From the NCBI RefSeq assembly GCF_009812035.1, contig NZ_VZIZ01000014.1:62001-126000 (forward strand): 64,000 nt of DNA. Direction: 5' to 3'. The position numbers were made by a program, and so were the translations under genes. This document shows, one piece after another, positions 1 through 64,000 of this stretch. Each line of letters opens with the position of its first letter. The first letter of the stretch is position 1. Origin of the DNA: Psychrobacter nivimaris (GTDB lineage: Bacteria > Pseudomonadota > Gammaproteobacteria > Pseudomonadales > Moraxellaceae). The notes beneath the pieces were generated by a model that was not told the origin of the DNA, did not search any database, and saw only the letters and a program-made list of their open reading frames with translations.

Positions 1-23
1 GTGGTCATGATATGTCGCTTATA

Positions 24-1595
24 TCATTCCGCCTGTTTGTCTTCATGACGTAAGTTATAAAGTATCTGACCATAGGCATCGCGCAATGAGTCTTTTTGAG
101 AATCAGCCACATCATTTATCGTCAAGCAGCGCTCAAACACTTCCATCTCATTTAAGTCCTGCAAGTTCTCTGAGGTCTGCTGTTGATTAAGCACTTTGTT
201 ATAAGTACGAGTGTTTTTTATCTTAAGCACTTCACATGGCAACCCTTCTACCATTGCTTGCACTTGCTCACGCAAATCACTGACGATTTCGTCACCTGTA
301 TAGACAACCTCCAGCCAAATAGAGTCAGATTGCGTAAGCGCTCTAATGGTTTGTTCAATCGTGGTTAGGTCACCAGATATTTGCGCCAATTGTTGGAACT
401 TTGGGATGGGTAGGGACACTACTTGCATCTGATTAGCATCATCGCGATGTAGGATTTCATTGCTAGTCACGGCATCAGTCGAGGTTGGTTGATTGTTTGT
501 ATCTTGCTCAACAGGAGTATTTTCTATGGCAGTAGATTGTGCTACCTCTTCATTATCTGAAGGCTCATCAAAGCCAAACAAATCATCCATGAAAGGAAGT
601 TCCTGACTCGCCACTTTTTTAGCGGTTTTTTCTGCTAATTTATCTACTGATTTTTTCACTTGGGCGACTTCAATGTCAGCAGTTGTATCGATAGCATGAG
701 GAGTAATACTATTAGGTGCAACGTTTAGCTCTGAGCTGTCGTTATTGAAATGTTCTGCGGCACCAAACTGTACGAGCAATACTTGCTTTTGTTGTTTGGC
801 CTCTCCGAAACCCATGGCGATGGGTGAGCCTGAGTAGCGAATACTCTCACGACCGCCAACGCGCTGCGGCACGTGCAAATGTCCAAGTGCGACATAATCG
901 AAGCCATCATTGAACATATCGGCGGAGATTTTACCTAGTGAGCCGACATAGAGCTCGCGTACACCATCATCCTCAGTTGTTTTGCCACCAGATGCGAATA
1001 GATGTCCTGTCGCGATAATAGGAATATATCGCTGATGCGTTTTGATTAAATCGGCTTGTTTAGTTTTCGCAATGTCTGCAACATTGTCATAATGCGCACA
1101 AATACCAGCGATAACATTGGCGTCTTTGCTATCTGCGGACTCGCCAGCGCTACTGCTACGTACATCCCGATCGCGCAGATAGGGCACAGCGGCAATAATA
1201 CAATGAGGGTTGTTGTCGTCATCACCCAAGACCAATACTTCGTCGTCCAAGTTATCACAAGCCGTGCCGATCACATGGACATTTAAAAATTTAAGCACAT
1301 TGCTTGGCGCATCTAAAAAAGTTGGTGAATCATGATTACCTGCGACAATAACCACATGCTGACAGCAAGAGCGTGAGACCTTACCCAAAAACTCATAATA
1401 CAGCGCTTGGGCTTTATTGCTAGGGGTCATGGTATCGAAAATATCACCTGCGACGATCAATATGTCTACTTTTTGCGCGCTGATGGTGTCTTGTAGCCAA
1501 TGCAGGAATGACTCAAACTCTTCGTAACGGAGACGCCCATACAGACGTCGCCCCAAGTGCCAGTCAGAGGTATGCAATATGGTTAAAGGTTTCAT
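24..1595 (-). CDS. sbcD: Exonuclease subunit SbcD (Mre11-type nuclease)
   Basis: Calcineurin-like metallophosphoesterase subunit of the SbcCD nuclease, which opens DNA hairpins and processes double-strand ends with the SbcC ATPase. The start is placed at the ATG at 1595 because the protein then begins MKPLTILHTSDWHLGRRL, the normal SbcD N-terminus; an in-frame ATG at 1640 would add 15 unrelated residues. Metal-binding motifs seen are SDWHLGR, AGDIFD, AGNHDSP and GHLHVPQ. A variable acidic linker (around residues 310-375 of the 523) precedes the C-terminal cap domain, making it longer than the roughly 400-aa E. coli protein. An ATG at position 8 on the minus strand lies just after the stop and may be the first codon of sbcC, which would be outside the window. 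No clear ribosome binding site is visible at either candidate start. Confidence 0.93.
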   Translation of the reverse strand: MKPLTILHTSDWHLGRRLYGRLRYEEFESFLHWLQDTISAQKVDILIVAGDIFDTMTPSNKAQALYYEFLGKVSRSCCQHVVIVAGNHDSPTFLDAPSNVLKFLNVHVIGTACDNLDDEVLVLGDDDNNPHCIIAAVPYLRDRDVRSSSAGESADSKDANVIAGICAHYDNVADIAKTKQADLIKTHQRYIPIIATGHLFASGGKTTEDDGVRELYVGSLGKISADMFNDGFDYVALGHLHVPQRVGGRESIRYSGSPIAMGFGEAKQQKQVLLVQFGAAEHFNNDSSELNVAPNSITPHAIDTTADIEVAQVKKSVDKLAEKTAKKVASQELPFMDDLFGFDEPSDNEEVAQSTAIENTPVEQDTNNQPTSTDAVTSNEILHRDDANQMQVVSLPIPKFQQLAQISGDLTTIEQTIRALTQSDSIWLEVVYTGDEIVSDLREQVQAMVEGLPCEVLKIKNTRTYNKVLNQQQTSENLQDLNEMEVFERCLTINDVADSQKDSLRDAYGQILYNLRHEDKQAE

Positions 1596-1792
1596 TCGCG
1601 TGGTTAAAGAACAAGACAAGCTAGCATCAGGTATGGGCATAAGTAGACTATGATTATGAGCAGTAGAAAGTCTTCATTCTAGCAAGAATCGTTGAGATTT
1701 GCGCTGTTGCCAAAAGAAAACCCTACCAATAATATACTGGTAGGGTTTACTCATTATTCATGACTCATCGTTTTGCAGGTTAGCAGTAAGTG

Positions 1793-3433
1793 CTAGTCAA
1801 TAATCAATTGCTCCAGACCATCTCCTTGCTGCGTTGCAAGATTTGCGACCATCGATAGGGCATGAGCTTGTTGGTCTATGGGTTGTTGTACTGCTTCACC
1901 TCTCGACCCTTCACGCAACCAATTTTTGGCTATATCATCGCTGTTTTGACTGTGCTGCTGATTTTGTAAATTATACCAAGCCAAATCATGATGCAAGCTG
2001 ACCACGTCGCCCATGATGAGAAGGGCAGGCGTTGGTAATTGTGCTTGTTCTTGTTTGGCAACAATCGTTGCAAGCGTACCTGTCAATACTTGCTGATTGG
2101 GCATACTCGCATTAGAGACGATAGCAATCGGCGTCTCGCTACTACGACCAGCATCAACCAAGCCTTCAGTCAGACGAGCCAGCGAGTGCAGACCCATATA
2201 AAACACGACTGTCTCATCAGTATTTAAAAAGTTCTCAAAATTACTGTTGGGTGCACCAGCTTTCAAAAATCCCGTCACAAAACGCACCGACTGTGAATGG
2301 TCACGATGAGTTAGCGGAATGCCTGCATAGCTAGCAGCGGCATTGGCAGCAGTAATACCAGGAACGACTTGATATGGCACATTATGTGCCCGCAGGCTTT
2401 CGATCTCTTCGCCGCCACGTCCAAAGATAAATGGATCGCCACCTTTTAAACGCACGACACGGCGACCTTGTTTGGCATGATTGACGAGTAGCTCATTGAT
2501 GCCCAACTGCGCGACCGTATGGTTGCTGCGTTTTTTACCGACGAATACTTTATCAGCATCACGGCGACATAAGTCCAACACCTGCGGTGAAACTAGTGCA
2601 TCATAAAACACCACGTCCGCTTGCTGCATTAGACGCAAGGCTTTAAAGGTCAACAGCTCTGGATCACCAGGGCCTGCGCCAACGATATATACTTCACCAA
2701 CGGCTGGTAAGGCTTTTTCTGGCTCATCCGATGCGACAGGCTTAATGGTATCCGACTCTCTAACCGAGTTTGCATCGTCGCTTTTCTTACTGATAGCCGC
2801 TGCGGTACTATCCAAATCGGCTTTTAACTGTGCAGCCGCTTCAGTTTCATTACCGGCAAACATCAGCTGACTGACCTGACCTTCAAATGCTCGCTCCCAA
2901 AACTGACGACGGCCAGTAAGCGTCGGTATCTTGGCTTTTACCTCACTGCGGAATTCACCTGCCAGCTTGGCCAATTTTCCATAGCCTTGCGGGATTAATG
3001 TCTCAAGGCGTGCCCGTAACAGACGTGCCAGTACTGGCGCTTTACCATTTGATGAGATACCAATCACAATGGGATTGCGATCGATAATCGCTGGAAAGAT
3101 AAAGTCACATAAATGCGGCGTATCGACCACATTGACTGGAATGTTTAGCTCAGTCGCATCTGCATGAATCTGGTGATTCAGCGTCTCATCATCAGTCGCA
3201 GCAATGATTACCCGTGCGCCTGACATATAGGTTTTATTATAATTCTCATAGATAAACTGGTGCTTATCATCAGTTAGCAAAGCTTGTAGCTCATGGCTGA
3301 TATCGGGTGCAAGTATAGTGATACAGGCACCTGCACGGCTGAGCAAATCCGCTTTACGCAGTGCCACTTCGCCGCCGCCCACGATAAGCACTTTACGGTC
3401 TTCTAATTTAAAAAATAGCGGGAAGGTGTTCAT
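1793..3433 (-). CDS. cysG: Siroheme synthase CysG (dehydrogenase/ferrochelatase plus uroporphyrinogen-III methyltransferase)
   Basis: Trifunctional enzyme making siroheme from uroporphyrinogen III, the cofactor required by the sulfite reductase encoded nearby. Residues 1-150 are the precorrin-2 dehydrogenase/ferrochelatase half (FFKLEDRKVLIVGGGEVALRKA, with the GISSNGKAPV segment around the conserved Ser). Residues 247-490 are the SAM-dependent methyltransferase (VYIVGAGPGDPELLTFKALR, then VVRLKGGDPFIFGRGGEE). A roughly 45-residue low-complexity linker at about 200-245 and a C-terminal tail of about 45 residues make it longer (546 aa) than E. coli CysG (457 aa). It lies downstream of cysH in the same direction, but a strong terminator at 3731-3778 separates them, so it probably has its own promoter in the 400-bp gap. 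Confidence 0.95.
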   Translation of the reverse strand: MNTFPLFFKLEDRKVLIVGGGEVALRKADLLSRAGACITILAPDISHELQALLTDDKHQFIYENYNKTYMSGARVIIAATDDETLNHQIHADATELNIPVNVVDTPHLCDFIFPAIIDRNPIVIGISSNGKAPVLARLLRARLETLIPQGYGKLAKLAGEFRSEVKAKIPTLTGRRQFWERAFEGQVSQLMFAGNETEAAAQLKADLDSTAAAISKKSDDANSVRESDTIKPVASDEPEKALPAVGEVYIVGAGPGDPELLTFKALRLMQQADVVFYDALVSPQVLDLCRRDADKVFVGKKRSNHTVAQLGINELLVNHAKQGRRVVRLKGGDPFIFGRGGEEIESLRAHNVPYQVVPGITAANAAASYAGIPLTHRDHSQSVRFVTGFLKAGAPNSNFENFLNTDETVVFYMGLHSLARLTEGLVDAGRSSETPIAIVSNASMPNQQVLTGTLATIVAKQEQAQLPTPALLIMGDVVSLHHDLAWYNLQNQQHSQNSDDIAKNWLREGSRGEAVQQPIDQQAHALSMVANLATQQGDGLEQLIID

Positions 3434-3730
3434 AGTGTCACCATATATTTAATTGTTTATTATAAAAGGTAGAAAAGATATAAGGAATGCCGCCATTATG
3501 AGGTATCACAAGCACACTCTCACCTAGTGAATTGGCATTAGTATATTCGTTTTTGAGATATTAATTCATATTTTAGCTAGTAATAGGAATAGCGGTAAGT
3601 TTTCGATATATAGCCAGAGAACTAGTAAAAGGCTACGGCGTTACTCTCCCTAGAGGTACTATTTGTACAATCTGCAATCGACTGCCTTGTACCCATATTA
3701 GATTTCTTTGACTATAGATAGAACAGGCAC

Positions 3731-3778
3731 AAAAAAATCCCGCTTAACGACTCTATTAAGAGCCAAGCGGGATTTTTT
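3731..3778 (-). terminator. Rho-independent terminator after cysH
   Basis: The arms AAATCCCGCTT and AAGCGGGATTT enclose a loop of about 18 bases. Read on the minus strand the stem is followed by a run of seven T residues. It sits 55 bp past the cysH stop codon and upstream of cysG. The rest of the 3434-3832 gap is AT-rich and shows no gene. Confidence 0.85.
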
Positions 3779-3832
3779 ATTTATACAGCTATAGCCGTTA
3801 TTCAATAAACAATAGCTATAGTCAGTGCCTTA

Positions 3833-4471
3833 CTATAGCTGAGTATGCAAACCACACTCACGGCTTTCTTCTACCTTAGTTGGATCAAAGTAGTCATGCT
3901 CGTTTGGCAAGTTGTGCTCTTCTAGATATACGTCTAAATCAGCATCGGTTTTTTCAAATAATGGCGCTACTTTTAGCACACCGTCTTTTGATAAGCTAAG
4001 TACGTCAAGACCTTGGCGGAACTCAGTTTGGTCTTTACGAATAGCATTGAACCACACATCTGGCTTTAGCTCATCTAACGCACGGCGGAATGGCTCAAGT
4101 TTAACTTGCTCAGTGAACTCGTCATGCTGTGGGTTATCGATACCTGGGATGCCATTCATCGTCGCGTCACGGTGTGCAGCCGTTTGCTTAGGGATATAAG
4201 TAACGACATTTAGGTTCAAATCATGGATAAGCTTGTTGGCAAACTGATAAGTAGCATCAGTGTTGTAACCTGAGTCTACCCACAATACTGTGATATCAGG
4301 ACGCTGTTTAGCAACTAAGTGCAAAATAGCCGATTCATATGGACGGAAGTTCGTCGTGATGATTGGGTTTTTTGCTTGAGTCAGTGCCCACTCAACGATT
4401 TGCTCAGGTGACTTACCTTGCAGGTCTTTGTTGGCTTGGTCAAGATCTAGATTTGGGTGTAATTGGCTCAT
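3833..4471 (-). CDS. cysH: Phosphoadenylyl-sulfate reductase CysH (PAPS type)
   Basis: Reduces activated sulfate to sulfite with thioredoxin. The protein shows the PP-loop ATPase-like fold signature of the family (IITTNFRPYESAILHLV, LWVDSGYNTDATYQFA) and ends with the catalytic ECGLH motif six residues from the C-terminus. That cysteine is the only one in the protein, so the paired-Cys iron-sulfur ligands of APS reductases are absent. By family rules this makes it the PAPS-using, thioredoxin-dependent type, although at 212 aa it is shorter than E. coli CysH (244 aa). It follows DUF934 by 84 bp and is probably cotranscribed with cysI-DUF934. No APS kinase gene is visible in the window. Confidence 0.92.
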   Translation of the reverse strand: MSQLHPNLDLDQANKDLQGKSPEQIVEWALTQAKNPIITTNFRPYESAILHLVAKQRPDITVLWVDSGYNTDATYQFANKLIHDLNLNVVTYIPKQTAAHRDATMNGIPGIDNPQHDEFTEQVKLEPFRRALDELKPDVWFNAIRKDQTEFRQGLDVLSLSKDGVLKVAPLFEKTDADLDVYLEEHNLPNEHDYFDPTKVEESRECGLHTQL

Positions 4472-4555
4472 AATACGTTCCTTAATTGTTGTTAATATAA
4501 AAATGTTGAATAAAAATATCGGGTATTACTATAAAAATTATGGTCAGTGCGACAG

Positions 4556-5176
4556 CTATGCGACTGAAGGCTCTGACGGTTGTGCAAACATCGGTAAATC
4601 TGAAGCGCTTCGACCGTCAGAGCTACTAGCAAGGGCAGTAAAGGCTTGCTCAATACCAAATTTAGAATCTGCTTCTAGGTCATGCTCGCTCAATACAAAG
4701 CTATCAACGCCCACACGTAGCATATAGGCAATTTGATCGCGGCCAAACGCGCCAGCCACTCGAATCTCGCCTATATAACCAATTTGGCGCAGCGTACGTG
4801 CAAAGCTAAAGTGACGGCCATCAGCGAACTTAGGCACATCAATTACGATAAGTGCGTGTGTTGATAAGAACTCACTAAGTCCCTCTAATGCATCAGCGTC
4901 AGTATCGGCAGTAACCCACAATCCAAGCCGGCTACTGTGCTGTACGATCAGCTCATAGACTTCTTTAATCAGACCACCAGCCTGTGCGCCCGTAAGATCT
5001 AATAGATCAACAAGTGGCACGATGACATCAGGTTTTTCTTGTTTTTGTAATAGCTCAAGCAACGTAATGTTAGTCGATACAATGCTCTCTGGCAGTGCAT
5101 CAGTAGTAAGTACATGCCATGTATCTTGACTGCCAATATCGACGCCATGACTGTCCAAAATATGGTGATTAGCCAT
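4556..5176 (-). CDS. DUF934 family protein, sulfite-reductase partner
   Basis: Member of DUF934, a family commonly encoded right after sulfite reductase in Proteobacteria and presumed to help sulfate assimilation; its biochemical role is not established. The family signature is seen as FADGRHFSFARTLRQIGYIGE followed by RDQIAYMLRVGVDSF. The start at 5176 is chosen because TAAGGAG lies just upstream on the minus strand and the ATG overlaps the cysI stop by 8 bases (ATGGCTAA), a typical translational-coupling arrangement. A longer frame opening at 5227 would lie entirely inside cysI. The product is 206 aa with no signal peptide or membrane segment, so it is probably cytoplasmic. Confidence 0.9.
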   Translation of the reverse strand: MANHHILDSHGVDIGSQDTWHVLTTDALPESIVSTNITLLELLQKQEKPDVIVPLVDLLDLTGAQAGGLIKEVYELIVQHSSRLGLWVTADTDADALEGLSEFLSTHALIVIDVPKFADGRHFSFARTLRQIGYIGEIRVAGAFGRDQIAYMLRVGVDSFVLSEHDLEADSKFGIEQAFTALASSSDGRSASDLPMFAQPSEPSVA

Positions 5177-6860
5177 AGACCTTCTCCTTAAATGGATCAA
5201 TACCAACGCGCTCAACCAATTGACCAAAGCTTTCTACATCGTTATCAGTACTGGCACGTAAGTCCACATAGACATCAACGATCTGCTGTATGGTGTTAGC
5301 AACCTCAAGGGCAGGCACAGATTTTCCTAAGATTTTGCCAAGTTTGGCGTCGTCGCTAGAGTTGCCGCCAAGGCTAATTTGATACCAATGTTCGCCTTTT
5401 TTATCGACACCCAAGATACCAATATCGCCTGTATGATGGTGCGCACAAGCATTGATACAGCCAGACATGTTCAGGCGAATCTCACCCAAGTCGTATAGAT
5501 AGTCTAGGTCATCGAACTGTTTTTCGATTTGTTCAGCGATGTTGTGCGTCGTTGCATTGGCAAGCGAGCAGTAATCCCAACCTGGGCAGACAATCATATC
5601 TGTTAGGGTGTTGATGTTTGCGCGTGCTAAATGCAATTCTGATAGCTGCTGCCACAATTCATAAAGCTTATTGGTTTGCACATCAGCGAATACTAGATTC
5701 TGCTGATAAGTACCACGCAGCTCACCAAAGCTATATTTGTCAGAAAGGTCAGCCAGTGCATCCATCTGTGATTCACTGACATCACCGGATGGTACATATT
5801 TGCCATCGACCAAACCTGCTTTGAGAGAAATAACCACGGCACGATAGCCCGCTATTTTATGGGCTACGGTGTTTTGGTTATACCAATTGGCAAAATCTTT
5901 ATCAGCGCTCAGTTGCTGTTGTAGCTCAGACTGTACTTGTAGTGCGTCAAACGATACATAGTCAGGCTCACTAAAGAAGCTGCTCGCAGTGGCAAAGTTC
6001 TCATCAGTCAAAGTCAATGGGCCATCTTTGGTATGAGCTTCCCACTCGGCATCGACCAATTTAGCAAAGGCTGGACCGCCCATGCTTTCGACCAAAATTT
6101 TGATACGTGATCTGTATTTGCTGCCTTTGTCACGGCGACCATGCAAGTTATAGACACGCAAGATGGCGTCTAAATAACTAAGCAGATGCTGACGTGGCAA
6201 GAATTTATTGATAACTTTACCAAGGACAGGAATACGTCCTAGACCACCACCAACCAATACTTCAAAACCAATCTCACCTTCATCATTGGTTTTTACATGT
6301 AGACCGACATCATGTACTTGGGTTGCCGCGCGGTCATCATTAGTACCGATCACAGCAATCTTAAATTTACGCGGCAAAAAAGCAAACTCAGGATGGAAGG
6401 TTGACCATTGGCGGATAATCTCGCAATAAGGACGTGGATCAGCGATTTCTTCTTTATGGATACCAGCATATGGATCGGTGGTGGTATTACGGATACAGTT
6501 GCCTGAGGTTTGGATGGCATGCATTTGTACTGATGCTAATTCAGCCAAGATATCTGGCACATCTTCTAGCTTTGGCCAGTTCAGCTGAATATTGGTACGG
6601 GTCGTGAAGTGCCCATAGCCTTTATCATACTTGCGAGTAATTTCGGCCAATTTGCGCAACTGGTAGCTGGCAAGCAAACCGTAAGGAATGGCGATACGCA
6701 ACATCGGAGCATAACGCTGGATGTACAGGCCGTTTTGCAATCGCAATGGCAAAAACTGCTCTTCTGGCAGCTCACCTGCCAAAAATCGCTCGGTTTGGTC
6801 GCGAAATTGGGCAACTCGTTCCTCTACCAAAGTCTGGTCAGCGTAATTATATTGATACAT
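5169..6860 (-). CDS. cysI: Sulfite reductase hemoprotein subunit CysI
   Basis: Siroheme/4Fe-4S enzyme that reduces sulfite to sulfide in cysteine synthesis. The protein is 563 aa, normal for the family, with two ferredoxin-like halves. Both cluster-ligand motifs are visible: CPGWDYCSLA (Cys-x5-Cys) and NMSGCINACAHHHTGDIG (Cys-x3-Cys). Siroheme-site basic residues are seen in GHFTTRTNIQLNW and in SGNCIRNTTTDPYAG. No flavoprotein subunit (cysJ) is next to it, so the electron donor is encoded elsewhere or is ferredoxin-like. It is the first gene of a minus-strand unit with DUF934 and cysH, divergent from sat across a 343-bp gap. Confidence 0.95.
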   Translation of the reverse strand: MYQYNYADQTLVEERVAQFRDQTERFLAGELPEEQFLPLRLQNGLYIQRYAPMLRIAIPYGLLASYQLRKLAEITRKYDKGYGHFTTRTNIQLNWPKLEDVPDILAELASVQMHAIQTSGNCIRNTTTDPYAGIHKEEIADPRPYCEIIRQWSTFHPEFAFLPRKFKIAVIGTNDDRAATQVHDVGLHVKTNDEGEIGFEVLVGGGLGRIPVLGKVINKFLPRQHLLSYLDAILRVYNLHGRRDKGSKYRSRIKILVESMGGPAFAKLVDAEWEAHTKDGPLTLTDENFATASSFFSEPDYVSFDALQVQSELQQQLSADKDFANWYNQNTVAHKIAGYRAVVISLKAGLVDGKYVPSGDVSESQMDALADLSDKYSFGELRGTYQQNLVFADVQTNKLYELWQQLSELHLARANINTLTDMIVCPGWDYCSLANATTHNIAEQIEKQFDDLDYLYDLGEIRLNMSGCINACAHHHTGDIGILGVDKKGEHWYQISLGGNSSDDAKLGKILGKSVPALEVANTIQQIVDVYVDLRASTDNDVESFGQLVERVGIDPFKEKVYG

Positions 6861-7203
6861 GACGTAATCTCAGTTTTGTTTTTAATCTTAAAATCAGCGA
6901 CGAAAATGATTTGCGTGTGTAATAGGTTTTATTGCCGTTCGCAATGTAAATAATTCAGCTATACATCATATAAGCTTGTACCCAGAAACATAAATTCCTT
7001 TCAGACATATCCATATCCAAACACAGCATAAATTTTCATAACGAAAGTTAGGTAGCCTATGCGTAACAAATTCAATGCCCAATCGTTAGCACGCTATTTA
7101 TTATCTAGCGACGGCTTTCTTCTCAGTTTTGTACATTTAATTGCTGTTGCATTTTTGCTCATCTCTTCCAACCATTCTTTTTATAAGAGGTTTTAATAAC
7201 TAT

Positions 7204-8466
7204 ATGTCTCAGACTCAAAGCCAAACCCAATCCCAATTCAAATCAAAGCTGGTTCCTCCACACGGTAGTGCAGAGCTTAAGCCACTATTACTAAATGGTG
7301 CAGCACGCGATCAAGCATTAGAACTTGCCAGCACATTGCCAACCATCACCTTAAGCTCACGTGAGCGTGGCGATTTAATCATGTTCGGTATCGGCGGTTT
7401 CACTCCGTTAAATGGTTTTATGAATCAAGCGGACTGGCAGGGTGTAGTAGACAACATGCGCTTGCAAAGCGGCGAAAACGCAGGCTTGTTTTGGCCAATT
7501 CCTATCACTTTGTCTGCGCCAAAAGAGACTGCGGATAATTTGAGTCAAGGTGACAAAGTAGCCTTGGTCGCTCAAGATGGCGAAGTCATGGGTATCTTGA
7601 CGGTAGAAGAAACCTACACTATCGATAAAGAGCACGAGTGCCAGCAAGTATTCACGACTACGGATTCAGAGCATCCAGGCGTACAGCAAGTATTGAACCA
7701 AGAAGCCGTCAATATTGCCGGTAGTGTCGAAGTGTTGAGCGAAGGTGAGTTCCCAACGTTATATCCAGAAATCTACAAAACGCCAGCAGAAACGCGCGCA
7801 ATTTTGGATGCTAAAGGCTGGAAAACAGTGGCTGCATTCCAGACGCGTAATCCAATGCACCGCTCACATGAATATCTGGCTAAGATTGCAATTGAGATCT
7901 GTGATGGTGTGCTGATTCATTCATTATTAGGCGCATTGAAACCTGGCGATATCCCAGCAGAAGTCCGCCAAGAAGCCATTAAAACATTAATTGATAACTA
8001 CTTTAGACAAGATACTGTTATCCAAGCAGGTTATCCGTTAGATATGCGTTATGCTGGCCCACGTGAAGCGTTACTACATGCGCTATTCCGTCAAAACTAC
8101 GGATGTAGCCATCTGATTGTTGGTCGTGATCATGCGGGTGTCGGCGATTACTACGGTGCGTTTGATGCGCAAACGATTTTTGAACATGTTGGTAAAGACG
8201 ACCTTATCACCCAACCGCTCAAAATTGGCTGGACGTTCTGGTGTAATGCTTGTAATGCTATGGCCTCTGACAAGACTTGCCCGCATGACGCCTCTGAGCA
8301 CGTTAAAGTGTCAGGTACCAAGCTGCGTAAAGCATTATCAGAAGACGAAGAGGTACCAGATAACTTTAGTCGCCCAGAAGTACTACAGATTTTGCGTGAC
8401 TACTATGCTGGCATCGCAAAAGAAGAGCGTGCTGAAGTTAAATTAACGGGTGCATCTGCGGTATAA
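7204..8466 (+). CDS. sat: Sulfate adenylyltransferase (monofunctional ATP sulfurylase, Sat)
   Basis: Makes adenylyl sulfate from ATP and sulfate, the first step after sulfate uptake. The start at 7204 ([12 protein letters not shown]) is chosen over an upstream in-frame codon at 7141 because the added 21 residues look non-conserved and AGAGG precedes 7204 at some distance. Diagnostic motifs are [11 protein letters not shown], the [12 protein letters not shown] loop, and the Cys-rich segment [17 protein letters not shown], a probable zinc site seen in prokaryotic Sat proteins, followed by [10 protein letters not shown]. The product is 420 aa and has no APS kinase domain. It is divergent from the cysI unit and followed by a terminator. 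Confidence 0.96.
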
Positions 8467-8508
8467 AGACTGATCATCAGTATAAATAACCCGTACTGAA
8501 TCAGTCGT

Positions 8509-8550
8509 AAAAAAGGTGTCAGACTTATTGTCTGGCACCTTTTTATTTTT
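8509..8550 (+). terminator. Rho-independent terminator after sat
   Basis: GGTGTCAGAC and GTCTGGCACC form a 10-bp stem (one G-T pair) with a TTATT loop, followed by TTTTTATTTTT. It lies about 45 bp after the sat stop. Confidence 0.9.
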
Positions 8551-8601
8551 ATCACTATTTTAAAATGAAAAGCACGTCCTAACACATGCTAGTGATGACT
8601 A

Positions 8602-9174
8602 TTAAATCTCCAAACCTGCTGCCAGCTTCTTATATTCTCCAGCAAGCGAGCCACCACCTGAGCAGAAATAGTTCAGTGCATATTTGTCTGGGCTGTCGAT
8701 GATGAGGGTATCGTCCTTAAATTGAAAAAAGGTAGTGCTATCATTTACCTTTGACTGAAAAATCATACCATGAGCAGTATCTTGGCCCATTAATGTCGCC
8801 TTACCATCGAAGTGACAAGTAGGTTTTTTGATATCGCTGCGTGAGCGAACTTTAATGTCAATCTGTCGATCACTCTCTGCTCGTACCAACACGCCAACCC
8901 AATCATAGCCTTGTGCTCGTTTGTAGTAGTCGGCAGTAGCGTAATCTGCTGAAACTTTATCTGTTGAAAAATTGTCTGCTGAGACATTGTCACCCAAGAT
9001 ATTACTTTCAATAGTTGGCAAATTAGATGTTGTACTGGCAACTGATTTGACCTTGCTGTGGCTATCGCTATTCATAGTGGGCGACATACTATTACAGCCT
9101 GTTAAAGCCGCTAGGGTAGAGGTCATTATTATTAGCCCTACAATAGAATGAAATTGACGGTATGAGGTATTCAT
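8602..9174 (-). CDS. Putative lipoprotein of unknown function
   Basis: I do not recognise a family. The start at 9174 gives a typical lipoprotein signal: basic N-terminus, hydrophobic stretch IVGLIIMTSTLAAL and a lipobox ending LTGC, so the mature protein would be lipid-anchored. AAAGG lies upstream of this ATG. A Ser/Thr/Asp-rich linker with short repeats of the type NFSTDKVSADYATADY follows. The C-terminal part (YDWVGVLVRAESDRQIDIKVRSR, then CHFDGKATLMG) looks like a compact beta-rich domain with two remaining cysteines (CHFDG and YFCSGGGS). It is 190 aa and stands alone between the sat terminator and the sulfate-binding protein genes. The 9175-9534 gap upstream shows no other gene. Confidence 0.7.
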   Translation of the reverse strand: MNTSYRQFHSIVGLIIMTSTLAALTGCNSMSPTMNSDSHSKVKSVASTTSNLPTIESNILGDNVSADNFSTDKVSADYATADYYKRAQGYDWVGVLVRAESDRQIDIKVRSRSDIKKPTCHFDGKATLMGQDTAHGMIFQSKVNDSTTFFQFKDDTLIIDSPDKYALNYFCSGGGSLAGEYKKLAAGLEI

Positions 9175-9534
9175 ATAAGGGCCTTTGGTCAAGTAGAAAA
9201 GTAAGGTTTGCATAGTATCGGGATAATGAAAGTATCATTGATACAGCAAACTTTATAACGTAAAAATAATGGTACAGCCTACCCAAATCATAGTCTACTT
9301 GATAAACCTGCCAGCAACTACTCAACCCATTTTATTCTTAATGATGCAAAACGATTACTCCTATCACTTATGCCAACTTCACTAGTCGATAAGCTAATTC
9401 ATCACTAAGCGTTTGCTATTTATGCTGCTAGCATAGCCTGCATCATCCCGACAACCGAACTCAAAAGATTGTAGGCCCTGTGATGATGGTCAAGATTTTG
9501 ACAAAACGCTTCTAATACTTTTATCGAGAGCATC

Positions 9535-10662
9535 ATGCAAAAAAAATTCCAACAAATCAGCATTGCTAGCATTCAATCAACTAATAATAAGCCTGTAAAA
9601 GCACGTGTACTTGCCACTAGCGGCATGCTCGCAGCAGCGATAATGATGACAGGCTGCAGTCCAACAGAAGCGACGCAAGATGACGCGGCAAATAGTGCCA
9701 GTGGCAGGACGCAAGATGTCGAACTACTCAACGTCTCCTATGATGTGTCTCGCGACTTTTACAAAGACTACAACACTTTATTCAGTACTGACTATCAAAA
9801 GACTCACCCAAACAGCAAAGTAAATATCAATCAGTCACATGGCGGCTCTAGTAAGCAAGCGCTTTCTGTCGCCAACGGTTTGCAAGCGGATGTAGTGACT
9901 GTTAACCAAGAGAGCGATATGAATCTATTGGTGGAAAAAGGCTTGGTCGCTGCTGACTGGCAGCAAGCACTACCAAATAATGCCGTGCCGTACACCAGCA
10001 CCATGGTGCTACTGGTTCGCGCTGGTAATCCAAAAAATATCAAAGACTGGTCAGATTTGGCCCGTAATGATATCGATGTGGTCATCCCAAACCCGAAAAC
10101 CAGTGGTACAGCGCGTTATGCTTTCTTGGGTGCTTATGGCTACGGCTTGCACCAATTCAAAGAAAGCAATAATGAAAACCCTGTAAAAACCAATGACTTT
10201 ATTAAAAAGCTGCTGGCCAATGTCGTCACTTATGACAATGGCGCGCGCGCTGCGACTACCAGCTTTACCCAGCGTGGTCTAGGTGATGTATTGATCACGA
10301 CCGAAAACGAAGCACATTTGGCTGCACAGCAATTTGCAAAGGGTAGCGTTGATATCGTATATCCGAGCTATTCGATTACGATTGCCAACCCAGTAGCGGT
10401 CGTAACGGCAGTGACTGAAAAATCTGGTAAGACGGAAGCAGCTAGTGCTTATCTAAAAGGCTTGTGGGACAAACCTGCCCAAGAGCTCATGGCAAAAATG
10501 TACATGCGTCCAAGTGATGAGCAAATTTTAGCTGCTCACAAAGATACTTTGCCTGATATTGAGACGTTTGAACCTGTGGCTGTATTTGGCTCATGGGCAG
10601 AGATTATGGGTGCTTTCTTTGTAGATGGCGGCCGTTTTGATCAGCTGGCAACCACGAAGTAG
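9535..10662 (+). CDS. Sulfate ABC transporter substrate-binding lipoprotein (first copy)
   Basis: Periplasmic sulfate/thiosulfate-binding protein of the Sbp/CysP family that delivers the anion to CysTWA. A lipobox MMTGC at about residue 41 replaces the cleavable signal of E. coli Sbp. Family motifs are LLNVSYDVSRDFYKDYN, SHGGSSKQALSV, FLGAYGYG and ENEAHLAA. It is 375 aa. The next gene is a close paralogue; whether Sbp or CysP specificity applies cannot be told from sequence, so no symbol is given. It is the first gene of a five-gene importer locus. Confidence 0.93.
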   Translation: MQKKFQQISIASIQSTNNKPVKARVLATSGMLAAAIMMTGCSPTEATQDDAANSASGRTQDVELLNVSYDVSRDFYKDYNTLFSTDYQKTHPNSKVNINQSHGGSSKQALSVANGLQADVVTVNQESDMNLLVEKGLVAADWQQALPNNAVPYTSTMVLLVRAGNPKNIKDWSDLARNDIDVVIPNPKTSGTARYAFLGAYGYGLHQFKESNNENPVKTNDFIKKLLANVVTYDNGARAATTSFTQRGLGDVLITTENEAHLAAQQFAKGSVDIVYPSYSITIANPVAVVTAVTEKSGKTEAASAYLKGLWDKPAQELMAKMYMRPSDEQILAAHKDTLPDIETFEPVAVFGSWAEIMGAFFVDGGRFDQLATTK

Positions 10663-10930
10663 TCGTTAATTCTCAGTTTATATAGCTATCTATCTTAGCT
10701 GCTTTCAATGAAACGCGGACAAGATAGATAGGGCGCATGCCAGTATTAAAACCATCAATAAACAAACAGTCGGTTATACATATAGATTCTTTTAACAACT
10801 TATTGATATGTCTAGATTTGTTTACTGGTTATTCCCTTTTGGCAATAACATACGCATATTCATCATTAAACATAATAAGATGGCGCTGTTAGCATACTTG
10901 CATTACACAACAGACATCTTTGAGGTATTT

Positions 10931-12022
10931 ATGACAGACGTAGCTCGTTATCAACAGAAAAGTAAAACTCTTAGTGCCTTGAGTATTGCTGGCGTTGCAT
11001 TGACCCTTGGTCTAGCTGGCTGTAGCAACAGTGAGACTACTGAGGCCACAGCCGATGGTTCAGCGACGACAGAAGGGCAAAATATCGAGCTACTTAATGT
11101 CTCATATGATGTGGCACGTGACTTCTATAAAGATTACAACCCGTTGTTTGTCGAGCATTACAAGGCTGAGAACCCAGACAGCAATATCCTAATCAAACAG
11201 TCACATGGCGGCTCAAGTAAGCAAGCATTGTCTGTGGCCAATGGTCTGCAAGCGGATGTTGCCACCATGAACCAAGGGTCTGATATTGAGCTGCTTGAGA
11301 AGAAAGGCTTGGTTGAGTCAGATTGGGAAAGCAAATTCCCAGACAACGCGGTTCCTTTTACCAGTACGATTGTATTCTTGGTGCGTAAAGACAATCCAAA
11401 AAACATCAAAGACTGGGAAGATTTGACCAAAGATGGTGTTGAGATTGTCATGGCCAATCCAAAGGTCACAGGTAACGGTCGTTATGCGTTCTTAGGTGCA
11501 TACGGTTATGGTCTACATGCTTTTAATAAAGATGAAACGAAAGCTAAAGGCTACGTCAAAGACATGCTAAAAAATGTCAAAGTCTATGAAAACGGCGGAC
11601 GTGCAGCAACGACAACTTTCGTACAGCGCGGTATCGGTGATGTGTTGGTTACTTTTGAAAACGAAGCCAACCTTGCAGCAACTGATTTTGGCGCAGGTCA
11701 AGTAGACATCGTTTATCCAAAATACTCGATTAAGTCAGAAAGCCCTGTGGCAGTTGTGAAGACGGTAACAGATAAAAAAGGCACTACAGACGCTGCCAAA
11801 GCGTATCTTGATTACTTATGGAGTGAGCCTGCTCAGCAGCTAGCGGCCAATCTATATCTACGTCCTAGTGTTAAGAGCGTTCTTGACAAAAACGGTGACA
11901 AATTACCGCCAGTTGAGACTTTCCGCCCGAACGATGCATTTGGCACATGGGATGAGATCATGAGCACTTACTTCAGTGATGGCGGTGTATTTGATCAATT
12001 GGCAATTAACGCGCCTCAGTAA
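10931..12022 (+). CDS. Sulfate ABC transporter substrate-binding lipoprotein (second copy)
   Basis: Paralogue of the preceding gene with the same core motifs (LLNVSYDVARDFYKDYN, SHGGSSKQALSVANG, NGRYAFLGAYGYG, FENEANLAA). The start is set at 10931, where TGAGG lies upstream and the protein begins MTDVARYQQK, giving a normal lipoprotein signal with lipobox LAGC at residue 31. In-frame codons from 10808 would add about 41 unlikely residues. The product is 363 aa. The two copies differ most in the N-terminal linker and in surface segments, which suggests an old duplication. A hairpin at 12111-12145 separates it from cysT. Confidence 0.93.
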   Translation: MTDVARYQQKSKTLSALSIAGVALTLGLAGCSNSETTEATADGSATTEGQNIELLNVSYDVARDFYKDYNPLFVEHYKAENPDSNILIKQSHGGSSKQALSVANGLQADVATMNQGSDIELLEKKGLVESDWESKFPDNAVPFTSTIVFLVRKDNPKNIKDWEDLTKDGVEIVMANPKVTGNGRYAFLGAYGYGLHAFNKDETKAKGYVKDMLKNVKVYENGGRAATTTFVQRGIGDVLVTFENEANLAATDFGAGQVDIVYPKYSIKSESPVAVVKTVTDKKGTTDAAKAYLDYLWSEPAQQLAANLYLRPSVKSVLDKNGDKLPPVETFRPNDAFGTWDEIMSTYFSDGGVFDQLAINAPQ

Positions 12023-12110
12023 TCACTTGCTAAGTACTTAGAGTAGCTACTGCGCTAAACACTGAAACGGATTAACTCAATTATTCGTACAGTCAGTCAT
12101 GAAGCACCCC

Positions 12111-12145
12111 ATAAAGGACATGGTCGTACGCACTATGTCCTTTAT
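12111..12145 (+). terminator. Hairpin between binding-protein and permease genes
   Basis: ATAAAGGACAT and ATGTCCTTTAT form a perfect 11-bp stem with a 13-base loop. The following T-run is weak, so it may act as a partial terminator or an mRNA-stabilising element that lets the binding proteins be made in excess over the permeases. Confidence 0.6.
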
Positions 12146-12245
12146 ATCATAAGCCGACCAATAATAATTTTGATAACAATGGTAATAATGGTCTTACAGT
12201 GAGCACCCTCGCTAAGTACCATCAGTTAGGCAATAGGACATCACT

Positions 12246-13130
12246 ATGAGTGCAACATCTTCTTCTGCCAGTAAGCCCGGCAATAAAAAAGGTTGGCTGA
12301 CCCGTTTGCGTCAGCGCAATGTGCTACCCGGGTTCGGTCTGAGCATGGGTATTACTGTCTTTAGCTTGTCGTTATTGGTGGTACTACCGTTTGCCATGAT
12401 GGCCTATACCACGACGCAGATGGGTTGGACTGGCTTTTGGGAAACCATTACCCAGCCACAAGTCACTGCCGCTATCAAGCTGAGCTTATGGATGTCGTTT
12501 TTGGCGATGTTGACTAATATGGTATTTGGCACATTGGTCGCATGGGTACTTGTGCGCTATGAGTTTTGGGGAAAGTCACTGATTAATGCCTTGGTTGATT
12601 TACCATTTGCACTACCAACTGCCGTTACAGGTATCTCGCTTGCCACTTTATATGCGCCTAATGGCTTGATCGGTCAATGGTTTGCCAAGTTCGATATTCA
12701 GGTCGCCTTTACGCCAATAGGTATTTGGCTAGCACTGGTTGTGGTTAGCTTTCCCTTTATTGTCCGCGCGGTGCAGCCAGTACTCGCTGAGCTGTCAGTA
12801 GAGTTTGAAGAAGCCGCTGCAGTATTGGGCGCCAATCGTTTGACAACTTTTCGTAAAGTGATTTTGCCGGAGTTGTTACCTGCTTTGCTAATGGGTGCAG
12901 GTATGATGTTTGCCCGTGCCACTGGTGAGTATGGTTCAGTTATTTTTATCGCGGGCAATATTCCGATGCAGTCTGAGATTTTGCCGCTCATTATCATCAG
13001 TAAGCTTGAGCAATTTGATATTCAAGGTGCTTCTGCGGTGGCATTATTTATGCTACTCATATCATTTGTCATCTTGCTGACTATTAATATCATGCAGTGG
13101 AAACTGTCGCGCCGTGTAGGAGCTCGCTAA
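12246..13130 (+). CDS. cysT: Sulfate ABC transporter permease CysT
   Basis: Inner-membrane subunit of the sulfate/thiosulfate importer, pairing with CysW. About six membrane segments are visible, starting at VFSLSLLVVLPFAMMAY. The cytoplasmic EAA loop that contacts the ATPase is clear (EEAAAVLGANRLTTFRKVIL). It is 294 aa, slightly longer than E. coli CysU because of a basic N-terminal extension. Its stop is one base before the cysW start, so the two are translationally linked. Confidence 0.94.
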   Translation: MSATSSSASKPGNKKGWLTRLRQRNVLPGFGLSMGITVFSLSLLVVLPFAMMAYTTTQMGWTGFWETITQPQVTAAIKLSLWMSFLAMLTNMVFGTLVAWVLVRYEFWGKSLINALVDLPFALPTAVTGISLATLYAPNGLIGQWFAKFDIQVAFTPIGIWLALVVVSFPFIVRAVQPVLAELSVEFEEAAAVLGANRLTTFRKVILPELLPALLMGAGMMFARATGEYGSVIFIAGNIPMQSEILPLIIISKLEQFDIQGASAVALFMLLISFVILLTINIMQWKLSRRVGAR

Positions 13131-13131
13131 T

Positions 13132-14082
13132 ATGCAAATATCTAATAGCTACGACTACCAAAGCAACGCTGCGACCAAAGATACCCCATGGATACGCCGT
13201 ACCTTTATTGCCATTGCTGTGCTATTCATGATTGTCATGTTGGTCATTCCATTACTGGCTGTGTTTTACGAAGCCTTTAAAAATGGTTGGCAGTTATATA
13301 TTGCTTCATTAGTAGACCCTGAAGCTTTACAAGCTATCAAGCTTACGCTCATCACGGCAGGAATTGTCTTACCGATTAATATGGTAATGGGCATTGCGAT
13401 TGCATGGCTTGTCACGCGTTACCAGTTTAAAGGTAAGCAGCTGGTCACTACTTTGCTAGATTTACCATTTTCGGTATCACCAGTGGTTGCAGGCTTGATG
13501 TTTGTACTGCTGTTTGGACTGAACTCTACTATCGGCGGTTGGCTTGAGAGCATGGGTTTCCAAGTGATCTATGCGGTGCCTGGTATCATTTTGGCGACGT
13601 TGTTTGTGACCTTTCCTTTTGTTGCACGTGAGCTGATCCCATTGATGCAGACTCAAGGCGACTCTGAAGAGCAAGCAGCGCTCACACTAGGTGCGACTGG
13701 TTGGCAGACGTTTTGGCATGTGACATTGCCTAATATCAAATGGGCGCTGTTGTACGGTTTGATTTTGACCAATGCCCGCGCGATGGGTGAGTTTGGTGCG
13801 GTCAGCGTGGTTTCCGGTCACATTCGCGGCGAGACCAACACCATGCCGCTATTGGTTGAGATTGCCTATAACGATTATAACTTTACCGCTGCGTTTGCCT
13901 TATCAAGCATATTGGCTGCATTAGCCTTAGTGACGCTACTGATTCAGCAAGTCATGACTAAGATACAAGAGCGTAAATTTGCCAAGTCTGAGCGGCTTGC
14001 CAGTGCACCTGAGCTGCCAGTAAGTGCTAACGCCACTGTCGCCACTGAATCGACGAGTGCGGACAGTACTGGCAAGGTATAA
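13132..14082 (+). CDS. cysW: Sulfate ABC transporter permease CysW
   Basis: Second membrane subunit of the sulfate importer. About six hydrophobic segments are visible, with the EAA loop EEQAALTLGATGWQTFWHV followed by the conserved NARAMGEFGAVSVVSG segment typical of CysW. It is 316 aa with a Ser/Thr/Ala-rich C-terminal tail. It follows cysT after one base and precedes cysA by 96 bp. Confidence 0.94.
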   Translation: MQISNSYDYQSNAATKDTPWIRRTFIAIAVLFMIVMLVIPLLAVFYEAFKNGWQLYIASLVDPEALQAIKLTLITAGIVLPINMVMGIAIAWLVTRYQFKGKQLVTTLLDLPFSVSPVVAGLMFVLLFGLNSTIGGWLESMGFQVIYAVPGIILATLFVTFPFVARELIPLMQTQGDSEEQAALTLGATGWQTFWHVTLPNIKWALLYGLILTNARAMGEFGAVSVVSGHIRGETNTMPLLVEIAYNDYNFTAAFALSSILAALALVTLLIQQVMTKIQERKFAKSERLASAPELPVSANATVATESTSADSTGKV

Positions 14083-14178
14083 CTGCCATTATCTGATAAA
14101 TGATGTTAATACTACGGATGCAGTCGCTACTCAGCTACTTGCCACGATACGACAAAAGATATAATAAGAGATACGATT

Positions 14179-14901
14179 ATGAGCATTGAGATTCGCAACG
14201 TTAATAAAAAATTCGGCAATTTTACCGCTTTAGACAATATCAATATCACTGTGCCGACTGGCAAACTGACGACGTTACTAGGCCCGTCAGGCTGCGGTAA
14301 GACCACTTTGCTACGTATTATCGCAGGTCTAGAGTATGCTGACTCTGGGCAGGTATTGTTCGATGAGCTGGATGTGACCAATACCCCAGTCCAAAAACGC
14401 CATATTGGCTTTATGTTTCAGCATTATGCGTTGTTCCGTCATAAGAACATCGCAGATAACGTTGCCTTTGGATTGACGTTACTACCAAAGAATGAGCGTC
14501 CTAGCAAAGCGGATATCGATAAGCGCGTGGCAGAGCTGTTAGATCTCGTACAGCTCCCACAAGTTGCCAATGCGTATCCGCACCAACTATCAGGTGGTCA
14601 GCGTCAGCGTATTGCGCTAGCACGGGCACTTGCGGTCAAGCCAAAGCTGCTATTGCTGGATGAGCCATTTGGTGCGTTAGATGCCAAAGTACGTAAAGAG
14701 CTGCGCACTTGGCTAAAGAATATCCACCACGAGCTTGGTATCACAAGTATCATGGTAACGCACGATCAAGAAGAGGCACGTGCGGTATCAGATGAGATCG
14801 TCGTGATGAATCAGGGCCGAGTAGAGCAGGTGGGCACGTCAGAGGAGCTGATACACCAGCCAGCCAACGCCTTTATCAGCGATTTCTTAGATCTTGTATA
14901 A
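14179..14901 (+). CDS. cysA: Sulfate ABC transporter ATPase CysA, short form
   Basis: ATP-hydrolysing subunit of the sulfate importer. A complete nucleotide-binding domain is present: Walker [10 protein letters not shown], signature [15 protein letters not shown], Walker [13 protein letters not shown] and the switch histidine in MVTHDQEEA. The protein stops at 240 aa (ending ISDFLDLV), whereas E. coli CysA is about 365 aa and has a C-terminal regulatory (TOBE-like) domain. A terminator begins 49 bp later, so there is no room for the missing domain and the short form looks genuine rather than a frameshift. Confidence 0.93.
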
Positions 14902-14950
14902 TTATTTGATCTAGCGCAATGTAGGTCCAATTATCAATATTTAAGCCAAA

Positions 14951-14978
14951 AAAAAGACCTACGAAAGTAGGTCTTTTT
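14951..14978 (+). terminator. Rho-independent terminator after cysA
   Basis: AAAAAGACCTAC and GTAGGTCTTTTT form a 12-bp perfect stem with a GAAA tetraloop. The symmetry and A/T tails suggest it could act in both directions, serving cysA and the convergent ArsR gene. Confidence 0.92.
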
Positions 14979-15076
14979 GGTTTGGCGCATTGCCGCAGAT
15001 ATATTGTCTCAAACGATTTTTATAAAGCGTAGTCAAAGAGCCAAAAACCTAAGCGGACACAAGCGGACAATCGTAT

Positions 15077-15406
15077 CTACGCAAGATCCGATACATCTCT
15101 ACTAGTTCCTCTAGGAGTGATTTGCTCGTAGGTGATGTCTAAGATATCTTGACACCAATCTGGTAAATCATCAGCGACCTCATACCACATCCAAGTACCG
15201 TCACGCACACAGCTCAAGATACCCAATTTTTTCAAATGGTTTAGGTGGCGTGATATTGTTGGTTGTGGCTGGTCCAGCATATCTACCAAATCACCCACGC
15301 AACGTGCTTCTTTTTTAAAAAGAATTTGAAATATTTTTAGACGTGTCGGATCAGATAGGACTTTGAATAAATCGATAGGTCGTATCGTAAAATTATTATC
15401 AGACAT
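15077..15406 (-). CDS. ArsR-family transcriptional regulator
   Basis: Small winged-helix repressor of 109 aa. The family core is clear: LFKVLSDPTRLKIFQILF, then the recognition helix in DQPQPTISRHLNHLKKLGIL and the wing VRDGTWMWYEV. The classical metal-sensing ELCVC motif is absent; a single Cys is present at RCVGDL and another near the end (DWCQDI). The inducer is therefore unknown and might be redox- or metal-related. It is divergent from bfd across a Fur-box region and convergent with the sulfate transporter genes; its target cannot be told from the sequence. Confidence 0.87.
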   Translation of the reverse strand: MSDNNFTIRPIDLFKVLSDPTRLKIFQILFKKEARCVGDLVDMLDQPQPTISRHLNHLKKLGILSCVRDGTWMWYEVADDLPDWCQDILDITYEQITPRGTSRDVSDLA

Positions 15407-15616
15407 AGGTGAATTCCAATGGGCTTCGTTAATAGGGGTTCAATATAACAGCAGTTATCTACAAAATCGATTAAAAAATAATCAAATTTACAGTTCATCG
15501 TCAATTCACTACCTTTGACAATATTCGGTTACACGCACACTTATATCCACTTACATAAATGAACTGCCTGTAATATAAGGATACTGTCTCGAAAAATAAA
15601 TATATCGAATGTGATT

Positions 15617-15635
15617 GAAAATGATAATAATTATC
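15617..15635 (+). promoter_or_regulatory. Fur box upstream of bfd
   Basis: GAAAATGATAATAATTATC matches the 19-bp Fur consensus GATAATGATAATCATTATC at 17 positions, and the following CGTTATTAT extends the symmetry. It lies about 160 bp before bfd and about 210 bp before the divergent ArsR gene, so iron-responsive control of bfd is likely. Confidence 0.85.
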
Positions 15636-15794
15636 GTTATTATACTGCAAGCGATAAACGTGATTTCAACGACTAAGTTTTCATTGCTAAAAAACAGTAA
15701 ATTATCCGTTTATCAATGACACTTATCACAAAGGTTTTTATATAAGTGTCGTATGCTGTCATTATCGAATAGTGGTATTCCGAGGAGCCAATCC

Positions 15795-15986
15795 ATGTAC
15801 GTATGTATCTGCAACAACGTAAAAGAAAAGCAAATCAAAGCAGCTATTGCTGCAGGTGTTGATACGCTCGATGGTCTAAAAGATACGCTCGATGTAGCAA
15901 CGTGCTGTGGCTGTTGTGAGCCGATGGTCAATGACTACCTAGACGAACACCATGCAAAACTCGACAATCTAGCATACGCTGTTTAA
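15795..15986 (+). CDS. bfd: Bacterioferritin-associated ferredoxin
   Basis: Small 2Fe-2S protein that donates electrons to bacterioferritin to release stored iron. It begins MYVCICNNVKEKQIKAAI and has the four ligand cysteines in CIC and CCGCC. The product is 63 aa, normal for Bfd. The start at 15795 is supported by GAGGAG just upstream; an in-frame codon at 15753 would add 14 residues. Context (Fur box upstream, two bacterioferritin genes downstream) fits iron release under starvation. The 15987-16345 gap before the bacterioferritin genes holds no gene that I can see and probably contains their own promoter. Confidence 0.95.
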   Translation: MYVCICNNVKEKQIKAAIAAGVDTLDGLKDTLDVATCCGCCEPMVNDYLDEHHAKLDNLAYAV

Positions 15987-16345
15987 ATATTATCAATTAT
16001 ATACCTTGTAATATAATACGATAAAATATATTCAATATTCTGCATCTAACTTTATTATACCTAAAGGGTCGGGTGCAAGCGTCCATATAATCTCACTCAA
16101 ACGCCAACATGTTACATAACACATATCAATACTAGTTGTAGCTAATTATGATTCTCAATTAGCATCTTATTCTTAGTTCATAACGTTACACCCTATACTG
16201 CGCCTGTATGCTACTATATTTACCTAAGATTAGAAGCCATTTTATTGATTTTGATTTTACTGATCAGTTTGCCAATTATGCTATCCTTATATGATAAATT
16301 GTGGATGTATGGTGATCGGTAAAAATAAATAGGGGAGTACGCGTT

Positions 16346-16834
16346 ATGATAGGTAGCCAGAAAGTCATTGATTATTTGAATTTCTTACTAGGTGGTGAGC
16401 TTGCCGCTCGTGACCAATATTTTATTCATTCAGAGATGTACGCTGAGTGGCACTATGGCAAGTTATACGACCGTATCCATCATGAAATGGAAGACGAAAC
16501 GCTACACGCACAGAATATCATTCGCCGTATCTTGATGTTGAGTGGCACGCCAAAGATGTCGGTCGACGCTATCCATATTGGTGCGACTGTTTCTGAGATG
16601 TTGCAGTTTGACCTAGATTTAGAGTACCAAGTACAAAAGCATCTAAAAGAAGGCATCGCACTTTGCGAAGCAGAGCATGACTATGTCACGCGTGAGATGT
16701 TGGTCGAGCAGTTGAAAGATACCGAAGAAGATCATGCGCATTGGCTTGAGCAGCAGCTCCGTCTCATCGACATGATTGGTCTACCGAATTACCTACAAAG
16801 CCAAATGGCTGAAGTCACTCCTAATATTGTCTGA
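16346..16834 (+). CDS. Bacterioferritin subunit with ferroxidase centre but no heme-ligand Met
   Basis: 24-mer iron-storage subunit of 162 aa. The di-iron ferroxidase ligands are present: Glu18, Glu51, His54, a Glu at about 93, Glu127 and His130. Position 52, where bacterioferritins carry the axial heme-ligand methionine, is Thr (sequence MEDETLHAQ). This subunit should oxidise iron but not bind heme between like subunits. GGGGAG upstream supports the start. The next gene, 68 bp downstream, encodes the complementary subunit, so the two very likely co-assemble, as described for split bacterioferritins in some other Proteobacteria. Confidence 0.94.
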
Positions 16835-16902
16835 TATCATCCTACATATAAGTAGCATTCACAGTATTTAGCATAAATAACAGAGATTAAGGGAGAAAGG
16901 TA

Positions 16903-17382
16903 ATGACAGGGGATAAAGAAGTTATTCGCGCGTTAAATAAAGTACTTGGGCAGTCATTGATTGCCATCAACCAGTATTTTTTGCATGCACGTATTGCACG
17001 TCATTGGGGATTAGAGGCGCTTAATGACTCATTATATAAGCAGTCTATTGCTGAGATGAAATGGTCAGATGACCTAATTGCTCGTATTTTACTGTTAGGC
17101 GGTTTGCCAAACTTGCAGGAACTGGGCAAGGTATTGGTTGGTGAAGATGTACCAGAAATTATCGAGTGCAACTTACGTCTTGAGAGACAAAAGTTCGATA
17201 TTATTACCGATGCCGTCACCTTGTGTGAAACAAAGTCTGACTATGTCTCTCGCCAGCTATTAGTCACGTTAAAAGATGGCAATGAAGAGTATGAAGATTG
17301 GTTAGAGACGCAGCAGGACTTAATCGAGAGTATTGGTGTAGAGCGCTACATCCAATCGCAAATGAGTGATGATGACGCATAA
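16903..17382 (+). CDS. Bacterioferritin subunit with heme-ligand Met but degenerate ferroxidase centre
   Basis: Partner bacterioferritin subunit of 159 aa. The heme-ligand Met52 is present (IAEMKWSDDL), but four of six ferroxidase ligands are changed: Glu18 to Ser, His54 to Trp, Glu127 to Asn and His130 to Tyr, while Glu51 and Glu94 remain. It should bind heme and contact Bfd for electron entry, but not oxidise iron itself. GGGAGAAAGG precedes the start. It ends 30 bp before a terminator, so the two subunit genes form one unit. Confidence 0.94.
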   Translation: MTGDKEVIRALNKVLGQSLIAINQYFLHARIARHWGLEALNDSLYKQSIAEMKWSDDLIARILLLGGLPNLQELGKVLVGEDVPEIIECNLRLERQKFDIITDAVTLCETKSDYVSRQLLVTLKDGNEEYEDWLETQQDLIESIGVERYIQSQMSDDDA

Positions 17383-17411
17383 TAGTATTTATTATTGATG
17401 TAAGTCGTAAT

Positions 17412-17458
17412 AAAAAGCCAGTATAAGATTGATAATCCAATCACATACTGGCTTTTTT
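17412..17458 (+). terminator. Terminator after the bacterioferritin pair
   Basis: AAAAAGCCAGTAT and ATACTGGCTTTTTT pair around a 20-base loop and are followed by T-rich sequence. Confidence 0.88.
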
Positions 17459-17563
17459 CTTTCTATAGATAAGCTGTTTTTAACATTTTGGCTATACAGA
17501 ATAGAGACTTGTCGTACGTAAAATCTCACTCAATAGAAAGCTTATCTCGATTGAAGACACACC

Positions 17564-18940
17564 CTAGTATAAACCGCGGCCATCCTCAGGTTTCAGACGT
17601 AAAAAATACAGCCCCGAGAGAATGGTCAAAATACCCAATATCCAATAAGTGGTTTGGAACGCCACTAACGTATCCATCTGCAGACGCTCACGTAATAAAT
17701 TCAATACAGCAGCACCGAACGCAATACCAAAGCTAATCGCCAACTGCTGATTGACCGCCATTAAGCTATTGCCACTACTGGTTTGTGTGCCCTGTAAATC
17801 GCCAATCGTAATCGTATTCATCGCACTGAACTGCATAGAGTTGCAGGCACCCATGATGGTCAGGATGGGTATAAACCATAGCCACTGCGAGGCATCATTA
17901 AACTGCGCTAGCACAATGATAAGCGAACCCATAAACAAGGTGTTGTAGACCAGCACTTTACGGTAGCTAAACCGCTGAATAATCTTGCTAACCCAAGGTT
18001 TGATACCTATAGCACCCACTGCAATCGGGGCAAGCAACCAACCTGCCTGCGAAGGTGAGTACTCAAATACCACCTGTAGTAATAAGGGCAGCAAAAATGG
18101 TACTGCACTGATACCAAGTCGCGTAAACAAATTGCCTGTAATACCGATTCGAAAGGTACGAATATCAAACAAGCTGAGTGGAAACAGGGGAGCTGCTCGC
18201 CGTTTGGCATGCCAGATGTACGCACCGATCAATAGACTTGCGCCTAACCCGAGTAATAGCCCATAAACCCCGCGACCAGTCTGTGAACCAAACTCGACAG
18301 CGAGAGTGAATCCGCAAGCAGCGGCGGCAAACAATACAAACCCTGTCCAGTCAAGGCGCTTGGTATCTTCAAATAGCGCTGGAACCAGTTTTTTGCCCAT
18401 GATAAAACCTGCCACACCCATCGGTATATTGATCAAAAATATCCAATGCCAGCTGGCATATTGCACGATATAGCCGCCCAATACTGGACCGACTAATGGT
18501 GCAACCAATGCAGGTATTACAGCAAAATTCATCACAGTGAGCAGCTTATTGCGCGGATAAGACTTAACCAATATCAAACGAGCGACAGGCGTCATCATCG
18601 CGCCACCAATACCTTGAACGATGCGTGAGCCAATCAAAAAATCTAGTGTGGGTGAGGCCGCGCACAGTAATGAGCCAACACAAAAAATGATGACCGCCGA
18701 TAAAAATACGCGGCGTGTGCCATATTTATCCGCTAAAAAACCACTAATAGGGATAAAAATCGCTAAGGTTAATGCATAGCTGATGACGGCCCATTGCATT
18801 TTTAGTGGTGACTCACCCAGTGCCTGCGCCATTTGTGGCAATGAGGTATTCAAAATAGTAGCGTCTAAAATTTGCATAAATAACGCTACCGCTAGTACAT
18901 AAGGCAGGTATTTCTCTTGAGTTGGGGTGAGCGTTACCAT
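17564..18940 (-). CDS. MFS drug exporter, DHA2 (EmrB/QacA-type) family
   Basis: Proton-driven multidrug exporter of the inner membrane, 458 aa with about 14 hydrophobic segments. Family motifs seen are LDATILNTSLPQMA in the first helix (motif D1), GFLADKYGTRRVF (motif A) and GPVLGGYI (motif C). It resembles MdtD-type single-gene exporters; no membrane-fusion or outer-membrane partner is adjacent. It stands alone and is divergent from the GST gene across a 342-bp gap in which no gene or clear operator is seen. The substrate cannot be predicted. Confidence 0.88.
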   Translation of the reverse strand: MVTLTPTQEKYLPYVLAVALFMQILDATILNTSLPQMAQALGESPLKMQWAVISYALTLAIFIPISGFLADKYGTRRVFLSAVIIFCVGSLLCAASPTLDFLIGSRIVQGIGGAMMTPVARLILVKSYPRNKLLTVMNFAVIPALVAPLVGPVLGGYIVQYASWHWIFLINIPMGVAGFIMGKKLVPALFEDTKRLDWTGFVLFAAAACGFTLAVEFGSQTGRGVYGLLLGLGASLLIGAYIWHAKRRAAPLFPLSLFDIRTFRIGITGNLFTRLGISAVPFLLPLLLQVVFEYSPSQAGWLLAPIAVGAIGIKPWVSKIIQRFSYRKVLVYNTLFMGSLIIVLAQFNDASQWLWFIPILTIMGACNSMQFSAMNTITIGDLQGTQTSSGNSLMAVNQQLAISFGIAFGAAVLNLLRERLQMDTLVAFQTTYWILGILTILSGLYFLRLKPEDGRGLY

Positions 18941-19282
18941 GTGAATCCCATTGAACGTCTCGTTATGAAGTAAGAAAATAGCGGATTTGCGAGCAGATCA
19001 CTATGCAAGCTGAGTAGTATAAGAAAGCCTAGCTCATAATAAAAGTGACTCAAAGTAACTGATATAAGATAACTTATATAAGAGCAACGATGCGAAGGGT
19101 AGCTAATAAAAAGGCAAAGAGGCGAAATATGACAAGAAATTCGATGCGTGCTAATAGCTCCTCTCTATTTACTTTGGCAGTAGAAACACAACATTGATTA
19201 CAAGAGAGGACTTTAAAGTCGTTACGAGTTCTCGTTATAGTAAACCTTCACGGCAGTCATAAATACAAACCGAGGATAAATT

Positions 19283-20104
19283 ATGAGTCAAGATAATAAT
19301 AAATACGTACCACCAAAAGTTTGGACACAAGATAAAGACAACGGCGGCAAGTTTGCTAGTATTAATAGTCCAACGTCTGGAGCTCGCTATGATAAAGAGC
19401 TGCCCGTTGGTGATGCCCCGTTACAGCTGTACTCGTTAAATACGCCAAATGGTGTCAAGGTAAACATACTATTAGAAGAGCTGGCAGAGCTTGGCATTGA
19501 CGGAGCAGCATATGATGCCTATAAAATCGATATTTCTAAAGGTGAGCAATTTGGCTCAGGGTTCGTAGAGATAAACCCTAATTCAAAGATTCCAGCCTTG
19601 GTCGATCATTCTACTGATACAGCAGAGGGGCCGATAGCACTCTTTGAGTCGGGTGCTATCTTAATGTATCTAGCAGAAAAGTTTGATAAGTTCCTACCAC
19701 TGGCTACTGGCAAAGCGCGAGCAGATTGTTTGTCTTGGATTATGTGGCAAATGGGTAGCGCGCCTTTCTTAGGTGGCGGCTTTGGACACTTTTATGCGTA
19801 TGCGCCTGAACCTCTAGAGTACCCAATCAACCGCTATACGATGGAAACCAAGCGTCAGCTCGATGTATTAGATACGCATTTAAAAGATAATGAGTACCTG
19901 TGCGGCAATGATGAATCTGATTACAACATTGCGGATATGATTGTCTGGTCTTGGTATGGTCAGTTGGCACTAGGTAAGCTCTATGACGCGGCAGAATTTT
20001 TACAAGTAGAAGACTACAAACACTTGCAGCGTTGGGCTAAGAAAATCGCCGAACGTCCTGCGGTCAAACGTGCAGTAGCGCTAGAGCTAAAACCAATCGA
20101 CTAA
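19283..20104 (+). CDS. YghU-like glutathione S-transferase (disulfide-bond oxidoreductase)
   Basis: Cytosolic GST-fold enzyme of the YghU/YfcG nu-class group that reduces disulfides with glutathione. The N-terminal extension (YVPPKVWTQDKDNGGKFASI) before the thioredoxin-like domain is characteristic of YghU. The glutathione-site segments LYSLNTPNGVKVNILLEEL, NPNSKIPALVD and FESGAILMYLAEKF are clear, followed by the all-helical domain. It is 273 aa, close to the E. coli protein (288 aa). It is monocistronic, with AAACCGAGGA before the start and a terminator after. Confidence 0.92.
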   Translation: MSQDNNKYVPPKVWTQDKDNGGKFASINSPTSGARYDKELPVGDAPLQLYSLNTPNGVKVNILLEELAELGIDGAAYDAYKIDISKGEQFGSGFVEINPNSKIPALVDHSTDTAEGPIALFESGAILMYLAEKFDKFLPLATGKARADCLSWIMWQMGSAPFLGGGFGHFYAYAPEPLEYPINRYTMETKRQLDVLDTHLKDNEYLCGNDESDYNIADMIVWSWYGQLALGKLYDAAEFLQVEDYKHLQRWAKKIAERPAVKRAVALELKPID

Positions 20105-20175
20105 ACTAAGTACTCAGTACAGCTTAGATCTAACAGTACAGTTTAAGCATAAATAAACCTTAAACAGAGCAGCAA

Positions 20176-20208
20176 GGCTGATAAGCAAATAGCTTATCAG
20201 CCTTTTTA
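20176..20208 (+). terminator. Terminator after the GST gene
   Basis: GGCTGATAAGC and GCTTATCAGCC form a perfect 11-bp stem with an AAATA loop and a TTTTTATAT tail. Confidence 0.92.
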
Positions 20209-20365
20209 TATATCATAAAAATGAATATAACGTATGCTAGGTCTTCCTTTTGTATTTACACAATGATACATTAGTACAACAGATAGAAACACTAGTGCGT
20301 TAAGATAGCCGAGCACCATTACAATAGACAGGTGTTTATACTTCTTCTACTGAAAGGTGATGATT

Positions 20366-21658
20366 ATGAAAGACAATAATTATATAAACAATATGTCGCT
20401 ATCAAAAGGCGTTGATTTAACTGGTGTTAGTAGGTCAGGGATTACCTATGACGATAATAAGTATGATGACAATAGCTATAAAGATAGTGCCCAGTTTAAT
20501 AAAAATCCCAAAAACATCATTGTAGAGTATTACTCAGAAAATATACCTAAAAAAATAAAAGAACAATCCACCTATATGATAAAAAATAAAATATTACTGC
20601 CTGTACTTGCAGCGCTTAGTACCGCTTTATTTAGTACCACCAGTATGGCCAATACATCGACTGAGTTTACTAGTCAAGACTGGCAAGTCGCTTGTGATAA
20701 TACGCGTACGTGCCGGCTGGCAGGGTATCAAGCAGAGAATAACAGTGAGTTTCCGGTTTCTATATTGCTCGTACGCCGTGCAGGTGCGAATGCTGGCGTG
20801 GATGGTAAAGTAAAGCTTGGCGGGGCAAAGGACAGCTCGTCTAAAGCCTTAATGCAGCTCGGCAACCGTCATCGTATCTCGCTATTTATTAATGATAAAG
20901 ACTATGGTGAGACGAAGCCATATTCAGCCGCTGCAGGTAACGCTGAGCTTACTCAGGCACAGGTAACTGCATTGTTAGAGGCGTTGACCAAATCTAGCAA
21001 GATTACGTTGGCCTTGCGCAATTCACGTTGGCAGCTCTCTGACAAAGGTGCCAGTGCTGCTATGCTAAAAGCCGATGAGTTCCAAGGTCGTGTTGGTACG
21101 TCCAGTGCTTTTATCAAAAATGAAGATGCTATTAAATCTAGTAGCGGTATATTACCTCCTAAAGCTGCGCCGGTACTACGGTTTGTCGTGCCAAGCGCTA
21201 AAGCTGATGATGGTAATGACAAAAAATTTGTTATGAGGTCCTCTCAGTTGGCATCATTGGTAAAAGGCACAATGAAAGATGCAGACAGCGTTTGTCCTAA
21301 TCTTTCAGACAAATCACCTTGGCGTATCAGTCGTCTAAATGGCTCGCAACTGTTGGCACAGCATGAGTGCTGGACAGGCGCTTATAACGCTGGAGCAGGG
21401 GTTTGGGTAATCAATGACAGTAAACCTTATAAGCCAACATTGGTAACGACCAATGCTACTGGCTACGATAAAGGTAAGCTTACTTCTGTACAAAAAGGAC
21501 GCGGCATCGGTGATTGCATGAGTAAAACCGATTGGCTATGGACGGGCCGTGCCTTTGAAAAAAGCCATGAAAGTACCACAGGACTTTGCCGCTTAATTGA
21601 GGCGGGCGGGGCATGGCAGCTACCTACTTATGTAACAGAAGTCAAAGTAGTACGATAG
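20366..21658 (+). CDS. DUF1176 exported protein with an odd N-terminal extension
   Basis: DUF1176 protein of unknown function, expected in the periplasm. The domain begins after the signal-like stretch ILLPVLAALSTALFSTTSMA (WQVACDNTRTCRLAGYQ follows) and continues to the end with cysteines in PWRISRL...CWTGAYN and CMSKTDWLWTGRAF. Two starts are possible. ATG 20366 has GAAAGG eight bases upstream and gives 430 aa, but it puts about 70 polar Asn/Asp/Tyr/Lys-rich residues before the signal sequence. ATG 20576 gives a normal signal peptide but has a poor ribosome site. I list the one with the better ribosome site. The true start needs experiment. Confidence 0.8.
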   Translation: MKDNNYINNMSLSKGVDLTGVSRSGITYDDNKYDDNSYKDSAQFNKNPKNIIVEYYSENIPKKIKEQSTYMIKNKILLPVLAALSTALFSTTSMANTSTEFTSQDWQVACDNTRTCRLAGYQAENNSEFPVSILLVRRAGANAGVDGKVKLGGAKDSSSKALMQLGNRHRISLFINDKDYGETKPYSAAAGNAELTQAQVTALLEALTKSSKITLALRNSRWQLSDKGASAAMLKADEFQGRVGTSSAFIKNEDAIKSSSGILPPKAAPVLRFVVPSAKADDGNDKKFVMRSSQLASLVKGTMKDADSVCPNLSDKSPWRISRLNGSQLLAQHECWTGAYNAGAGVWVINDSKPYKPTLVTTNATGYDKGKLTSVQKGRGIGDCMSKTDWLWTGRAFEKSHESTTGLCRLIEAGGAWQLPTYVTEVKVVR

Positions 21659-22262
21659 ATAAATAGCCAGTAGCTCATTTTCTTTAGTTATTAAATTTTG
21701 CTGTAGTCATTAAATAAAACATCTAAACTTGTTTATTATCAACACTGTTAGTGCTTATTTACTCAGTAATTGAAGAAATAGGTACATATATTTTTTTATT
21801 GTGCTATACTGCGTCGCCACGTTAGCTTAGGCTTTCGTGAATTATGAGATTGATAACATCGCCTGCGATTTTGGGTCTAGGATGACCATAAGTAATTGTT
21901 GCCGATGATTTTGTGTACTTAAATAACCTTTAAAAATATCCGTTATTTTTGACTCATATCTTATCTACTGGCCTATAACTAGGGTCTAGATTGGTTGCTG
22001 TTTGCCTTTATCTGCTTTGGACAAAGCATTGATAATGAGCGTATATCAAGCAAGGATAAGACACTCGGCACTACCACCAAAATACGTCAGACAGCACGAA
22101 CGCATTTATTATAAAGACGCTAAGCTCTATTGGCTTGGTTTCTAATTATCGACAATTTTATATTGCTCGGTAATGCTAATAAAAGCAGCGTGGTGAACGG
22201 TTATCAGTGGTATGCATCAAGTTTGCTGAATTTACAGCAACTTATACTTACCAAGGATTCTT
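21659..22262 (+). other. Long gene-free leader before the DEAD-box helicase
   Basis: No protein gene is visible. TATACT at 21805-21810 is a possible -10 box, though I see no good -35. If used, it gives a 5' untranslated leader of over 400 bases ending at a ribosome site (CCAAGGATTCTT) just before the helicase ATG. Long leaders are common for cold-induced RNA helicase and cold-shock genes. Confidence 0.5.
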
Positions 22263-23933
22263 ATGACTGACATCTTATCTGCAATCGCCGCTGAAAACGG
22301 CATCATCGAAAGCACTGACATTCCAAATACTGATAACAATACTCAAGCGGCTGCTACTGACGCCACTGAAGAAAACAAAATCACTTTTACTGATCTTGGC
22401 ATTGCTAAGCCAATTCTTACTGCCCTTGATCGCAGTGGCTATACCAATCCAACCCCTATTCAAGAACAAGCCATTCCTTTTGCTCTAGCTGGTCGTGACC
22501 TTTTATTGTCAGCGCAAACGGGTAGTGGTAAAACAGCGGCTTTCGTTATCCCTGTACTTGACCGTTTGAGCCGTGCTACTAGCTTTGACAAACTAACCAA
22601 AGCACTTATCCTAACGCCAACGCGTGAACTTGCTCAGCAAGTACATGACAGCGTTCGCACTTATTCTAAAGATATGCGCGGTCTATTTTGTGTACCACTA
22701 GTTGGCGGCGCACCATACAACGGTCAGATCACTGCTTTGAAAAAGGGCGTTCAAGTAATCGTTGCAACTCCTGGTCGTCTACTTGACCATATCAATGCAG
22801 GTCGCGTTGATTTGTCAAACCTAGAAGTATTGGTACTTGACGAAGCTGACCGTATGCTAGACATGGGTTTTGCTGATGACATCAGTGACATCCTTCGTGC
22901 AGCGCCAATCGATCGTCAAACGATCATGTGTTCAGCAACTTGGGATGGCCCAGTAGGTAAAATCGCTGCCAGCTTCACTAAGAATCCTGAGCGCGTATCA
23001 ATCAAAGTAGAATCTGCACACATCGAAGAAAAAGTGTACTACTGTGATGATTTTGATCACAAAAACCGTTTACTTGACAAAATCGTTTGCCAGCAAGATA
23101 TGGAACAAATCATTATCTTTGCTGCTACCAAACGTAGCACTGAAAAACTGGCTAAGCAGCTACAAGAAGCGGGCCATAAAGCAAGCTTCCTACATGGTGA
23201 CTTGCCACAGAGCAAACGTAACCGTATCGTTCAAGACTTGCGTAATGGTAAAGTAAAAATCCTAGTAGCGACTGACGTTGCTGCTCGTGGTCTAGATATC
23301 CCAGCTATCTCGCACGTTATCAACTATGACTTGCCGCGTCAGACTGAAGATTACGTCCATCGTATCGGTCGTTGTGGTCGTGCTGGTCGTACTGGTGTTG
23401 CTATCAGCCTATGTAGCATGGATGATCGTCCACAGCTTAACGCTATCAACCGTTATTTAGATCGCAAAATGGAAGTATGTGTTATCGAAGGTATGGAGCC
23501 TAAGAAAACTTACGTACCTAGCGAAAACAAAGGTAATGGTCGTGGCCGTGGTCGTGGTCGTTCTAACGGCGGTGGCGGTCAAGGCCGTGGTCGTTCAGGC
23601 GGTGGCTATGCTGGTAAATCTAGCGGTGGTGGTCAAGGTCGTGGTCGTTCAAGCGACAGTGCTCCAACTGGTCAACGTGCTAGCAACGACAGCGGTTATC
23701 AAGGTAAGCCACGTGACACGTCAGGCAAACCAAATGAGCGTTCAGGTGGCAAGCCGTATCAAGGCAAGCGCACTGGTGGCCCAAGCCGCGGTGATAGCAA
23801 TGGCGTTCCACGCGGTGAGCGTGCTGCAACTGGTCGCGGTCGTCCAAGCGGCAGCCAAGGTCGTCCAGCTGGTCGTTCTGACAGCCGTGGCCAAGGTCGT
23901 CCAAACGGTGGCAACCGTGGTAACAACTCGTAA
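22263..23933 (+). CDS. DEAD-box ATP-dependent RNA helicase with Gly/Arg-rich tail
   Basis: RNA helicase of the RhlE/DeaD class that unwinds RNA during ribosome assembly and decay, often important in the cold. Motifs in order: Q motif GYTNPTPIQEQAIPF, motif I AQTGSGKT, Ia PTRELAQQ, II DEAD, III SAT, and VI HRIGRCGRAGRTG. The core spans about residues 45-400. From about 415 to 556 the tail is built of GRGRGRS, GGGQGRGRS and similar repeats, which should bind RNA. ACCAAGGA precedes the start. RhlE is the closest match by eye, but the exact subfamily is uncertain, so no symbol is given. It is monocistronic with its own terminator. Confidence 0.93.
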   Translation: MTDILSAIAAENGIIESTDIPNTDNNTQAAATDATEENKITFTDLGIAKPILTALDRSGYTNPTPIQEQAIPFALAGRDLLLSAQTGSGKTAAFVIPVLDRLSRATSFDKLTKALILTPTRELAQQVHDSVRTYSKDMRGLFCVPLVGGAPYNGQITALKKGVQVIVATPGRLLDHINAGRVDLSNLEVLVLDEADRMLDMGFADDISDILRAAPIDRQTIMCSATWDGPVGKIAASFTKNPERVSIKVESAHIEEKVYYCDDFDHKNRLLDKIVCQQDMEQIIIFAATKRSTEKLAKQLQEAGHKASFLHGDLPQSKRNRIVQDLRNGKVKILVATDVAARGLDIPAISHVINYDLPRQTEDYVHRIGRCGRAGRTGVAISLCSMDDRPQLNAINRYLDRKMEVCVIEGMEPKKTYVPSENKGNGRGRGRGRSNGGGGQGRGRSGGGYAGKSSGGGQGRGRSSDSAPTGQRASNDSGYQGKPRDTSGKPNERSGGKPYQGKRTGGPSRGDSNGVPRGERAATGRGRPSGSQGRPAGRSDSRGQGRPNGGNRGNNS

Positions 23934-23990
23934 TACAGCTATATTAGACGATTAAAATCATTTATTCATTAATCGTTAAAAGATAGCACT

Positions 23991-24023
23991 AAAAAAGCCA
24001 GATACTTGTTATCTGGCTTTTTT
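23991..24023 (+). terminator. Terminator after the helicase gene
   Basis: AAAAAAGCCAGATA and TATCTGGCTTTTTT form a 14-bp stem with a CTTGT loop. Confidence 0.93.
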
Positions 24024-24210
24024 GCGTTTACCTGTTTTGTATTGCTCAATAATGGGCGTATGACGTTACGTGTCTAGCCATTACCTTGCTGCTCATCCTG
24101 TCAAATACTACTCAGCAAATCCTAGCTAATAGTTGATGGCTGCTTGCAGGAGTTTTTTGCCTTGTCTATACTGATTTACTTTTGCCCATTGTCACTCTTG
24201 GAGCGCCTTG

Positions 24211-25455
24211 ATGCCAGCCACCTCAAATTTAGCAATTGATAATTTGCCATTAGCCTTTGGCATCATCATGGCCATTATTGGTCTGGTTTTTTATACCCAA
24301 GGCTTGCCAGGTAAGTTTTGGCGTCGGTTTTATGCTGTACTGCCTGGTATTGTACTTTGCTGCTTTATACCAGCCACTTTAAATAGCTTAGGCGTTTTTG
24401 CCGATGGCGTTGGTTCGCAGATTTATGGCTTTACTGCGACTTATTTGCTGCCAGCAAGTTTGTTGTTGATGACCCTATCTATGGATGTGCCCAAAATATT
24501 GGGCTTAGGCTGGAAAGCGATCGCGATGTTTTTTGCTGCAAGTATTGCCATTGTCATCAGTGGTCCAATCAGTTTGGGAGTCGCCAAGTGGATATCGCCT
24601 GCGATGTTTACCGATGATACGTTATGGCGTGGGTTCTCGGCAGTAGCGGGCAGCTGGATAGGCGGCGCGGCCAACCAAGCAGCGATGAAAGAGCTGTTTG
24701 GGGTCAGTGATGATTTGTTTGGTATGATGATTTTAGTCGATACGACCAATGCCTCACTGTGGCTGCTAGCTATCTTAGTAATGGCAAAACATAGCGACAA
24801 GATAGACCGTTTTTTGCGCGCTGATACCAGTAGTATTGATAAAGTGGTCAAAGCAGTCGAGAGCTATGAGCGTGATCATGCCCGCCCAGCAACTATTAAC
24901 GATCTAATGGTGATGTTTGGCTTATGCTTTGCCATGGTCGGGGTCGCACACTTTGCCGGTGGCCAGATTGCAGAGTTCTTTGCGCCTTATAGTTGGGCCG
25001 TTCAATATAGCTTTGCCAGCTCGTTCTTTTGGATGGTAGTGATTATTACGGTAATAGGCGTTATATTTTCGTTTACTAAGATACGTAGGTTAGATCATGT
25101 TGGCGCGTCAAAAATCGGCACGGTATTTATCTTTGTATTAATCGCCGCGATCGGTATGCAAATCAATCTGGCAGGTATCGTCTCACAGTGGCGACTATTA
25201 CTAATCGGTCTGTTATGGATGAGTATTCACGTCGTGATTATCTTTGCTGTCGCTCGACTCATTCGAGCACCGTTTTTCTTTTTGGCGGTTGGTTCTAATG
25301 CCAATACTGGCGGTGCATCGTCAGCACCGATTGTTGCTACGGCATTTCATCCATCGCTAGCACCAGTAGGAGTGTTTTTGGGTATTTTAGGTTACGCAGT
25401 AGGGACATTTGGTGGTTATATCAGCACGCAGTTGATGCGCTTGGTTGTATCTTAA
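24211..25455 (+). CDS. DUF819 family integral membrane protein
   Basis: Polytopic inner-membrane protein of the DUF819 (YjcL-like) family, thought to be a transporter but without an assigned substrate. About ten to twelve hydrophobic segments are visible. Conserved glycine-rich stretches are AVAGSWIGGAANQAAMKE and GSNANTGGASSAPIVATAFH, which look like two re-entrant or substrate-site regions of an inverted repeat. The ATG at 24211 is chosen with GGAG upstream. The product is 414 aa. It is monocistronic with a terminator at 25505. Confidence 0.88.
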   Translation: MPATSNLAIDNLPLAFGIIMAIIGLVFYTQGLPGKFWRRFYAVLPGIVLCCFIPATLNSLGVFADGVGSQIYGFTATYLLPASLLLMTLSMDVPKILGLGWKAIAMFFAASIAIVISGPISLGVAKWISPAMFTDDTLWRGFSAVAGSWIGGAANQAAMKELFGVSDDLFGMMILVDTTNASLWLLAILVMAKHSDKIDRFLRADTSSIDKVVKAVESYERDHARPATINDLMVMFGLCFAMVGVAHFAGGQIAEFFAPYSWAVQYSFASSFFWMVVIITVIGVIFSFTKIRRLDHVGASKIGTVFIFVLIAAIGMQINLAGIVSQWRLLLIGLLWMSIHVVIIFAVARLIRAPFFFLAVGSNANTGGASSAPIVATAFHPSLAPVGVFLGILGYAVGTFGGYISTQLMRLVVS

Positions 25456-25504
25456 TACCTAAATTGCCAGCCTCTTAGCAACTTAATAGCATTTCTTGCT
25501 AAAC

Positions 25505-25530
25505 AAAACCCGCCTTGATGCGGGTTTTTT
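25505..25530 (+). terminator. Terminator after the DUF819 gene
   Basis: AAAACCCGC and GCGGGTTTT pair around CTTGAT and are followed by more T residues. Confidence 0.9.
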
Positions 25531-25672
25531 ATTATTAATGATTGGATGACTTGAGTTATCGTTTTGTCTATCTATGCTATTGATACGTAAGCCTAGCCAC
25601 AGCCTTGCATAAGTACGTGTTAACCTTTCTGCTAATTAGGAATAAACAACGATTCATAGGAACAATAACGCT

Positions 25673-28240
25673 ATGGCGAACCCAAAAAAATTAGAAGAAA
25701 AAACAAGTAAAACAAACACAGTAAAAAATGCCCTTTATAACCCTGATCAAGACAATATTCAGGTCAGAGGCGCGCGTGTACACAATTTGAAGAACGTTGA
25801 TGTTGATTTACCTCGCAATGCTTTGGTGGTCTTTACCGGTATCTCAGGCTCAGGAAAGTCGTCATTAGCATTTGGTACGTTGTTTGCCGAGTCACAACGC
25901 CGCTATCTTGATTCGGTATCCCCTTATGCAAGACGGCTCATTGATCAGGTCGATGAGCCAGATGTTGATTCTATAGAGGGGTTGCCACCAGCTGTTGCCT
26001 TGCAGCAGCAGCGAGGTACGCCTTCAGTGCGCTCGTCTGTGGGTAGCGTAACGACGATATCCAATGGTCTGCGCATGTTGTACTCACGCGCAGGAGAGTA
26101 TCCGGCAGGTCAAGGAATACTATATGCCGATGCATTCTCTCCCAATACGCCAGATGGTGCTTGCCCGACTTGTTCAGGTATTGGCCGCGTATTTGAAGTT
26201 ACTGAAGAGTTGCTAGTGCCAGACAACACCAAGACCATCCGTGAGCGTGCGATTGCAGCATGGCCACCAGCGTGGCAAGGTCAAAACCTCAGCCGTATAT
26301 TGACCACATTAGGCTATGATATCGATAAACCATGGCACACATTGCCGAAAAAAACACGCGACTGGATTTTGTTTACAGATGATACGCCGACGGTGCCTGT
26401 CTATCCTGAATACAACATTGAGCAAACGCGTGATGCGATTGAAAAGGGCGAAAAGCCAAACTACATGGGTACGTTTACCAGTGCCAAAAACTTCATTTTG
26501 CACTCTTTTGCCACCACTCAGAGCCCACGTACCAAAAAGCGTGTCTCGCAGTTTATGCAGATATCTGAGTGTCCAGAATGTCATGGTAAAAAACTAAAGA
26601 AAGAATCGCTATCGGTTAAGTTTGCAGGACTCGATATCGGAGAGCTATCACAGCTAACACTGACGGAAATGGCGCAGAAACTGGAAAAAACAGCGCGGAC
26701 CAAGGTAGCCGATGAGACACCAAACCGCGAAAAAGCCATCGTCGCCCAGCGTATCGCCAGTGACATACTCTCTCGTGTTGAAGCGCTGACAAGGTTAGGG
26801 TTGGGCTATCTCTCGCTTGAGCGTACCACACCGACTCTCTCTCCTGGTGAATTACAGCGACTGCGTTTGGCCACTCAAATTCGCTCGCAATTGTTTGGCG
26901 TGGTATATGTCCTTGATGAGCCATCGGCAGGTCTGCATCCTGCTGATACTCAAGCATTGCTAGGTGCGTTGGATGAGCTGATTGCCACTGGTAATTCGGT
27001 GTTTGTCGTTGAGCATGATGTGAGTGTCATCAGACATGCCGACTGGGTAGTCGATGTCGGGCCAAAGGCAGGCACGCATGGCGGCGAGATTGTCTATAGT
27101 GGCCCTGTAGATGGACTTCGTAAAGTTACGCAGTCGCATACTGGTCAATATCTATTTGCCAATGCTACGTCTAACGCACAGTCAAAATCTAATACAAGGC
27201 AGCCAGCAGCATGGCTTAAGCTTGCCAATATTGAGCGAAATAACATAACAGGATTAGACGTTGAGTTTCCGCTTGGGGTGATGACCAGCGTCACAGGGGT
27301 CTCGGGCTCAGGCAAATCAAGTCTCGTCAGCCAAGCATTGGTAGAGCTTATCAATGAAGCGTTGGGGCAGAAGACAGTCACAGAAGCGCCTGTCGGTGAG
27401 GCGGACTTACTTGAGCAGGAGCTTGAGTCAGTAACTGGCGGTGAAATCATCGCTGGCATGGAGCACGTCCGTCGCCTTATTAATATCAATCAAAAAGCAA
27501 TTGGACGTACACCGCGATCTAACTTGGCAACCTATACGGGTTTGTTTGACGATGTGCGCAAGCTGTTTGCAGCGACCAAGCAAGCAAAAGCGCAAGGCTA
27601 TGATGCTGGCAGGTTCTCATTTAATACGACTAAAGGCCGCTGCCCAAATTGCGAAGGTTTAGGGTTTGTCAGTGTTGAATTATTATTCTTACCAAGCGTC
27701 TATGCACCTTGTCAGGTTTGTCATGGTCAACGTTATGATGAGGAAACACTAGCAATCACTTATCGAGACAAAAAAATCTCTGAAGTATTGAACTTAACGG
27801 TTGAAGCGGCTCATGAGTTTTTTGTTGATGAAGCACCTATTTTGCGTGCGTTAGAGGCATTACTACAGGTTGGACTTGGTTACTTACGTCTGGGTCAGCC
27901 TGCCACCGAATTATCAGGCGGCGAAGCACAGCGTATTAAACTTGCTACCGAGCTGCAACGCACGCAGCGAGGCGACACGCTATACATCTTAGATGAACCA
28001 ACCACAGGTCTACACCCTGCTGATGTGTCCATGCTAATGACACAGTTAAATGGTCTTGTCGATGCGGGCAATACTGTCATCATGGTTGAACATGATATGC
28101 AGGTGGCAAGCAATAGCGACTGGATCATTGATATTGGGCCAGGGGCAGGGGATGCGGGCGGAATGATTGTCGCTCAAGGTACGCCATACGACGTTGCCCA
28201 ATCAAAAGACAGTCGCACCGCACCATTCTTATCAGTCTAA
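25673..28240 (+). CDS. UvrA-like excinuclease ATPase, class II (UvrA2)
   Basis: Double-ABC ATPase related to UvrA. Walker A motifs [13 protein letters not shown] and [13 protein letters not shown], zinc-type motifs [24 protein letters not shown] and CQVCHG, and two signatures, [12 protein letters not shown] and [12 protein letters not shown], are seen. Only about 20 residues separate [11 protein letters not shown] from the first Cys motif, where canonical UvrA has a roughly 120-residue UvrB-binding domain. This places it with class II UvrA proteins, associated in some bacteria with tolerance of DNA-binding drugs. It is 855 aa, against about 940 for UvrA. It converges with the retron RT gene; a weak AT-rich hairpin (28283-28305) is all that lies between them. 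Confidence 0.92.
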
Positions 28241-28282
28241 TGAAAATATAATTCTGCGCTAATATGCTTCACTTGAATGAGT

Positions 28283-28305
28283 ATTAGAAATAGAATTTTT
28301 CTAAT
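28283..28305. terminator. Weak AT-rich hairpin between convergent genes
   Basis: ATTAGAAA and TTTCTAAT form an 8-bp stem around a 7-base loop. It is the only structure in the 94-bp gap between the UvrA2 stop and the RT stop and may serve as a poor bidirectional terminator. Confidence 0.4.
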
Positions 28306-28334
28306 AATCATTTTTTATAAATATAAATAAATAT

Positions 28335-29774
28335 CTATGCAGGTGTCTCTTGCTGCACTTGCAAACGCTCAATCCTATCTAGATAACTATGTCCCAATTC
28401 TGGCTCTGCCGAGGCTATCCAAGCGGCATATCCTGCCAGCGTATTTAAAGTCTCATCCGCGCGTAATTTGCCACCTGACTCTAGTTTATGAACGGCTGCA
28501 CGCAACATTTTTTTGATTTGACGAGATACCCTGGGTACGCCTTGTCCATTGACCACCATGCCTGTCACTTGTTGCTGATTGCCTTTACGAATCACGCGCG
28601 TTTTATCATTATTCAACGCAAAACCTTCTTCGCGTAGTATCTTATGGACTGAGCCGAGCAGTTGCCCGATTAGCTTATTGTGCTGCGTATCGGCTTGTTT
28701 CTTTGCGATGCTGGTCGTGGCTTTAATCGTTGTTTTAGCCTTCGATTTGGGTTTGGTGTCTTCAATAGCGGGAACACTAAAGGTCAAGTCATCGGCGTAA
28801 CGGCTATAACGTAGCCCCAACTTTTCTGCCAACCCTGTCAAGCGGCGATCAAGATTTAGGCAAACGATGTTTGTTAATGCAGGACTGGTAGGCGCGCCTT
28901 GTGGCAAGGCTCTATCACCTAATGCCACATAGTAGGTAACGCCATCTTGCTGCACCACTTGTCTGGGCGACTCCGTACAGAGTAATGCCAGTAATGTCGA
29001 AATTTGCTCTGGGTAGCCAGCATGACGAAAGACCCCTTTGACACGGCGCCAGCTCACGCTAGGAAAGAAATCTTTGACATCCAACTTAATAAGGAGCTCG
29101 CTGTTGCTATGTACTGCTGCGTTAGTCACGATAGATTTGCCACGTACAAAGCCATGGGCGGCACCATGTGTCGTTAAGTTATTCAAAATATTGTGCAAAA
29201 TCCAGCGTTGCACAAACTTCAAACGTGGTATCGGCGACCATATTTGACGCGCTGTGCCATTGCGTTTGGCAATAGTAAAATGCGAATAAGACAGATTGGT
29301 GGCAACCTCTCTTTGATAGCACAATCCTTTTAACTGCGGGATGGTAAGGTTAACTGCTTCTGCTAACTCATTATGTTTACGCAGCAGTGGCAGTTTGTTT
29401 TCAATCAGCCGATTGGCCGCGTCTTTGATATCCCATTTATCGGTACTGGTATCGTCCGTCCAATATACTTTCCGGCCAAGATAAACCATGTGATGCGCTT
29501 TGTATGCTTGCCAAGCAGCCTTTTTGAGACTTTTTTCTTCAGCTGCTTCCTTTTTTAAGGCTTTTTTATAGCGATCCCGTTCTTTTGGGCTCATATTGTC
29601 GACAGGTTGACGCTCGACCATAAAGCCTTGACTGACTAGCTGCTGCTGAACATATTGGTAACGTCCGCCTGCCAGCTCAATATCTTGCCATAGTTGCTGC
29701 CACTGACGCTCAAAGGGCGTGGCATTAGGCACAGGGGTTATATAATCATTCTGCTGCTCTGTCTGCGTCGTCAT
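28335..29774 (-). CDS. Retron-type reverse transcriptase
   Basis: RNA-directed DNA polymerase that makes the branched RNA-DNA (msDNA) of a retron. RT motifs are in order: LDVKDFFPS with Asp232, PQGAPTSP at 291-298, the catalytic YADD at 326-329 and NNDKT at 389-393. Both retron hallmarks are present: NAAVH (NAxxH) at 218-222 and VTG at 403-405. It is 479 aa, longer than typical retron RTs (about 300-400 aa), because of a roughly 140-aa N-terminal extension with a charged helical stretch (KKALKKEAAEEKSLKKAA) and a Lys/Thr-rich insert at about 341-365. There is no maturase or group II intron domain. It is the last gene of a four-gene operon, three bases after the SWIM gene. The predicted RNA partner lies at 43441-43720 on the other strand. 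Confidence 0.95.
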   Translation of the reverse strand: MTTQTEQQNDYITPVPNATPFERQWQQLWQDIELAGGRYQYVQQQLVSQGFMVERQPVDNMSPKERDRYKKALKKEAAEEKSLKKAAWQAYKAHHMVYLGRKVYWTDDTSTDKWDIKDAANRLIENKLPLLRKHNELAEAVNLTIPQLKGLCYQREVATNLSYSHFTIAKRNGTARQIWSPIPRLKFVQRWILHNILNNLTTHGAAHGFVRGKSIVTNAAVHSNSELLIKLDVKDFFPSVSWRRVKGVFRHAGYPEQISTLLALLCTESPRQVVQQDGVTYYVALGDRALPQGAPTSPALTNIVCLNLDRRLTGLAEKLGLRYSRYADDLTFSVPAIEDTKPKSKAKTTIKATTSIAKKQADTQHNKLIGQLLGSVHKILREEGFALNNDKTRVIRKGNQQQVTGMVVNGQGVPRVSRQIKKMLRAAVHKLESGGKLRADETLNTLAGYAAWIASAEPELGHSYLDRIERLQVQQETPA

Positions 29775-29777
29775 ACC

Positions 29778-32030
29778 TTACACCCCTTGGTTTTCGATAA
29801 AGCCTTTGGCTTCAAATCTGGCAATATGTTGTAAAAATGCGGCTTTGGCTTGAGCAGGCTGATTGAACACCAGCTGCTGGCGCGTATCCTTGTCACCTAT
29901 TGTTTGTTCAATGGTAATCTTCTTATGGGCAATGGTGATGTAAACATAAGCAATAGCGGTCTCTTGTGCGGTTAACGCTTGTGTCTTATCGCTTGTAGTC
30001 GCGTGTATCTGAGCAGCTGGTTGGGCTAAGGCCGTTAAATCAAGCGTCGGTGCAGAAGGTAATGTCATCAACGAGCTATTGGATGCTACTTGTACGCTTT
30101 CTTTTTTATTCTTAGGCTGATTAAAGCGCTTACTCGGTACGCGTTTACTCAAGACACGAGTGTCATGCCAACTATCATTGCCCGTATTGTTTGGGTCGTA
30201 TTGATTATATCTAAGTCGTAGCACAATAAGATGCGCGCACACGCCATGAGTGAGACGATGTTGCAAGTACTGCGGACAGCTACATTCCGCCTTGGTAACT
30301 AGCCCTTCATCGCCTAATTGCAGCTGGCTGTGATAAGTACGTCTGTCTTCTTCGACATGAATATCTGCACGAATAGTAATACCTTTGACAGCGACAGTCT
30401 CAACTGTGAATTTCTGCACAGCATCTGTACGGCCAATCAAATCAAAAGCCTGCTTTTCTGCTTCGTTGTGATAAGCGAACTGTGCCATATCAAGCGGCAC
30501 TTGGCTCAAAGGTCTGTAGTGATACAGCTGCGTCGCTATCTCATAGCGAATTAAGCCTTGCTGAGTACCTGACAGTAACCACTGCTGTACTTGTGAGTGA
30601 GAAACAGGCACAGACGTTAATGAAGCATCTGCTGATAGCGACTTTACCAAATCTTCTAGCGTACTAGGGGTATTTTCCAGTGTCTTAATTAATACAGACA
30701 AGCCATTATGCTCATCGTTATTATCATTATTACTATCATCTAAGGTTGCTTTACTACTGTCTGATAACCCTTCAATAGCAGCTAATGTATTTTGCAGTGG
30801 GCGCTTTGGCAGTAACAAGTCAAAGTTTAACGACTGTGACCAATTGGCTTGGCTAAAGCCTGTCATGGCAAAGGTGAAATGAAAGCCTTGACCTTTTAGT
30901 GTCCAATAGCTTGGCATGCCTTGACCCAGTAGCGATACTGAAACGCTATCAGTATGTGGCAACAGACGTTTTAATAGGCTGAGACGACGGCGACCCCATA
31001 AGCGAATGAGCTTTGCTTGCTGACCTTGATAGGGCTTTTGCTGTTGGCTGACTTGGCTAGTAACAGTGATGTCAAACGGTTCTAATATAATCACCGGCAG
31101 CTGCTGAGGTCTAAGCTCAATTAATAGTCCACGGCGTTTGCCTTTGATATCAGCATGCATGCGCAGCTCAAACAACACGTTGTATAGCGCGATTGGATCG
31201 AGATGGATGGTGTCTTGTGGCAATTGACCTGCAGACTGTACTTGCAGAAGTGCTCTGACCCAGCTTTTGGGCACATTGATGCGCTTTTCTATGATCTGTT
31301 TTTTCACGGTGGGCGTGGTTACTGTACTATCAGTATCTGCTTCAGCGGTCTCTGGCATGGTTTCGAGTAATTGTAAACCGACCGCTTCATGACCAATGTC
31401 TAATATCGTTTGTTGATGATCGCGGATTTTCTCAATACCGTTAAACAATGCCGTACTGTAATCAATGCTTGTTGTGCCAAGGATAGCTTCGGCACTTTGC
31501 TCAAAAATCTCATTGGTCAAGGTCAGCTGAGCATAGCAGCCTTCATCACGGCTAAACACCTCAAAGCTAACACCTTGCTCATGCACCTGAATAATCGGGT
31601 CCAAAATACAAAAAGCCAGTGGGTCATTGTCGAACAACCACGTGAAATAATCACGCTGCGCAGTAAATAGGTTTTTATTGCTGCTAGCACGGCGCATCTG
31701 CATAAATACCGTATACGCTGAGCGGTCTTTTGGTACATAGCGATAATCACTACTCACCACATCAAACAGCGCTAGCAAACTGTCACGAAAGACAAGGGGA
31801 GATTTGACCTTACCGTGGAAGTTAACCTCCGATCGATTCAGCTGAGCAAATAGTGCCACATGCTGAGTGTGTTCGGTCGTTTGCGCCTCCGACAGTGAGT
31901 CTGACGATTCGTTAACTTGACTGATTTGGCTAGGTGCGGCGTAGTCCAACTGCATCATCAGGCCATCAGTGTTTGCCACTACTTCTGACTCTGTTTCTGA
32001 TGCTTGGTCTAATTGATTATCTATAGTCAT
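29778..32030 (-). CDS. Winged-helix/SWIM zinc-finger protein of the retron operon
   Basis: SWIM-domain protein, probably a nucleic-acid or protein-binding accessory factor. The SWIM zinc motif is seen as CSC at 583-585 and CAH at 598-600 (Cys-x-Cys-x12-Cys-x-His). A likely winged-helix segment precedes it at about 450-510 (LVKSLSADASLTSVPVSHSQ, then TQQGLIRYE). The N-terminal 400 residues are mixed alpha/beta and I cannot assign them. It is 750 aa. Its ATG overlaps the giant gene stop by four bases (ATGA) and the RT start follows after three bases, so the three are translationally coupled. The biochemical activity is unknown. Confidence 0.85.
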   Translation of the reverse strand: MTIDNQLDQASETESEVVANTDGLMMQLDYAAPSQISQVNESSDSLSEAQTTEHTQHVALFAQLNRSEVNFHGKVKSPLVFRDSLLALFDVVSSDYRYVPKDRSAYTVFMQMRRASSNKNLFTAQRDYFTWLFDNDPLAFCILDPIIQVHEQGVSFEVFSRDEGCYAQLTLTNEIFEQSAEAILGTTSIDYSTALFNGIEKIRDHQQTILDIGHEAVGLQLLETMPETAEADTDSTVTTPTVKKQIIEKRINVPKSWVRALLQVQSAGQLPQDTIHLDPIALYNVLFELRMHADIKGKRRGLLIELRPQQLPVIILEPFDITVTSQVSQQQKPYQGQQAKLIRLWGRRRLSLLKRLLPHTDSVSVSLLGQGMPSYWTLKGQGFHFTFAMTGFSQANWSQSLNFDLLLPKRPLQNTLAAIEGLSDSSKATLDDSNNDNNDEHNGLSVLIKTLENTPSTLEDLVKSLSADASLTSVPVSHSQVQQWLLSGTQQGLIRYEIATQLYHYRPLSQVPLDMAQFAYHNEAEKQAFDLIGRTDAVQKFTVETVAVKGITIRADIHVEEDRRTYHSQLQLGDEGLVTKAECSCPQYLQHRLTHGVCAHLIVLRLRYNQYDPNNTGNDSWHDTRVLSKRVPSKRFNQPKNKKESVQVASNSSLMTLPSAPTLDLTALAQPAAQIHATTSDKTQALTAQETAIAYVYITIAHKKITIEQTIGDKDTRQQLVFNQPAQAKAAFLQHIARFEAKGFIENQGV

Positions 32031-35000
32031 TGACTGTCTCCTTCACCCTGATTGCTTTTTTGACTGCTGTCCTGACTATACGCCAACGGACGCTTTTGCT
32101 GTGCTCGTATCATGGCACGTTGCCAGCGGCGTAGTACTTTATAAGCAAGCTTCTGAATGTCTGAATTTTCATGTGCCATGAGCATCGTCAGCCATTGTTC
32201 GATATTTGGATCATGTAGCTGTCCAAGCGCTTCGATAGCACGGATGCGAACCGTCATCTCCATGTTGTCATTACTTGCACAATGATAAAGTGCGTCAGCG
32301 TCTTTTGCTCTGATCCACTGTAGTAGCTGTTGGTTGATTGGTATCTCGGTAGACGAGCCGTTATGTTTTAGCGCATTGTTTTTCAGCGCATTCTTTACTA
32401 CAGTTATTATGGATTTTTGGGTAGATGTACCGCTTTGTTCAATACGAGCAATCACAGTTCCTAGCAAGGATTGGTTGTCGTAAGTGAGCTGCGATTGAGT
32501 TGCTGTCGAGACAACGCTCAACGTTGGCACGATGCTTGATAGCATCTTATCTTCAGCGACAGGTCTAGCCAGCAATGCTAACAGCGCTTGCTGCCACCAA
32601 CCGCTAACAGTCGTAGAGAGCAGTGGAATAGAGGTGATGGTCAATGGTTGACGAGCATCATTGAGCCACTCAAGCATTGCCGCGATCTGCTTGGCTGCTA
32701 CTTTATCGACAGCACCTTTAGCAGTTTTGATGGACGCATGACGCATGATTAACCACACCAGTTGCGAGATGGTGGTGCGTACTTGCTCAACCATGCTAAT
32801 CCACTGACTATTATTGATGGTCGTCGGACTGCGGTTGATGGTATCGATAAGCGTGTGCCATTGCTCGCTTGCAGTGTCAAAACGCTGCTGCAACATCGCA
32901 ACCATCTCTTTATCAAGATAGCTGGTCGGATATTGGGTCAGATAGCACAGTCCAATATGCTGTGTCAGTATGTTACTACTGCTAATCAACGCGGTAAGCT
33001 GCGATGTTGGCATGTCTTGCTTGGCCATAATGGCATTTTGCAGTGCCATCAAGGTGTCGGCTGGTAAGTGCGCGCCATGCTGGGTGATAAATGCTGTCAG
33101 CTCATCGATGCTGCTATTATCAATGATACGCTTTAGGCTCAAACGCTCAGTTTCTTCTATAAAGTCAGTGTTATAGCTTTGAATGGCTGCCCAATCATAA
33201 GGGTAAACCTGCGATGCGAGGCTGCCCCAAGTTTTCTGTGCCGCAGTATAAGCCACCATAAGCACTGCACGGTCTAGGTTTCTCATCTTTAAGATATCTA
33301 AAATTAATGCTTTATTGGCATCGCTATCGTTCATCTGCAGTAGCCATACCGCATGCCTTTGTGGACGGAAGAATATGGCTTTATCGATATGAGTGCGGAT
33401 ATAGGTGCGAATTTGTTCCCAAGCAGGCGTTGTGTTGAGCCAGCGCAGTCCATTTAACCAATGGACAATGGCGGGATTGGTGAAATGGACGGCGGGGTCT
33501 GACAAGTGCGATCTTAATAGCTCAAAAATATGCGAACTATGCTCAAAGTCACCACCTTGTGCAAGGCGACCTAAGGCTTCGCTAGCCACGTCTTGTAAGT
33601 AGTGCTCGTCGTCCTCGGCCAGTTTGATTAACTTATCATAGGCTTTGTATAAGGTATGAACCTGTAAGTTTTTATCAGCATTGTCCGTAGGCGAGCTAGC
33701 ATTAGGCGAATGAGTATTTTGATTTTGGTTGTTACTGTTGCCTAGCAACTCGCCAATGGCTAACACACTGCAGCTGCGGAATTCAGCATCAGGGTTATAA
33801 TCGATCGTGGCCATCAAGATATTGACCCCATCAGCATGACCGCATTTAGCGAGTCCTTCAGCTGCGGCAAATTGCACATCGGCGTCTTTATTGCGTAGAG
33901 CGTTTTGTAATGAGGCAATGCTGCCGTGTCGTCTTTTGGCTCGATATGCCAGTGCCTCGACCAACTTAAAGGTATGGTTGGCTGGCATCTGCTCGTAGGC
34001 TAGCGCTAAAGCAGTATCAATGCGCGAGGATAAATCACTGTTGCCCGATTGTACCCATGCCAGTGACGGTAATAGCTGCGCGGCATGAGCATAATCACTA
34101 TGATTCATAAGCGTGGTAAACAGTGACAACAAGACTTGCGAGTTTCTAGGGTGCTGACGTTGTAACCAACGGGTGTCTTCACGCTCGTCTAGGTAGTCGT
34201 CGACGTTTTGATCGTAACCGCTGATTTTTACTAAGGTATCAAATAAATATTTACGCTCTTCTTTATTTTTTTGCGGTGTGTGCTCAAACAGATTCTCTAA
34301 ACGCTGTAGTAATGGCGCAGCCAGATGCGTGTTACGTAGGTCAGCGATATCTGAGTAGATAACTTGTTTGGGTTTGTTGATATGTGGATCATCAAGTAAG
34401 GCTAATAATCGTAAGTGCGCTTCATTGGCAACCTGTTCAGCAGTTGCAATATCAAAACTGCTCTCTAAACCACTTTCAAAGCTACCATCTAAAACATTCT
34501 TATGTATGAACTGGTACGATGTGAGTGCATCGATAAGCAAGTTCCAGCTACGGTAACTCTCATTACTGGCCTGAGCGTCTTCAGCAAAATCAAATAAACT
34601 ATCAAATAGCGTGCTGTCCGCAAAGAGTACGTCATGAAACTCGACCAGTTGACTCAGTGCTTGATATTTTGCATTCCAATCATCACCCTTCACAGCCTGC
34701 AGCAAAAACGTCAGTTTGTCTTGACGCTGCACTGACGGCGACTGACTGTTTGCAAAAGGCGTGACAATGACTTGTTTCCACTCAGTAACGATCTGAGGCA
34801 GTAACGACTGACAATAAGTCTGTAGCCCAAGCAAGCTGGCTGGCAGATGGCCTAGTCGGCCTTTTAGCAGCTGATAGGTCTCTTCTGCTAAGGTGTGATT
34901 ATTGGTTTTTAACAAATCAATGAGTTGTTGATCAGCGCTACTGATGACAGTCACTGTATCCGATGGTTTGCTTTGCTGCTGTACGGCATTGTTATTTACG

Positions 35001-38000
35001 GTATCTAGCAATAGATCCAAGCCGCGTTTGACCATATCACGGTAGGGCGTGCTCATGGCATAGTCAGCCAGCTTTTTGGCTGGCATGTCCAGCTCATACA
35101 AGCATGCCCAAGCCAGCTCACGAGTGTCAAAACTACTGTGGTTGAGTAGTGGTAACAACACGCGACTGGTACTGTCTCGCCAGTCCTCATCGTTATTAGT
35201 GTCAAACTCTGATGATTGAGTAGCAAGCCACATTAGCCCTCGAATGGCTTGGTCTGTGGTGCTGCTATTCGCATAATAATCATCGCCTGCGCGTATGACG
35301 CCAATCCAAGCGCCAAAGGCAAGAGACTGGTAAGGATAATGCAACTCAGAACTGTCTTGTTGTTCAGTAGGAGAGCTATCGACTGTTTGCGTATCGCCTG
35401 CTACATCATTAACAGTGGTCGTAACTGGGTGAGCACTTAACAAGGCCTGTAAACTGCGCTGCCATTTTTGTAATGTCTCAAAAACATCGTCCTCATCGTC
35501 ATAGTAGTCATGGGCGAGTAATTCAGATAAGTTACAAATGACACTAATGGTTTGTGCGCGTACCAATGGCTGATGATGTCGACTGAGGTTGGCGAGCTGT
35601 TGTAAGTTTTCGGTACTGACGGTTGTCAGAATACTTGCTCGGATAGAGACCGTATTATGCGACTGTCCTTTAATACCACCTTTATCTGCCGTGTTTGGCA
35701 TGGCATCCATCATCATTGTAATGACTTCAGAGTGAGCGGATAAAATACCGCCTAATTGACGTGACAAGTAATCACTTAGGTACTGCCACGTTGACGATAG
35801 TGCTTGCTGGTTATTGCGTTGTTGTACGTCATTCGGGTAACGAGCGAGTATGTTGGCGTAGACTACTGCCGTGTCATTATCAGCAAAGCTTAATGCTTCT
35901 ATCAGTCGATCGGGCCTGACAGTGCTAGTAGCGGTCTTTTCAGGAGCTTGCCTGCCACCTTGCAAGCCATTCTGTAAATCATCAAATATCAATAACAGTC
36001 TGGCTGCTACTGCATAGGACTCTGACTCAAACAAAGGCTGTAATTGTCGTGCATGTGTAATACCTAAACCGTGCTGCGCTTGTAGCCAATGCGTAGGGGT
36101 CATCGGTGCAATAAGCGTACTAAGATTGTCTGTTTCGTCTCTTATGTCATGAGTAAGGAAGTACTGCCCGCGAGCATCACCTAAAATAGCCAAACATAAA
36201 CTGGCTGATTGACTGATAATGGCGCGCTCATCTTTTTGCCATTTCACCAGTAGATCAATGTCCTCAAAAGAAACTATCTGCGTAAGTGTTGGAGCAAGTG
36301 ATTTAAAATCGGCGTCAGGGTGGTTTAAATATTTATCGTACCAGTTAAGCGCGTTGTATGTTGAGGGATAAGCTAGCTTTGATAAACCAAATAATGCTTG
36401 GCCTACATGACTGTACCACTGAGTATATGTTTCACTTTTTTTGTCCTGAGAGGGTATTGGTAGATCTAAGTAATGCTTAAAGACTTGGTACGCTTGCTCA
36501 TCACTTCGCTTTGCCTGTTCTTCGTCAGCATATAAACGAGATTGGCTGGCCAGTAGTTGAGCGACTGTCAGCTGAATGTCAGGATAAGGGCTGTTTAAGG
36601 CTGCGGTAATCAATGCTTCATGATGATTCGATTGATCATCGGTGCTACTATCATCTAGGCTACTGTGATCGGCTAAAATAGTAGGCTGTAAGTCTGTTAG
36701 TGCCAAAGCGACCGTCAAAGCTTGTTTACGCAGCTCAATACTGTCATCAGCGAACATAACCACGAGAGCTGGCATCAGTTGTGTCAGCTGAGTCGTATTC
36801 GCTCTGGCTTGCACTGTCGTAAGGGCCAGTTGCTTGGTATCCGCATAAGGGCTGGCAAGTGCGTTTAACATTACGTCAGCAAACCCTAAATGCTTGCTTT
36901 GTTTGAGTGCGATGTCAAAGGCTTGTTTGCGAATAGCGGCAAACGTATCTGCAAAAAACAAGGTTAAGACAGCTTGATTAGTCTTTTGGTGATTCGTTTC
37001 TTCAATTTTATTTGTTTTATGCTTCGAATTCATCGCTAGCAACAGTCGTTGCCATTCTTCTATCGCCACTTGATGCACATCTTCAAAGAGGCTCTGCTGC
37101 AATAGCTCAATGATGTCAACGATGGCGCTGTCAGAAACGTTTTTAGAAATAGTGTCAGATGACTGCTTAAATTGGCGGTTTAATAGAACTTTAACCACTT
37201 CTAACCGAATGCTGGTAAAAGGATTATTCAATGCCTGTAGCAATATGTCTGTCATCTCTGACGACATCTGAGCGCTTTTATCACTGCTATTATCACCACT
37301 ATTTGAGCTATCTGGTGCAACATGCTTTAAAAACAGCGCTAAAGACTGCTCGTGAATGTCTTGATGTTTAGAAGCAAAACCCGTCGCTGCCCAAGACAAT
37401 GCATTGTCTGCCAATTTGCCATAGGCTTGCATAGCCACTTGTCGCACGCCAGCGTCTTTATCGTCTAGTAATGTCGATAGGACTGCTTTGGCGTCTTCTA
37501 TATTTAAATGACCAAGCGCGGTGGCGACACCAGCACGGATGATGGCACTGTCTTCATGGCTCATCAGACTAATCAGAGTACCAAACGCACGTTTGTCTTG
37601 TAGGCAAGCCAGCGCATAAGCCGCTCGGAAACTGATATCTTCGTGACTATTGCTTAAGCTTTGTAATAAGGGCTCTAACGTGTCATTGCCTAGCTTTATG
37701 GATTCAGCAGTAGGCTTCTTGGATTTGGCCGTTTTAGCCTTATTTTTAGACTTAGATGCTTGGGTACTATCTGCTTGCGAGATAAAATCTTGCGTGGACA
37801 AGGTTAAACGGATCGCCTCATCGGATTGTTTAACATTATTATTCGCCGCTGTACTAGCGTTATCTAGTAGCGTGCCGCGTAGTAAGCGAAAGTCATCAAA
37901 ATCAGTCAGGGTACGCAATGTTTGCGTGTCGCCTTGCTGTTTTAACGCCTCTATCAACTTGGGTTGAGACAGTAATGAGACATAAAATGCCGTTTGCCTA

Positions 38001-39748
38001 ATCTCTGTATTACGATGGTTCTGTAGCAGCATCAACTGACGCGAGACTTCAAGATGGTTTAGCATGCCGCGCTGATACAGACGAATTAACCCTGATTGGA
38101 CAATGTCTGATTGATTGCAGTCTAATGCCATCAAATCTGCTTGAGGACTGTGCTCTGGCAACAGTGTCTCAAGTGAGGCCAATGCTTGCTTACGAATATT
38201 CGCAAAACTGTGTGACAACGCCTCTCTTAAAATAGGTAAGATGCGGCGCTTGCTCGTGGCATCCTTCATCGCGACCTTTAGGTAACCTTGTAACGCAGAA
38301 GCCACCACTTCTTCGTAGTAACGGTTTTTAAAGGCTTCTTCTAGATAATGCAGCGGGCGCTTCGCCGTACTTGCGCGGTCGGCCAAGGCATGAAAAGCAG
38401 CAAGACGTACTTTTGCACTGTGCGCCGAGCTTAGTTGCTGCTCTAAAACCTGGGCAGTTTTATCAAGATTAGTAGTAGCAATCCACTGTACCAATTGCAA
38501 TGCTTGGTTGGCCGTGAGTGTGTCGCTATCAGCAAGTAATTTTTTAACCAGCTCTAACGTTTGGTTATCTGCTTGCGCCTGTAGCAGCGCTAGGCCTTCT
38601 TTAAACGACACATTGTTATTGTTTGAGGTATCTGTCAGTAACTGGCCGATTTTCTGATAGCCGTCTTTGATGATATAAGTAACTGGCAGCAGCTTACTGT
38701 TTTGTGCCGTACTATTTTGTGAGGTGCTACTCTGTGACGAACTTCTAGTATGGTCAATAGGTATGAAACGTAGGCTCTGATCGGCACTGACTACGATGAG
38801 CATTGGTTGCTCAGCGTAAGAAGATAAGACGATCTGTCGAGCCTTGGTTAGATCCTCTTTACAGCTGTTTGGTTGACCTTTATCAAATGCCCACGATTTA
38901 ACACTCTTGTCATCTGCTGCGGTAAATAACCGTGTGTCTGAGACACAAAGCGCCGTGATCATTTCACTGTGTTGGCTAGACTTGGCTCTATCAATAGGGT
39001 GCAGGTCGCCTTGGACATGAGTACGGTACAAGCACTTATCTGCACCTGCTGAGAAGAAGTATTGACCGACCGGCTCAAAACAAAGCGCGTTCACTTTACC
39101 TTGATGGAGCTGTTTGCGGCTACTTAGATTAAGCTGAGCACCATCTGATGCCCATTGATAGCTACTAACATCTCCTGCTTTATCTGCCACCACGAGCCAC
39201 GAGCCATCACTTGACGTTGTTAGCGCGGTTAATGCAGGCTCCTTACTTGATACTGCTATAGAAGACGAATAAGGTTCAATGATGACAGTACTGCTGGCTT
39301 GGCTTTCCTGATAAGGCCATACTACGATATGTTTTGGGTATAGAATAGCCAACGCATATTGTAGTGGTGCCATTGCTACAGCATGGCCTATAGCATTGTT
39401 GTTATTTTTAGGTGCATCGAGCAAGGATTTGGCACTGGTCTTCTTAACTTTCTTGGCTTGCCAATCCGTTTGATAAAGATGACCATCATCACCAATCATA
39501 ATAATAGTGCTGTCATCTATTTTGGTGATGGCTTGCATCGCACAAGGCAGCACAGTTGTCGATAAGCTAAATTGTTCACCTTGTTGATCAAGGACGTATA
39601 AGACCGTAGCAGATGCTTGCTGCTGGCGAGTAATAAAAAGACTGCGCCCATCTTGCTTGGTTGTCTTTTGAGTTGCCGCTTGGGTACTGTTGGCCTTACT
39701 GACTAAGCCCATAATTTGACCCCAATAGGGGAGTGTTATTGTTTTCAT
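32027..39748 (-). CDS. Giant WD40-like plus HEAT-repeat scaffold protein of the retron operon
   Basis: Protein of 2573 aa with no recognisable catalytic motif. Residues 1 to about 340 look like a WD40-type beta-propeller (for example LHQGKVNALCFEPVGQYFFS and MITALCVSDTRLFTAADDKS). From about 380 to the end it is almost wholly helical repeats of HEAT/PBS-lyase type, with clear units such as DDKDAGVRQVAMQAYGKLA, NKDADVQFAAAEGLAKCG and MTVRIRAIEALGQLHD near the C-terminus. Such solenoids usually act as scaffolds or sensors. No signal peptide or membrane segment is evident. It lies 102 bp after the BRCT gene and overlaps the SWIM gene by four bases. The frame is open for 7.7 kb without interruption, so selection for the full length is likely. 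Confidence 0.85.
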   Translation of the reverse strand: MKTITLPYWGQIMGLVSKANSTQAATQKTTKQDGRSLFITRQQQASATVLYVLDQQGEQFSLSTTVLPCAMQAITKIDDSTIIMIGDDGHLYQTDWQAKKVKKTSAKSLLDAPKNNNNAIGHAVAMAPLQYALAILYPKHIVVWPYQESQASSTVIIEPYSSSIAVSSKEPALTALTTSSDGSWLVVADKAGDVSSYQWASDGAQLNLSSRKQLHQGKVNALCFEPVGQYFFSAGADKCLYRTHVQGDLHPIDRAKSSQHSEMITALCVSDTRLFTAADDKSVKSWAFDKGQPNSCKEDLTKARQIVLSSYAEQPMLIVVSADQSLRFIPIDHTRSSSQSSTSQNSTAQNSKLLPVTYIIKDGYQKIGQLLTDTSNNNNVSFKEGLALLQAQADNQTLELVKKLLADSDTLTANQALQLVQWIATTNLDKTAQVLEQQLSSAHSAKVRLAAFHALADRASTAKRPLHYLEEAFKNRYYEEVVASALQGYLKVAMKDATSKRRILPILREALSHSFANIRKQALASLETLLPEHSPQADLMALDCNQSDIVQSGLIRLYQRGMLNHLEVSRQLMLLQNHRNTEIRQTAFYVSLLSQPKLIEALKQQGDTQTLRTLTDFDDFRLLRGTLLDNASTAANNNVKQSDEAIRLTLSTQDFISQADSTQASKSKNKAKTAKSKKPTAESIKLGNDTLEPLLQSLSNSHEDISFRAAYALACLQDKRAFGTLISLMSHEDSAIIRAGVATALGHLNIEDAKAVLSTLLDDKDAGVRQVAMQAYGKLADNALSWAATGFASKHQDIHEQSLALFLKHVAPDSSNSGDNSSDKSAQMSSEMTDILLQALNNPFTSIRLEVVKVLLNRQFKQSSDTISKNVSDSAIVDIIELLQQSLFEDVHQVAIEEWQRLLLAMNSKHKTNKIEETNHQKTNQAVLTLFFADTFAAIRKQAFDIALKQSKHLGFADVMLNALASPYADTKQLALTTVQARANTTQLTQLMPALVVMFADDSIELRKQALTVALALTDLQPTILADHSSLDDSSTDDQSNHHEALITAALNSPYPDIQLTVAQLLASQSRLYADEEQAKRSDEQAYQVFKHYLDLPIPSQDKKSETYTQWYSHVGQALFGLSKLAYPSTYNALNWYDKYLNHPDADFKSLAPTLTQIVSFEDIDLLVKWQKDERAIISQSASLCLAILGDARGQYFLTHDIRDETDNLSTLIAPMTPTHWLQAQHGLGITHARQLQPLFESESYAVAARLLLIFDDLQNGLQGGRQAPEKTATSTVRPDRLIEALSFADNDTAVVYANILARYPNDVQQRNNQQALSSTWQYLSDYLSRQLGGILSAHSEVITMMMDAMPNTADKGGIKGQSHNTVSIRASILTTVSTENLQQLANLSRHHQPLVRAQTISVICNLSELLAHDYYDDEDDVFETLQKWQRSLQALLSAHPVTTTVNDVAGDTQTVDSSPTEQQDSSELHYPYQSLAFGAWIGVIRAGDDYYANSSTTDQAIRGLMWLATQSSEFDTNNDEDWRDSTSRVLLPLLNHSSFDTRELAWACLYELDMPAKKLADYAMSTPYRDMVKRGLDLLLDTVNNNAVQQQSKPSDTVTVISSADQQLIDLLKTNNHTLAEETYQLLKGRLGHLPASLLGLQTYCQSLLPQIVTEWKQVIVTPFANSQSPSVQRQDKLTFLLQAVKGDDWNAKYQALSQLVEFHDVLFADSTLFDSLFDFAEDAQASNESYRSWNLLIDALTSYQFIHKNVLDGSFESGLESSFDIATAEQVANEAHLRLLALLDDPHINKPKQVIYSDIADLRNTHLAAPLLQRLENLFEHTPQKNKEERKYLFDTLVKISGYDQNVDDYLDEREDTRWLQRQHPRNSQVLLSLFTTLMNHSDYAHAAQLLPSLAWVQSGNSDLSSRIDTALALAYEQMPANHTFKLVEALAYRAKRRHGSIASLQNALRNKDADVQFAAAEGLAKCGHADGVNILMATIDYNPDAEFRSCSVLAIGELLGNSNNQNQNTHSPNASSPTDNADKNLQVHTLYKAYDKLIKLAEDDEHYLQDVASEALGRLAQGGDFEHSSHIFELLRSHLSDPAVHFTNPAIVHWLNGLRWLNTTPAWEQIRTYIRTHIDKAIFFRPQRHAVWLLQMNDSDANKALILDILKMRNLDRAVLMVAYTAAQKTWGSLASQVYPYDWAAIQSYNTDFIEETERLSLKRIIDNSSIDELTAFITQHGAHLPADTLMALQNAIMAKQDMPTSQLTALISSSNILTQHIGLCYLTQYPTSYLDKEMVAMLQQRFDTASEQWHTLIDTINRSPTTINNSQWISMVEQVRTTISQLVWLIMRHASIKTAKGAVDKVAAKQIAAMLEWLNDARQPLTITSIPLLSTTVSGWWQQALLALLARPVAEDKMLSSIVPTLSVVSTATQSQLTYDNQSLLGTVIARIEQSGTSTQKSIITVVKNALKNNALKHNGSSTEIPINQQLLQWIRAKDADALYHCASNDNMEMTVRIRAIEALGQLHDPNIEQWLTMLMAHENSDIQKLAYKVLRRWQRAMIRAQQKRPLAYSQDSSQKSNQGEGDSQ

Positions 39749-39850
39749 GGTGTTATCTCAGTTGAGGTGACGTCATATTTTTTTGAGTATCTTTTTTTGA
39801 ATATAAAAGCTTGCTAGTAGCTATTTATCTATATCTGTTTGCCAAAGCCG

Positions 39851-42800
39851 TTAAGCCGATGCCACTGGCTGCAGATTTTTAGATAGCTCAGGATAGCGAT
39901 GCAATAGCCGCGTGACGGCAACCAAACACGCATGACGCTCCATCTTGCCTGCCGAGTGCGTAAAGGTGAATAGTGTTGGCATAATGAGCGCTGCAAAGGT
40001 GCTGTCAGCCAATGCCACATCACGAAAAGTCTCAATCAAAGCCAATTTGGCACGACTCGCAGATATGGGTTTTAGCGTGATATTGCTATCTGACTCAGTT
40101 GCCTCATATGACTGTGATGATGCTGATCTTTTATCTGAGTAGCGTTGTTGTTTATGCTTACTGCTGTCACTAGCAGCCGGCTCTTGCGAACCGCCTAGAC
40201 GGCCAGGTGGTAGCTCAAAAAGACCACGGCGTAGCAGCATTAGTAGCTGATCGATTTCTGCAGGCAAGCGTGCCAAACATCTATCTGACTGCTCTGTTAT
40301 GACTGGTTGATTACTGCTGTCTGTATTTTTGACAACATCTTTATCGGTGCTGGTTGGTTGCCAGTTTGGGGATACGTGACGCGCCTTATAGTGTTTCCAT
40401 AGCATGGTCACGGCGGCATAACGTACTTCTCGGTCTGTGCTTTGGGTTAATCGATATAAAGACTGCACATCTTGGAAATTGGCATGACGCTGCAGTAAGG
40501 TGATACCGATTTGGCGAGCGACTCGCGCTTTGCTTTCAATCAACGTATTCAACATGCCAGCATTCAATTGTGCTGACTGAACGTGATAATGTCGATTGGC
40601 AACGGATGGCTTATCCAATAGCGCACGCTTTAGCAGTTGCGTGACCTCAGTATAGGGAGATTCTGCCATCATCAGCCATAGGGCTGGCGTCGGTTGCCAT
40701 GTCGCCATCTCATACTCACTCAGTAATAAGCCAAATGCTCGCAGCTGGCTGTTACGGTGTTGCAACAAAGGAATGACACGCTCCGCATCAAAAAACGAAG
40801 AAGGAACAATCGCATCAGGATCGACAGGTCTGTCTGTCAGTGCCATACAGATCTGTTCATGATGATGACTAAGGTAGCTGATCGCAAGCTCACTGATGGG
40901 TGCAGTGGCGTCATCTGTTGCCATATGCCACAGTGCATTGGCACCTGCAAAAGTATCGTCTTCAGACACCTCTCTCGATTGACCACTCAGCATCTGTAAA
41001 AATGCAGTTTCGGAAATAATCTTTAGCGGCGCACCATCGGCGATTAAGCTTTCGGCTTTCACTTGCTTGCCACCTTTACGGCCATTGCCATATAACGGTG
41101 AACCATCATCACCGATGACTAGATAATCCAACTTGCCATTAACAGCACCACTGATGGCACCATTAGCTGCTTTCACAACTTTTTCGGCCTCGCCACGAGT
41201 CATGCTTTGCATCTTGCCCGTGAATAAATAGCATTGGCCGGTTAAATCTACTTCAGTAGCAGCGTCGCTACTCGAGTCTTGATTGTCAGTGCTGTTACTG
41301 GAAGCATTGTCAGTAGAGTCGCCTTCATTGCTGTCGAGATATGCGATAAAGTCGGCAGGCAAGAACCCTTTGTTAATGCGTTCAATCGCAAATTCACGAT
41401 AGAGTGCTTGTTCGCTATGCGCAAGGTTCATAAGCCAGTCGAAACCTAAATCTATCGGCGCAAACCGACGCACATCAGATAGCCAATTCCTCACGTTTTC
41501 TGCTAAGTACTCATCAAAGGCCAAGTGCTTTTGCCAGTTTTTAATAGGAGTGTCAGCAGATTTTAATTGTTCAACATATTCACTCACTTGCCAATCAGGC
41601 TCATAGGCAAGTGCATGCCAATAGCTCATATCAAGCGTCGCGGCTGACAGTATATCTTCATCAAACCAATCGGTAATAGTCGATTGTGATAGTGGATGTA
41701 ATAGCAGTGTTTGCCATACTGCCGCATTTACTTGGCTCAAATCCAAACGTCTGAGCTGGTCCAACGTAAAGTCCATGCAGTAGCTGTCATTGCAATCACT
41801 AGCATTGTAGTAACTACCATTATGAGCAGAGAAGTCCTGTTGCTCTGGTATGTCAAGCTGCTGGGCAACGCTAATAAAGTATTCAGTCCCTAGCTCTTTG
41901 GCACTATAAAGCTCAGGCAGTTTTTTTATCGCAAACTTTACGCTGTGTGTTCTACCGCTAGTCAGTCGTTCAAAAAACCACTCAGGGGTCAAATCGCGCC
42001 TTGTAAAGTGTTTGCTAAGTTGTTTGCTCGCGGTTTGATAGTGATGCTCTGTGTCTAATAGCTGACCCCAACCGTTGACACCGATATAAGCAACAGGATC
42101 ACGACTTAAGATATTGTTGATAGCAAATGCTCTAACAGGCTCATAATCTGACATTGCCAGTAGCATCAGTTCAGTGAGCGATAAGTCTTGAGCGTAGCTT
42201 TTGGCATAGCCAATCGCATATTGATAGGCGGCAGGATAGTGTGAATGGAGTAGCTGCAGTACCACTTGATGCAAGCCCAATGTTTGAAATTTAGACTTTT
42301 CAAAATGCGGTGAGTTTTCCAATAGCCAAACTATCATCTCATCACGCGCTTTGCTGTGCGCTTGTCCGGCAGATAAATATTGTAGCGTCTCACCACTCAC
42401 ATCACGTAATTGGGTCTTAAAGTCGTGTTTTAGGCTATCGGTTGCGAACTGTCTGATAGCCTCGTTTTTGGCGATAGCCAATAGCTGGATAAGTGGTTCT
42501 GGGTCTCGTTGCCACGCCTCAGAGAACGCGCGACCTTTAGCATCAAAAAGCTTGCGAGGTGAGCGGCTGCTAAATCGATTGACGCCATAATCAAGGCTGT
42601 TATGGAAGCAGATATGATTGAGTACCCAGCTGTTTGTTTGTTCAAGGCTGCCTGCCGTCATGGCTGCGTCATAGCTGGCGAGTACAGAGACGGCAGCATC
42701 AATATAGCCAATTGGCATTTGCTGTCCCAGTTGACGCAAATAACGCCATGCTCTAAGGCTCATATAGGTTTTTGTAGCTAGGCTGACCGCAGAGTTGGCG

Positions 42801-43273
42801 GTTTGATTAAAACGCTGCAAATCAATCTTGGCAGCTATTTGTCCAAAAATCTCATAATCTTGAGAAAATTCAGCTTGTTTATAAATACACTTTAAACCCT
42901 TCCACACACCATAGCTGACTGGCAAAGCTGTAATGGCTTGTTTTAAGATGGCTCTAGAATACGCGCTGCCATCTTCCCACAGTGCGGTCAGTATTATGTG
43001 GATTTTGTAGCGATCTGGGAGGGGGTAAACGCCTTCGTTTGCTTCCAGTTTGACAATCATTGCCACGCGCTCTGCAAACTGTACTTCGGGGTGTTGCTCC
43101 CGAAACTGATGACTAAATATCTTATCTAAAAACCGATCAAAAGTAAGCTCATGCTCAGGGATGGGTGTTTCAGGAATCGCAACAGCTTGAGTTGCCAATG
43201 TACATAATTTATCGACCAAACTTGGATCTTGGACTTGCCAAGCTTGCTGAATTTGTGAAAATGACAGACTCAT
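39851..43273 (-). CDS. BRCT-domain helical-repeat protein, first gene of the retron operon
   Basis: Protein of 1140 aa. A BRCT domain is seen at about residues 674-765: LTGQCYLFTGKMQSMTRGEA, then VNGKLDYLVIGDDGS and KIISETAFLQML. BRCT domains bind DNA ends, phosphopeptides or ADP-ribose. The rest is mostly helical and repeat-like (EPLIQLLAIAKNEAIRQFA, DYEPVRAFAINNILSRDP, QSTDREVRYAAVTMLWKHY), reminiscent of HEAT solenoids and of the next gene. An acidic Ser/Asp/Asn linker (about 648-672) precedes the BRCT. No enzyme motif is visible. It is the promoter-proximal gene of the operon; TATAAT at 43415-43420 on the minus strand is a possible -10. The predicted retron RNA is transcribed away from it. 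Confidence 0.83.
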   Translation of the reverse strand: MSLSFSQIQQAWQVQDPSLVDKLCTLATQAVAIPETPIPEHELTFDRFLDKIFSHQFREQHPEVQFAERVAMIVKLEANEGVYPLPDRYKIHIILTALWEDGSAYSRAILKQAITALPVSYGVWKGLKCIYKQAEFSQDYEIFGQIAAKIDLQRFNQTANSAVSLATKTYMSLRAWRYLRQLGQQMPIGYIDAAVSVLASYDAAMTAGSLEQTNSWVLNHICFHNSLDYGVNRFSSRSPRKLFDAKGRAFSEAWQRDPEPLIQLLAIAKNEAIRQFATDSLKHDFKTQLRDVSGETLQYLSAGQAHSKARDEMIVWLLENSPHFEKSKFQTLGLHQVVLQLLHSHYPAAYQYAIGYAKSYAQDLSLTELMLLAMSDYEPVRAFAINNILSRDPVAYIGVNGWGQLLDTEHHYQTASKQLSKHFTRRDLTPEWFFERLTSGRTHSVKFAIKKLPELYSAKELGTEYFISVAQQLDIPEQQDFSAHNGSYYNASDCNDSYCMDFTLDQLRRLDLSQVNAAVWQTLLLHPLSQSTITDWFDEDILSAATLDMSYWHALAYEPDWQVSEYVEQLKSADTPIKNWQKHLAFDEYLAENVRNWLSDVRRFAPIDLGFDWLMNLAHSEQALYREFAIERINKGFLPADFIAYLDSNEGDSTDNASSNSTDNQDSSSDAATEVDLTGQCYLFTGKMQSMTRGEAEKVVKAANGAISGAVNGKLDYLVIGDDGSPLYGNGRKGGKQVKAESLIADGAPLKIISETAFLQMLSGQSREVSEDDTFAGANALWHMATDDATAPISELAISYLSHHHEQICMALTDRPVDPDAIVPSSFFDAERVIPLLQHRNSQLRAFGLLLSEYEMATWQPTPALWLMMAESPYTEVTQLLKRALLDKPSVANRHYHVQSAQLNAGMLNTLIESKARVARQIGITLLQRHANFQDVQSLYRLTQSTDREVRYAAVTMLWKHYKARHVSPNWQPTSTDKDVVKNTDSSNQPVITEQSDRCLARLPAEIDQLLMLLRRGLFELPPGRLGGSQEPAASDSSKHKQQRYSDKRSASSQSYEATESDSNITLKPISASRAKLALIETFRDVALADSTFAALIMPTLFTFTHSAGKMERHACLVAVTRLLHRYPELSKNLQPVASA

Positions 43274-43414
43274 AGAAATTTGCCTTAATTTCTATTTTGT
43301 CAGTGCGCGTAATTTTGTAGCACCATAAAAGCGCGTTTCACAGAAAATATCAAGGACTTTTGTAAGGAAATATATGGTCTGCGACATATAGCGTCGCGCA
43401 CGATTTTATTTGCA

Positions 43415-43428
43415 ATTATATATTGACA
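43415..43428. promoter_or_regulatory. Possible divergent promoter elements between retron operon and retron RNA
   Basis: TATAAT on the minus strand (43415-43420) faces the BRCT operon, and TTGACA on the plus strand (43423-43428) faces the predicted RNA. Neither has a well-spaced partner hexamer that I can identify, so this is only a candidate shared control region. Confidence 0.35.
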
Positions 43429-43440
43429 ATAATAACTGTT

Positions 43441-43720
43441 ATGAGGCAAACTTAACGAGTTGTGAGATTTAGCGTTTCACCGTTTACGGTGAGGGGCGAC
43501 GTTGCGTCGTCCACGAGTCAAGCCATTACATTTTACCCAAGGAAGACTGTTTCAGTCCTGCTAATACCTAGATAAAGGCCCTAGTGCATTAGCTCAATCA
43601 CGATTGCGTGATTGCGCCAGCGAGCTAATGACACTAGGGCCTTTATCTAGGTGCAGTCCAGTGAGTCTTCCATGTACCAGGTCATGAGGTAGATTACACA
43701 ACAATTGAGTGTGACATCAT
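43441..43720 (+). ncRNA. Predicted retron msr-msd RNA
   Basis: The plus strand has the order expected for a retron RNA. Repeat a1 at 43451-43464 pairs with a2 at 43697-43709 (GTTGTG/CACAAC plus CTTAA/TTGAG, with a small internal loop). TTTAGC at 43468-43473 follows a1 and resembles the priming-guanosine site of known retrons, so G43472 is the candidate branch base. Two msr hairpins follow: TCACCG/CGGTGA with a TTTA loop (43477-43492) and GGGCGACG/CGTCGTCC with a TTG loop (43494-43512). The msd is a stem of 20 plus 9 bp with one bulged A (43567-43595 with 43622-43651) capped by AATCACG/CGTGATT; GGAAGACT/AGTCTTCC (43541-43548 with 43664-43671) may close it. It lies on the opposite strand from the RT. 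Confidence 0.8.
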
Positions 43721-43749
43721 TATGATGGCATTCAAGGCCTTTAAAGCAA

Positions 43750-43792
43750 AACCGGAGTAGGGCTGTTTATTCAGCGCTACTCCGGTTTTTTA
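43750..43792 (+). terminator. Terminator of the predicted retron RNA
   Basis: AACCGGAGTAG and CTACTCCGGTT form an 11-bp stem around a 16-base loop, followed by TTTTATT on the plus strand. No plus-strand protein gene lies upstream, which supports a plus-strand RNA gene ending here. Confidence 0.85.
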
Positions 43793-43814
43793 TTGCCTGA
43801 TTATTAGTTGATAA

Positions 43815-43849
43815 TAAAAAAGCCCTTTGTCTATCACAAAGGGCTTTTT
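43815..43849 (-). terminator. Terminator after the Anbu peptidase cluster
   Basis: AAAAAGCCCTTTGT and ACAAAGGGCTTTTT form a 14-bp stem with a CTATC loop. It follows the minus-strand peptidase gene by about 30 bp and would insulate it from the retron region. Confidence 0.9.
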
Positions 43850-43881
43850 AGTGCAGAAAATATGATTTTATACGGAGCTAT

Positions 43882-44622
43882 TTATCCCCAATAACCATCA
43901 GGACATTTAGGCAATTCAACTAACGTGCGACGTAACGCATCTGACCACTGATGACGAATCGTATTAAAGTACTCATCACGCTCATCAATACGTCGGCCGT
44001 TGGGCAGAGCTAGGCTGTCATTGTCATAAAGTACAAAATCTATCGGCATACCGACTGATAGATTTGAGTGAATCGTAGAATCAAATGACAGCATCAGCGC
44101 ACGTGCCGCGTGTCTTACATCCGTGTTGTAGCTGACAGAACGATCCAAAATAGGTTTGCCATATTTGCTTTCACCTAACTGAAAGAAGGGCGTATCTTCA
44201 GTGGCTTTGATGCAATTGCCTTCAGGATAAATCAGGTATAGCTCAGGTGGCTGTCCTTTTATTTGACCACCAAGCATAAACGAGCTGGTAAATGCACCAT
44301 CGCGAGTAGAGTTAGCGACTGCTTTTGCATGGTTCATAACATCACGCATACATTCACCAACCATTTGCGCGGCATCAAACAACGTCGCTACTGTATTGAG
44401 GTTACTCTCAGCACGCTGGTCAATGTCGCTTTGTAGTTTATTGAACACTGCCTGCGATGTCGCTAAGCTACCAGCTGTCTGTAGCACCATAAAGCGCTCG
44501 CCTTCAACGCCGTATTGATACAACTTTCTGAATGTCGATATGTGATCAACACCGGCATTCGTGCGCGTGTCACTGGCAAAGACCATACCGTCTTTTAGAC
44601 GAATGGCAGCACAATAAGTCAT
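43882..44622 (-). CDS. Anbu-type proteasome-like peptidase
   Basis: Ntn-hydrolase of the bacterial proteasome-related Anbu family (COG3484 type), a self-compartmentalised cytoplasmic peptidase. The start at 44622 is chosen because AAGGG lies upstream and the chain then begins MTYCAAIRLKDGMVFASDTR, placing the nucleophile Thr directly after the initiator Met; an upstream ATG at 44661 would bury it. SDTRTNAG and the AGSLATSQAV segment fit the family. The product is 246 aa. The neighbours (transglutaminase-like protein, ATP-grasp/alpha-E protein) are the set known to travel with Anbu, so it probably processes a peptide made by the ATP-grasp ligase. Confidence 0.92.
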   Translation of the reverse strand: MTYCAAIRLKDGMVFASDTRTNAGVDHISTFRKLYQYGVEGERFMVLQTAGSLATSQAVFNKLQSDIDQRAESNLNTVATLFDAAQMVGECMRDVMNHAKAVANSTRDGAFTSSFMLGGQIKGQPPELYLIYPEGNCIKATEDTPFFQLGESKYGKPILDRSVSYNTDVRHAARALMLSFDSTIHSNLSVGMPIDFVLYDNDSLALPNGRRIDERDEYFNTIRHQWSDALRRTLVELPKCPDGYWG

Positions 44623-44664
44623 AAAATACCCTTGATGAATAAACGTAATAAAAAATAGCAAACG

Positions 44665-45450
44665 CTATGATAGCTTTTTGACTAATACCAAACTGTAAAG
44701 ATTTTCGTAACCGCCGCCCATACGCACGCCGCGGACAGGCGCCGTATCTAGATAGTCTCGCCCAATCGCCACATACACATGTGAGTTTGGGGTAAATGCT
44801 TGATTTGAGATATCAAAAGTATACCAGTAACCATCCAGCCAAACCTCAGCCCATGCGTGACTGGCCATGTGATTTTCGGTATCGTCATACAAATAACCGG
44901 ACACATAACGCGCTGGAATCTGTTGATCGCGCAAGATACCTAAAAATACATGCGTATGGTCTTGGCACACACCGGCACTTGTCGCAAACGCCTCAGCAGC
45001 GGTCGTGCCCACATGCGTGACGTCTTTAACAAAAGGCATTTTCATAATAAGGGCACTTGCCATCGCCTTTAGGCTGTCATGAGTGGGCGTTTTTAGATAT
45101 GGTGCTGCAAATTCTCGCATCTCTTGTGAGCATTTGGTCAACGGGGTTTGTACGGTAAATAGCAGGTAGGGGACATGATCCATATCCTCTAAACGTTCGG
45201 TTTCGGTGTTGATCTCAACGATACCCGACGCCTGCATTTGTAAGTTGTTATGTGCCTCGTTACGACTGAGCGTGAGCCATGCATTACCAAAGCCGTCCTT
45301 TTGGTTGGTCGCCACTTTAGGCAGCATGACATCCCATTTATGAATGGTCTGATGCGGCATTTGCATGGGGGTCATGCGTATATACTGTACACTGCGCTGC
45401 GCTAGCTCATCGTAATAATAGTTGGTTTGGTGACTGATTTGAAGTTTCAT
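44665..45450 (-). CDS. Transglutaminase-like cysteine peptidase of the Anbu cluster
   Basis: Transglutaminase-fold protein of 261 aa. The N-terminal beta domain begins MKLQISHQTNYYYDELAQRS, as in COG1305 proteins. The catalytic triad is visible: Cys in SAGVCQDHTHVFLG, His in ASHAWAEVWLDGYWY and Asp in FDISNQ. It likely acts as a peptidase or amide-bond hydrolase rather than a crosslinker. It lies between the ATP-grasp/alpha-E gene (86-bp gap) and the Anbu gene (42 bp), all in one direction, so one operon is likely. Confidence 0.92.
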   Translation of the reverse strand: MKLQISHQTNYYYDELAQRSVQYIRMTPMQMPHQTIHKWDVMLPKVATNQKDGFGNAWLTLSRNEAHNNLQMQASGIVEINTETERLEDMDHVPYLLFTVQTPLTKCSQEMREFAAPYLKTPTHDSLKAMASALIMKMPFVKDVTHVGTTAAEAFATSAGVCQDHTHVFLGILRDQQIPARYVSGYLYDDTENHMASHAWAEVWLDGYWYTFDISNQAFTPNSHVYVAIGRDYLDTAPVRGVRMGGGYENLYSLVLVKKLS

Positions 45451-45536
45451 GGCATTTTCCTTATAGCATCTTTCTACTTTCTGTTTATTCCATATGTCTC
45501 ATGAGCCATTGCTATTGGTTTTTGGCTAGACACCTT

Positions 45537-47954
45537 CTATACACCTTGACGCAATATGAGATTGAACTCCTTCCTAATCAGCGCAAAATCACTAAATTTC
45601 TTTGACCTGATCATTTGGTTGGTCAAGCGGATAAGCTCACGCCAGCGCGTGTTCTCCGGCAACTCATTAATCCAATGTCTGAATTCAAAACTGATCTCTG
45701 TTGAATCCTCTCCCAACAAAACGGCACGCTCAAGCTGCTCAAAATGACGCCCTAATTGCCAGAAGCAAGTCACTGTCGGATTCTCTTGTTTCATTGCAGC
45801 GTTACACGCGTGTAGCTGCAAGGTCGCCGCTCGATACGTGCCAGCACTCGATAGACGCTTGATCAAGTTGTATAACTCAGCAGTATCTTTACCAATGACA
45901 CCTTTGGCCTCTTGGACATTATCCTCAATCGATTGCACGATATTGGGTATGATGTTTTGTTCCAAATCAGCCATCATTTGTGCTTTCATGGTGGTCAGTG
46001 ACACTTCACCATCAACGGCAAACCCTAAATGACTAATTAGATGTCTGATCTGTGATTTTTTGAGATCGCCTTTGATGAGTTGTTTCATAACATCGTCGTA
46101 GTAATATAGACGCTCACTATATCGGCCTAGCCATATCAAGTGACTGGCGGTAGAGAGTAGCAGTATCATGGGCGCATCATCTAAACTCTCGTAACCTGTT
46201 TCTAAGGGTTGAACGCGATCATAGTAGTTTGCGTGCCCTGAAGAGTTGACACCTATTGATGATAAAGGCGAGCACTTGTCGGTTTGCTGGCTGTCTAAAT
46301 CACTGTCATCAATAATCCAAGTGTCCTTGATACCGCCGCCTTGTGATGAATTGACGACCAAAGACCCTTCAACCATGGCCACTCGTGTCAGACCACCGGG
46401 TACAATATCTACTGTGCCATCACCATGACTGAGGATAAAGGGACGCAAGTCAATATGACGCGGTGCGATACCATCGCTTACGGCAGTAGGATTGGTAGAT
46501 AATGAGATAGTCGGTTGAGCAATAAAGCCGGCTGGGTTTTCAAGCAGACGCAGGCGATATTCTTCGATTTCTTTTTTGGTTGATGTTGGACCAATAAGCA
46601 TCCCATAGCCGCCTGAGCCTTGCGTTTCTTTTACCACCAGCTTGTCCAGATTATCAAGCACATATTTGAGATCATCAGGCTTACGGCACTGGTATGTCTC
46701 GATATTAGGTAGGATAGGCTCTTCATTTAAATAGAATTTAATCATATCTGGTACAAAAGGATATAAACTCTTATCATCGGCCACGCCCGTACCTGGGGCG
46801 TTAACAATCACCACGTTGCCAGCGCGATAAGCACTCATTAGCCCTGATACACCCAATATGGAATCAGATTTAAAGGCTAACGGATCAATATAGGGATCAT
46901 CAATGCGGCGGTAGATCACATCGACTTGTACCTTGCCACGAATACCTTGCATATAGACTTTGCTGTCCTCAACGACCAAATCATAACCATGAACGAGTGG
47001 TACATTCATCTCATGCGCTAAAAAAGCATGCTCATAATAGGCACTATTAAAGCGACCTGGCGTTAAAATGACGACTTGCGGATCATATTTGGATGTTGAG
47101 CTGGCAAGACAGGCTTTGAGACGGTTGGGATAATCACTGATGCCCATGATAGGCGTTTCAGTAAATATATCAGCTAAGAGCGTCTCTGATATATTGCGGC
47201 TCTCAAGCATATATGAGACGCCTGACGGGGTACGCAGGTTATCCTCTAACACACAAAATTTACCTGTCTCGTCTCGAATCAAATCAATACCGCTGATGTG
47301 CGAATAGATAGGCTTGTCGAGCTCAATGCCCATCATCCATGGCTCATAGCAGCCACTGGCATAGACGTAGCTGGCAGGGACAATATCTGCCTTCATGATG
47401 GCTTGGTCATGGTAGATATCATGTAAGAATGCATTGAGAGCCGTGATACGCTGTTTACAGCCTGCTTCTATTTGTTTCCATTCGCTCGCGGCAATAATGC
47501 GTGGAATGATATCAAACGGAATCATACGCTCGATGTTTTTGGCGTCGCTATAGACGGTAAAGGTAACCCCTTTACGATAAAAGATATTTTCGGCTTGTTC
47601 GTTTAGATAATTAAGGGCATCCATGTTGATGTTATCAAGCCAACGGCCAACAGCTTGTGCCACTGGGCGATACTGACCTTTACTCGTTTGGAGTTCATCA
47701 AAACTTGGTGCGCGTGATAGGGAAGTGTCTGTTGAGTTACTGTCTGCTGACTTATTTTGTGATTGACTCTGCGACTGGCTTTGCGATTGCTCTGAAGTGT
47801 TGTCCTTGTCTGTTAGACTGGCTTCAGGGGTAGTCGTATCCTCATTTGTATTTTTATTCTGACTTTGGTCTTTGATTTGACCTATTGACTGCTCTTCTTG
47901 AGGTTGATTTTGGCTCTGACCTTGACTCTGGGATTGAGATGATTTTTTATTCAT
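45537..47954 (-). CDS. Circularly permuted ATP-grasp ligase fused to alpha-E domain
   Basis: Two proteins that are usually separate are joined in 805 aa. Residues of about 85-560 are the circularly permuted type 2 ATP-grasp domain, a predicted peptide ligase (VLEDNLRTPSGVSYMLESR, VVKETQGSGGYGMLIGP, RHIDLRPFILSHG). Residues of about 605-805 are the all-helical alpha-E domain (ASHLIWLGRYSERLYYYDDV). The first 75 residues are Gln/Ser-rich low complexity with SQSQSQSQ runs. ATP-grasp, alpha-E, transglutaminase and Anbu genes are a known association, predicted to make and trim a peptide tag or small peptide. No substrate is known. Alternative starts inside the low-complexity part are possible. Confidence 0.9.
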   Translation of the reverse strand: MNKKSSQSQSQGQSQNQPQEEQSIGQIKDQSQNKNTNEDTTTPEASLTDKDNTSEQSQSQSQSQSQNKSADSNSTDTSLSRAPSFDELQTSKGQYRPVAQAVGRWLDNINMDALNYLNEQAENIFYRKGVTFTVYSDAKNIERMIPFDIIPRIIAASEWKQIEAGCKQRITALNAFLHDIYHDQAIMKADIVPASYVYASGCYEPWMMGIELDKPIYSHISGIDLIRDETGKFCVLEDNLRTPSGVSYMLESRNISETLLADIFTETPIMGISDYPNRLKACLASSTSKYDPQVVILTPGRFNSAYYEHAFLAHEMNVPLVHGYDLVVEDSKVYMQGIRGKVQVDVIYRRIDDPYIDPLAFKSDSILGVSGLMSAYRAGNVVIVNAPGTGVADDKSLYPFVPDMIKFYLNEEPILPNIETYQCRKPDDLKYVLDNLDKLVVKETQGSGGYGMLIGPTSTKKEIEEYRLRLLENPAGFIAQPTISLSTNPTAVSDGIAPRHIDLRPFILSHGDGTVDIVPGGLTRVAMVEGSLVVNSSQGGGIKDTWIIDDSDLDSQQTDKCSPLSSIGVNSSGHANYYDRVQPLETGYESLDDAPMILLLSTASHLIWLGRYSERLYYYDDVMKQLIKGDLKKSQIRHLISHLGFAVDGEVSLTTMKAQMMADLEQNIIPNIVQSIEDNVQEAKGVIGKDTAELYNLIKRLSSAGTYRAATLQLHACNAAMKQENPTVTCFWQLGRHFEQLERAVLLGEDSTEISFEFRHWINELPENTRWRELIRLTNQMIRSKKFSDFALIRKEFNLILRQGV

Positions 47955-48175
47955 AAGTACCTCACGTATCCTTGGTAAAGTTATACTTTATGATGAATAC
48001 ACTGTCTATGCTAAGTAGAGTAGCACTGGTACTGCGCCCAACAGGTAGTCTATCTCCTGTATGAACTATACAACGGTTACTGAGCAATATACAACAAGAG
48101 TTAAATAATAGATTTTTAAAAACTTGAACCTAATTCCAATAAGTTTAACTCAATAGAAACAGTAGGAGAGAAGAC

Positions 48176-48814
48176 ATGAAGCTACGTGGTAGGTTCTTAA
48201 TGCTGGCAGGTATAGGGTTGTCAGCGACTATCAGTGTGACTGGCTGTGGTAGCGAACCGACACAGACGGCCTTGCCCGCTGGTAGCACAGTGGTCGCACT
48301 TGGTGACTCTCTAACCTATGGTTACGGCGCAAATCCTAAAACAGCGTATCCTACGGTGCTAGCAGAGCTAAGCAAATGGAACGTCGTTAATGCAGGCGTC
48401 AATGGTGACACTTCTGCAGATGTGCTTACTCGCGTGAATGAGATTACTGAGCAAAACCCTGATTTGGTCTTACTGGGTGTGGGTGGTAATGATGTATTGC
48501 AGCGCATTTCTCCTGATACGACGCGGGCTAATATCATCGCGACTATAGACACTTTGCAATCCAACAATATTGATGTTGTCCTAATCGCTGAGCCGTATTT
48601 CAGTACTAGTGCTTTGTTTGGAAAGGTAAGTGATAATCCACTGTATGAAGATATTGCGGAAACTGAAGGCATACCTCTGTATTCTGATGGCTGGTCCACT
48701 GTACTGTCAGATGATGCATTGAAATCTGATAAAATTCATGCCAATGCGGCAGGCTACAGACAGTTCGCTGAAGGGTTGCATGGTTATTTAAAAGAGGAAG
48801 GTTGGGTACATTAA
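48176..48814 (+). CDS. SGNH-type esterase/lysophospholipase (TesA-like lipoprotein)
   Basis: GDSL/SGNH hydrolase of 212 aa, probably an arylesterase or lysophospholipase. Block I GDSLTYGYG with Ser45, block II NAGVNGDTS, block III GGNDV with Asn105, and Asp185/His188 in SDKIHANAAGY form the active site. The N-terminus has a lipoprotein signal with lipobox VTGC (Cys24), unlike periplasmic soluble E. coli TesA. TAGGAGAG precedes the start. It is monocistronic, divergent from the Anbu cluster and followed by a terminator. Confidence 0.92.
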   Translation: MKLRGRFLMLAGIGLSATISVTGCGSEPTQTALPAGSTVVALGDSLTYGYGANPKTAYPTVLAELSKWNVVNAGVNGDTSADVLTRVNEITEQNPDLVLLGVGGNDVLQRISPDTTRANIIATIDTLQSNNIDVVLIAEPYFSTSALFGKVSDNPLYEDIAETEGIPLYSDGWSTVLSDDALKSDKIHANAAGYRQFAEGLHGYLKEEGWVH

Positions 48815-48881
48815 ACCGCGAATATTAACCTCGAAAACGGTCAGTAGGGCGTATGCGTTTGGCATCTAGAATACAATACGG

Positions 48882-48921
48882 AAAAAGCAGAGTGCCTAGT
48901 CAATAGGCGCTCTGCTTTTTT
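48882..48921 (+). terminator. Terminator after the SGNH esterase gene
   Basis: AAAAGCAGAGTGCCTA and TAGGCGCTCTGCTTTT form a 16-bp stem (one G-T type pair) with a GTCAA loop. It is near-symmetric and may also serve the convergent DUF2855 gene. Confidence 0.92.
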
Positions 48922-48973
48922 ATTAATGACGAATAAACAATTTCTATAGTCAGGCTTTTATAGCCTAGCCATT

Positions 48974-50062
48974 CTAATCACCCATGACTACTACCAAACC
49001 TTCATCAGCAGCTATTTTACCTTCGCAGATATCTTTATAAACCTCCAGTAAGCCATTGACTCCATCAAGCTCTTGAATCTTTAACCACGCACTAGTTTTT
49101 GCGGTGCTATTCATGATGTATTGCATAGAGCGTTTATTAAACTCTTCAGGACCCCATTCTTTCATACGTTGCTGTACATGACTGGGCGCAAAAAACTGTT
49201 GGCTACGTTCTTGAATGATACCTTCGGCATGACGTGGCTCGTCCCAGTGCGTAAGACCGACATTGCTGGTGTAGCGCATGTTATCGCCTAAGTGTCTATG
49301 TAGACGGCTAAGCACGTCAGTATTGGCCGACATATCGACAATAACTGTCGGCTTAGTTGCATCAATTTGCTCAAGGGTGTCATAGCTAAGCACACTGTCA
49401 TAAGCGTCAATTGACTTAACAAAATCTATATGACGGTTTGAGGTGAGGCCGATAATGTGCGGTGCGTCTTTATCATCAGTGAGGCCATAGGCTAGGCCGA
49501 TACTGGTTTTACTAGAGGCACTGATAATCACCACTTGCTCTGCACCAAACCAGTCATTACTATTCAGTAGGTCATGTAAGCAAAATGAGGTTAGGTGCAA
49601 TACGAACAACAGCATGCGCTGATCGTCATGAGCGCGGTCATAGCCTCGTTCATGATTGACGCGCTGATATAAATTATAGCCAGGCGGCAGCTCGGCACGA
49701 TGGGCACTACCATCCAGCAGGCTGCTCTGCGTGACTCGCTTGGGTGTTACGATTAATTCATTGGCGGGCGGGAAGTAACCAAATAAGCGCTCACCGACAG
49801 GTAGTGCATCACTATTTGATTCGATCACATCGCCAAAACCCCAGACTGGAATAATACCCCATTTCTCAGGCTCGTCACCATTTGGCGGAAAAAACTGCCA
49901 ATAGCGTAATTGGTCACCCATGACTGCATAAGTAATATTATTCGCAGTAAAAGCAAAGCGATCAACTTTGACACGTACTTCACCATCGCCTAGGGTATGT
50001 ACAGGCGTCTCTTGCAGGCGAGCTTGGGTTAGGTTTGCTTTATTGGTCTGAAATTCTTGCAT
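48974..50062 (-). CDS. DUF2855 family protein
   Basis: DUF2855 protein of 362 aa, distantly like the medium-chain alcohol dehydrogenase/quinone reductase fold (an N-terminal beta domain and a nucleotide-binding-like segment around EQVVIISASSKTSIGLAYG). The characteristic FAFTANNITYAVMGDQLRYW segment is present. The reaction is not established. It follows a FAD-dependent oxidoreductase by 33 bp and shares its regulated promoter, so both probably act on one xenobiotic-like or lipid-like substrate. AAGGAA precedes the start. Confidence 0.88.
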   Translation of the reverse strand: MQEFQTNKANLTQARLQETPVHTLGDGEVRVKVDRFAFTANNITYAVMGDQLRYWQFFPPNGDEPEKWGIIPVWGFGDVIESNSDALPVGERLFGYFPPANELIVTPKRVTQSSLLDGSAHRAELPPGYNLYQRVNHERGYDRAHDDQRMLLFVLHLTSFCLHDLLNSNDWFGAEQVVIISASSKTSIGLAYGLTDDKDAPHIIGLTSNRHIDFVKSIDAYDSVLSYDTLEQIDATKPTVIVDMSANTDVLSRLHRHLGDNMRYTSNVGLTHWDEPRHAEGIIQERSQQFFAPSHVQQRMKEWGPEEFNKRSMQYIMNSTAKTSAWLKIQELDGVNGLLEVYKDICEGKIAADEGLVVVMGD

Positions 50063-50095
50063 GGTTATTTCCTTTTTTATTTTATAGTTATCGGA

Positions 50096-51535
50096 TTAAG
50101 TATTAGCAGTTTTGGCTTGACGCGCTGCCGTAATTTGCATGATTTCACCCATGAGCTTGGGCATGTTTGCAGCGGCTTTTGGTCCTGCTTCTTTTAGACG
50201 TTTAAGGATAGCTAACTCTTCAGGTGGTGTACCTTCGCTGGCTCGTACCAATTTGGTGAAGCCATCTAATCGATTGTTAATCATCCATTCACGTAGCGCA
50301 GGCTCTTTTGACCAACGCATTTGATTCTGCATTTGTTTAACAAGCCCAACCAAAAAGTCCGTATCATGATTTGGGATTGGCACCACTTGGCATAACTCAT
50401 TTTTGACAGTTTCGTCATCATAATTGGCTTCAATGTGGGCGATAAATGCCGCACTGAACACAGGCTGATAGGTACGTACGGTTTGCACCACCACGGTATC
50501 ACCTTTGAACACATCGTACGTCTCTGTCACTGGTACTGCCCGTGCAGAGCAGTCGATATGCATGGTGTTGGGAGTGGTAGAAATGCTGTCCTCACCAAAA
50601 TGAATCTTGTCAGTATCTAAGCGAGTCACGCGCCCTTTACGCACAATGTTTTTAACACGGCGTAACTGCTTAAGCTCTTCACTGCTAATGGTAGCGCCAT
50701 GGAACATTTGCGGGCGTACATTTGGATCAATACGCATTAATACGCCGCCTTTTTCTAATCGATTAAACAGGTCTTCGATGTTTTCAGCTTCAGCAATCGC
50801 TTCTGCTTGAGTAGCCTGCGCCCCTATAGTATGGGTGAAAAAATCACGAGAGGGTTGGGTGTTTTTACGATCGATCAGCCAAGCATCTCTTGGCATAATC
50901 CACGTGATATGGTCTGGATCAATTTGGTTTTCTAGTAGCCATAAAACCGCATCAATACCTGTTTTTCCACCGCCTATAATGACGTAACCATCACGGGATT
51001 TGGTTAGACTCGGCAAGTCATTTAGCGGGCCAAACTTAACACCTTCAGCAATCTCAAAGTTTGGGGTATGGGTTGCTGGTACTGAAGTTTTGAAATAAGT
51101 ACCATCAATGATTTTCTTATTGACCTCAACCTCATAGCTGGTATCAGACAGTAATGATGAAAACTTACCGTCGCCTTTGTAGTCACACATCGGGAAGTAT
51201 TTCACGCGGCCACTTGGTAAAAATGTGTGCTTCATGACTTTATCAAAGTAGGCCATGATTTCTGCCCCTGATGCTAGCTCAGACAAGCCTTTGTTTAAGC
51301 CAATCTCGTCTACCATACCGCCGCAAAGCTCACGTGAGCTAACGCCATAAAAAGATGACGGCTGATGTAAGGTGACAAACGAATAGGCATCGTTCCAATG
51401 ACCACCTGGCTTATGATGTTTATCGACGATAATAATATTAGCATCTGTTTCTGTGAGCAGCACATCGGCAAAAGCCATGCCCACCGCGCCACTACCAATG
51501 ATTAGATAATCCGTTTCTAGCTGTTGAATACTCAT
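50096..51535 (-). CDS. FAD-dependent flavin monooxygenase-like oxidoreductase
   Basis: Two-dinucleotide-binding flavoprotein of 479 aa. The FAD site is at the N-terminus (DYLIIGSGAVGMAFADVL, then IVDKHHKPGGHWNDAY) and the NADP-type site is IIGGGKTGIDAVLWL at about residue 195. This resembles Baeyer-Villiger/flavin-containing monooxygenases, but the usual FxGxxxHxxxW fingerprint is not obvious, so the reaction is unknown. It is the first gene of a two-gene unit with DUF2855, divergent from a TetR gene across a double palindrome, so it is probably induced by the TetR ligand. Confidence 0.85.
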   Translation of the reverse strand: MSIQQLETDYLIIGSGAVGMAFADVLLTETDANIIIVDKHHKPGGHWNDAYSFVTLHQPSSFYGVSSRELCGGMVDEIGLNKGLSELASGAEIMAYFDKVMKHTFLPSGRVKYFPMCDYKGDGKFSSLLSDTSYEVEVNKKIIDGTYFKTSVPATHTPNFEIAEGVKFGPLNDLPSLTKSRDGYVIIGGGKTGIDAVLWLLENQIDPDHITWIMPRDAWLIDRKNTQPSRDFFTHTIGAQATQAEAIAEAENIEDLFNRLEKGGVLMRIDPNVRPQMFHGATISSEELKQLRRVKNIVRKGRVTRLDTDKIHFGEDSISTTPNTMHIDCSARAVPVTETYDVFKGDTVVVQTVRTYQPVFSAAFIAHIEANYDDETVKNELCQVVPIPNHDTDFLVGLVKQMQNQMRWSKEPALREWMINNRLDGFTKLVRASEGTPPEELAILKRLKEAGPKAAANMPKLMGEIMQITAARQAKTANT

Positions 51536-51593
51536 AGTGTCCTTACTCTAAGTTGAGTTACTATCAACACAATCAATTCATAATTGTTTGTGT

Positions 51594-51627
51594 ATAACAG
51601 TGTTATATACTAGAATAACACTGTTAT
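51594..51627. promoter_or_regulatory. Double palindromic operator between oxidoreductase and TetR genes
   Basis: ATAACAGTGTTAT (51594-51606) and ATAACACTGTTAT (51615-51627) are two near-identical 13-bp palindromes with centres 21 bp apart, i.e. two helical turns. TATAAT at 51625-51630 overlaps the second and could be the tetR -10. Binding of the adjacent TetR protein to both would repress both directions. Confidence 0.85.
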
Positions 51628-51653
51628 AATTGTCAAGACATAGTGAGAATCTA

Positions 51654-52238
51654 ATGGGTGCCAGAACCAAAATACTAAACGCCGCATCTGAGCTTTTCTT
51701 AGAAGGGGGTGGGGACGCCTTGAGTGTACGCGCTATATCCAAGCGGGCAGGACTGTCCACCATCGGTATATACAGTCACTTCCAAGGTAAGCAAGGCATA
51801 CTAGATGCGCTGTACATAGAAGGATTTAACCTAGTCCGTGAAGCTATGGATGTCATTCCAGAAGGCAAGGCAAGCAAAGAGCAAGTGCTAGAGGCGTGCC
51901 TAGGGTATCTCAATGTAGGCGAGAAATATGAAGCACACTATCGTCTGATTTTTGGGGAGTCTGATGCAGGATATCAGCCCTCAATCGAGGCCATTGCAGC
52001 AAGAGACAGCGCGTTTTCGAAGTTGGTTCGGGTGGCAGGTTCTTATTTATCAGAAGAGGCTAGCGTGACGCAACGTCGGCAAATAGCGTTAGATATCTGG
52101 GCAATCGTACATGGGTACGTCAGTATCAGTCACCACATGGTGTTTACCGATGATATAAATTTGGACTGGAAATCAATGGCGCTACGAGTGGTAGAAGTGC
52201 AGTTAGATGCCATTGACCTAACCAAAGCTAAGCCTTAA
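51654..52238 (+). CDS. TetR-family transcriptional repressor
   Basis: Ligand-responsive repressor of 194 aa. The N-terminal HTH is clear (TKILNAASELFLEGGGDALS, then SKRAGLSTIGIYSHFQGKQG). The C-terminal region (AHYRLIFGES, HGYVSISHHMVF) is the ligand and dimer domain. The ATG at 51654 is used; a TTG at 51630 would lie inside the promoter and operator. It is divergent from the flavoprotein-DUF2855 unit with the double palindrome between them, so it probably controls that unit and itself. Confidence 0.92.
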   Translation: MGARTKILNAASELFLEGGGDALSVRAISKRAGLSTIGIYSHFQGKQGILDALYIEGFNLVREAMDVIPEGKASKEQVLEACLGYLNVGEKYEAHYRLIFGESDAGYQPSIEAIAARDSAFSKLVRVAGSYLSEEASVTQRRQIALDIWAIVHGYVSISHHMVFTDDINLDWKSMALRVVEVQLDAIDLTKAKP

Positions 52239-52474
52239 CAAAGCCTTCCCGAACAACCCAGTAAATCAGCAGTATGAAGGTGGCAATGAATATTAAACAG
52301 CGATTCGTAAGTATTGCTCATGGATAGGTAACTACATAGGTACATAGTGTTTAAATAATCCATCGCTTTACTTAAAAATCAAATAAGCAAACATATGTCT
52401 TTTATCTTGTAAACTGCATTATTTTAGGTTATTTTTCACTGTTGATTACCGTTCTTTAACCAAGGAGAAGCAGT

Positions 52475-54529
52475 TTGGATACTAACTTATCACCGCTTAA
52501 GATTTCAGTGGTTGCGGCGCTGACACTGCTTACAGGCTCGCAAGTATTTGCAGAGGCCAAGTATGGTGATTATGGGACAGAAACCGCGCTGACGCTTGCC
52601 CGTGACTATGCTGGTCGTTATACAGGTTCAGATAAAGAAGTCCAAGCCGCTGATTATATGCAGCAGCGCATGACCATCGATGGCAGTAACAACCAAGTCA
52701 ATCGTCAAACGTTTGATTTCGTAGCGCCTCGTGGTTTATTCAGAGGTCAGACGTTAACGAGTAATAACGTTGTCGTAACCCAAAAAGGCAGTGCTGACAC
52801 CAACAGAACGCTATTTGTCGGCGCACATTATGATTCTGCCGTCGCTTATCCAAACTATGAAAATCTAGAAGCGTTAGACGATAATGCTTCTGGGTCTGGC
52901 GTCTTAACTGAGTTGACCAAAAATCTGACAGGTATTGAGACAGAGCATGACATTCAGTTTGTGGCATTTGGTGCAGAGGAGGGCGGTCTCAATGGTTCAA
53001 AGGCGTTTGTTGATCAGCTCACGGACGCAGAAAAATCAACAGCGTTGGGTATGATTAACCTAGATAGTCTGATTACAGGCGACAAAATGTATGCCAATGC
53101 AGGGCGAAATGCTTACGACAATGATGGCGACGAAGTGGCTGCCAATGTAAGTTTGCGTGAAAATGCACTGCGCATCGCTAAAGAGCTTGGTATTACACTG
53201 GAAGTCAATCCAGCCATTATTGCACCAGGTGAGACCGAACCCTACGAGCCTTATGGCGTTGGCTGCTGTAGCGATCAGGAATCTTTTGATAGTGTCATGC
53301 AGGTCGTCGGATTTGAGGCAACCAACTGGGGCCTTGGGCCTGATTATGATGGTTACACGCAAACTGAAAACCCGGATATTCCAGGTGGCTATACGTGGCA
53401 TAACCCTGCATTAGATAACGAAGAAGTGCTTACTGCGGCCTTTGGTGAAGAGCGCATAGCACAAAGAATGCGTGACTACTCTCGTATCATCAGCAGATTG
53501 ATTGTGGAGCAAACCAATGCTGATATCATTGCATCAACCAAAAGTGCGCTCAATCTTCAAAATACAATGGGCACTGCGTTAAAAAATAATGCTACCGACT
53601 CGCACTCAGCGGTGCTTGAGCGCGCCAATGCTTTAGCATTACATACTCTCGATGATGCGCAGCTTTTTGATACCGAGTCGCGTACTCAGGTTTGGGTAGA
53701 TGGCTCCCAAAGCTACGTGGATGCTGATGAGGTGCAAGAGGGCATTCGCGCCAATATTGGTCTATATGGCGAATATATGGTACAGCCGAGCTGGCGTGTT
53801 GGTGCAGGTGTGCAAGCGGCCAATCAAAACAATAACACCGTAGAAAACGGTATTAAAAAAGATACGAGCTATGGCATTCAAGCCTATTCGTTACTGGGCG
53901 GAAAAGACACGGCTTGGTGGAACACCACGTCTCTAAGTCTGTCTAAGCACGATTTAGATGTCAATAGAACGGTAAAACTAGATGGTAATGACGGCATAAA
54001 CATTATCAACAATAGCGAACGCGGTGATGCGGATGCCGATGTGTTTAGCGCATACAATGAGCTTGGCTATAATTTCCTTATCAAGAAAAACGTCGCGCAT
54101 GGTGCATTTTTGGGTCTGAATTACAGTGATACAGATATAGATGGTTATACCAGTGGTAATGCAAACTCTCGCACTGCGTTAAAGGTTGATAGCACCTCTA
54201 GCGAGGCATGGGATTCAGAGCTTGGTTACCAGTTACAATATGGCTTTGATTTGATGGGCACGCCTGCCAAACTTCAAAGCAAAATCGCTTACGTGCATGT
54301 TATCGACGATGGTTTAACCGATAGTTTATCGACAACGTCTTTAGCTGACGGTCAAACAAGAGAGGTTAGTATCACTCAAGTAGATAAAGATGACGACTAT
54401 GGACGTTTTGAGCTGAGTGTGAGTAACAAGGTTCATAAAAACGTTTATGCGTATCTGAATGGCGATACAACCTTTGCGCGTGACGATAAAGACAGCTCAG
54501 TGCAACTAGGCTTGCAATATCAATTTTAA
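52475..54529 (+). CDS. Surface M28 aminopeptidase fused to autotransporter barrel
   Basis: Predicted secreted zinc peptidase displayed by a type V secretion barrel. The start is TTG at 52475, supported by AAGGAG seven bases upstream; a signal peptide follows (VVAALTLLTGSQVFA). M28 zinc and catalytic residues are seen at His118 (GAHYDS), Asp136 (LDDNASGSG), Glu168/169 (GAEEGG), Asp197 (NLDSL) and His309 (TWHNPA), so the active site looks complete. From about residue 420 to the end, alternating beta strands of a 12-strand barrel are seen, ending LQLGLQYQF with the terminal Phe typical of outer-membrane proteins. It is 684 aa and monocistronic. The 52239-52474 gap shows no gene. Confidence 0.9.
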   Translation: MDTNLSPLKISVVAALTLLTGSQVFAEAKYGDYGTETALTLARDYAGRYTGSDKEVQAADYMQQRMTIDGSNNQVNRQTFDFVAPRGLFRGQTLTSNNVVVTQKGSADTNRTLFVGAHYDSAVAYPNYENLEALDDNASGSGVLTELTKNLTGIETEHDIQFVAFGAEEGGLNGSKAFVDQLTDAEKSTALGMINLDSLITGDKMYANAGRNAYDNDGDEVAANVSLRENALRIAKELGITLEVNPAIIAPGETEPYEPYGVGCCSDQESFDSVMQVVGFEATNWGLGPDYDGYTQTENPDIPGGYTWHNPALDNEEVLTAAFGEERIAQRMRDYSRIISRLIVEQTNADIIASTKSALNLQNTMGTALKNNATDSHSAVLERANALALHTLDDAQLFDTESRTQVWVDGSQSYVDADEVQEGIRANIGLYGEYMVQPSWRVGAGVQAANQNNNTVENGIKKDTSYGIQAYSLLGGKDTAWWNTTSLSLSKHDLDVNRTVKLDGNDGINIINNSERGDADADVFSAYNELGYNFLIKKNVAHGAFLGLNYSDTDIDGYTSGNANSRTALKVDSTSSEAWDSELGYQLQYGFDLMGTPAKLQSKIAYVHVIDDGLTDSLSTTSLADGQTREVSITQVDKDDDYGRFELSVSNKVHKNVYAYLNGDTTFARDDKDSSVQLGLQYQF

Positions 54530-54703
54530 ATCTTGATGTGTGAATGTCAGACTGCGCTGCTCAATAATTCATTTATGAGCAGCGTTTTTTGCTTATGCAT
54601 GTCAATATATTACTTATAAGGGCGTATTACTGATTGCCGCTACAGTAACCAGATTCAGTAATACCAATATGTGCAAAATACTAAAAGAATAGGGGTAGCG
54701 TAT

Positions 54704-55447
54704 ATGTTTGGCATCATAAAAGACTGGCGTGAACAGCGCATACTAGATAATAGCGAGTTTACCCATGCCGATTGGATGCATGCGGCTGAGCGTATCGTGA
54801 TACTCGATAGATTAAGTGTTGACGAGATAACGCATTTATTCGAGCTCGCGACATTGTTTTTAGCTGAGAAATCCATCACAGGCGCGCAAGGGTTTGAAAT
54901 TACCGATACTGTCAGACAGTCTATCGCACTACAAGCGTGCCTGCCAATATTAAACCTAAGTCTCGATTGGTATGCTGGTTGGTCATCCATCATCATTTAT
55001 CCTGGCTCGTACAAGAGTGACAGCACCACGGTAGATGAGTTTGGTATCGTTCACGAAGGCACTCAGCACCGTAGCGGAGAAGCATGGCTGCGAGGGCCTG
55101 TTATTCTTTCATGGAAAGATGCCAAGCACTCAGGCGAACGTGATGGTAATAATGTTGTTATTCATGAGTTCGTACATAAACTCGATATGATGAACGGTCG
55201 CGCCAATGGTTTTCCACCGATGCAACCTGATATGGATCCTGCAAACTGGACACAAATTATGAGCCGCGATTTTGAAGATTTTCAAACACATCGCAAGTCA
55301 GGGCTTGATCGTTATGGCGCAACCAATCCTGCAGAATTTTTTGCCGTCCTCAGTGAAGTGTTTTTTGAAACGCCACAAAAGCTGGTTGATGCTTATCCGG
55401 ATATTTATCAGATTATGGTGAAATTCTTTCGTCAGACGCCGCTATAA
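54704..55447 (+). CDS. MtfA-like zinc metallopeptidase (M90 family)
   Basis: Cytoplasmic zinc peptidase of the MtfA/YeeI family; in E. coli MtfA links to Mlc and the glucose phosphotransferase system. The active site HEFVHKLDMMNG and the downstream NPAEFFAVLSEVFFE with the third ligand are present, together with the family-typical WYAGWSSIIIYPG. The ATG at 54704 is chosen with AGGGG upstream; a GTG at 54671 would add 11 residues. The product is 247 aa. It stands alone, followed by a pseudogene. Confidence 0.92.
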   Translation: MFGIIKDWREQRILDNSEFTHADWMHAAERIVILDRLSVDEITHLFELATLFLAEKSITGAQGFEITDTVRQSIALQACLPILNLSLDWYAGWSSIIIYPGSYKSDSTTVDEFGIVHEGTQHRSGEAWLRGPVILSWKDAKHSGERDGNNVVIHEFVHKLDMMNGRANGFPPMQPDMDPANWTQIMSRDFEDFQTHRKSGLDRYGATNPAEFFAVLSEVFFETPQKLVDAYPDIYQIMVKFFRQTPL

Positions 55448-55521
55448 ATGATATTTATAGAGATGGTGATAGTAAGCTGTATTCAAGACAGCATAAGCAT
55501 ATTGGAATTGGGGAAGCTGAG

Positions 55522-55986
55522 GTGACTAACACTATAAGTGATAATGTGGCAAAAGTAGAAATCTATGAAAGTGCTGATGGAAAGGCGCAAGTGGATGTAC
55601 GTTTTGAGCAAGAGATTGTCTGGCTGTTATAAGCACAAATGACTGAGTTGTTTGGTCGTGATCAATCAGTAATTTCTCGTCATATCGCCAATGCCATAAA
55701 AGATGAAGAAATCGCTGAAAAAAGCAATATACAAAAAATGCATATTGCAAATTCAAACCGTCCGGTGATTTTTTATGACTTAGATGTGGTTATATAAGTA
55801 GGCTAACGAATCAAATCTCCTCAAGGCGTGCAATTTAGGCGTTGGGCAACGCAGCGACTACGTGAATACTTAGTACAAGGCTATACGCTCAATCAACAGC
55901 GCTTCTACAAAAACTCAAGCGAGCTACAACAAGCGCTAAAATTAATCAAAAAAACCGCACAAAGTCCCGAGCTTAGAACTGACAAA
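55522..55986 (+). pseudogene. RhuM-family virulence protein remnant
   Basis: In one frame the translation reads VEIYESADGKAQVDVRFE, then TELFGRDQSVISRHIANAI and SPQGVQFRRWATQRLREYL, the signature of the RhuM family (DNA-binding proteins often found on mobile elements). The frame is broken by stops after IVWLL, after LDVVI and two codons later (VG then stop), and the homology ends abruptly near 55986, well short of the usual roughly 330 aa. GTG at 55522 is the likely original start. The stops are single-base changes from sense codons, so this is a decaying gene. Confidence 0.85.
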
Positions 55987-56132
55987 GCTTGTCATCAAAA
56001 ACTATACCAAAGACCATGTAGTACAAGCTGCTATATATATTCTCGAATACATATAGCATTTATAAGCAAATAGAGTAGGCTGCCAATTTAAACAAGTCTT
56101 ATAAAAGTTGTCGGGCAATCTTTCTCTACATC

Positions 56133-56801
56133 TTAAACCGTCCATTGGTCATTAATAATGGCCACCAGGTAACGCTTGCCTTGATACTCATCAAATACTA
56201 AGCGCAGTACCCGCCAGTCCATACCATCATACTCATCCGTGCCTTTATAATAAAACTCTACAACGTCTGACGCTGGGTATATTTCTTTTAAATTATTGAT
56301 AGAATTACCATTATTTTTGAATTCATTGACATTGATACTAGCATTGTTGAAATTTTTACCATCCACCCAAGCACCTAAATAAGTAGGTAACGGCATGACC
56401 TGAAGATCGCCAGTACCGTCTTTTTCGCCCCAAGTAAATTGAATGTTGGACTGCTGTAAATACTGTGCAAATTGCCCGCGGCTAAAGACTTTATCTGACT
56501 CAGGCCGTACATAAGCGTACATCGAAAAACGAACACCACGTGTTGGATGGATGTCATTAGTGATTCTAGAAAAGTCCTTATTTGCCAGTGCGCGCTGTAT
56601 ACGTAACGCTTGCTGCCTGAGGGTTTGCTGACTGATATCAGCATTACTAGGTGTTGATGAGCTACTGGTTGGCTGAGATACAATAGCTTCGCTGGACTCA
56701 GAAGCAGACTGACAACCCGTCGCAGCTAGCGTAAATAATAGAAGGCTGCTAGAGGCTAATGTCGCAGATTTTTCCTTAAAAAAAGCAGGTAATGTCATCA
56801 T
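56133..56801 (-). CDS. Putative lipoprotein of unknown function
   Basis: I do not recognise a family. The start at 56801 (or the next codon, 56798) gives a lipoprotein signal ATLASSSLLLFTLAATGC with the lipid-anchor Cys. AAGGA lies upstream. A Ser/Thr-rich linker is followed by a domain with RALANKDFSRITNDIHPTRG, WGEKDGTGDLQVMPLPTYLG and DGMDWRVLRLVFDEYQGKRY, which looks like an NTF2-like cone or stress-type folding unit, but this is only an impression. The product is 222 aa. A longer frame opening at 57041 adds hydrophobic residues that are unlikely to be translated. Confidence 0.72.
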   Translation of the reverse strand: MMTLPAFFKEKSATLASSSLLLFTLAATGCQSASESSEAIVSQPTSSSSTPSNADISQQTLRQQALRIQRALANKDFSRITNDIHPTRGVRFSMYAYVRPESDKVFSRGQFAQYLQQSNIQFTWGEKDGTGDLQVMPLPTYLGAWVDGKNFNNASINVNEFKNNGNSINNLKEIYPASDVVEFYYKGTDEYDGMDWRVLRLVFDEYQGKRYLVAIINDQWTV

Positions 56802-57003
56802 AAAATCATCCTTAGCACAGTTATTAGCGAAAGAAACATCACTATAAATTGTCATGGGAACCAGTAAAAAATACCACAAAAGCGCTATGTAATAGATATT
56901 TTGGTAAGTAAACCTGAATGATACGATAATACAGCAGAGTCCGAATATAGGTATGATGTAATAGTCGGTAACACTTATGGGACAAAAGCTCGCAGAGAAT
57001 AAG

Positions 57004-57495
57004 ATGCCAACATATAAATCGCTGACATTACTATTGACCATAGGACTGATGACTGTCGGTCACGCTATAGCGGATGTATCAACAGTAGATCAGAAACAAA
57101 ATGCCATGGCTGATATAAAGATTGCGACCATCACGAAAATGTACCAACAAGATATTGATGATCAAGGTATGAGTAATCCTGTCGTGCTGCAGCAATACGC
57201 AGATGCTGACTTGCAAGCAGCGATGCAACTTGAGCAAGAATATTTTGAGAAAACTCAGACGTCCTGCAATATAGATTATGATGTGCTTTGGAGTTCGCAA
57301 GATCCTGACTATACGCAAGACAAAAAGTTTTCAATAACTGATCAAGGATTGGTTCAGGTTAGCTTGGCACAAGGTAGCGATGTTTATTATGAGCTGTCAT
57401 GTGATGACAATGATAAAAATTGCCAAGTTGCAGATGTGGTTTTAGATCAGGATGGTAAAACGTTGCGTCAGCATTTACTTGAAACTTGTCGTTAG
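57004..57495 (+). CDS. Small exported protein of unknown function
   Basis: A 163-aa protein with a clean signal peptide (SLTLLLTIGLMTVGHAIA). The mature part is acidic and Gln/Asp-rich, has three cysteines in CNIDYDVLW, ELSCDDND and NCQVADV plus one near the C-terminus (ETCR), and is probably periplasmic with disulfides. No family is recognised. An alternative ATG at 56977 would add nine residues before the signal. It is divergent from the preceding lipoprotein. Confidence 0.7.
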   Translation: MPTYKSLTLLLTIGLMTVGHAIADVSTVDQKQNAMADIKIATITKMYQQDIDDQGMSNPVVLQQYADADLQAAMQLEQEYFEKTQTSCNIDYDVLWSSQDPDYTQDKKFSITDQGLVQVSLAQGSDVYYELSCDDNDKNCQVADVVLDQDGKTLRQHLLETCR

Positions 57496-58605
57496 TAAAA
57501 GTCTATAACTAATATTAAATCCGATCTAAGGCACAAGAATGACATGGTATAAATAGTTTTTCGCCTAACTGCTAAAACCATTGGTTTGTTTTCGCATAAT
57601 GTATATTATGTTAAATTAAGTCTATTAGGTCGTAGGCTTAAGCCTTACTAACTATAGAATCATGACGATCATGCGTTTCTAATACTGCTAGGTATAAACA
57701 TACTACCAAACTATTTAGCTCTCACCGACTAACTCTGTCCTGTTAATTCAACCGAATCTTTTGGATCATAGCTCACATCTGTTAAGGTTTATTCTTCATA
57801 GTTTTCATGGATGCGCATTTCATCAGTCAATTTTAACTTTTGCTAAATGGTAAAACTTGAACTCACTCTATAACTGGTTATCAATGCTCTATGCTTCGCT
57901 AAAATACTAATGGCTATGTCCAAATGTGTTATTAGCTTTGTATTCGATATCATCATGGCTATTCATCTGCGATATTTTATTTAGCACCTATGTCCGCTAA
58001 TGAAATCTTTGATATAGCTATGCTAGAAGCCTATTTTCGATAACCATCATTTGTATGGTTTGATATCCTCTAGTATTGCCAAAATAGATTAAATTGCAAA
58101 AAATCAGCCAAACGGTATAACTCCTTCGAATACTTCTAATTTTATCTAGCCTTCAAACGCTATACCCAAGTCATCACGTATAACCTTTTAAATTTAAATC
58201 ATAGACAGACTGTTAAATCATTAGAACTGACGCTATTTATTCTTGCAGAGTGATGAATTTTATCTACCTATAAACAGTAGCCCTCTATTTATTGTTACCA
58301 AGCTATTTTTAAGATGAATGAGCTATCTATTGATATTTTTTAATATATTTAGCCTGTCGTTATATATTTTCTATAAACCCCTCAAAATTGGTGCATTCTA
58401 AATTTGCACAGAACAGTACTATGACCCTGATTTTTATATTCTGTGCGAGTACAGGAGCATGTGTTTTGTAGAGAATATGCTCAACTCCTTGCCGAATCAA
58501 TCATGGAAACGATAATCGCATTTAACTATGTATCGAAATAACTGGTAGAAATGCCGTGTAACCCATTCAGCGTATGGCCTACTCACTATTTGGCCACTAT
58601 GCTAT

Positions 58606-58636
58606 AATTATCCCCAAGTGAACCTTGGGGATAATT
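58606..58636. repeat. Perfect 13-bp inverted repeat upstream of the integrase
   Basis: AATTATCCCCAAG and CTTGGGGATAATT are exact inverted copies around TGAAC. TATAAT at 58603-58608 overlaps the left arm, so it may be an operator on an integrase promoter or a recombination-site element. There is no terminator-type T-run. Confidence 0.75.
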
Positions 58637-58688
58637 TAGTGTTAAATTCATTATTATATAAGGTTTTACTAAAACTACTAACGAATAC

Positions 58689-58709
58689 CAGTGTCCATGA
58701 CAGTGTCCA
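58689..58709 (+). repeat. Tandem CAGTGTCCA direct repeat
   Basis: CAGTGTCCA occurs at 58689-58697 and 58701-58709, a 12-bp period, about 90 bp before the integrase start. Short direct repeats placed like this often bind the integrase arm domain or mark the attachment site. Confidence 0.55.
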
Positions 58710-58801
58710 ATACTTCTATATTTTCTGCAGAATAGACTTTTTATAAGTCATCAATCATAAACCTATCATTAACCTTAATTATCATATGACGGATATACAT
58801 T

Positions 58802-60067
58802 ATGGCTATCGACACTGCAAACGATATCAATAAGCTCGAATGCCGAGACAAAGATTATTCTGTCAGTGTCTCAGGTGTAGCTGGCTTAAGTCTTCGTATT
58901 TATCCAAATGGCAAAAAGGAATACTACTTACGTTACTCCCATCCGCATATCGAGGGCAAACGCCCTAGGATGATGTTGGGTAAGATTGAGGATGTCAGTC
59001 TCCATGAGGTTAAGTATAAAGCAGACACCATTCTTGATATGGTTGCCAAAGGCTCTGACCCTAAAGCTATCCAGCAAAAAGAGCAAACCAATAAATATAC
59101 TCACCTAAAAAATGTACCATTTTCTGAGATTGCAAAAGCATGGCGAGAACACAAAACATCGGGTCGCAATCAAAGTAAATCTAAAAAACCGTCATACAGT
59201 GAGTCAACCCTTAAGTTCTGGGATTTATGTCTAGGATATATGTGCCAAGAAATTGGTGATTTAAGAATGGACGATATCACCAGTGAGATGATACTGAGTG
59301 TGTGTGAGTCTATCCAAAACAATGAAAATCAAGCGACTTTCGTTGGTGCGAGCACTCGGTTATACACTGAAAAAGTATTTTCATTTGCTGTTGCTCGAGG
59401 GTTGTGCGATAGAAATGTGGCAATTGATACCCGTGGTGAGCTTGCACCTGCCAATTCAGGCAATCACTTGCCAGCCATCACCAAACCAGATCAGTTTGCG
59501 ACGCTTCTAAAAGATATGTCTGATTTTAGAGGTGCAAGTAAGATCACATTAGAGGCGATGAACTTATTGCCTTATGTATTTGTGCGTAGTATCGATCTGC
59601 GCTCGATGCGTTGGGATGACATCGATTGGGACAATAATACATGGGCATTCTCCCCGACCAAAGGCGAAGGTCGTGACGATATGGTCTCGCACTTAGTTGT
59701 TCCCTTGGCCACGCAAGTGATTTCTCGATTACGAAACATTCAGTCAATTACTGGGCATAAGGAATATGTATTTGCGTCGATGCGCGGTTCAAGCAATGCT
59801 TATATTAGTAAAGCGACGTTGGTACAGATATTCCACCGGCTTGGATACAAAGACGTGCAATGTGCGCATGGATTTCGAGCATCGGCTAAAACCTTGCTTA
59901 TGGAACAGTCTGAGCTACGCTATTCTGACATCGTCACAGAATTACAACTGGGTCATCGTATCAAAGACACACATGGCGGGGCTTACAACAGACTTGATGA
60001 AATCGATACTAGGGTACAGATGATGCAAGATTGGGCAGATTATATAGATGAGCTTCGGAGTCGTTAG
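58802..60067 (+). CDS. Tyrosine-recombinase integrase (P4-like)
   Basis: Site-specific recombinase of 421 aa with the DUF4102-type N-terminal arm-binding domain (SGVAGLSLRIYPNGKKEYYLRY), a SAM-like core-binding domain, and a catalytic domain. Catalytic residues are seen as Arg in FVRSIDLRSMRW, His-x-x-Arg in AHGFRASAKTLL, His in LQLGHRIKD and the Tyr nucleophile in GAYNRLDE. It appears intact. No phage, conjugation or tRNA gene is nearby, so it is either a solitary remnant or the edge of a small island whose other end lies outside. Confidence 0.92.
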   Translation: MAIDTANDINKLECRDKDYSVSVSGVAGLSLRIYPNGKKEYYLRYSHPHIEGKRPRMMLGKIEDVSLHEVKYKADTILDMVAKGSDPKAIQQKEQTNKYTHLKNVPFSEIAKAWREHKTSGRNQSKSKKPSYSESTLKFWDLCLGYMCQEIGDLRMDDITSEMILSVCESIQNNENQATFVGASTRLYTEKVFSFAVARGLCDRNVAIDTRGELAPANSGNHLPAITKPDQFATLLKDMSDFRGASKITLEAMNLLPYVFVRSIDLRSMRWDDIDWDNNTWAFSPTKGEGRDDMVSHLVVPLATQVISRLRNIQSITGHKEYVFASMRGSSNAYISKATLVQIFHRLGYKDVQCAHGFRASAKTLLMEQSELRYSDIVTELQLGHRIKDTHGGAYNRLDEIDTRVQMMQDWADYIDELRSR

Positions 60068-60109
60068 AGAGTTATTTTAGAGTCAAAAACCATATTTTTT
60101 TGCACTTAT

Positions 60110-60928
60110 TTATGGCTCTTTGAAATGTATTTTACGGAAGTTCACAGGAGACATGCCAGTAAACTGCTTAAACTGTCGACTAAAGGCGCTATGATCACCG
60201 TATCCACAGTTTAAGGAGACTTGAGTTACTGTTAGCTTATGATTCGCTAATAGTCGAATGGCATGCTCTAAGCGCATTTTTTGTACAAACTGAATGGGTG
60301 ACATATTGAGCACTGCTTTGAAGGTACGCTCCAATTGCGATTGACTAAGATTTGCCAATTTCGCCAATTGACCAATATTAATTTTTTGATCAAGATTGTC
60401 TCGTACGTATTGATCTACGCTTGCCAATCGAGCGTGTTTGCGTAATATCCGCTCGTTATCTTCATCAATATCTACTGATATACCTACCATTGCTACAATA
60501 TGATTTTTTACATCATAGACGGGGATTTTTTGCGTGATACACCATCCCAGCTGTCCTGATGCATAGCTATGAAGTTCTAGTTTATCAATAATCTCCCTGC
60601 CTTCCTTTAATACTCTTAAATCCTGATTGAGATAATCCTTGCCTTGAGACTTCAAAAATACTTGCTCTGTAGTCAGTCCTATCAGTGCTTTTTTGTTCTT
60701 AAGCCCGCTACGTCTAATGAGCGTTTTACTGACTATTCGATAGCATGCTTGATCATCTTTAACAAAAAACACCACATTTTTCATAGTGTCAAACAAAGGC
60801 ATCAATAACGATATATTGCCAACAAACTCAGCAAAATTGGCTGGTTGATAAGTCTGTAGATGTTTTGACAGTTGTTTTGTAGGTGTTTCTAATACTAACG
60901 GCCGCATCGGTATATTCCCATATAGCAT
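60110..60928 (-). CDS. AraC-family regulator with PAS domain, probable hydroxyproline-gene activator
   Basis: Regulator of 272 aa. An N-terminal PAS-type sensor lies at about residues 45-160 (KNVVFFVKDDQACYRIVS, IPVYDVKNHIVAMVGISVDI). The C-terminal double HTH of AraC is clear: NIGQLAKLANLSQSQLERTF and LNCGYGDHSAFSRQFKQFTG. It is divergent from the 4-hydroxyproline epimerase gene across 213 bp, so it probably controls the catabolic operon. The exact start is uncertain (Met1 or Met8). Confidence 0.9.
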   Translation of the reverse strand: MLYGNIPMRPLVLETPTKQLSKHLQTYQPANFAEFVGNISLLMPLFDTMKNVVFFVKDDQACYRIVSKTLIRRSGLKNKKALIGLTTEQVFLKSQGKDYLNQDLRVLKEGREIIDKLELHSYASGQLGWCITQKIPVYDVKNHIVAMVGISVDIDEDNERILRKHARLASVDQYVRDNLDQKINIGQLAKLANLSQSQLERTFKAVLNMSPIQFVQKMRLEHAIRLLANHKLTVTQVSLNCGYGDHSAFSRQFKQFTGMSPVNFRKIHFKEP

Positions 60929-61141
60929 CTCAAGCTTGTCGTTGAGCTTTTCAGGTATTTTAGGGTGCTACACCATATTTATACTCCTAAATATCCTTAT
61001 AACCTGTGCAGAAATGCGCATTTATTCATATAAAAACATCAAGACTGCTTTTCTGAAAAACGTCATTCTATATTTACGCTTTGTTCATTTATGAATAATG
61101 CTAACAGTATATTAACTCACGGATGAATCAGGTAGGCAGTC

Positions 61142-62131
61142 ATGTTTGATACGCTTTTCACTCTTAAGATTATTGATTCGCATACTGGCGGTGAACCTAC
61201 TCGTATGGTGTATGAAGGATTTCCTGAGCTTAGTGGGCAATCTATTCAAGAAAAACTTCAAGACTTCAAACAGAATTTCGATCATTTACGTCAAAGTATT
61301 ATCCTAGAACCTCGTGGTAATGACGTGCTTGTCGGAGCGCTTTTGTGCCCGCCTTCTGATCCTCGTGCCACGGCTGGCGTGATCTTCTTTAATAATCATG
61401 GCTATTTAGGTATGTGTGGCCATGGCACTATCGGCGTTATTGCATCTCTAGCTTATCAACAAAAGATAACCGCTGGTGATCACTATCTAGAAACAAGCGT
61501 AGGCCTAGTTAAAGCAACCTTGCATGATGATGGTAGTTGTAGCGTCCAAAATGTCCCCTCTTATCGCTACCAAAAACAAGTAGAAGTTCAAGTACCCAAT
61601 ATCGGTCCTATCTATGGAGATATTGCTTGGGGTGGTAATTGGTTTTTCTTAGTCAACGATCATAAGCAAGCTATTGAAGCCAATAATGTTGAGGCGCTTA
61701 CTCAATTTAGCATACAGATTAAGGAAGCACTTCATAAGTCTGGAATTATGGGTGCTAACAATGGCGAAATTGATCATATAGAACTGTTTGGCAAGAGCGA
61801 TCTCACCGGCACTAACAGCAAAAACTTCGTATTATGCCCTGGATCTGCCTACGATCGCTCTCCTTGTGGTACTGGAACCAGTGCCAAATTGGCTTGCTTA
61901 GCCGCCGACAATGTACTCGCACCTGGTGAGACTTGGTATCAGCAAAGCATCATTGGCAGTGTCTTTAGTGCCAGCTATCAGCCTATTGATGTGCTTAGTA
62001 ATCATAACCCTCTTCATAACCACCCTATCAATACTATTATCCCCACGATCCGAGGGTACGCCTACGTATGTGCAGAGACCTCTCTCATCGTTCAAGACAG
62101 CGATCCATTCAAATGGGGTATTTCTTTATAA
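61142..62131 (+). CDS. 4-hydroxyproline 2-epimerase (proline racemase family)
   Basis: Converts trans-4-hydroxy-L-proline to cis-4-hydroxy-D-proline. It begins [20 protein letters not shown], typical of the family. Both catalytic bases are cysteines, Cys92 in GMCGHGTIG and Cys242 in [12 protein letters not shown], which separates it from the hydroxyproline dehydratase (Ser/Cys or Thr) members. It is 329 aa. It is the first gene of an operon with a DadA-like dehydrogenase and a DapA-like enzyme, exactly the hydroxyproline degradation order. Confidence 0.93.
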
Positions 62132-62200
62132 ATACCCGTTTGTATGGCTTCTAGAACGCAACCAATCACTGCTCAGTAAGGTCAGAAAAGCGAGAGTCTC

Positions 62201-63463
62201 ATGGACACACAAGTGTTTGATATACATATTATCGGTGGTGGCATTATCGGGCTATGTGCTGCGGTTACCCTACAGTCTCGCGGGGTAAAAGTTGCGATTT
62301 TGGAAGCCGATAAAATCGGTCGCGGTGCAACTTATGGCAACGCAGGTCACATTGCCACTGAACAGGTTTTCCCTATCGCTGATGCCAGTATCTTACGACA
62401 TGTTCCTGCCATGCTACTCAACCCTGAAGGACCTTTGCGTATAGATTGGCGCTACCTTCCACGCTTAGCACCATGGGCCTTCAAGTTATTACTTAATATG
62501 CGTACCGAACCATTTGCACGCAGTCACCAAGCGCTTTTGGCATTAAATGCACAGAGCCTTCAAGCTTGGCAAGATTTTACCAAAGAGTGGCAATTACATT
62601 CTTGGGTACAAATACAAGGATCTGTATTAACCGCAGAGACGCCCAACAGCCTAAAAGTGCTGACTGAACACGGCCAACGCTTAAACCGTTTAGGGGTTTC
62701 TAACAACCTACTCTCACAATCAGCACTGACAGATCTTGAGCCTGCGTTAAAAGACAATCAATTGGGTGCTTTGTTTTTTCCAGAGACAGGTCATATCACC
62801 AATATAGAAGCCATTACCCATAAATTAAGTACTATTTTTAGATCGCTTGGTGGTCAGATTTATGAAAATTGCCGTGTTCTGAGCGCGGAAGTAATAACTG
62901 ATGGTATTCGTTTGACGACGACACAAAAGCAGCTTCATGCCAGCAAAATTATGCTCGCCGCAGGGGCGCATTCTAAAGCCTTAGCCAAACAGCTAACAGG
63001 CGTCTCAGTACCAATGGATACAGAGCGAGGCTATCACCTGATGCTTCCTAACGAAAGTCAGCGTCTTACCATCCCTATTTCTAGCATGGATCGCCGCTTT
63101 ATTATGACACCAATGGAAAAAGGGCTGCGCTTGGCTGGCACTGTTGAGTATGCAGGACTTGAGGCGCCAGCAAACATGAACCGTGCGAATATGCTGTTGA
63201 AACAAGCTCAAGCAATGCTAAAGATCCCACTAGATAGTGACAGCAATACGCAATGGATGGGGTTTAGACCTTCTACAGCAGACTCACTACCTGTCATAGA
63301 TAGACGTAATTCAGTCTTTTTAAACTTTGGTCATCAGCATCTAGGTCTGACCCAAGCTGTCGTAAGCGCACAGATGATCGCGGCTTTGTATTTTGGCGAT
63401 ACTGCCATGGTAGATCCTACTGCCTATCGTCTAAACCGCTTCAAACGTAAATCTTTTAAATAA
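62201..63463 (+). CDS. DadA-like FAD-dependent D-amino-acid (D-hydroxyproline) dehydrogenase
   Basis: Membrane-associated flavoenzyme that likely oxidises cis-4-hydroxy-D-proline to pyrroline-4-hydroxy-2-carboxylate. The FAD motif IIGGGIIGLCAAVTLQSRG and the following GRGATYGNAGHIA are seen, with the C-terminal FAD segment FRPSTADSLPVIDR and FGHQHLGLTQAV. It is 420 aa, normal for DadA. The substrate is inferred from the epimerase 70 bp upstream and the DapA-like gene 101 bp downstream. Confidence 0.9.
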   Translation: MDTQVFDIHIIGGGIIGLCAAVTLQSRGVKVAILEADKIGRGATYGNAGHIATEQVFPIADASILRHVPAMLLNPEGPLRIDWRYLPRLAPWAFKLLLNMRTEPFARSHQALLALNAQSLQAWQDFTKEWQLHSWVQIQGSVLTAETPNSLKVLTEHGQRLNRLGVSNNLLSQSALTDLEPALKDNQLGALFFPETGHITNIEAITHKLSTIFRSLGGQIYENCRVLSAEVITDGIRLTTTQKQLHASKIMLAAGAHSKALAKQLTGVSVPMDTERGYHLMLPNESQRLTIPISSMDRRFIMTPMEKGLRLAGTVEYAGLEAPANMNRANMLLKQAQAMLKIPLDSDSNTQWMGFRPSTADSLPVIDRRNSVFLNFGHQHLGLTQAVVSAQMIAALYFGDTAMVDPTAYRLNRFKRKSFK

Positions 63464-63563
63464 TAATCGAACATTTTATCTCTATGACAACTCATAGAAC
63501 CAACAACGTCGCTAATAGCTCATGGCTTACTAACGGCTTTTACTTCCAAATAAGGATATTTAT

Positions 63564-64000
63564 ATGAACATTCATGGCGTTTTAGTCCCTATCGTTACTC
63601 CTTTCGATGTTAATGGAGATATCGATACTCAAAAGTTAACCGAACTGGTCAATGTATTCGTAGAAAAAGGCGTTACCGGAATCGTAGCTTGCGGTACAAC
63701 GGGTGAATACTACACGTTCTCGCCTGCAGAGCGTGAACTGGTTTTGACCACTATCGCTGACGCTGCCAAAGGCAAAGTCACTCTAATTGCAGGTATCAAC
63801 AGTTTATCGACCAATCATTCTATCGAACTTGCTCACCAAGCCAAAAACTTGGGCTACGACGGCTTAATGTTATCAGCCAATCCGTATAGCCTACCAGACC
63901 AAGACGGTATTATTGCGCATTTTGAAACCGTCGCTGATGCCACTGACTTACCTATCATTATGTACAATTTTCCAGCACGCGTCGGTGTAAGCATTGAGTT
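63564..64000 (+). CDS. DapA-family deaminase (hydroxypyrroline carboxylate), partial
   Basis: N-terminal 145 residues of a dihydrodipicolinate synthase/N-acetylneuraminate lyase family enzyme; the gene runs past the window end. Family features are GVLVPIVTPFDVNGDID, CGTTGEYYTFSPAER with the conserved Thr-Thr, and IIMYNFPARVG with the conserved Tyr. The Schiff-base Lys would be beyond the end. In this operon it is most likely 1-pyrroline-4-hydroxy-2-carboxylate deaminase. AAGGA precedes the ATG. Confidence 0.88.
   Translation, partial: MNIHGVLVPIVTPFDVNGDIDTQKLTELVNVFVEKGVTGIVACGTTGEYYTFSPAERELVLTTIADAAKGKVTLIAGINSLSTNHSIELAHQAKNLGYDGLMLSANPYSLPDQDGIIAHFETVADATDLPIIMYNFPARVGVSIE

What the first reader, a model, noticed from the sequence alone, without database searches (positions are those of the whole stretch)
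28335..43792. Retron island with four large proteins: BRCT, giant WD40-HEAT, WH-SWIM and RT
Seen: an RT with NAxxH (218-222), YADD (326-329) and VTG (403-405), in a tight operon with a SWIM-finger protein, a 2573-aa WD40/HEAT protein and a 1140-aa BRCT protein, with a msr-msd-like element at the operon head. Known: retrons are anti-phage toxin-antitoxin-like systems pairing msDNA with effector proteins; I recall one published retron type with SWIM and HEAT-repeat partners but cannot confirm its details here. Inferred: this is a very large retron defence system, with the solenoid/propeller protein as sensor or scaffold and BRCT/SWIM as msDNA or target binders. The BRCT component and overall size (about 15 kb) look new or little described.
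Basis: partly seen in the sequence, partly recalled or inferred. Interest (0 to 1): 0.95.

Follow-up and report, generated by a model that had tools for sequence, protein, structure and literature searches.

The report
Type XIII retron with clamp-like protein
A 15.6-kb island in a Psychrobacter genome carries an already catalogued kind of retron (type XIII): a reverse transcriptase, three large partner proteins and a separate RNA gene; one partner is predicted to fold like the ring clamps that encircle DNA, so the system likely guards against phages through a DNA hairpin that this partner would hold.

The parts
43459..43703 (+). msr-msd RNA, a1 to a2 (245 nt), divergent from the operon
   Evidence: a1 found in 24 of 25 operon heads including the window, the 25th ends at a contig edge; covariation; strand asymmetry; CM R1 132 bits, window is in its training set
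43459..43471 (+). a1 arm; the predicted priming G is at 43472 in TAGC
   Evidence: GTTGTGAGATTTAGCG identical in all 24 heads where it was sought by exact match; TAGC is the commonest priming context (PMC6868368, passage)
43690..43702 (+). a2 arm
   Evidence: pairs with a1 in 17 of 17 rows; G-U to G-C and U-G to U-A changes in 3 rows
43476..43512 (+). two msr hairpins
   Evidence: two-sided changes kept
43566..43652 (+). msd hairpin; arms 43566-43586 and 43632-43652, top 43587-43631 inverted relative to relatives
43423..43428 (+). -35 box TTGACA of the RNA gene (weak -10)
   Evidence: TTGACA or TTGCCA within 45 nt before a1 in 25 of 25 loci; not flagged by the consensus scanner
43750..43794 (+). 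intrinsic terminator of the RNA gene
   Evidence: terminator-like hairpin downstream in 24 of 25 loci by a loose rule of my own without shuffle control, weak in L075, the 25th truncated; not flagged by the stricter scanner
39851..43273 (-). HEAT/ARM protein with BRCT insert, 1140 aa
   Evidence: HEAT-ARM_XIII PDLC02921 1102 bits; solenoid model pLDDT 81.5
40985..41254 (-). BRCT domain, about residues 674-763
32027..39748 (-). WD40/HEAT giant, 2573 aa
   Evidence: HEAT-ARM_XIII PDLC02919 1831 bits; Pfam
29778..32030 (-). WH-SWIM protein, 750 aa
   Evidence: SWIM_XIII PDLC02972 498 bits
30843..31823 (-). predicted PCNA-like clamp fold, residues 70-396
30231..30284 (-). SWIM zinc finger, residues 583-600
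28335..29774 (-). retron RT, 479 aa
   Evidence: RT_XIII PDLC02956 522 bits; PDB retron Ec86 RT E 1.8e-37
28237..43882 (.). island absent from near relatives (ends approximate)
   Evidence: 10 of 16 compared loci join both flanks across 30-60 nt

Best explanation
This island is a type XIII retron made of four genes and a divergently oriented msr-msd RNA gene, and it likely works as an anti-phage system in which a predicted clamp-like WH-SWIM protein would grip the duplex of the reverse-transcribed DNA hairpin and so hold a large HEAT/WD40/BRCT assembly inactive until a phage disturbs it. Shown: gene set, type, RNA strand and structure, fixed stem length with free core sequence, co-inheritance, an island that relatives lack. 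Predicted from a model: the PCNA-like fold of residues 70-396. Inferred: the RT primes from the G at 43472 and copies the msd hairpin into DNA; the clamp-like domain binds the ~30-bp duplex without reading its sequence, which would explain why length and pairing are kept while the core sequence changes; the conserved 8-nt bulge and cap would be the specific anchor, perhaps for the winged helix, as in the type IX retron; the BRCT domain, nearest to RFC1 and LigA, would bind 5'-phosphate DNA ends and so report phage replication or damaged DNA. Which chain is the toxic effector is not known; the giant or the HEAT-BRCT protein is my guess.
Against: The WH-SWIM model is middling (mean pLDDT 65, pTM 0.57) and there is one model only; no PCNA family or PDB clamp is hit by sequence. 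Of the helices that would line the ring only 255-267 and 347-354 are clearly basic; 78-95 is net acidic. No AAA+ clamp loader was seen among the island's ORFs. A common fold shows no function. En-bloc replacement of the stem core in tandem copies is more than a purely sequence-blind grip predicts. The window's own msd top is inverted, which puts the conserved bulge on the other strand, so this very copy may be altered. The promoter's -10 is poor and the consensus scanner flagged neither it nor the terminator. No catalytic toxin domain was recognised.
Confidence: 0.4

Rival explanations
1. The variable msd stem is a bait: each lineage or copy carries a different duplex that phage DNA-binding proteins or nucleases would attack, and that attack would free the effector.
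For: Tandem copies differ at 34 of 58 stem positions against 4 of 215 elsewhere (L082) and 24 of 56 against 9 of 204 (L083); phage protein D5 triggers the type IX retron by binding msDNA (PMC13405049).
Against: No exact match of one Psychrobacter and two L082 stem cores in viral contigs, though a bait need not match; the 14 Mx162-like loci each gave one copy.
Confidence: 0.25
2. The stem varies for structural reasons: any perfect 29-30-bp hairpin works, and tandem identical palindromes would recombine, so copies with different stems survive.
For: Constant length and pairing; long inverted repeats, and an inverted msd top in the window.
Against: The rest of the tandem copies is nearly identical, so homology remains.
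Confidence: 0.25
3. The msDNA and partners serve a host function (DNA repair or replication checking) rather than phage defence.
For: PCNA, RFC1-BRCT and WGR themes are replication and repair themes; RTs that match RT_XIII at E <= 1e-80 are in 70 of 147 genomes of the myxobacterial class.
Against: Patchy in Psychrobacter (25 of 105), in an island that near relatives lack.
Confidence: 0.15
4. The upstream hairpin is a leader or terminator of the operon on the minus strand, not a retron RNA.
For: It lies directly upstream of the operon.
Against: Wobble asymmetry, a1/a2 with TAGC, -35 box and terminator-like hairpin on +, homology to myxobacterial RNAs on the RT strand.
Confidence: 0.02

Closest known systems
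Retron type XIII (PADLOC-DB 2.0 models; original 2020 classification recalled, paper not held)
   Same: RT_XIII, SWIM_XIII and two HEAT-ARM_XIII models match all four proteins
   Different: BRCT insert; RNA gene at the operon head and inverted instead of between SWIM and RT as in the myxobacterial loci seen here
Myxobacterial Mx162-like retrons (my label; L103-L116, and L117, L119, L121 of the same group)
   Same: Related RT (43-45% identity), SWIM upstream of RT in 14 of 14, giant before SWIM in the three longer loci fetched, RNA with the 8-nt bulge, R1 hits in 5 of the 5 short loci given
   Different: RNA between SWIM and RT; CAGC context; no BRCT found by Pfam in L119. The Mx162 sequence itself was not at hand, so that Mx162 belongs here is likely, not proven
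Retron-Kva2, type IX
   Same: WH partner beside RT and RNA; model for msDNA tip recognition (PMC13405049)
   Different: HEPN effector; small proteins; no clamp, HEAT or WD40 parts mentioned in the part read
PCNA and other DNA sliding clamps
   Same: Predicted fold of WH-SWIM residues 70-396
   Different: About 12% identity, no sequence-family hit, fused to WH and SWIM, no loader seen

Membership tests
Retron | Retron RT with NAxxH, YxDD and VTG | tested here: met
   exact motifs; solved retron RTs are the best PDB hits
Retron | msr-msd RNA with paired a1/a2, priming G and msd hairpin | tested here: met
Retron | production of 2'-5' linked msDNA | not testable with these tools
   needs msDNA isolation
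Retron type XIII | RT of the type XIII family | tested here: met
   RT_XIII 522 bits, next model 291 bits
Retron type XIII | SWIM partner and HEAT/ARM or WGR partner | tested here: met
   SWIM_XIII 498 bits; HEAT-ARM_XIII 1831 and 1102 bits
Retron type XIII | anti-phage activity | not testable with these tools
   no bench work
Mx162-like subgroup | RT grouping with the myxobacterial RTs that have the RNA directly upstream | tested here: not met
   window RT falls with Psychrobacter and G195 RTs (95/99); Archangium-type and Mx162-like RTs form their own set (100/100) (22 rows)
DNA sliding clamp superfamily (WH-SWIM N-terminal part) | clamp fold | tested here: met
DNA sliding clamp superfamily (WH-SWIM N-terminal part) | ring assembly around DNA | not testable with these tools
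   needs structure or biochemistry
BRCT (HEAT protein) | sequence match to BRCT domains | tested here: met
   RFC1 E 5e-7, LigA 4.5e-6 with profile A4; Pfam alone below cut-off

The most novel reading that the evidence does not exclude
Type XIII retrons are a bacterial DNA-clamp surveillance system: a PCNA-fold WH-SWIM protein encircles a fixed-length msDNA duplex whose sequence is free to vary, an RFC1-like BRCT or a WGR domain on the HEAT partner reads DNA ends, and competition by phage replication DNA for the clamp frees the killer. The same would explain the Mx162-like retrons of myxobacteria, relatives of the first retron found.
Probability: 0.25. Interest if true: 0.9.

Novelty: new variant of a known kind. 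Interest (0 to 1): 0.7.

Why it matters
msDNA was first reported from Myxococcus xanthus in 1984 (reference seen; that it was Mx162 is recalled), and none of my ten paper searches found the partners or function of the Mx162-like group. If the WH-SWIM protein is a clamp, the question of what msDNA is for in this group becomes directly testable: bind, image and swap the stem. The fixed-length, sequence-free stem also bears on its use as a carrier of chosen DNA.

Tried and rejected
Guide hypothesis: stem cores gave 0 exact matches in viral contigs; in the own genome a 17-nt core with up to 2 mismatches hit the msd itself twice and two other places, against 1 for the reversed control. Search of viral contigs for the msr head found none. 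WGR at the C-terminus of the WH-SWIM protein looked plausible by eye but hhalign against one WGR protein gave probability 0.1%: not claimed. Foldseek on the HEAT-BRCT model gives generic HEAT-type solenoids. R1 found nothing in L087, L090, L091, L097-L101, L118, L120, L122-L124, L053-L055 or the other-retron loci L028-L030 (37 sources given), nor in nine class loci, two of whose genomes did give it from longer stretches; RNAs of the WGR-type and minimal type XIII loci therefore remain unfound. First RT tree held a bad fragment (L099); it and L028, L053, L124 were dropped, and L123 gave no RT frame by my motif rule. Stem pattern: 46 loci given, 44 gave 46 RNAs; L059 (N run) and L081 (6-bp cap) gave none; L066 and L067 were not given. 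Copy counts are not used, since that script kept one match per strand. Literature; the one paper holding 'type xiii' and 'retron' is PMC11953036 (one sentence on Variovorax). PMC12548924, PMC11124354 and PMC8989520 were seen as passages only and say nothing on type XIII there. Of 42 papers with two of retron/sliding clamp/PCNA-like, 15 were listed; two of these hold 'retron', both on phage group II introns.

Full report
What is there. The window's minus strand carries four intact ORFs: 39851-43273 (1140 aa), 32027-39748 (2573 aa), 29778-32030 (750 aa) and 28335-29774 (479 aa). PADLOC models of retron type XIII match each: HEAT-ARM_XIII PDLC02921 over residues 1-1132, HEAT-ARM_XIII PDLC02919 over 1-2553, SWIM_XIII over 44-609, RT_XIII over 22-476. 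The host is a Psychrobacter: a contig named Psychrobacter sp. Pi2-1 has a 100% identical RT.

Co-inheritance. In 105 genus genomes the giant is found in 26, SWIM in 25, the HEAT-BRCT protein in 25, and the RT in 25 (genus rows, which examined 348 family genomes and found 37 with E <= 1e-60; of the 12 outside the genus, G195 and G199 match at E below 1e-150 and ten at E 7e-62 or weaker than 1e-75, as other retrons would). All four are in the same 24, of which G282 has broken frames; G329 lacks HEAT-BRCT, and G301 lacks SWIM and RT, both on short contigs. In 369 genomes drawn from the class, SWIM_XIII (E <= 1e-15) is in 8. The 7 others than the window's were searched for RT_XIII: 6 of 7 have it, in G613 and G655 on another contig than SWIM; G736 has none and its SWIM-like protein stands beside a DUF6493/DUF7824/DUF7825 protein.

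Island. Sixteen of the 30 loci fetched around the proteasome-like gene were compared with the window: ten show the window's two flanks (28231-28248 and 43880-43883) joined across 30-60 nt, one (L126) carries the retron, and five have other neighbours or only one flank. In four further relatives (L043-L046) the retron lies on the far side of the ATP-grasp/transglutaminase/proteasome-like genes, so the place looks like an insertion hotspot.

The RNA gene. Upstream of the operon a 245-nt RNA, 43459-43703, is conserved on the strand opposite to the operon in 24 of 25 operon heads including the window; the 25th head (L067) ends at its contig edge, and L066 is truncated after a1. Its a1 and a2 pair, the expected priming G sits in TAGC (the commonest context according to a review, PMC6868368, passages read), and two msr hairpins and a long msd hairpin follow. 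RNAalifold on 17 of these gives 78 pairs, 19 with two-sided changes. Over 62 of these pairs (the pairs of the msd top and one other were left out) 1052 of 1054 cells are standard on + and 979 on -. A -35 box (TTGACA or TTGCCA) stands before a1 in 25 of 25 loci (24 Psychrobacter heads plus L080), and a terminator-like hairpin follows in 24 by a loose rule without shuffle control, L075's being weak and the 25th locus truncated. A stricter consensus scan of the window flagged neither, the -10 being poor.

Where the RNA sits elsewhere. A covariance model of the first 102 nt (R1) finds the RNA in L080 (divergent, operon head), L081, L166 and L167 (same strand as the operon, operon head) and in myxobacterial loci (after SWIM and before the RT, same strand). 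On an RT tree of 22 rows the divergent ones form one set (95/99), the Archangium-type and Mx162-like ones another (100/100). The simplest reading is that the RNA gene moved at least once and was inverted in the lineage of Psychrobacter and G195. 'Archangium-type' and 'Mx162-like' are my labels. The close relatives of the L119 RT include a Myxococcus xanthus RT of 485 aa (P0153, 77% identity), and these RNAs carry CAGC after a1; the review gives CAGC for Mx162 and a 241-nt transcript. I therefore place Mx162 in this group as likely; its own sequence was not at hand, and that its RT has 485 aa is recalled.

The msd stem. An unguided hairpin search found, in all the Archangium-type RNAs of L048-L052 and L082-L084, a 29-bp stem, an 8-nt bulge on the 5' side of the RNA, a 7-bp cap and a 4-nt loop. 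A pattern built from the first finds then gave 46 RNAs from 44 of 46 loci: bulge GC(T/G)G(A/G)NNC, cap with 6 or 7 pairs, gammaproteobacterial stems of 29-30 bp with at most one bulged base, myxobacterial ones 33-37 bp because a bulged T joins a basal stem. In the window alone among 22 Psychrobacter RNAs the bulge falls on the 3' side, because its msd top is inverted. In 16 Psychrobacter relatives (of 23 with the RNA, near-duplicates left out) the stem core differs at 41% of compared positions against 7% in the rest and 4% in the top. L082 and L083 carry two tandem RNAs each, nearly identical but for the stem (34 of 58 against 4 of 215 positions; 24 of 56 against 9 of 204). L085 also has two R1 hits before its contig ends; their stems were not compared.

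How it most likely works. The RT makes msDNA from the + strand RNA (inferred). The clamp-like domain would hold the msDNA duplex without reading it, the bulge and cap being the anchor (inferred; the type IX retron gives the precedent of a WH protein at the msDNA tip, PMC13405049, abstract, introduction and first results read). The HEAT-BRCT protein and giant would form the regulated body, and a phage DNA or DNA-binding protein that displaces msDNA would free the effector, whose identity is open. [quoted passage not shown]

Verdict. A genuine member of a catalogued retron type, with an unusual RNA gene placement and a BRCT insert, and with a predicted clamp-like partner that gives a concrete handle on this group. 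Interest 0.7; new variant of a known kind.

Noticed in passing
window 43587-43631: The msd top is inverted relative to the 21 other scored Psychrobacter RNAs, including L063 from G327, whose contig has the length of the named Pi2-1 contig with the identical RT; real inversion between 21-bp arms or assembly error.
   Followed up: partly
L082, L083 (and L085): Two tandem copies of the retron RNA; in L082 and L083 the stems differ while the rest is nearly identical.
   Followed up: yes
G249 C1:659293-660258: A second, more distant retron-like RT in a genome that also has the type XIII locus.
   Followed up: no
G282 C54:89713-104361: A copy of the locus with stops or frame breaks in all four genes.
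   Followed up: no
G237 C35, G328 C22: The giant is split near its WD40 part into two frames.
   Followed up: no
L165 (G613): WGR_XIII and SWIM_XIII pair without RT beside it; an RT_XIII lies on another contig.
   Followed up: partly
L168 (G736): SWIM_XIII-like 457-aa protein beside a DUF6493/DUF7824/DUF7825 protein, no RT_XIII match (E <= 1e-20) in the genome: a possible RT-free relative of the module.
   Followed up: partly
L118 6471-7895: WGR plus beta-propeller protein beside the WGR-HEAT, SWIM and RT genes, a possible stand-in for the WD40 giant.
   Followed up: no
window 43882-47954: Proteasome-like, transglutaminase-like and circularly permuted ATP-grasp genes in a row beside the island; retrons lie on either side of this row in relatives.
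   Followed up: partly
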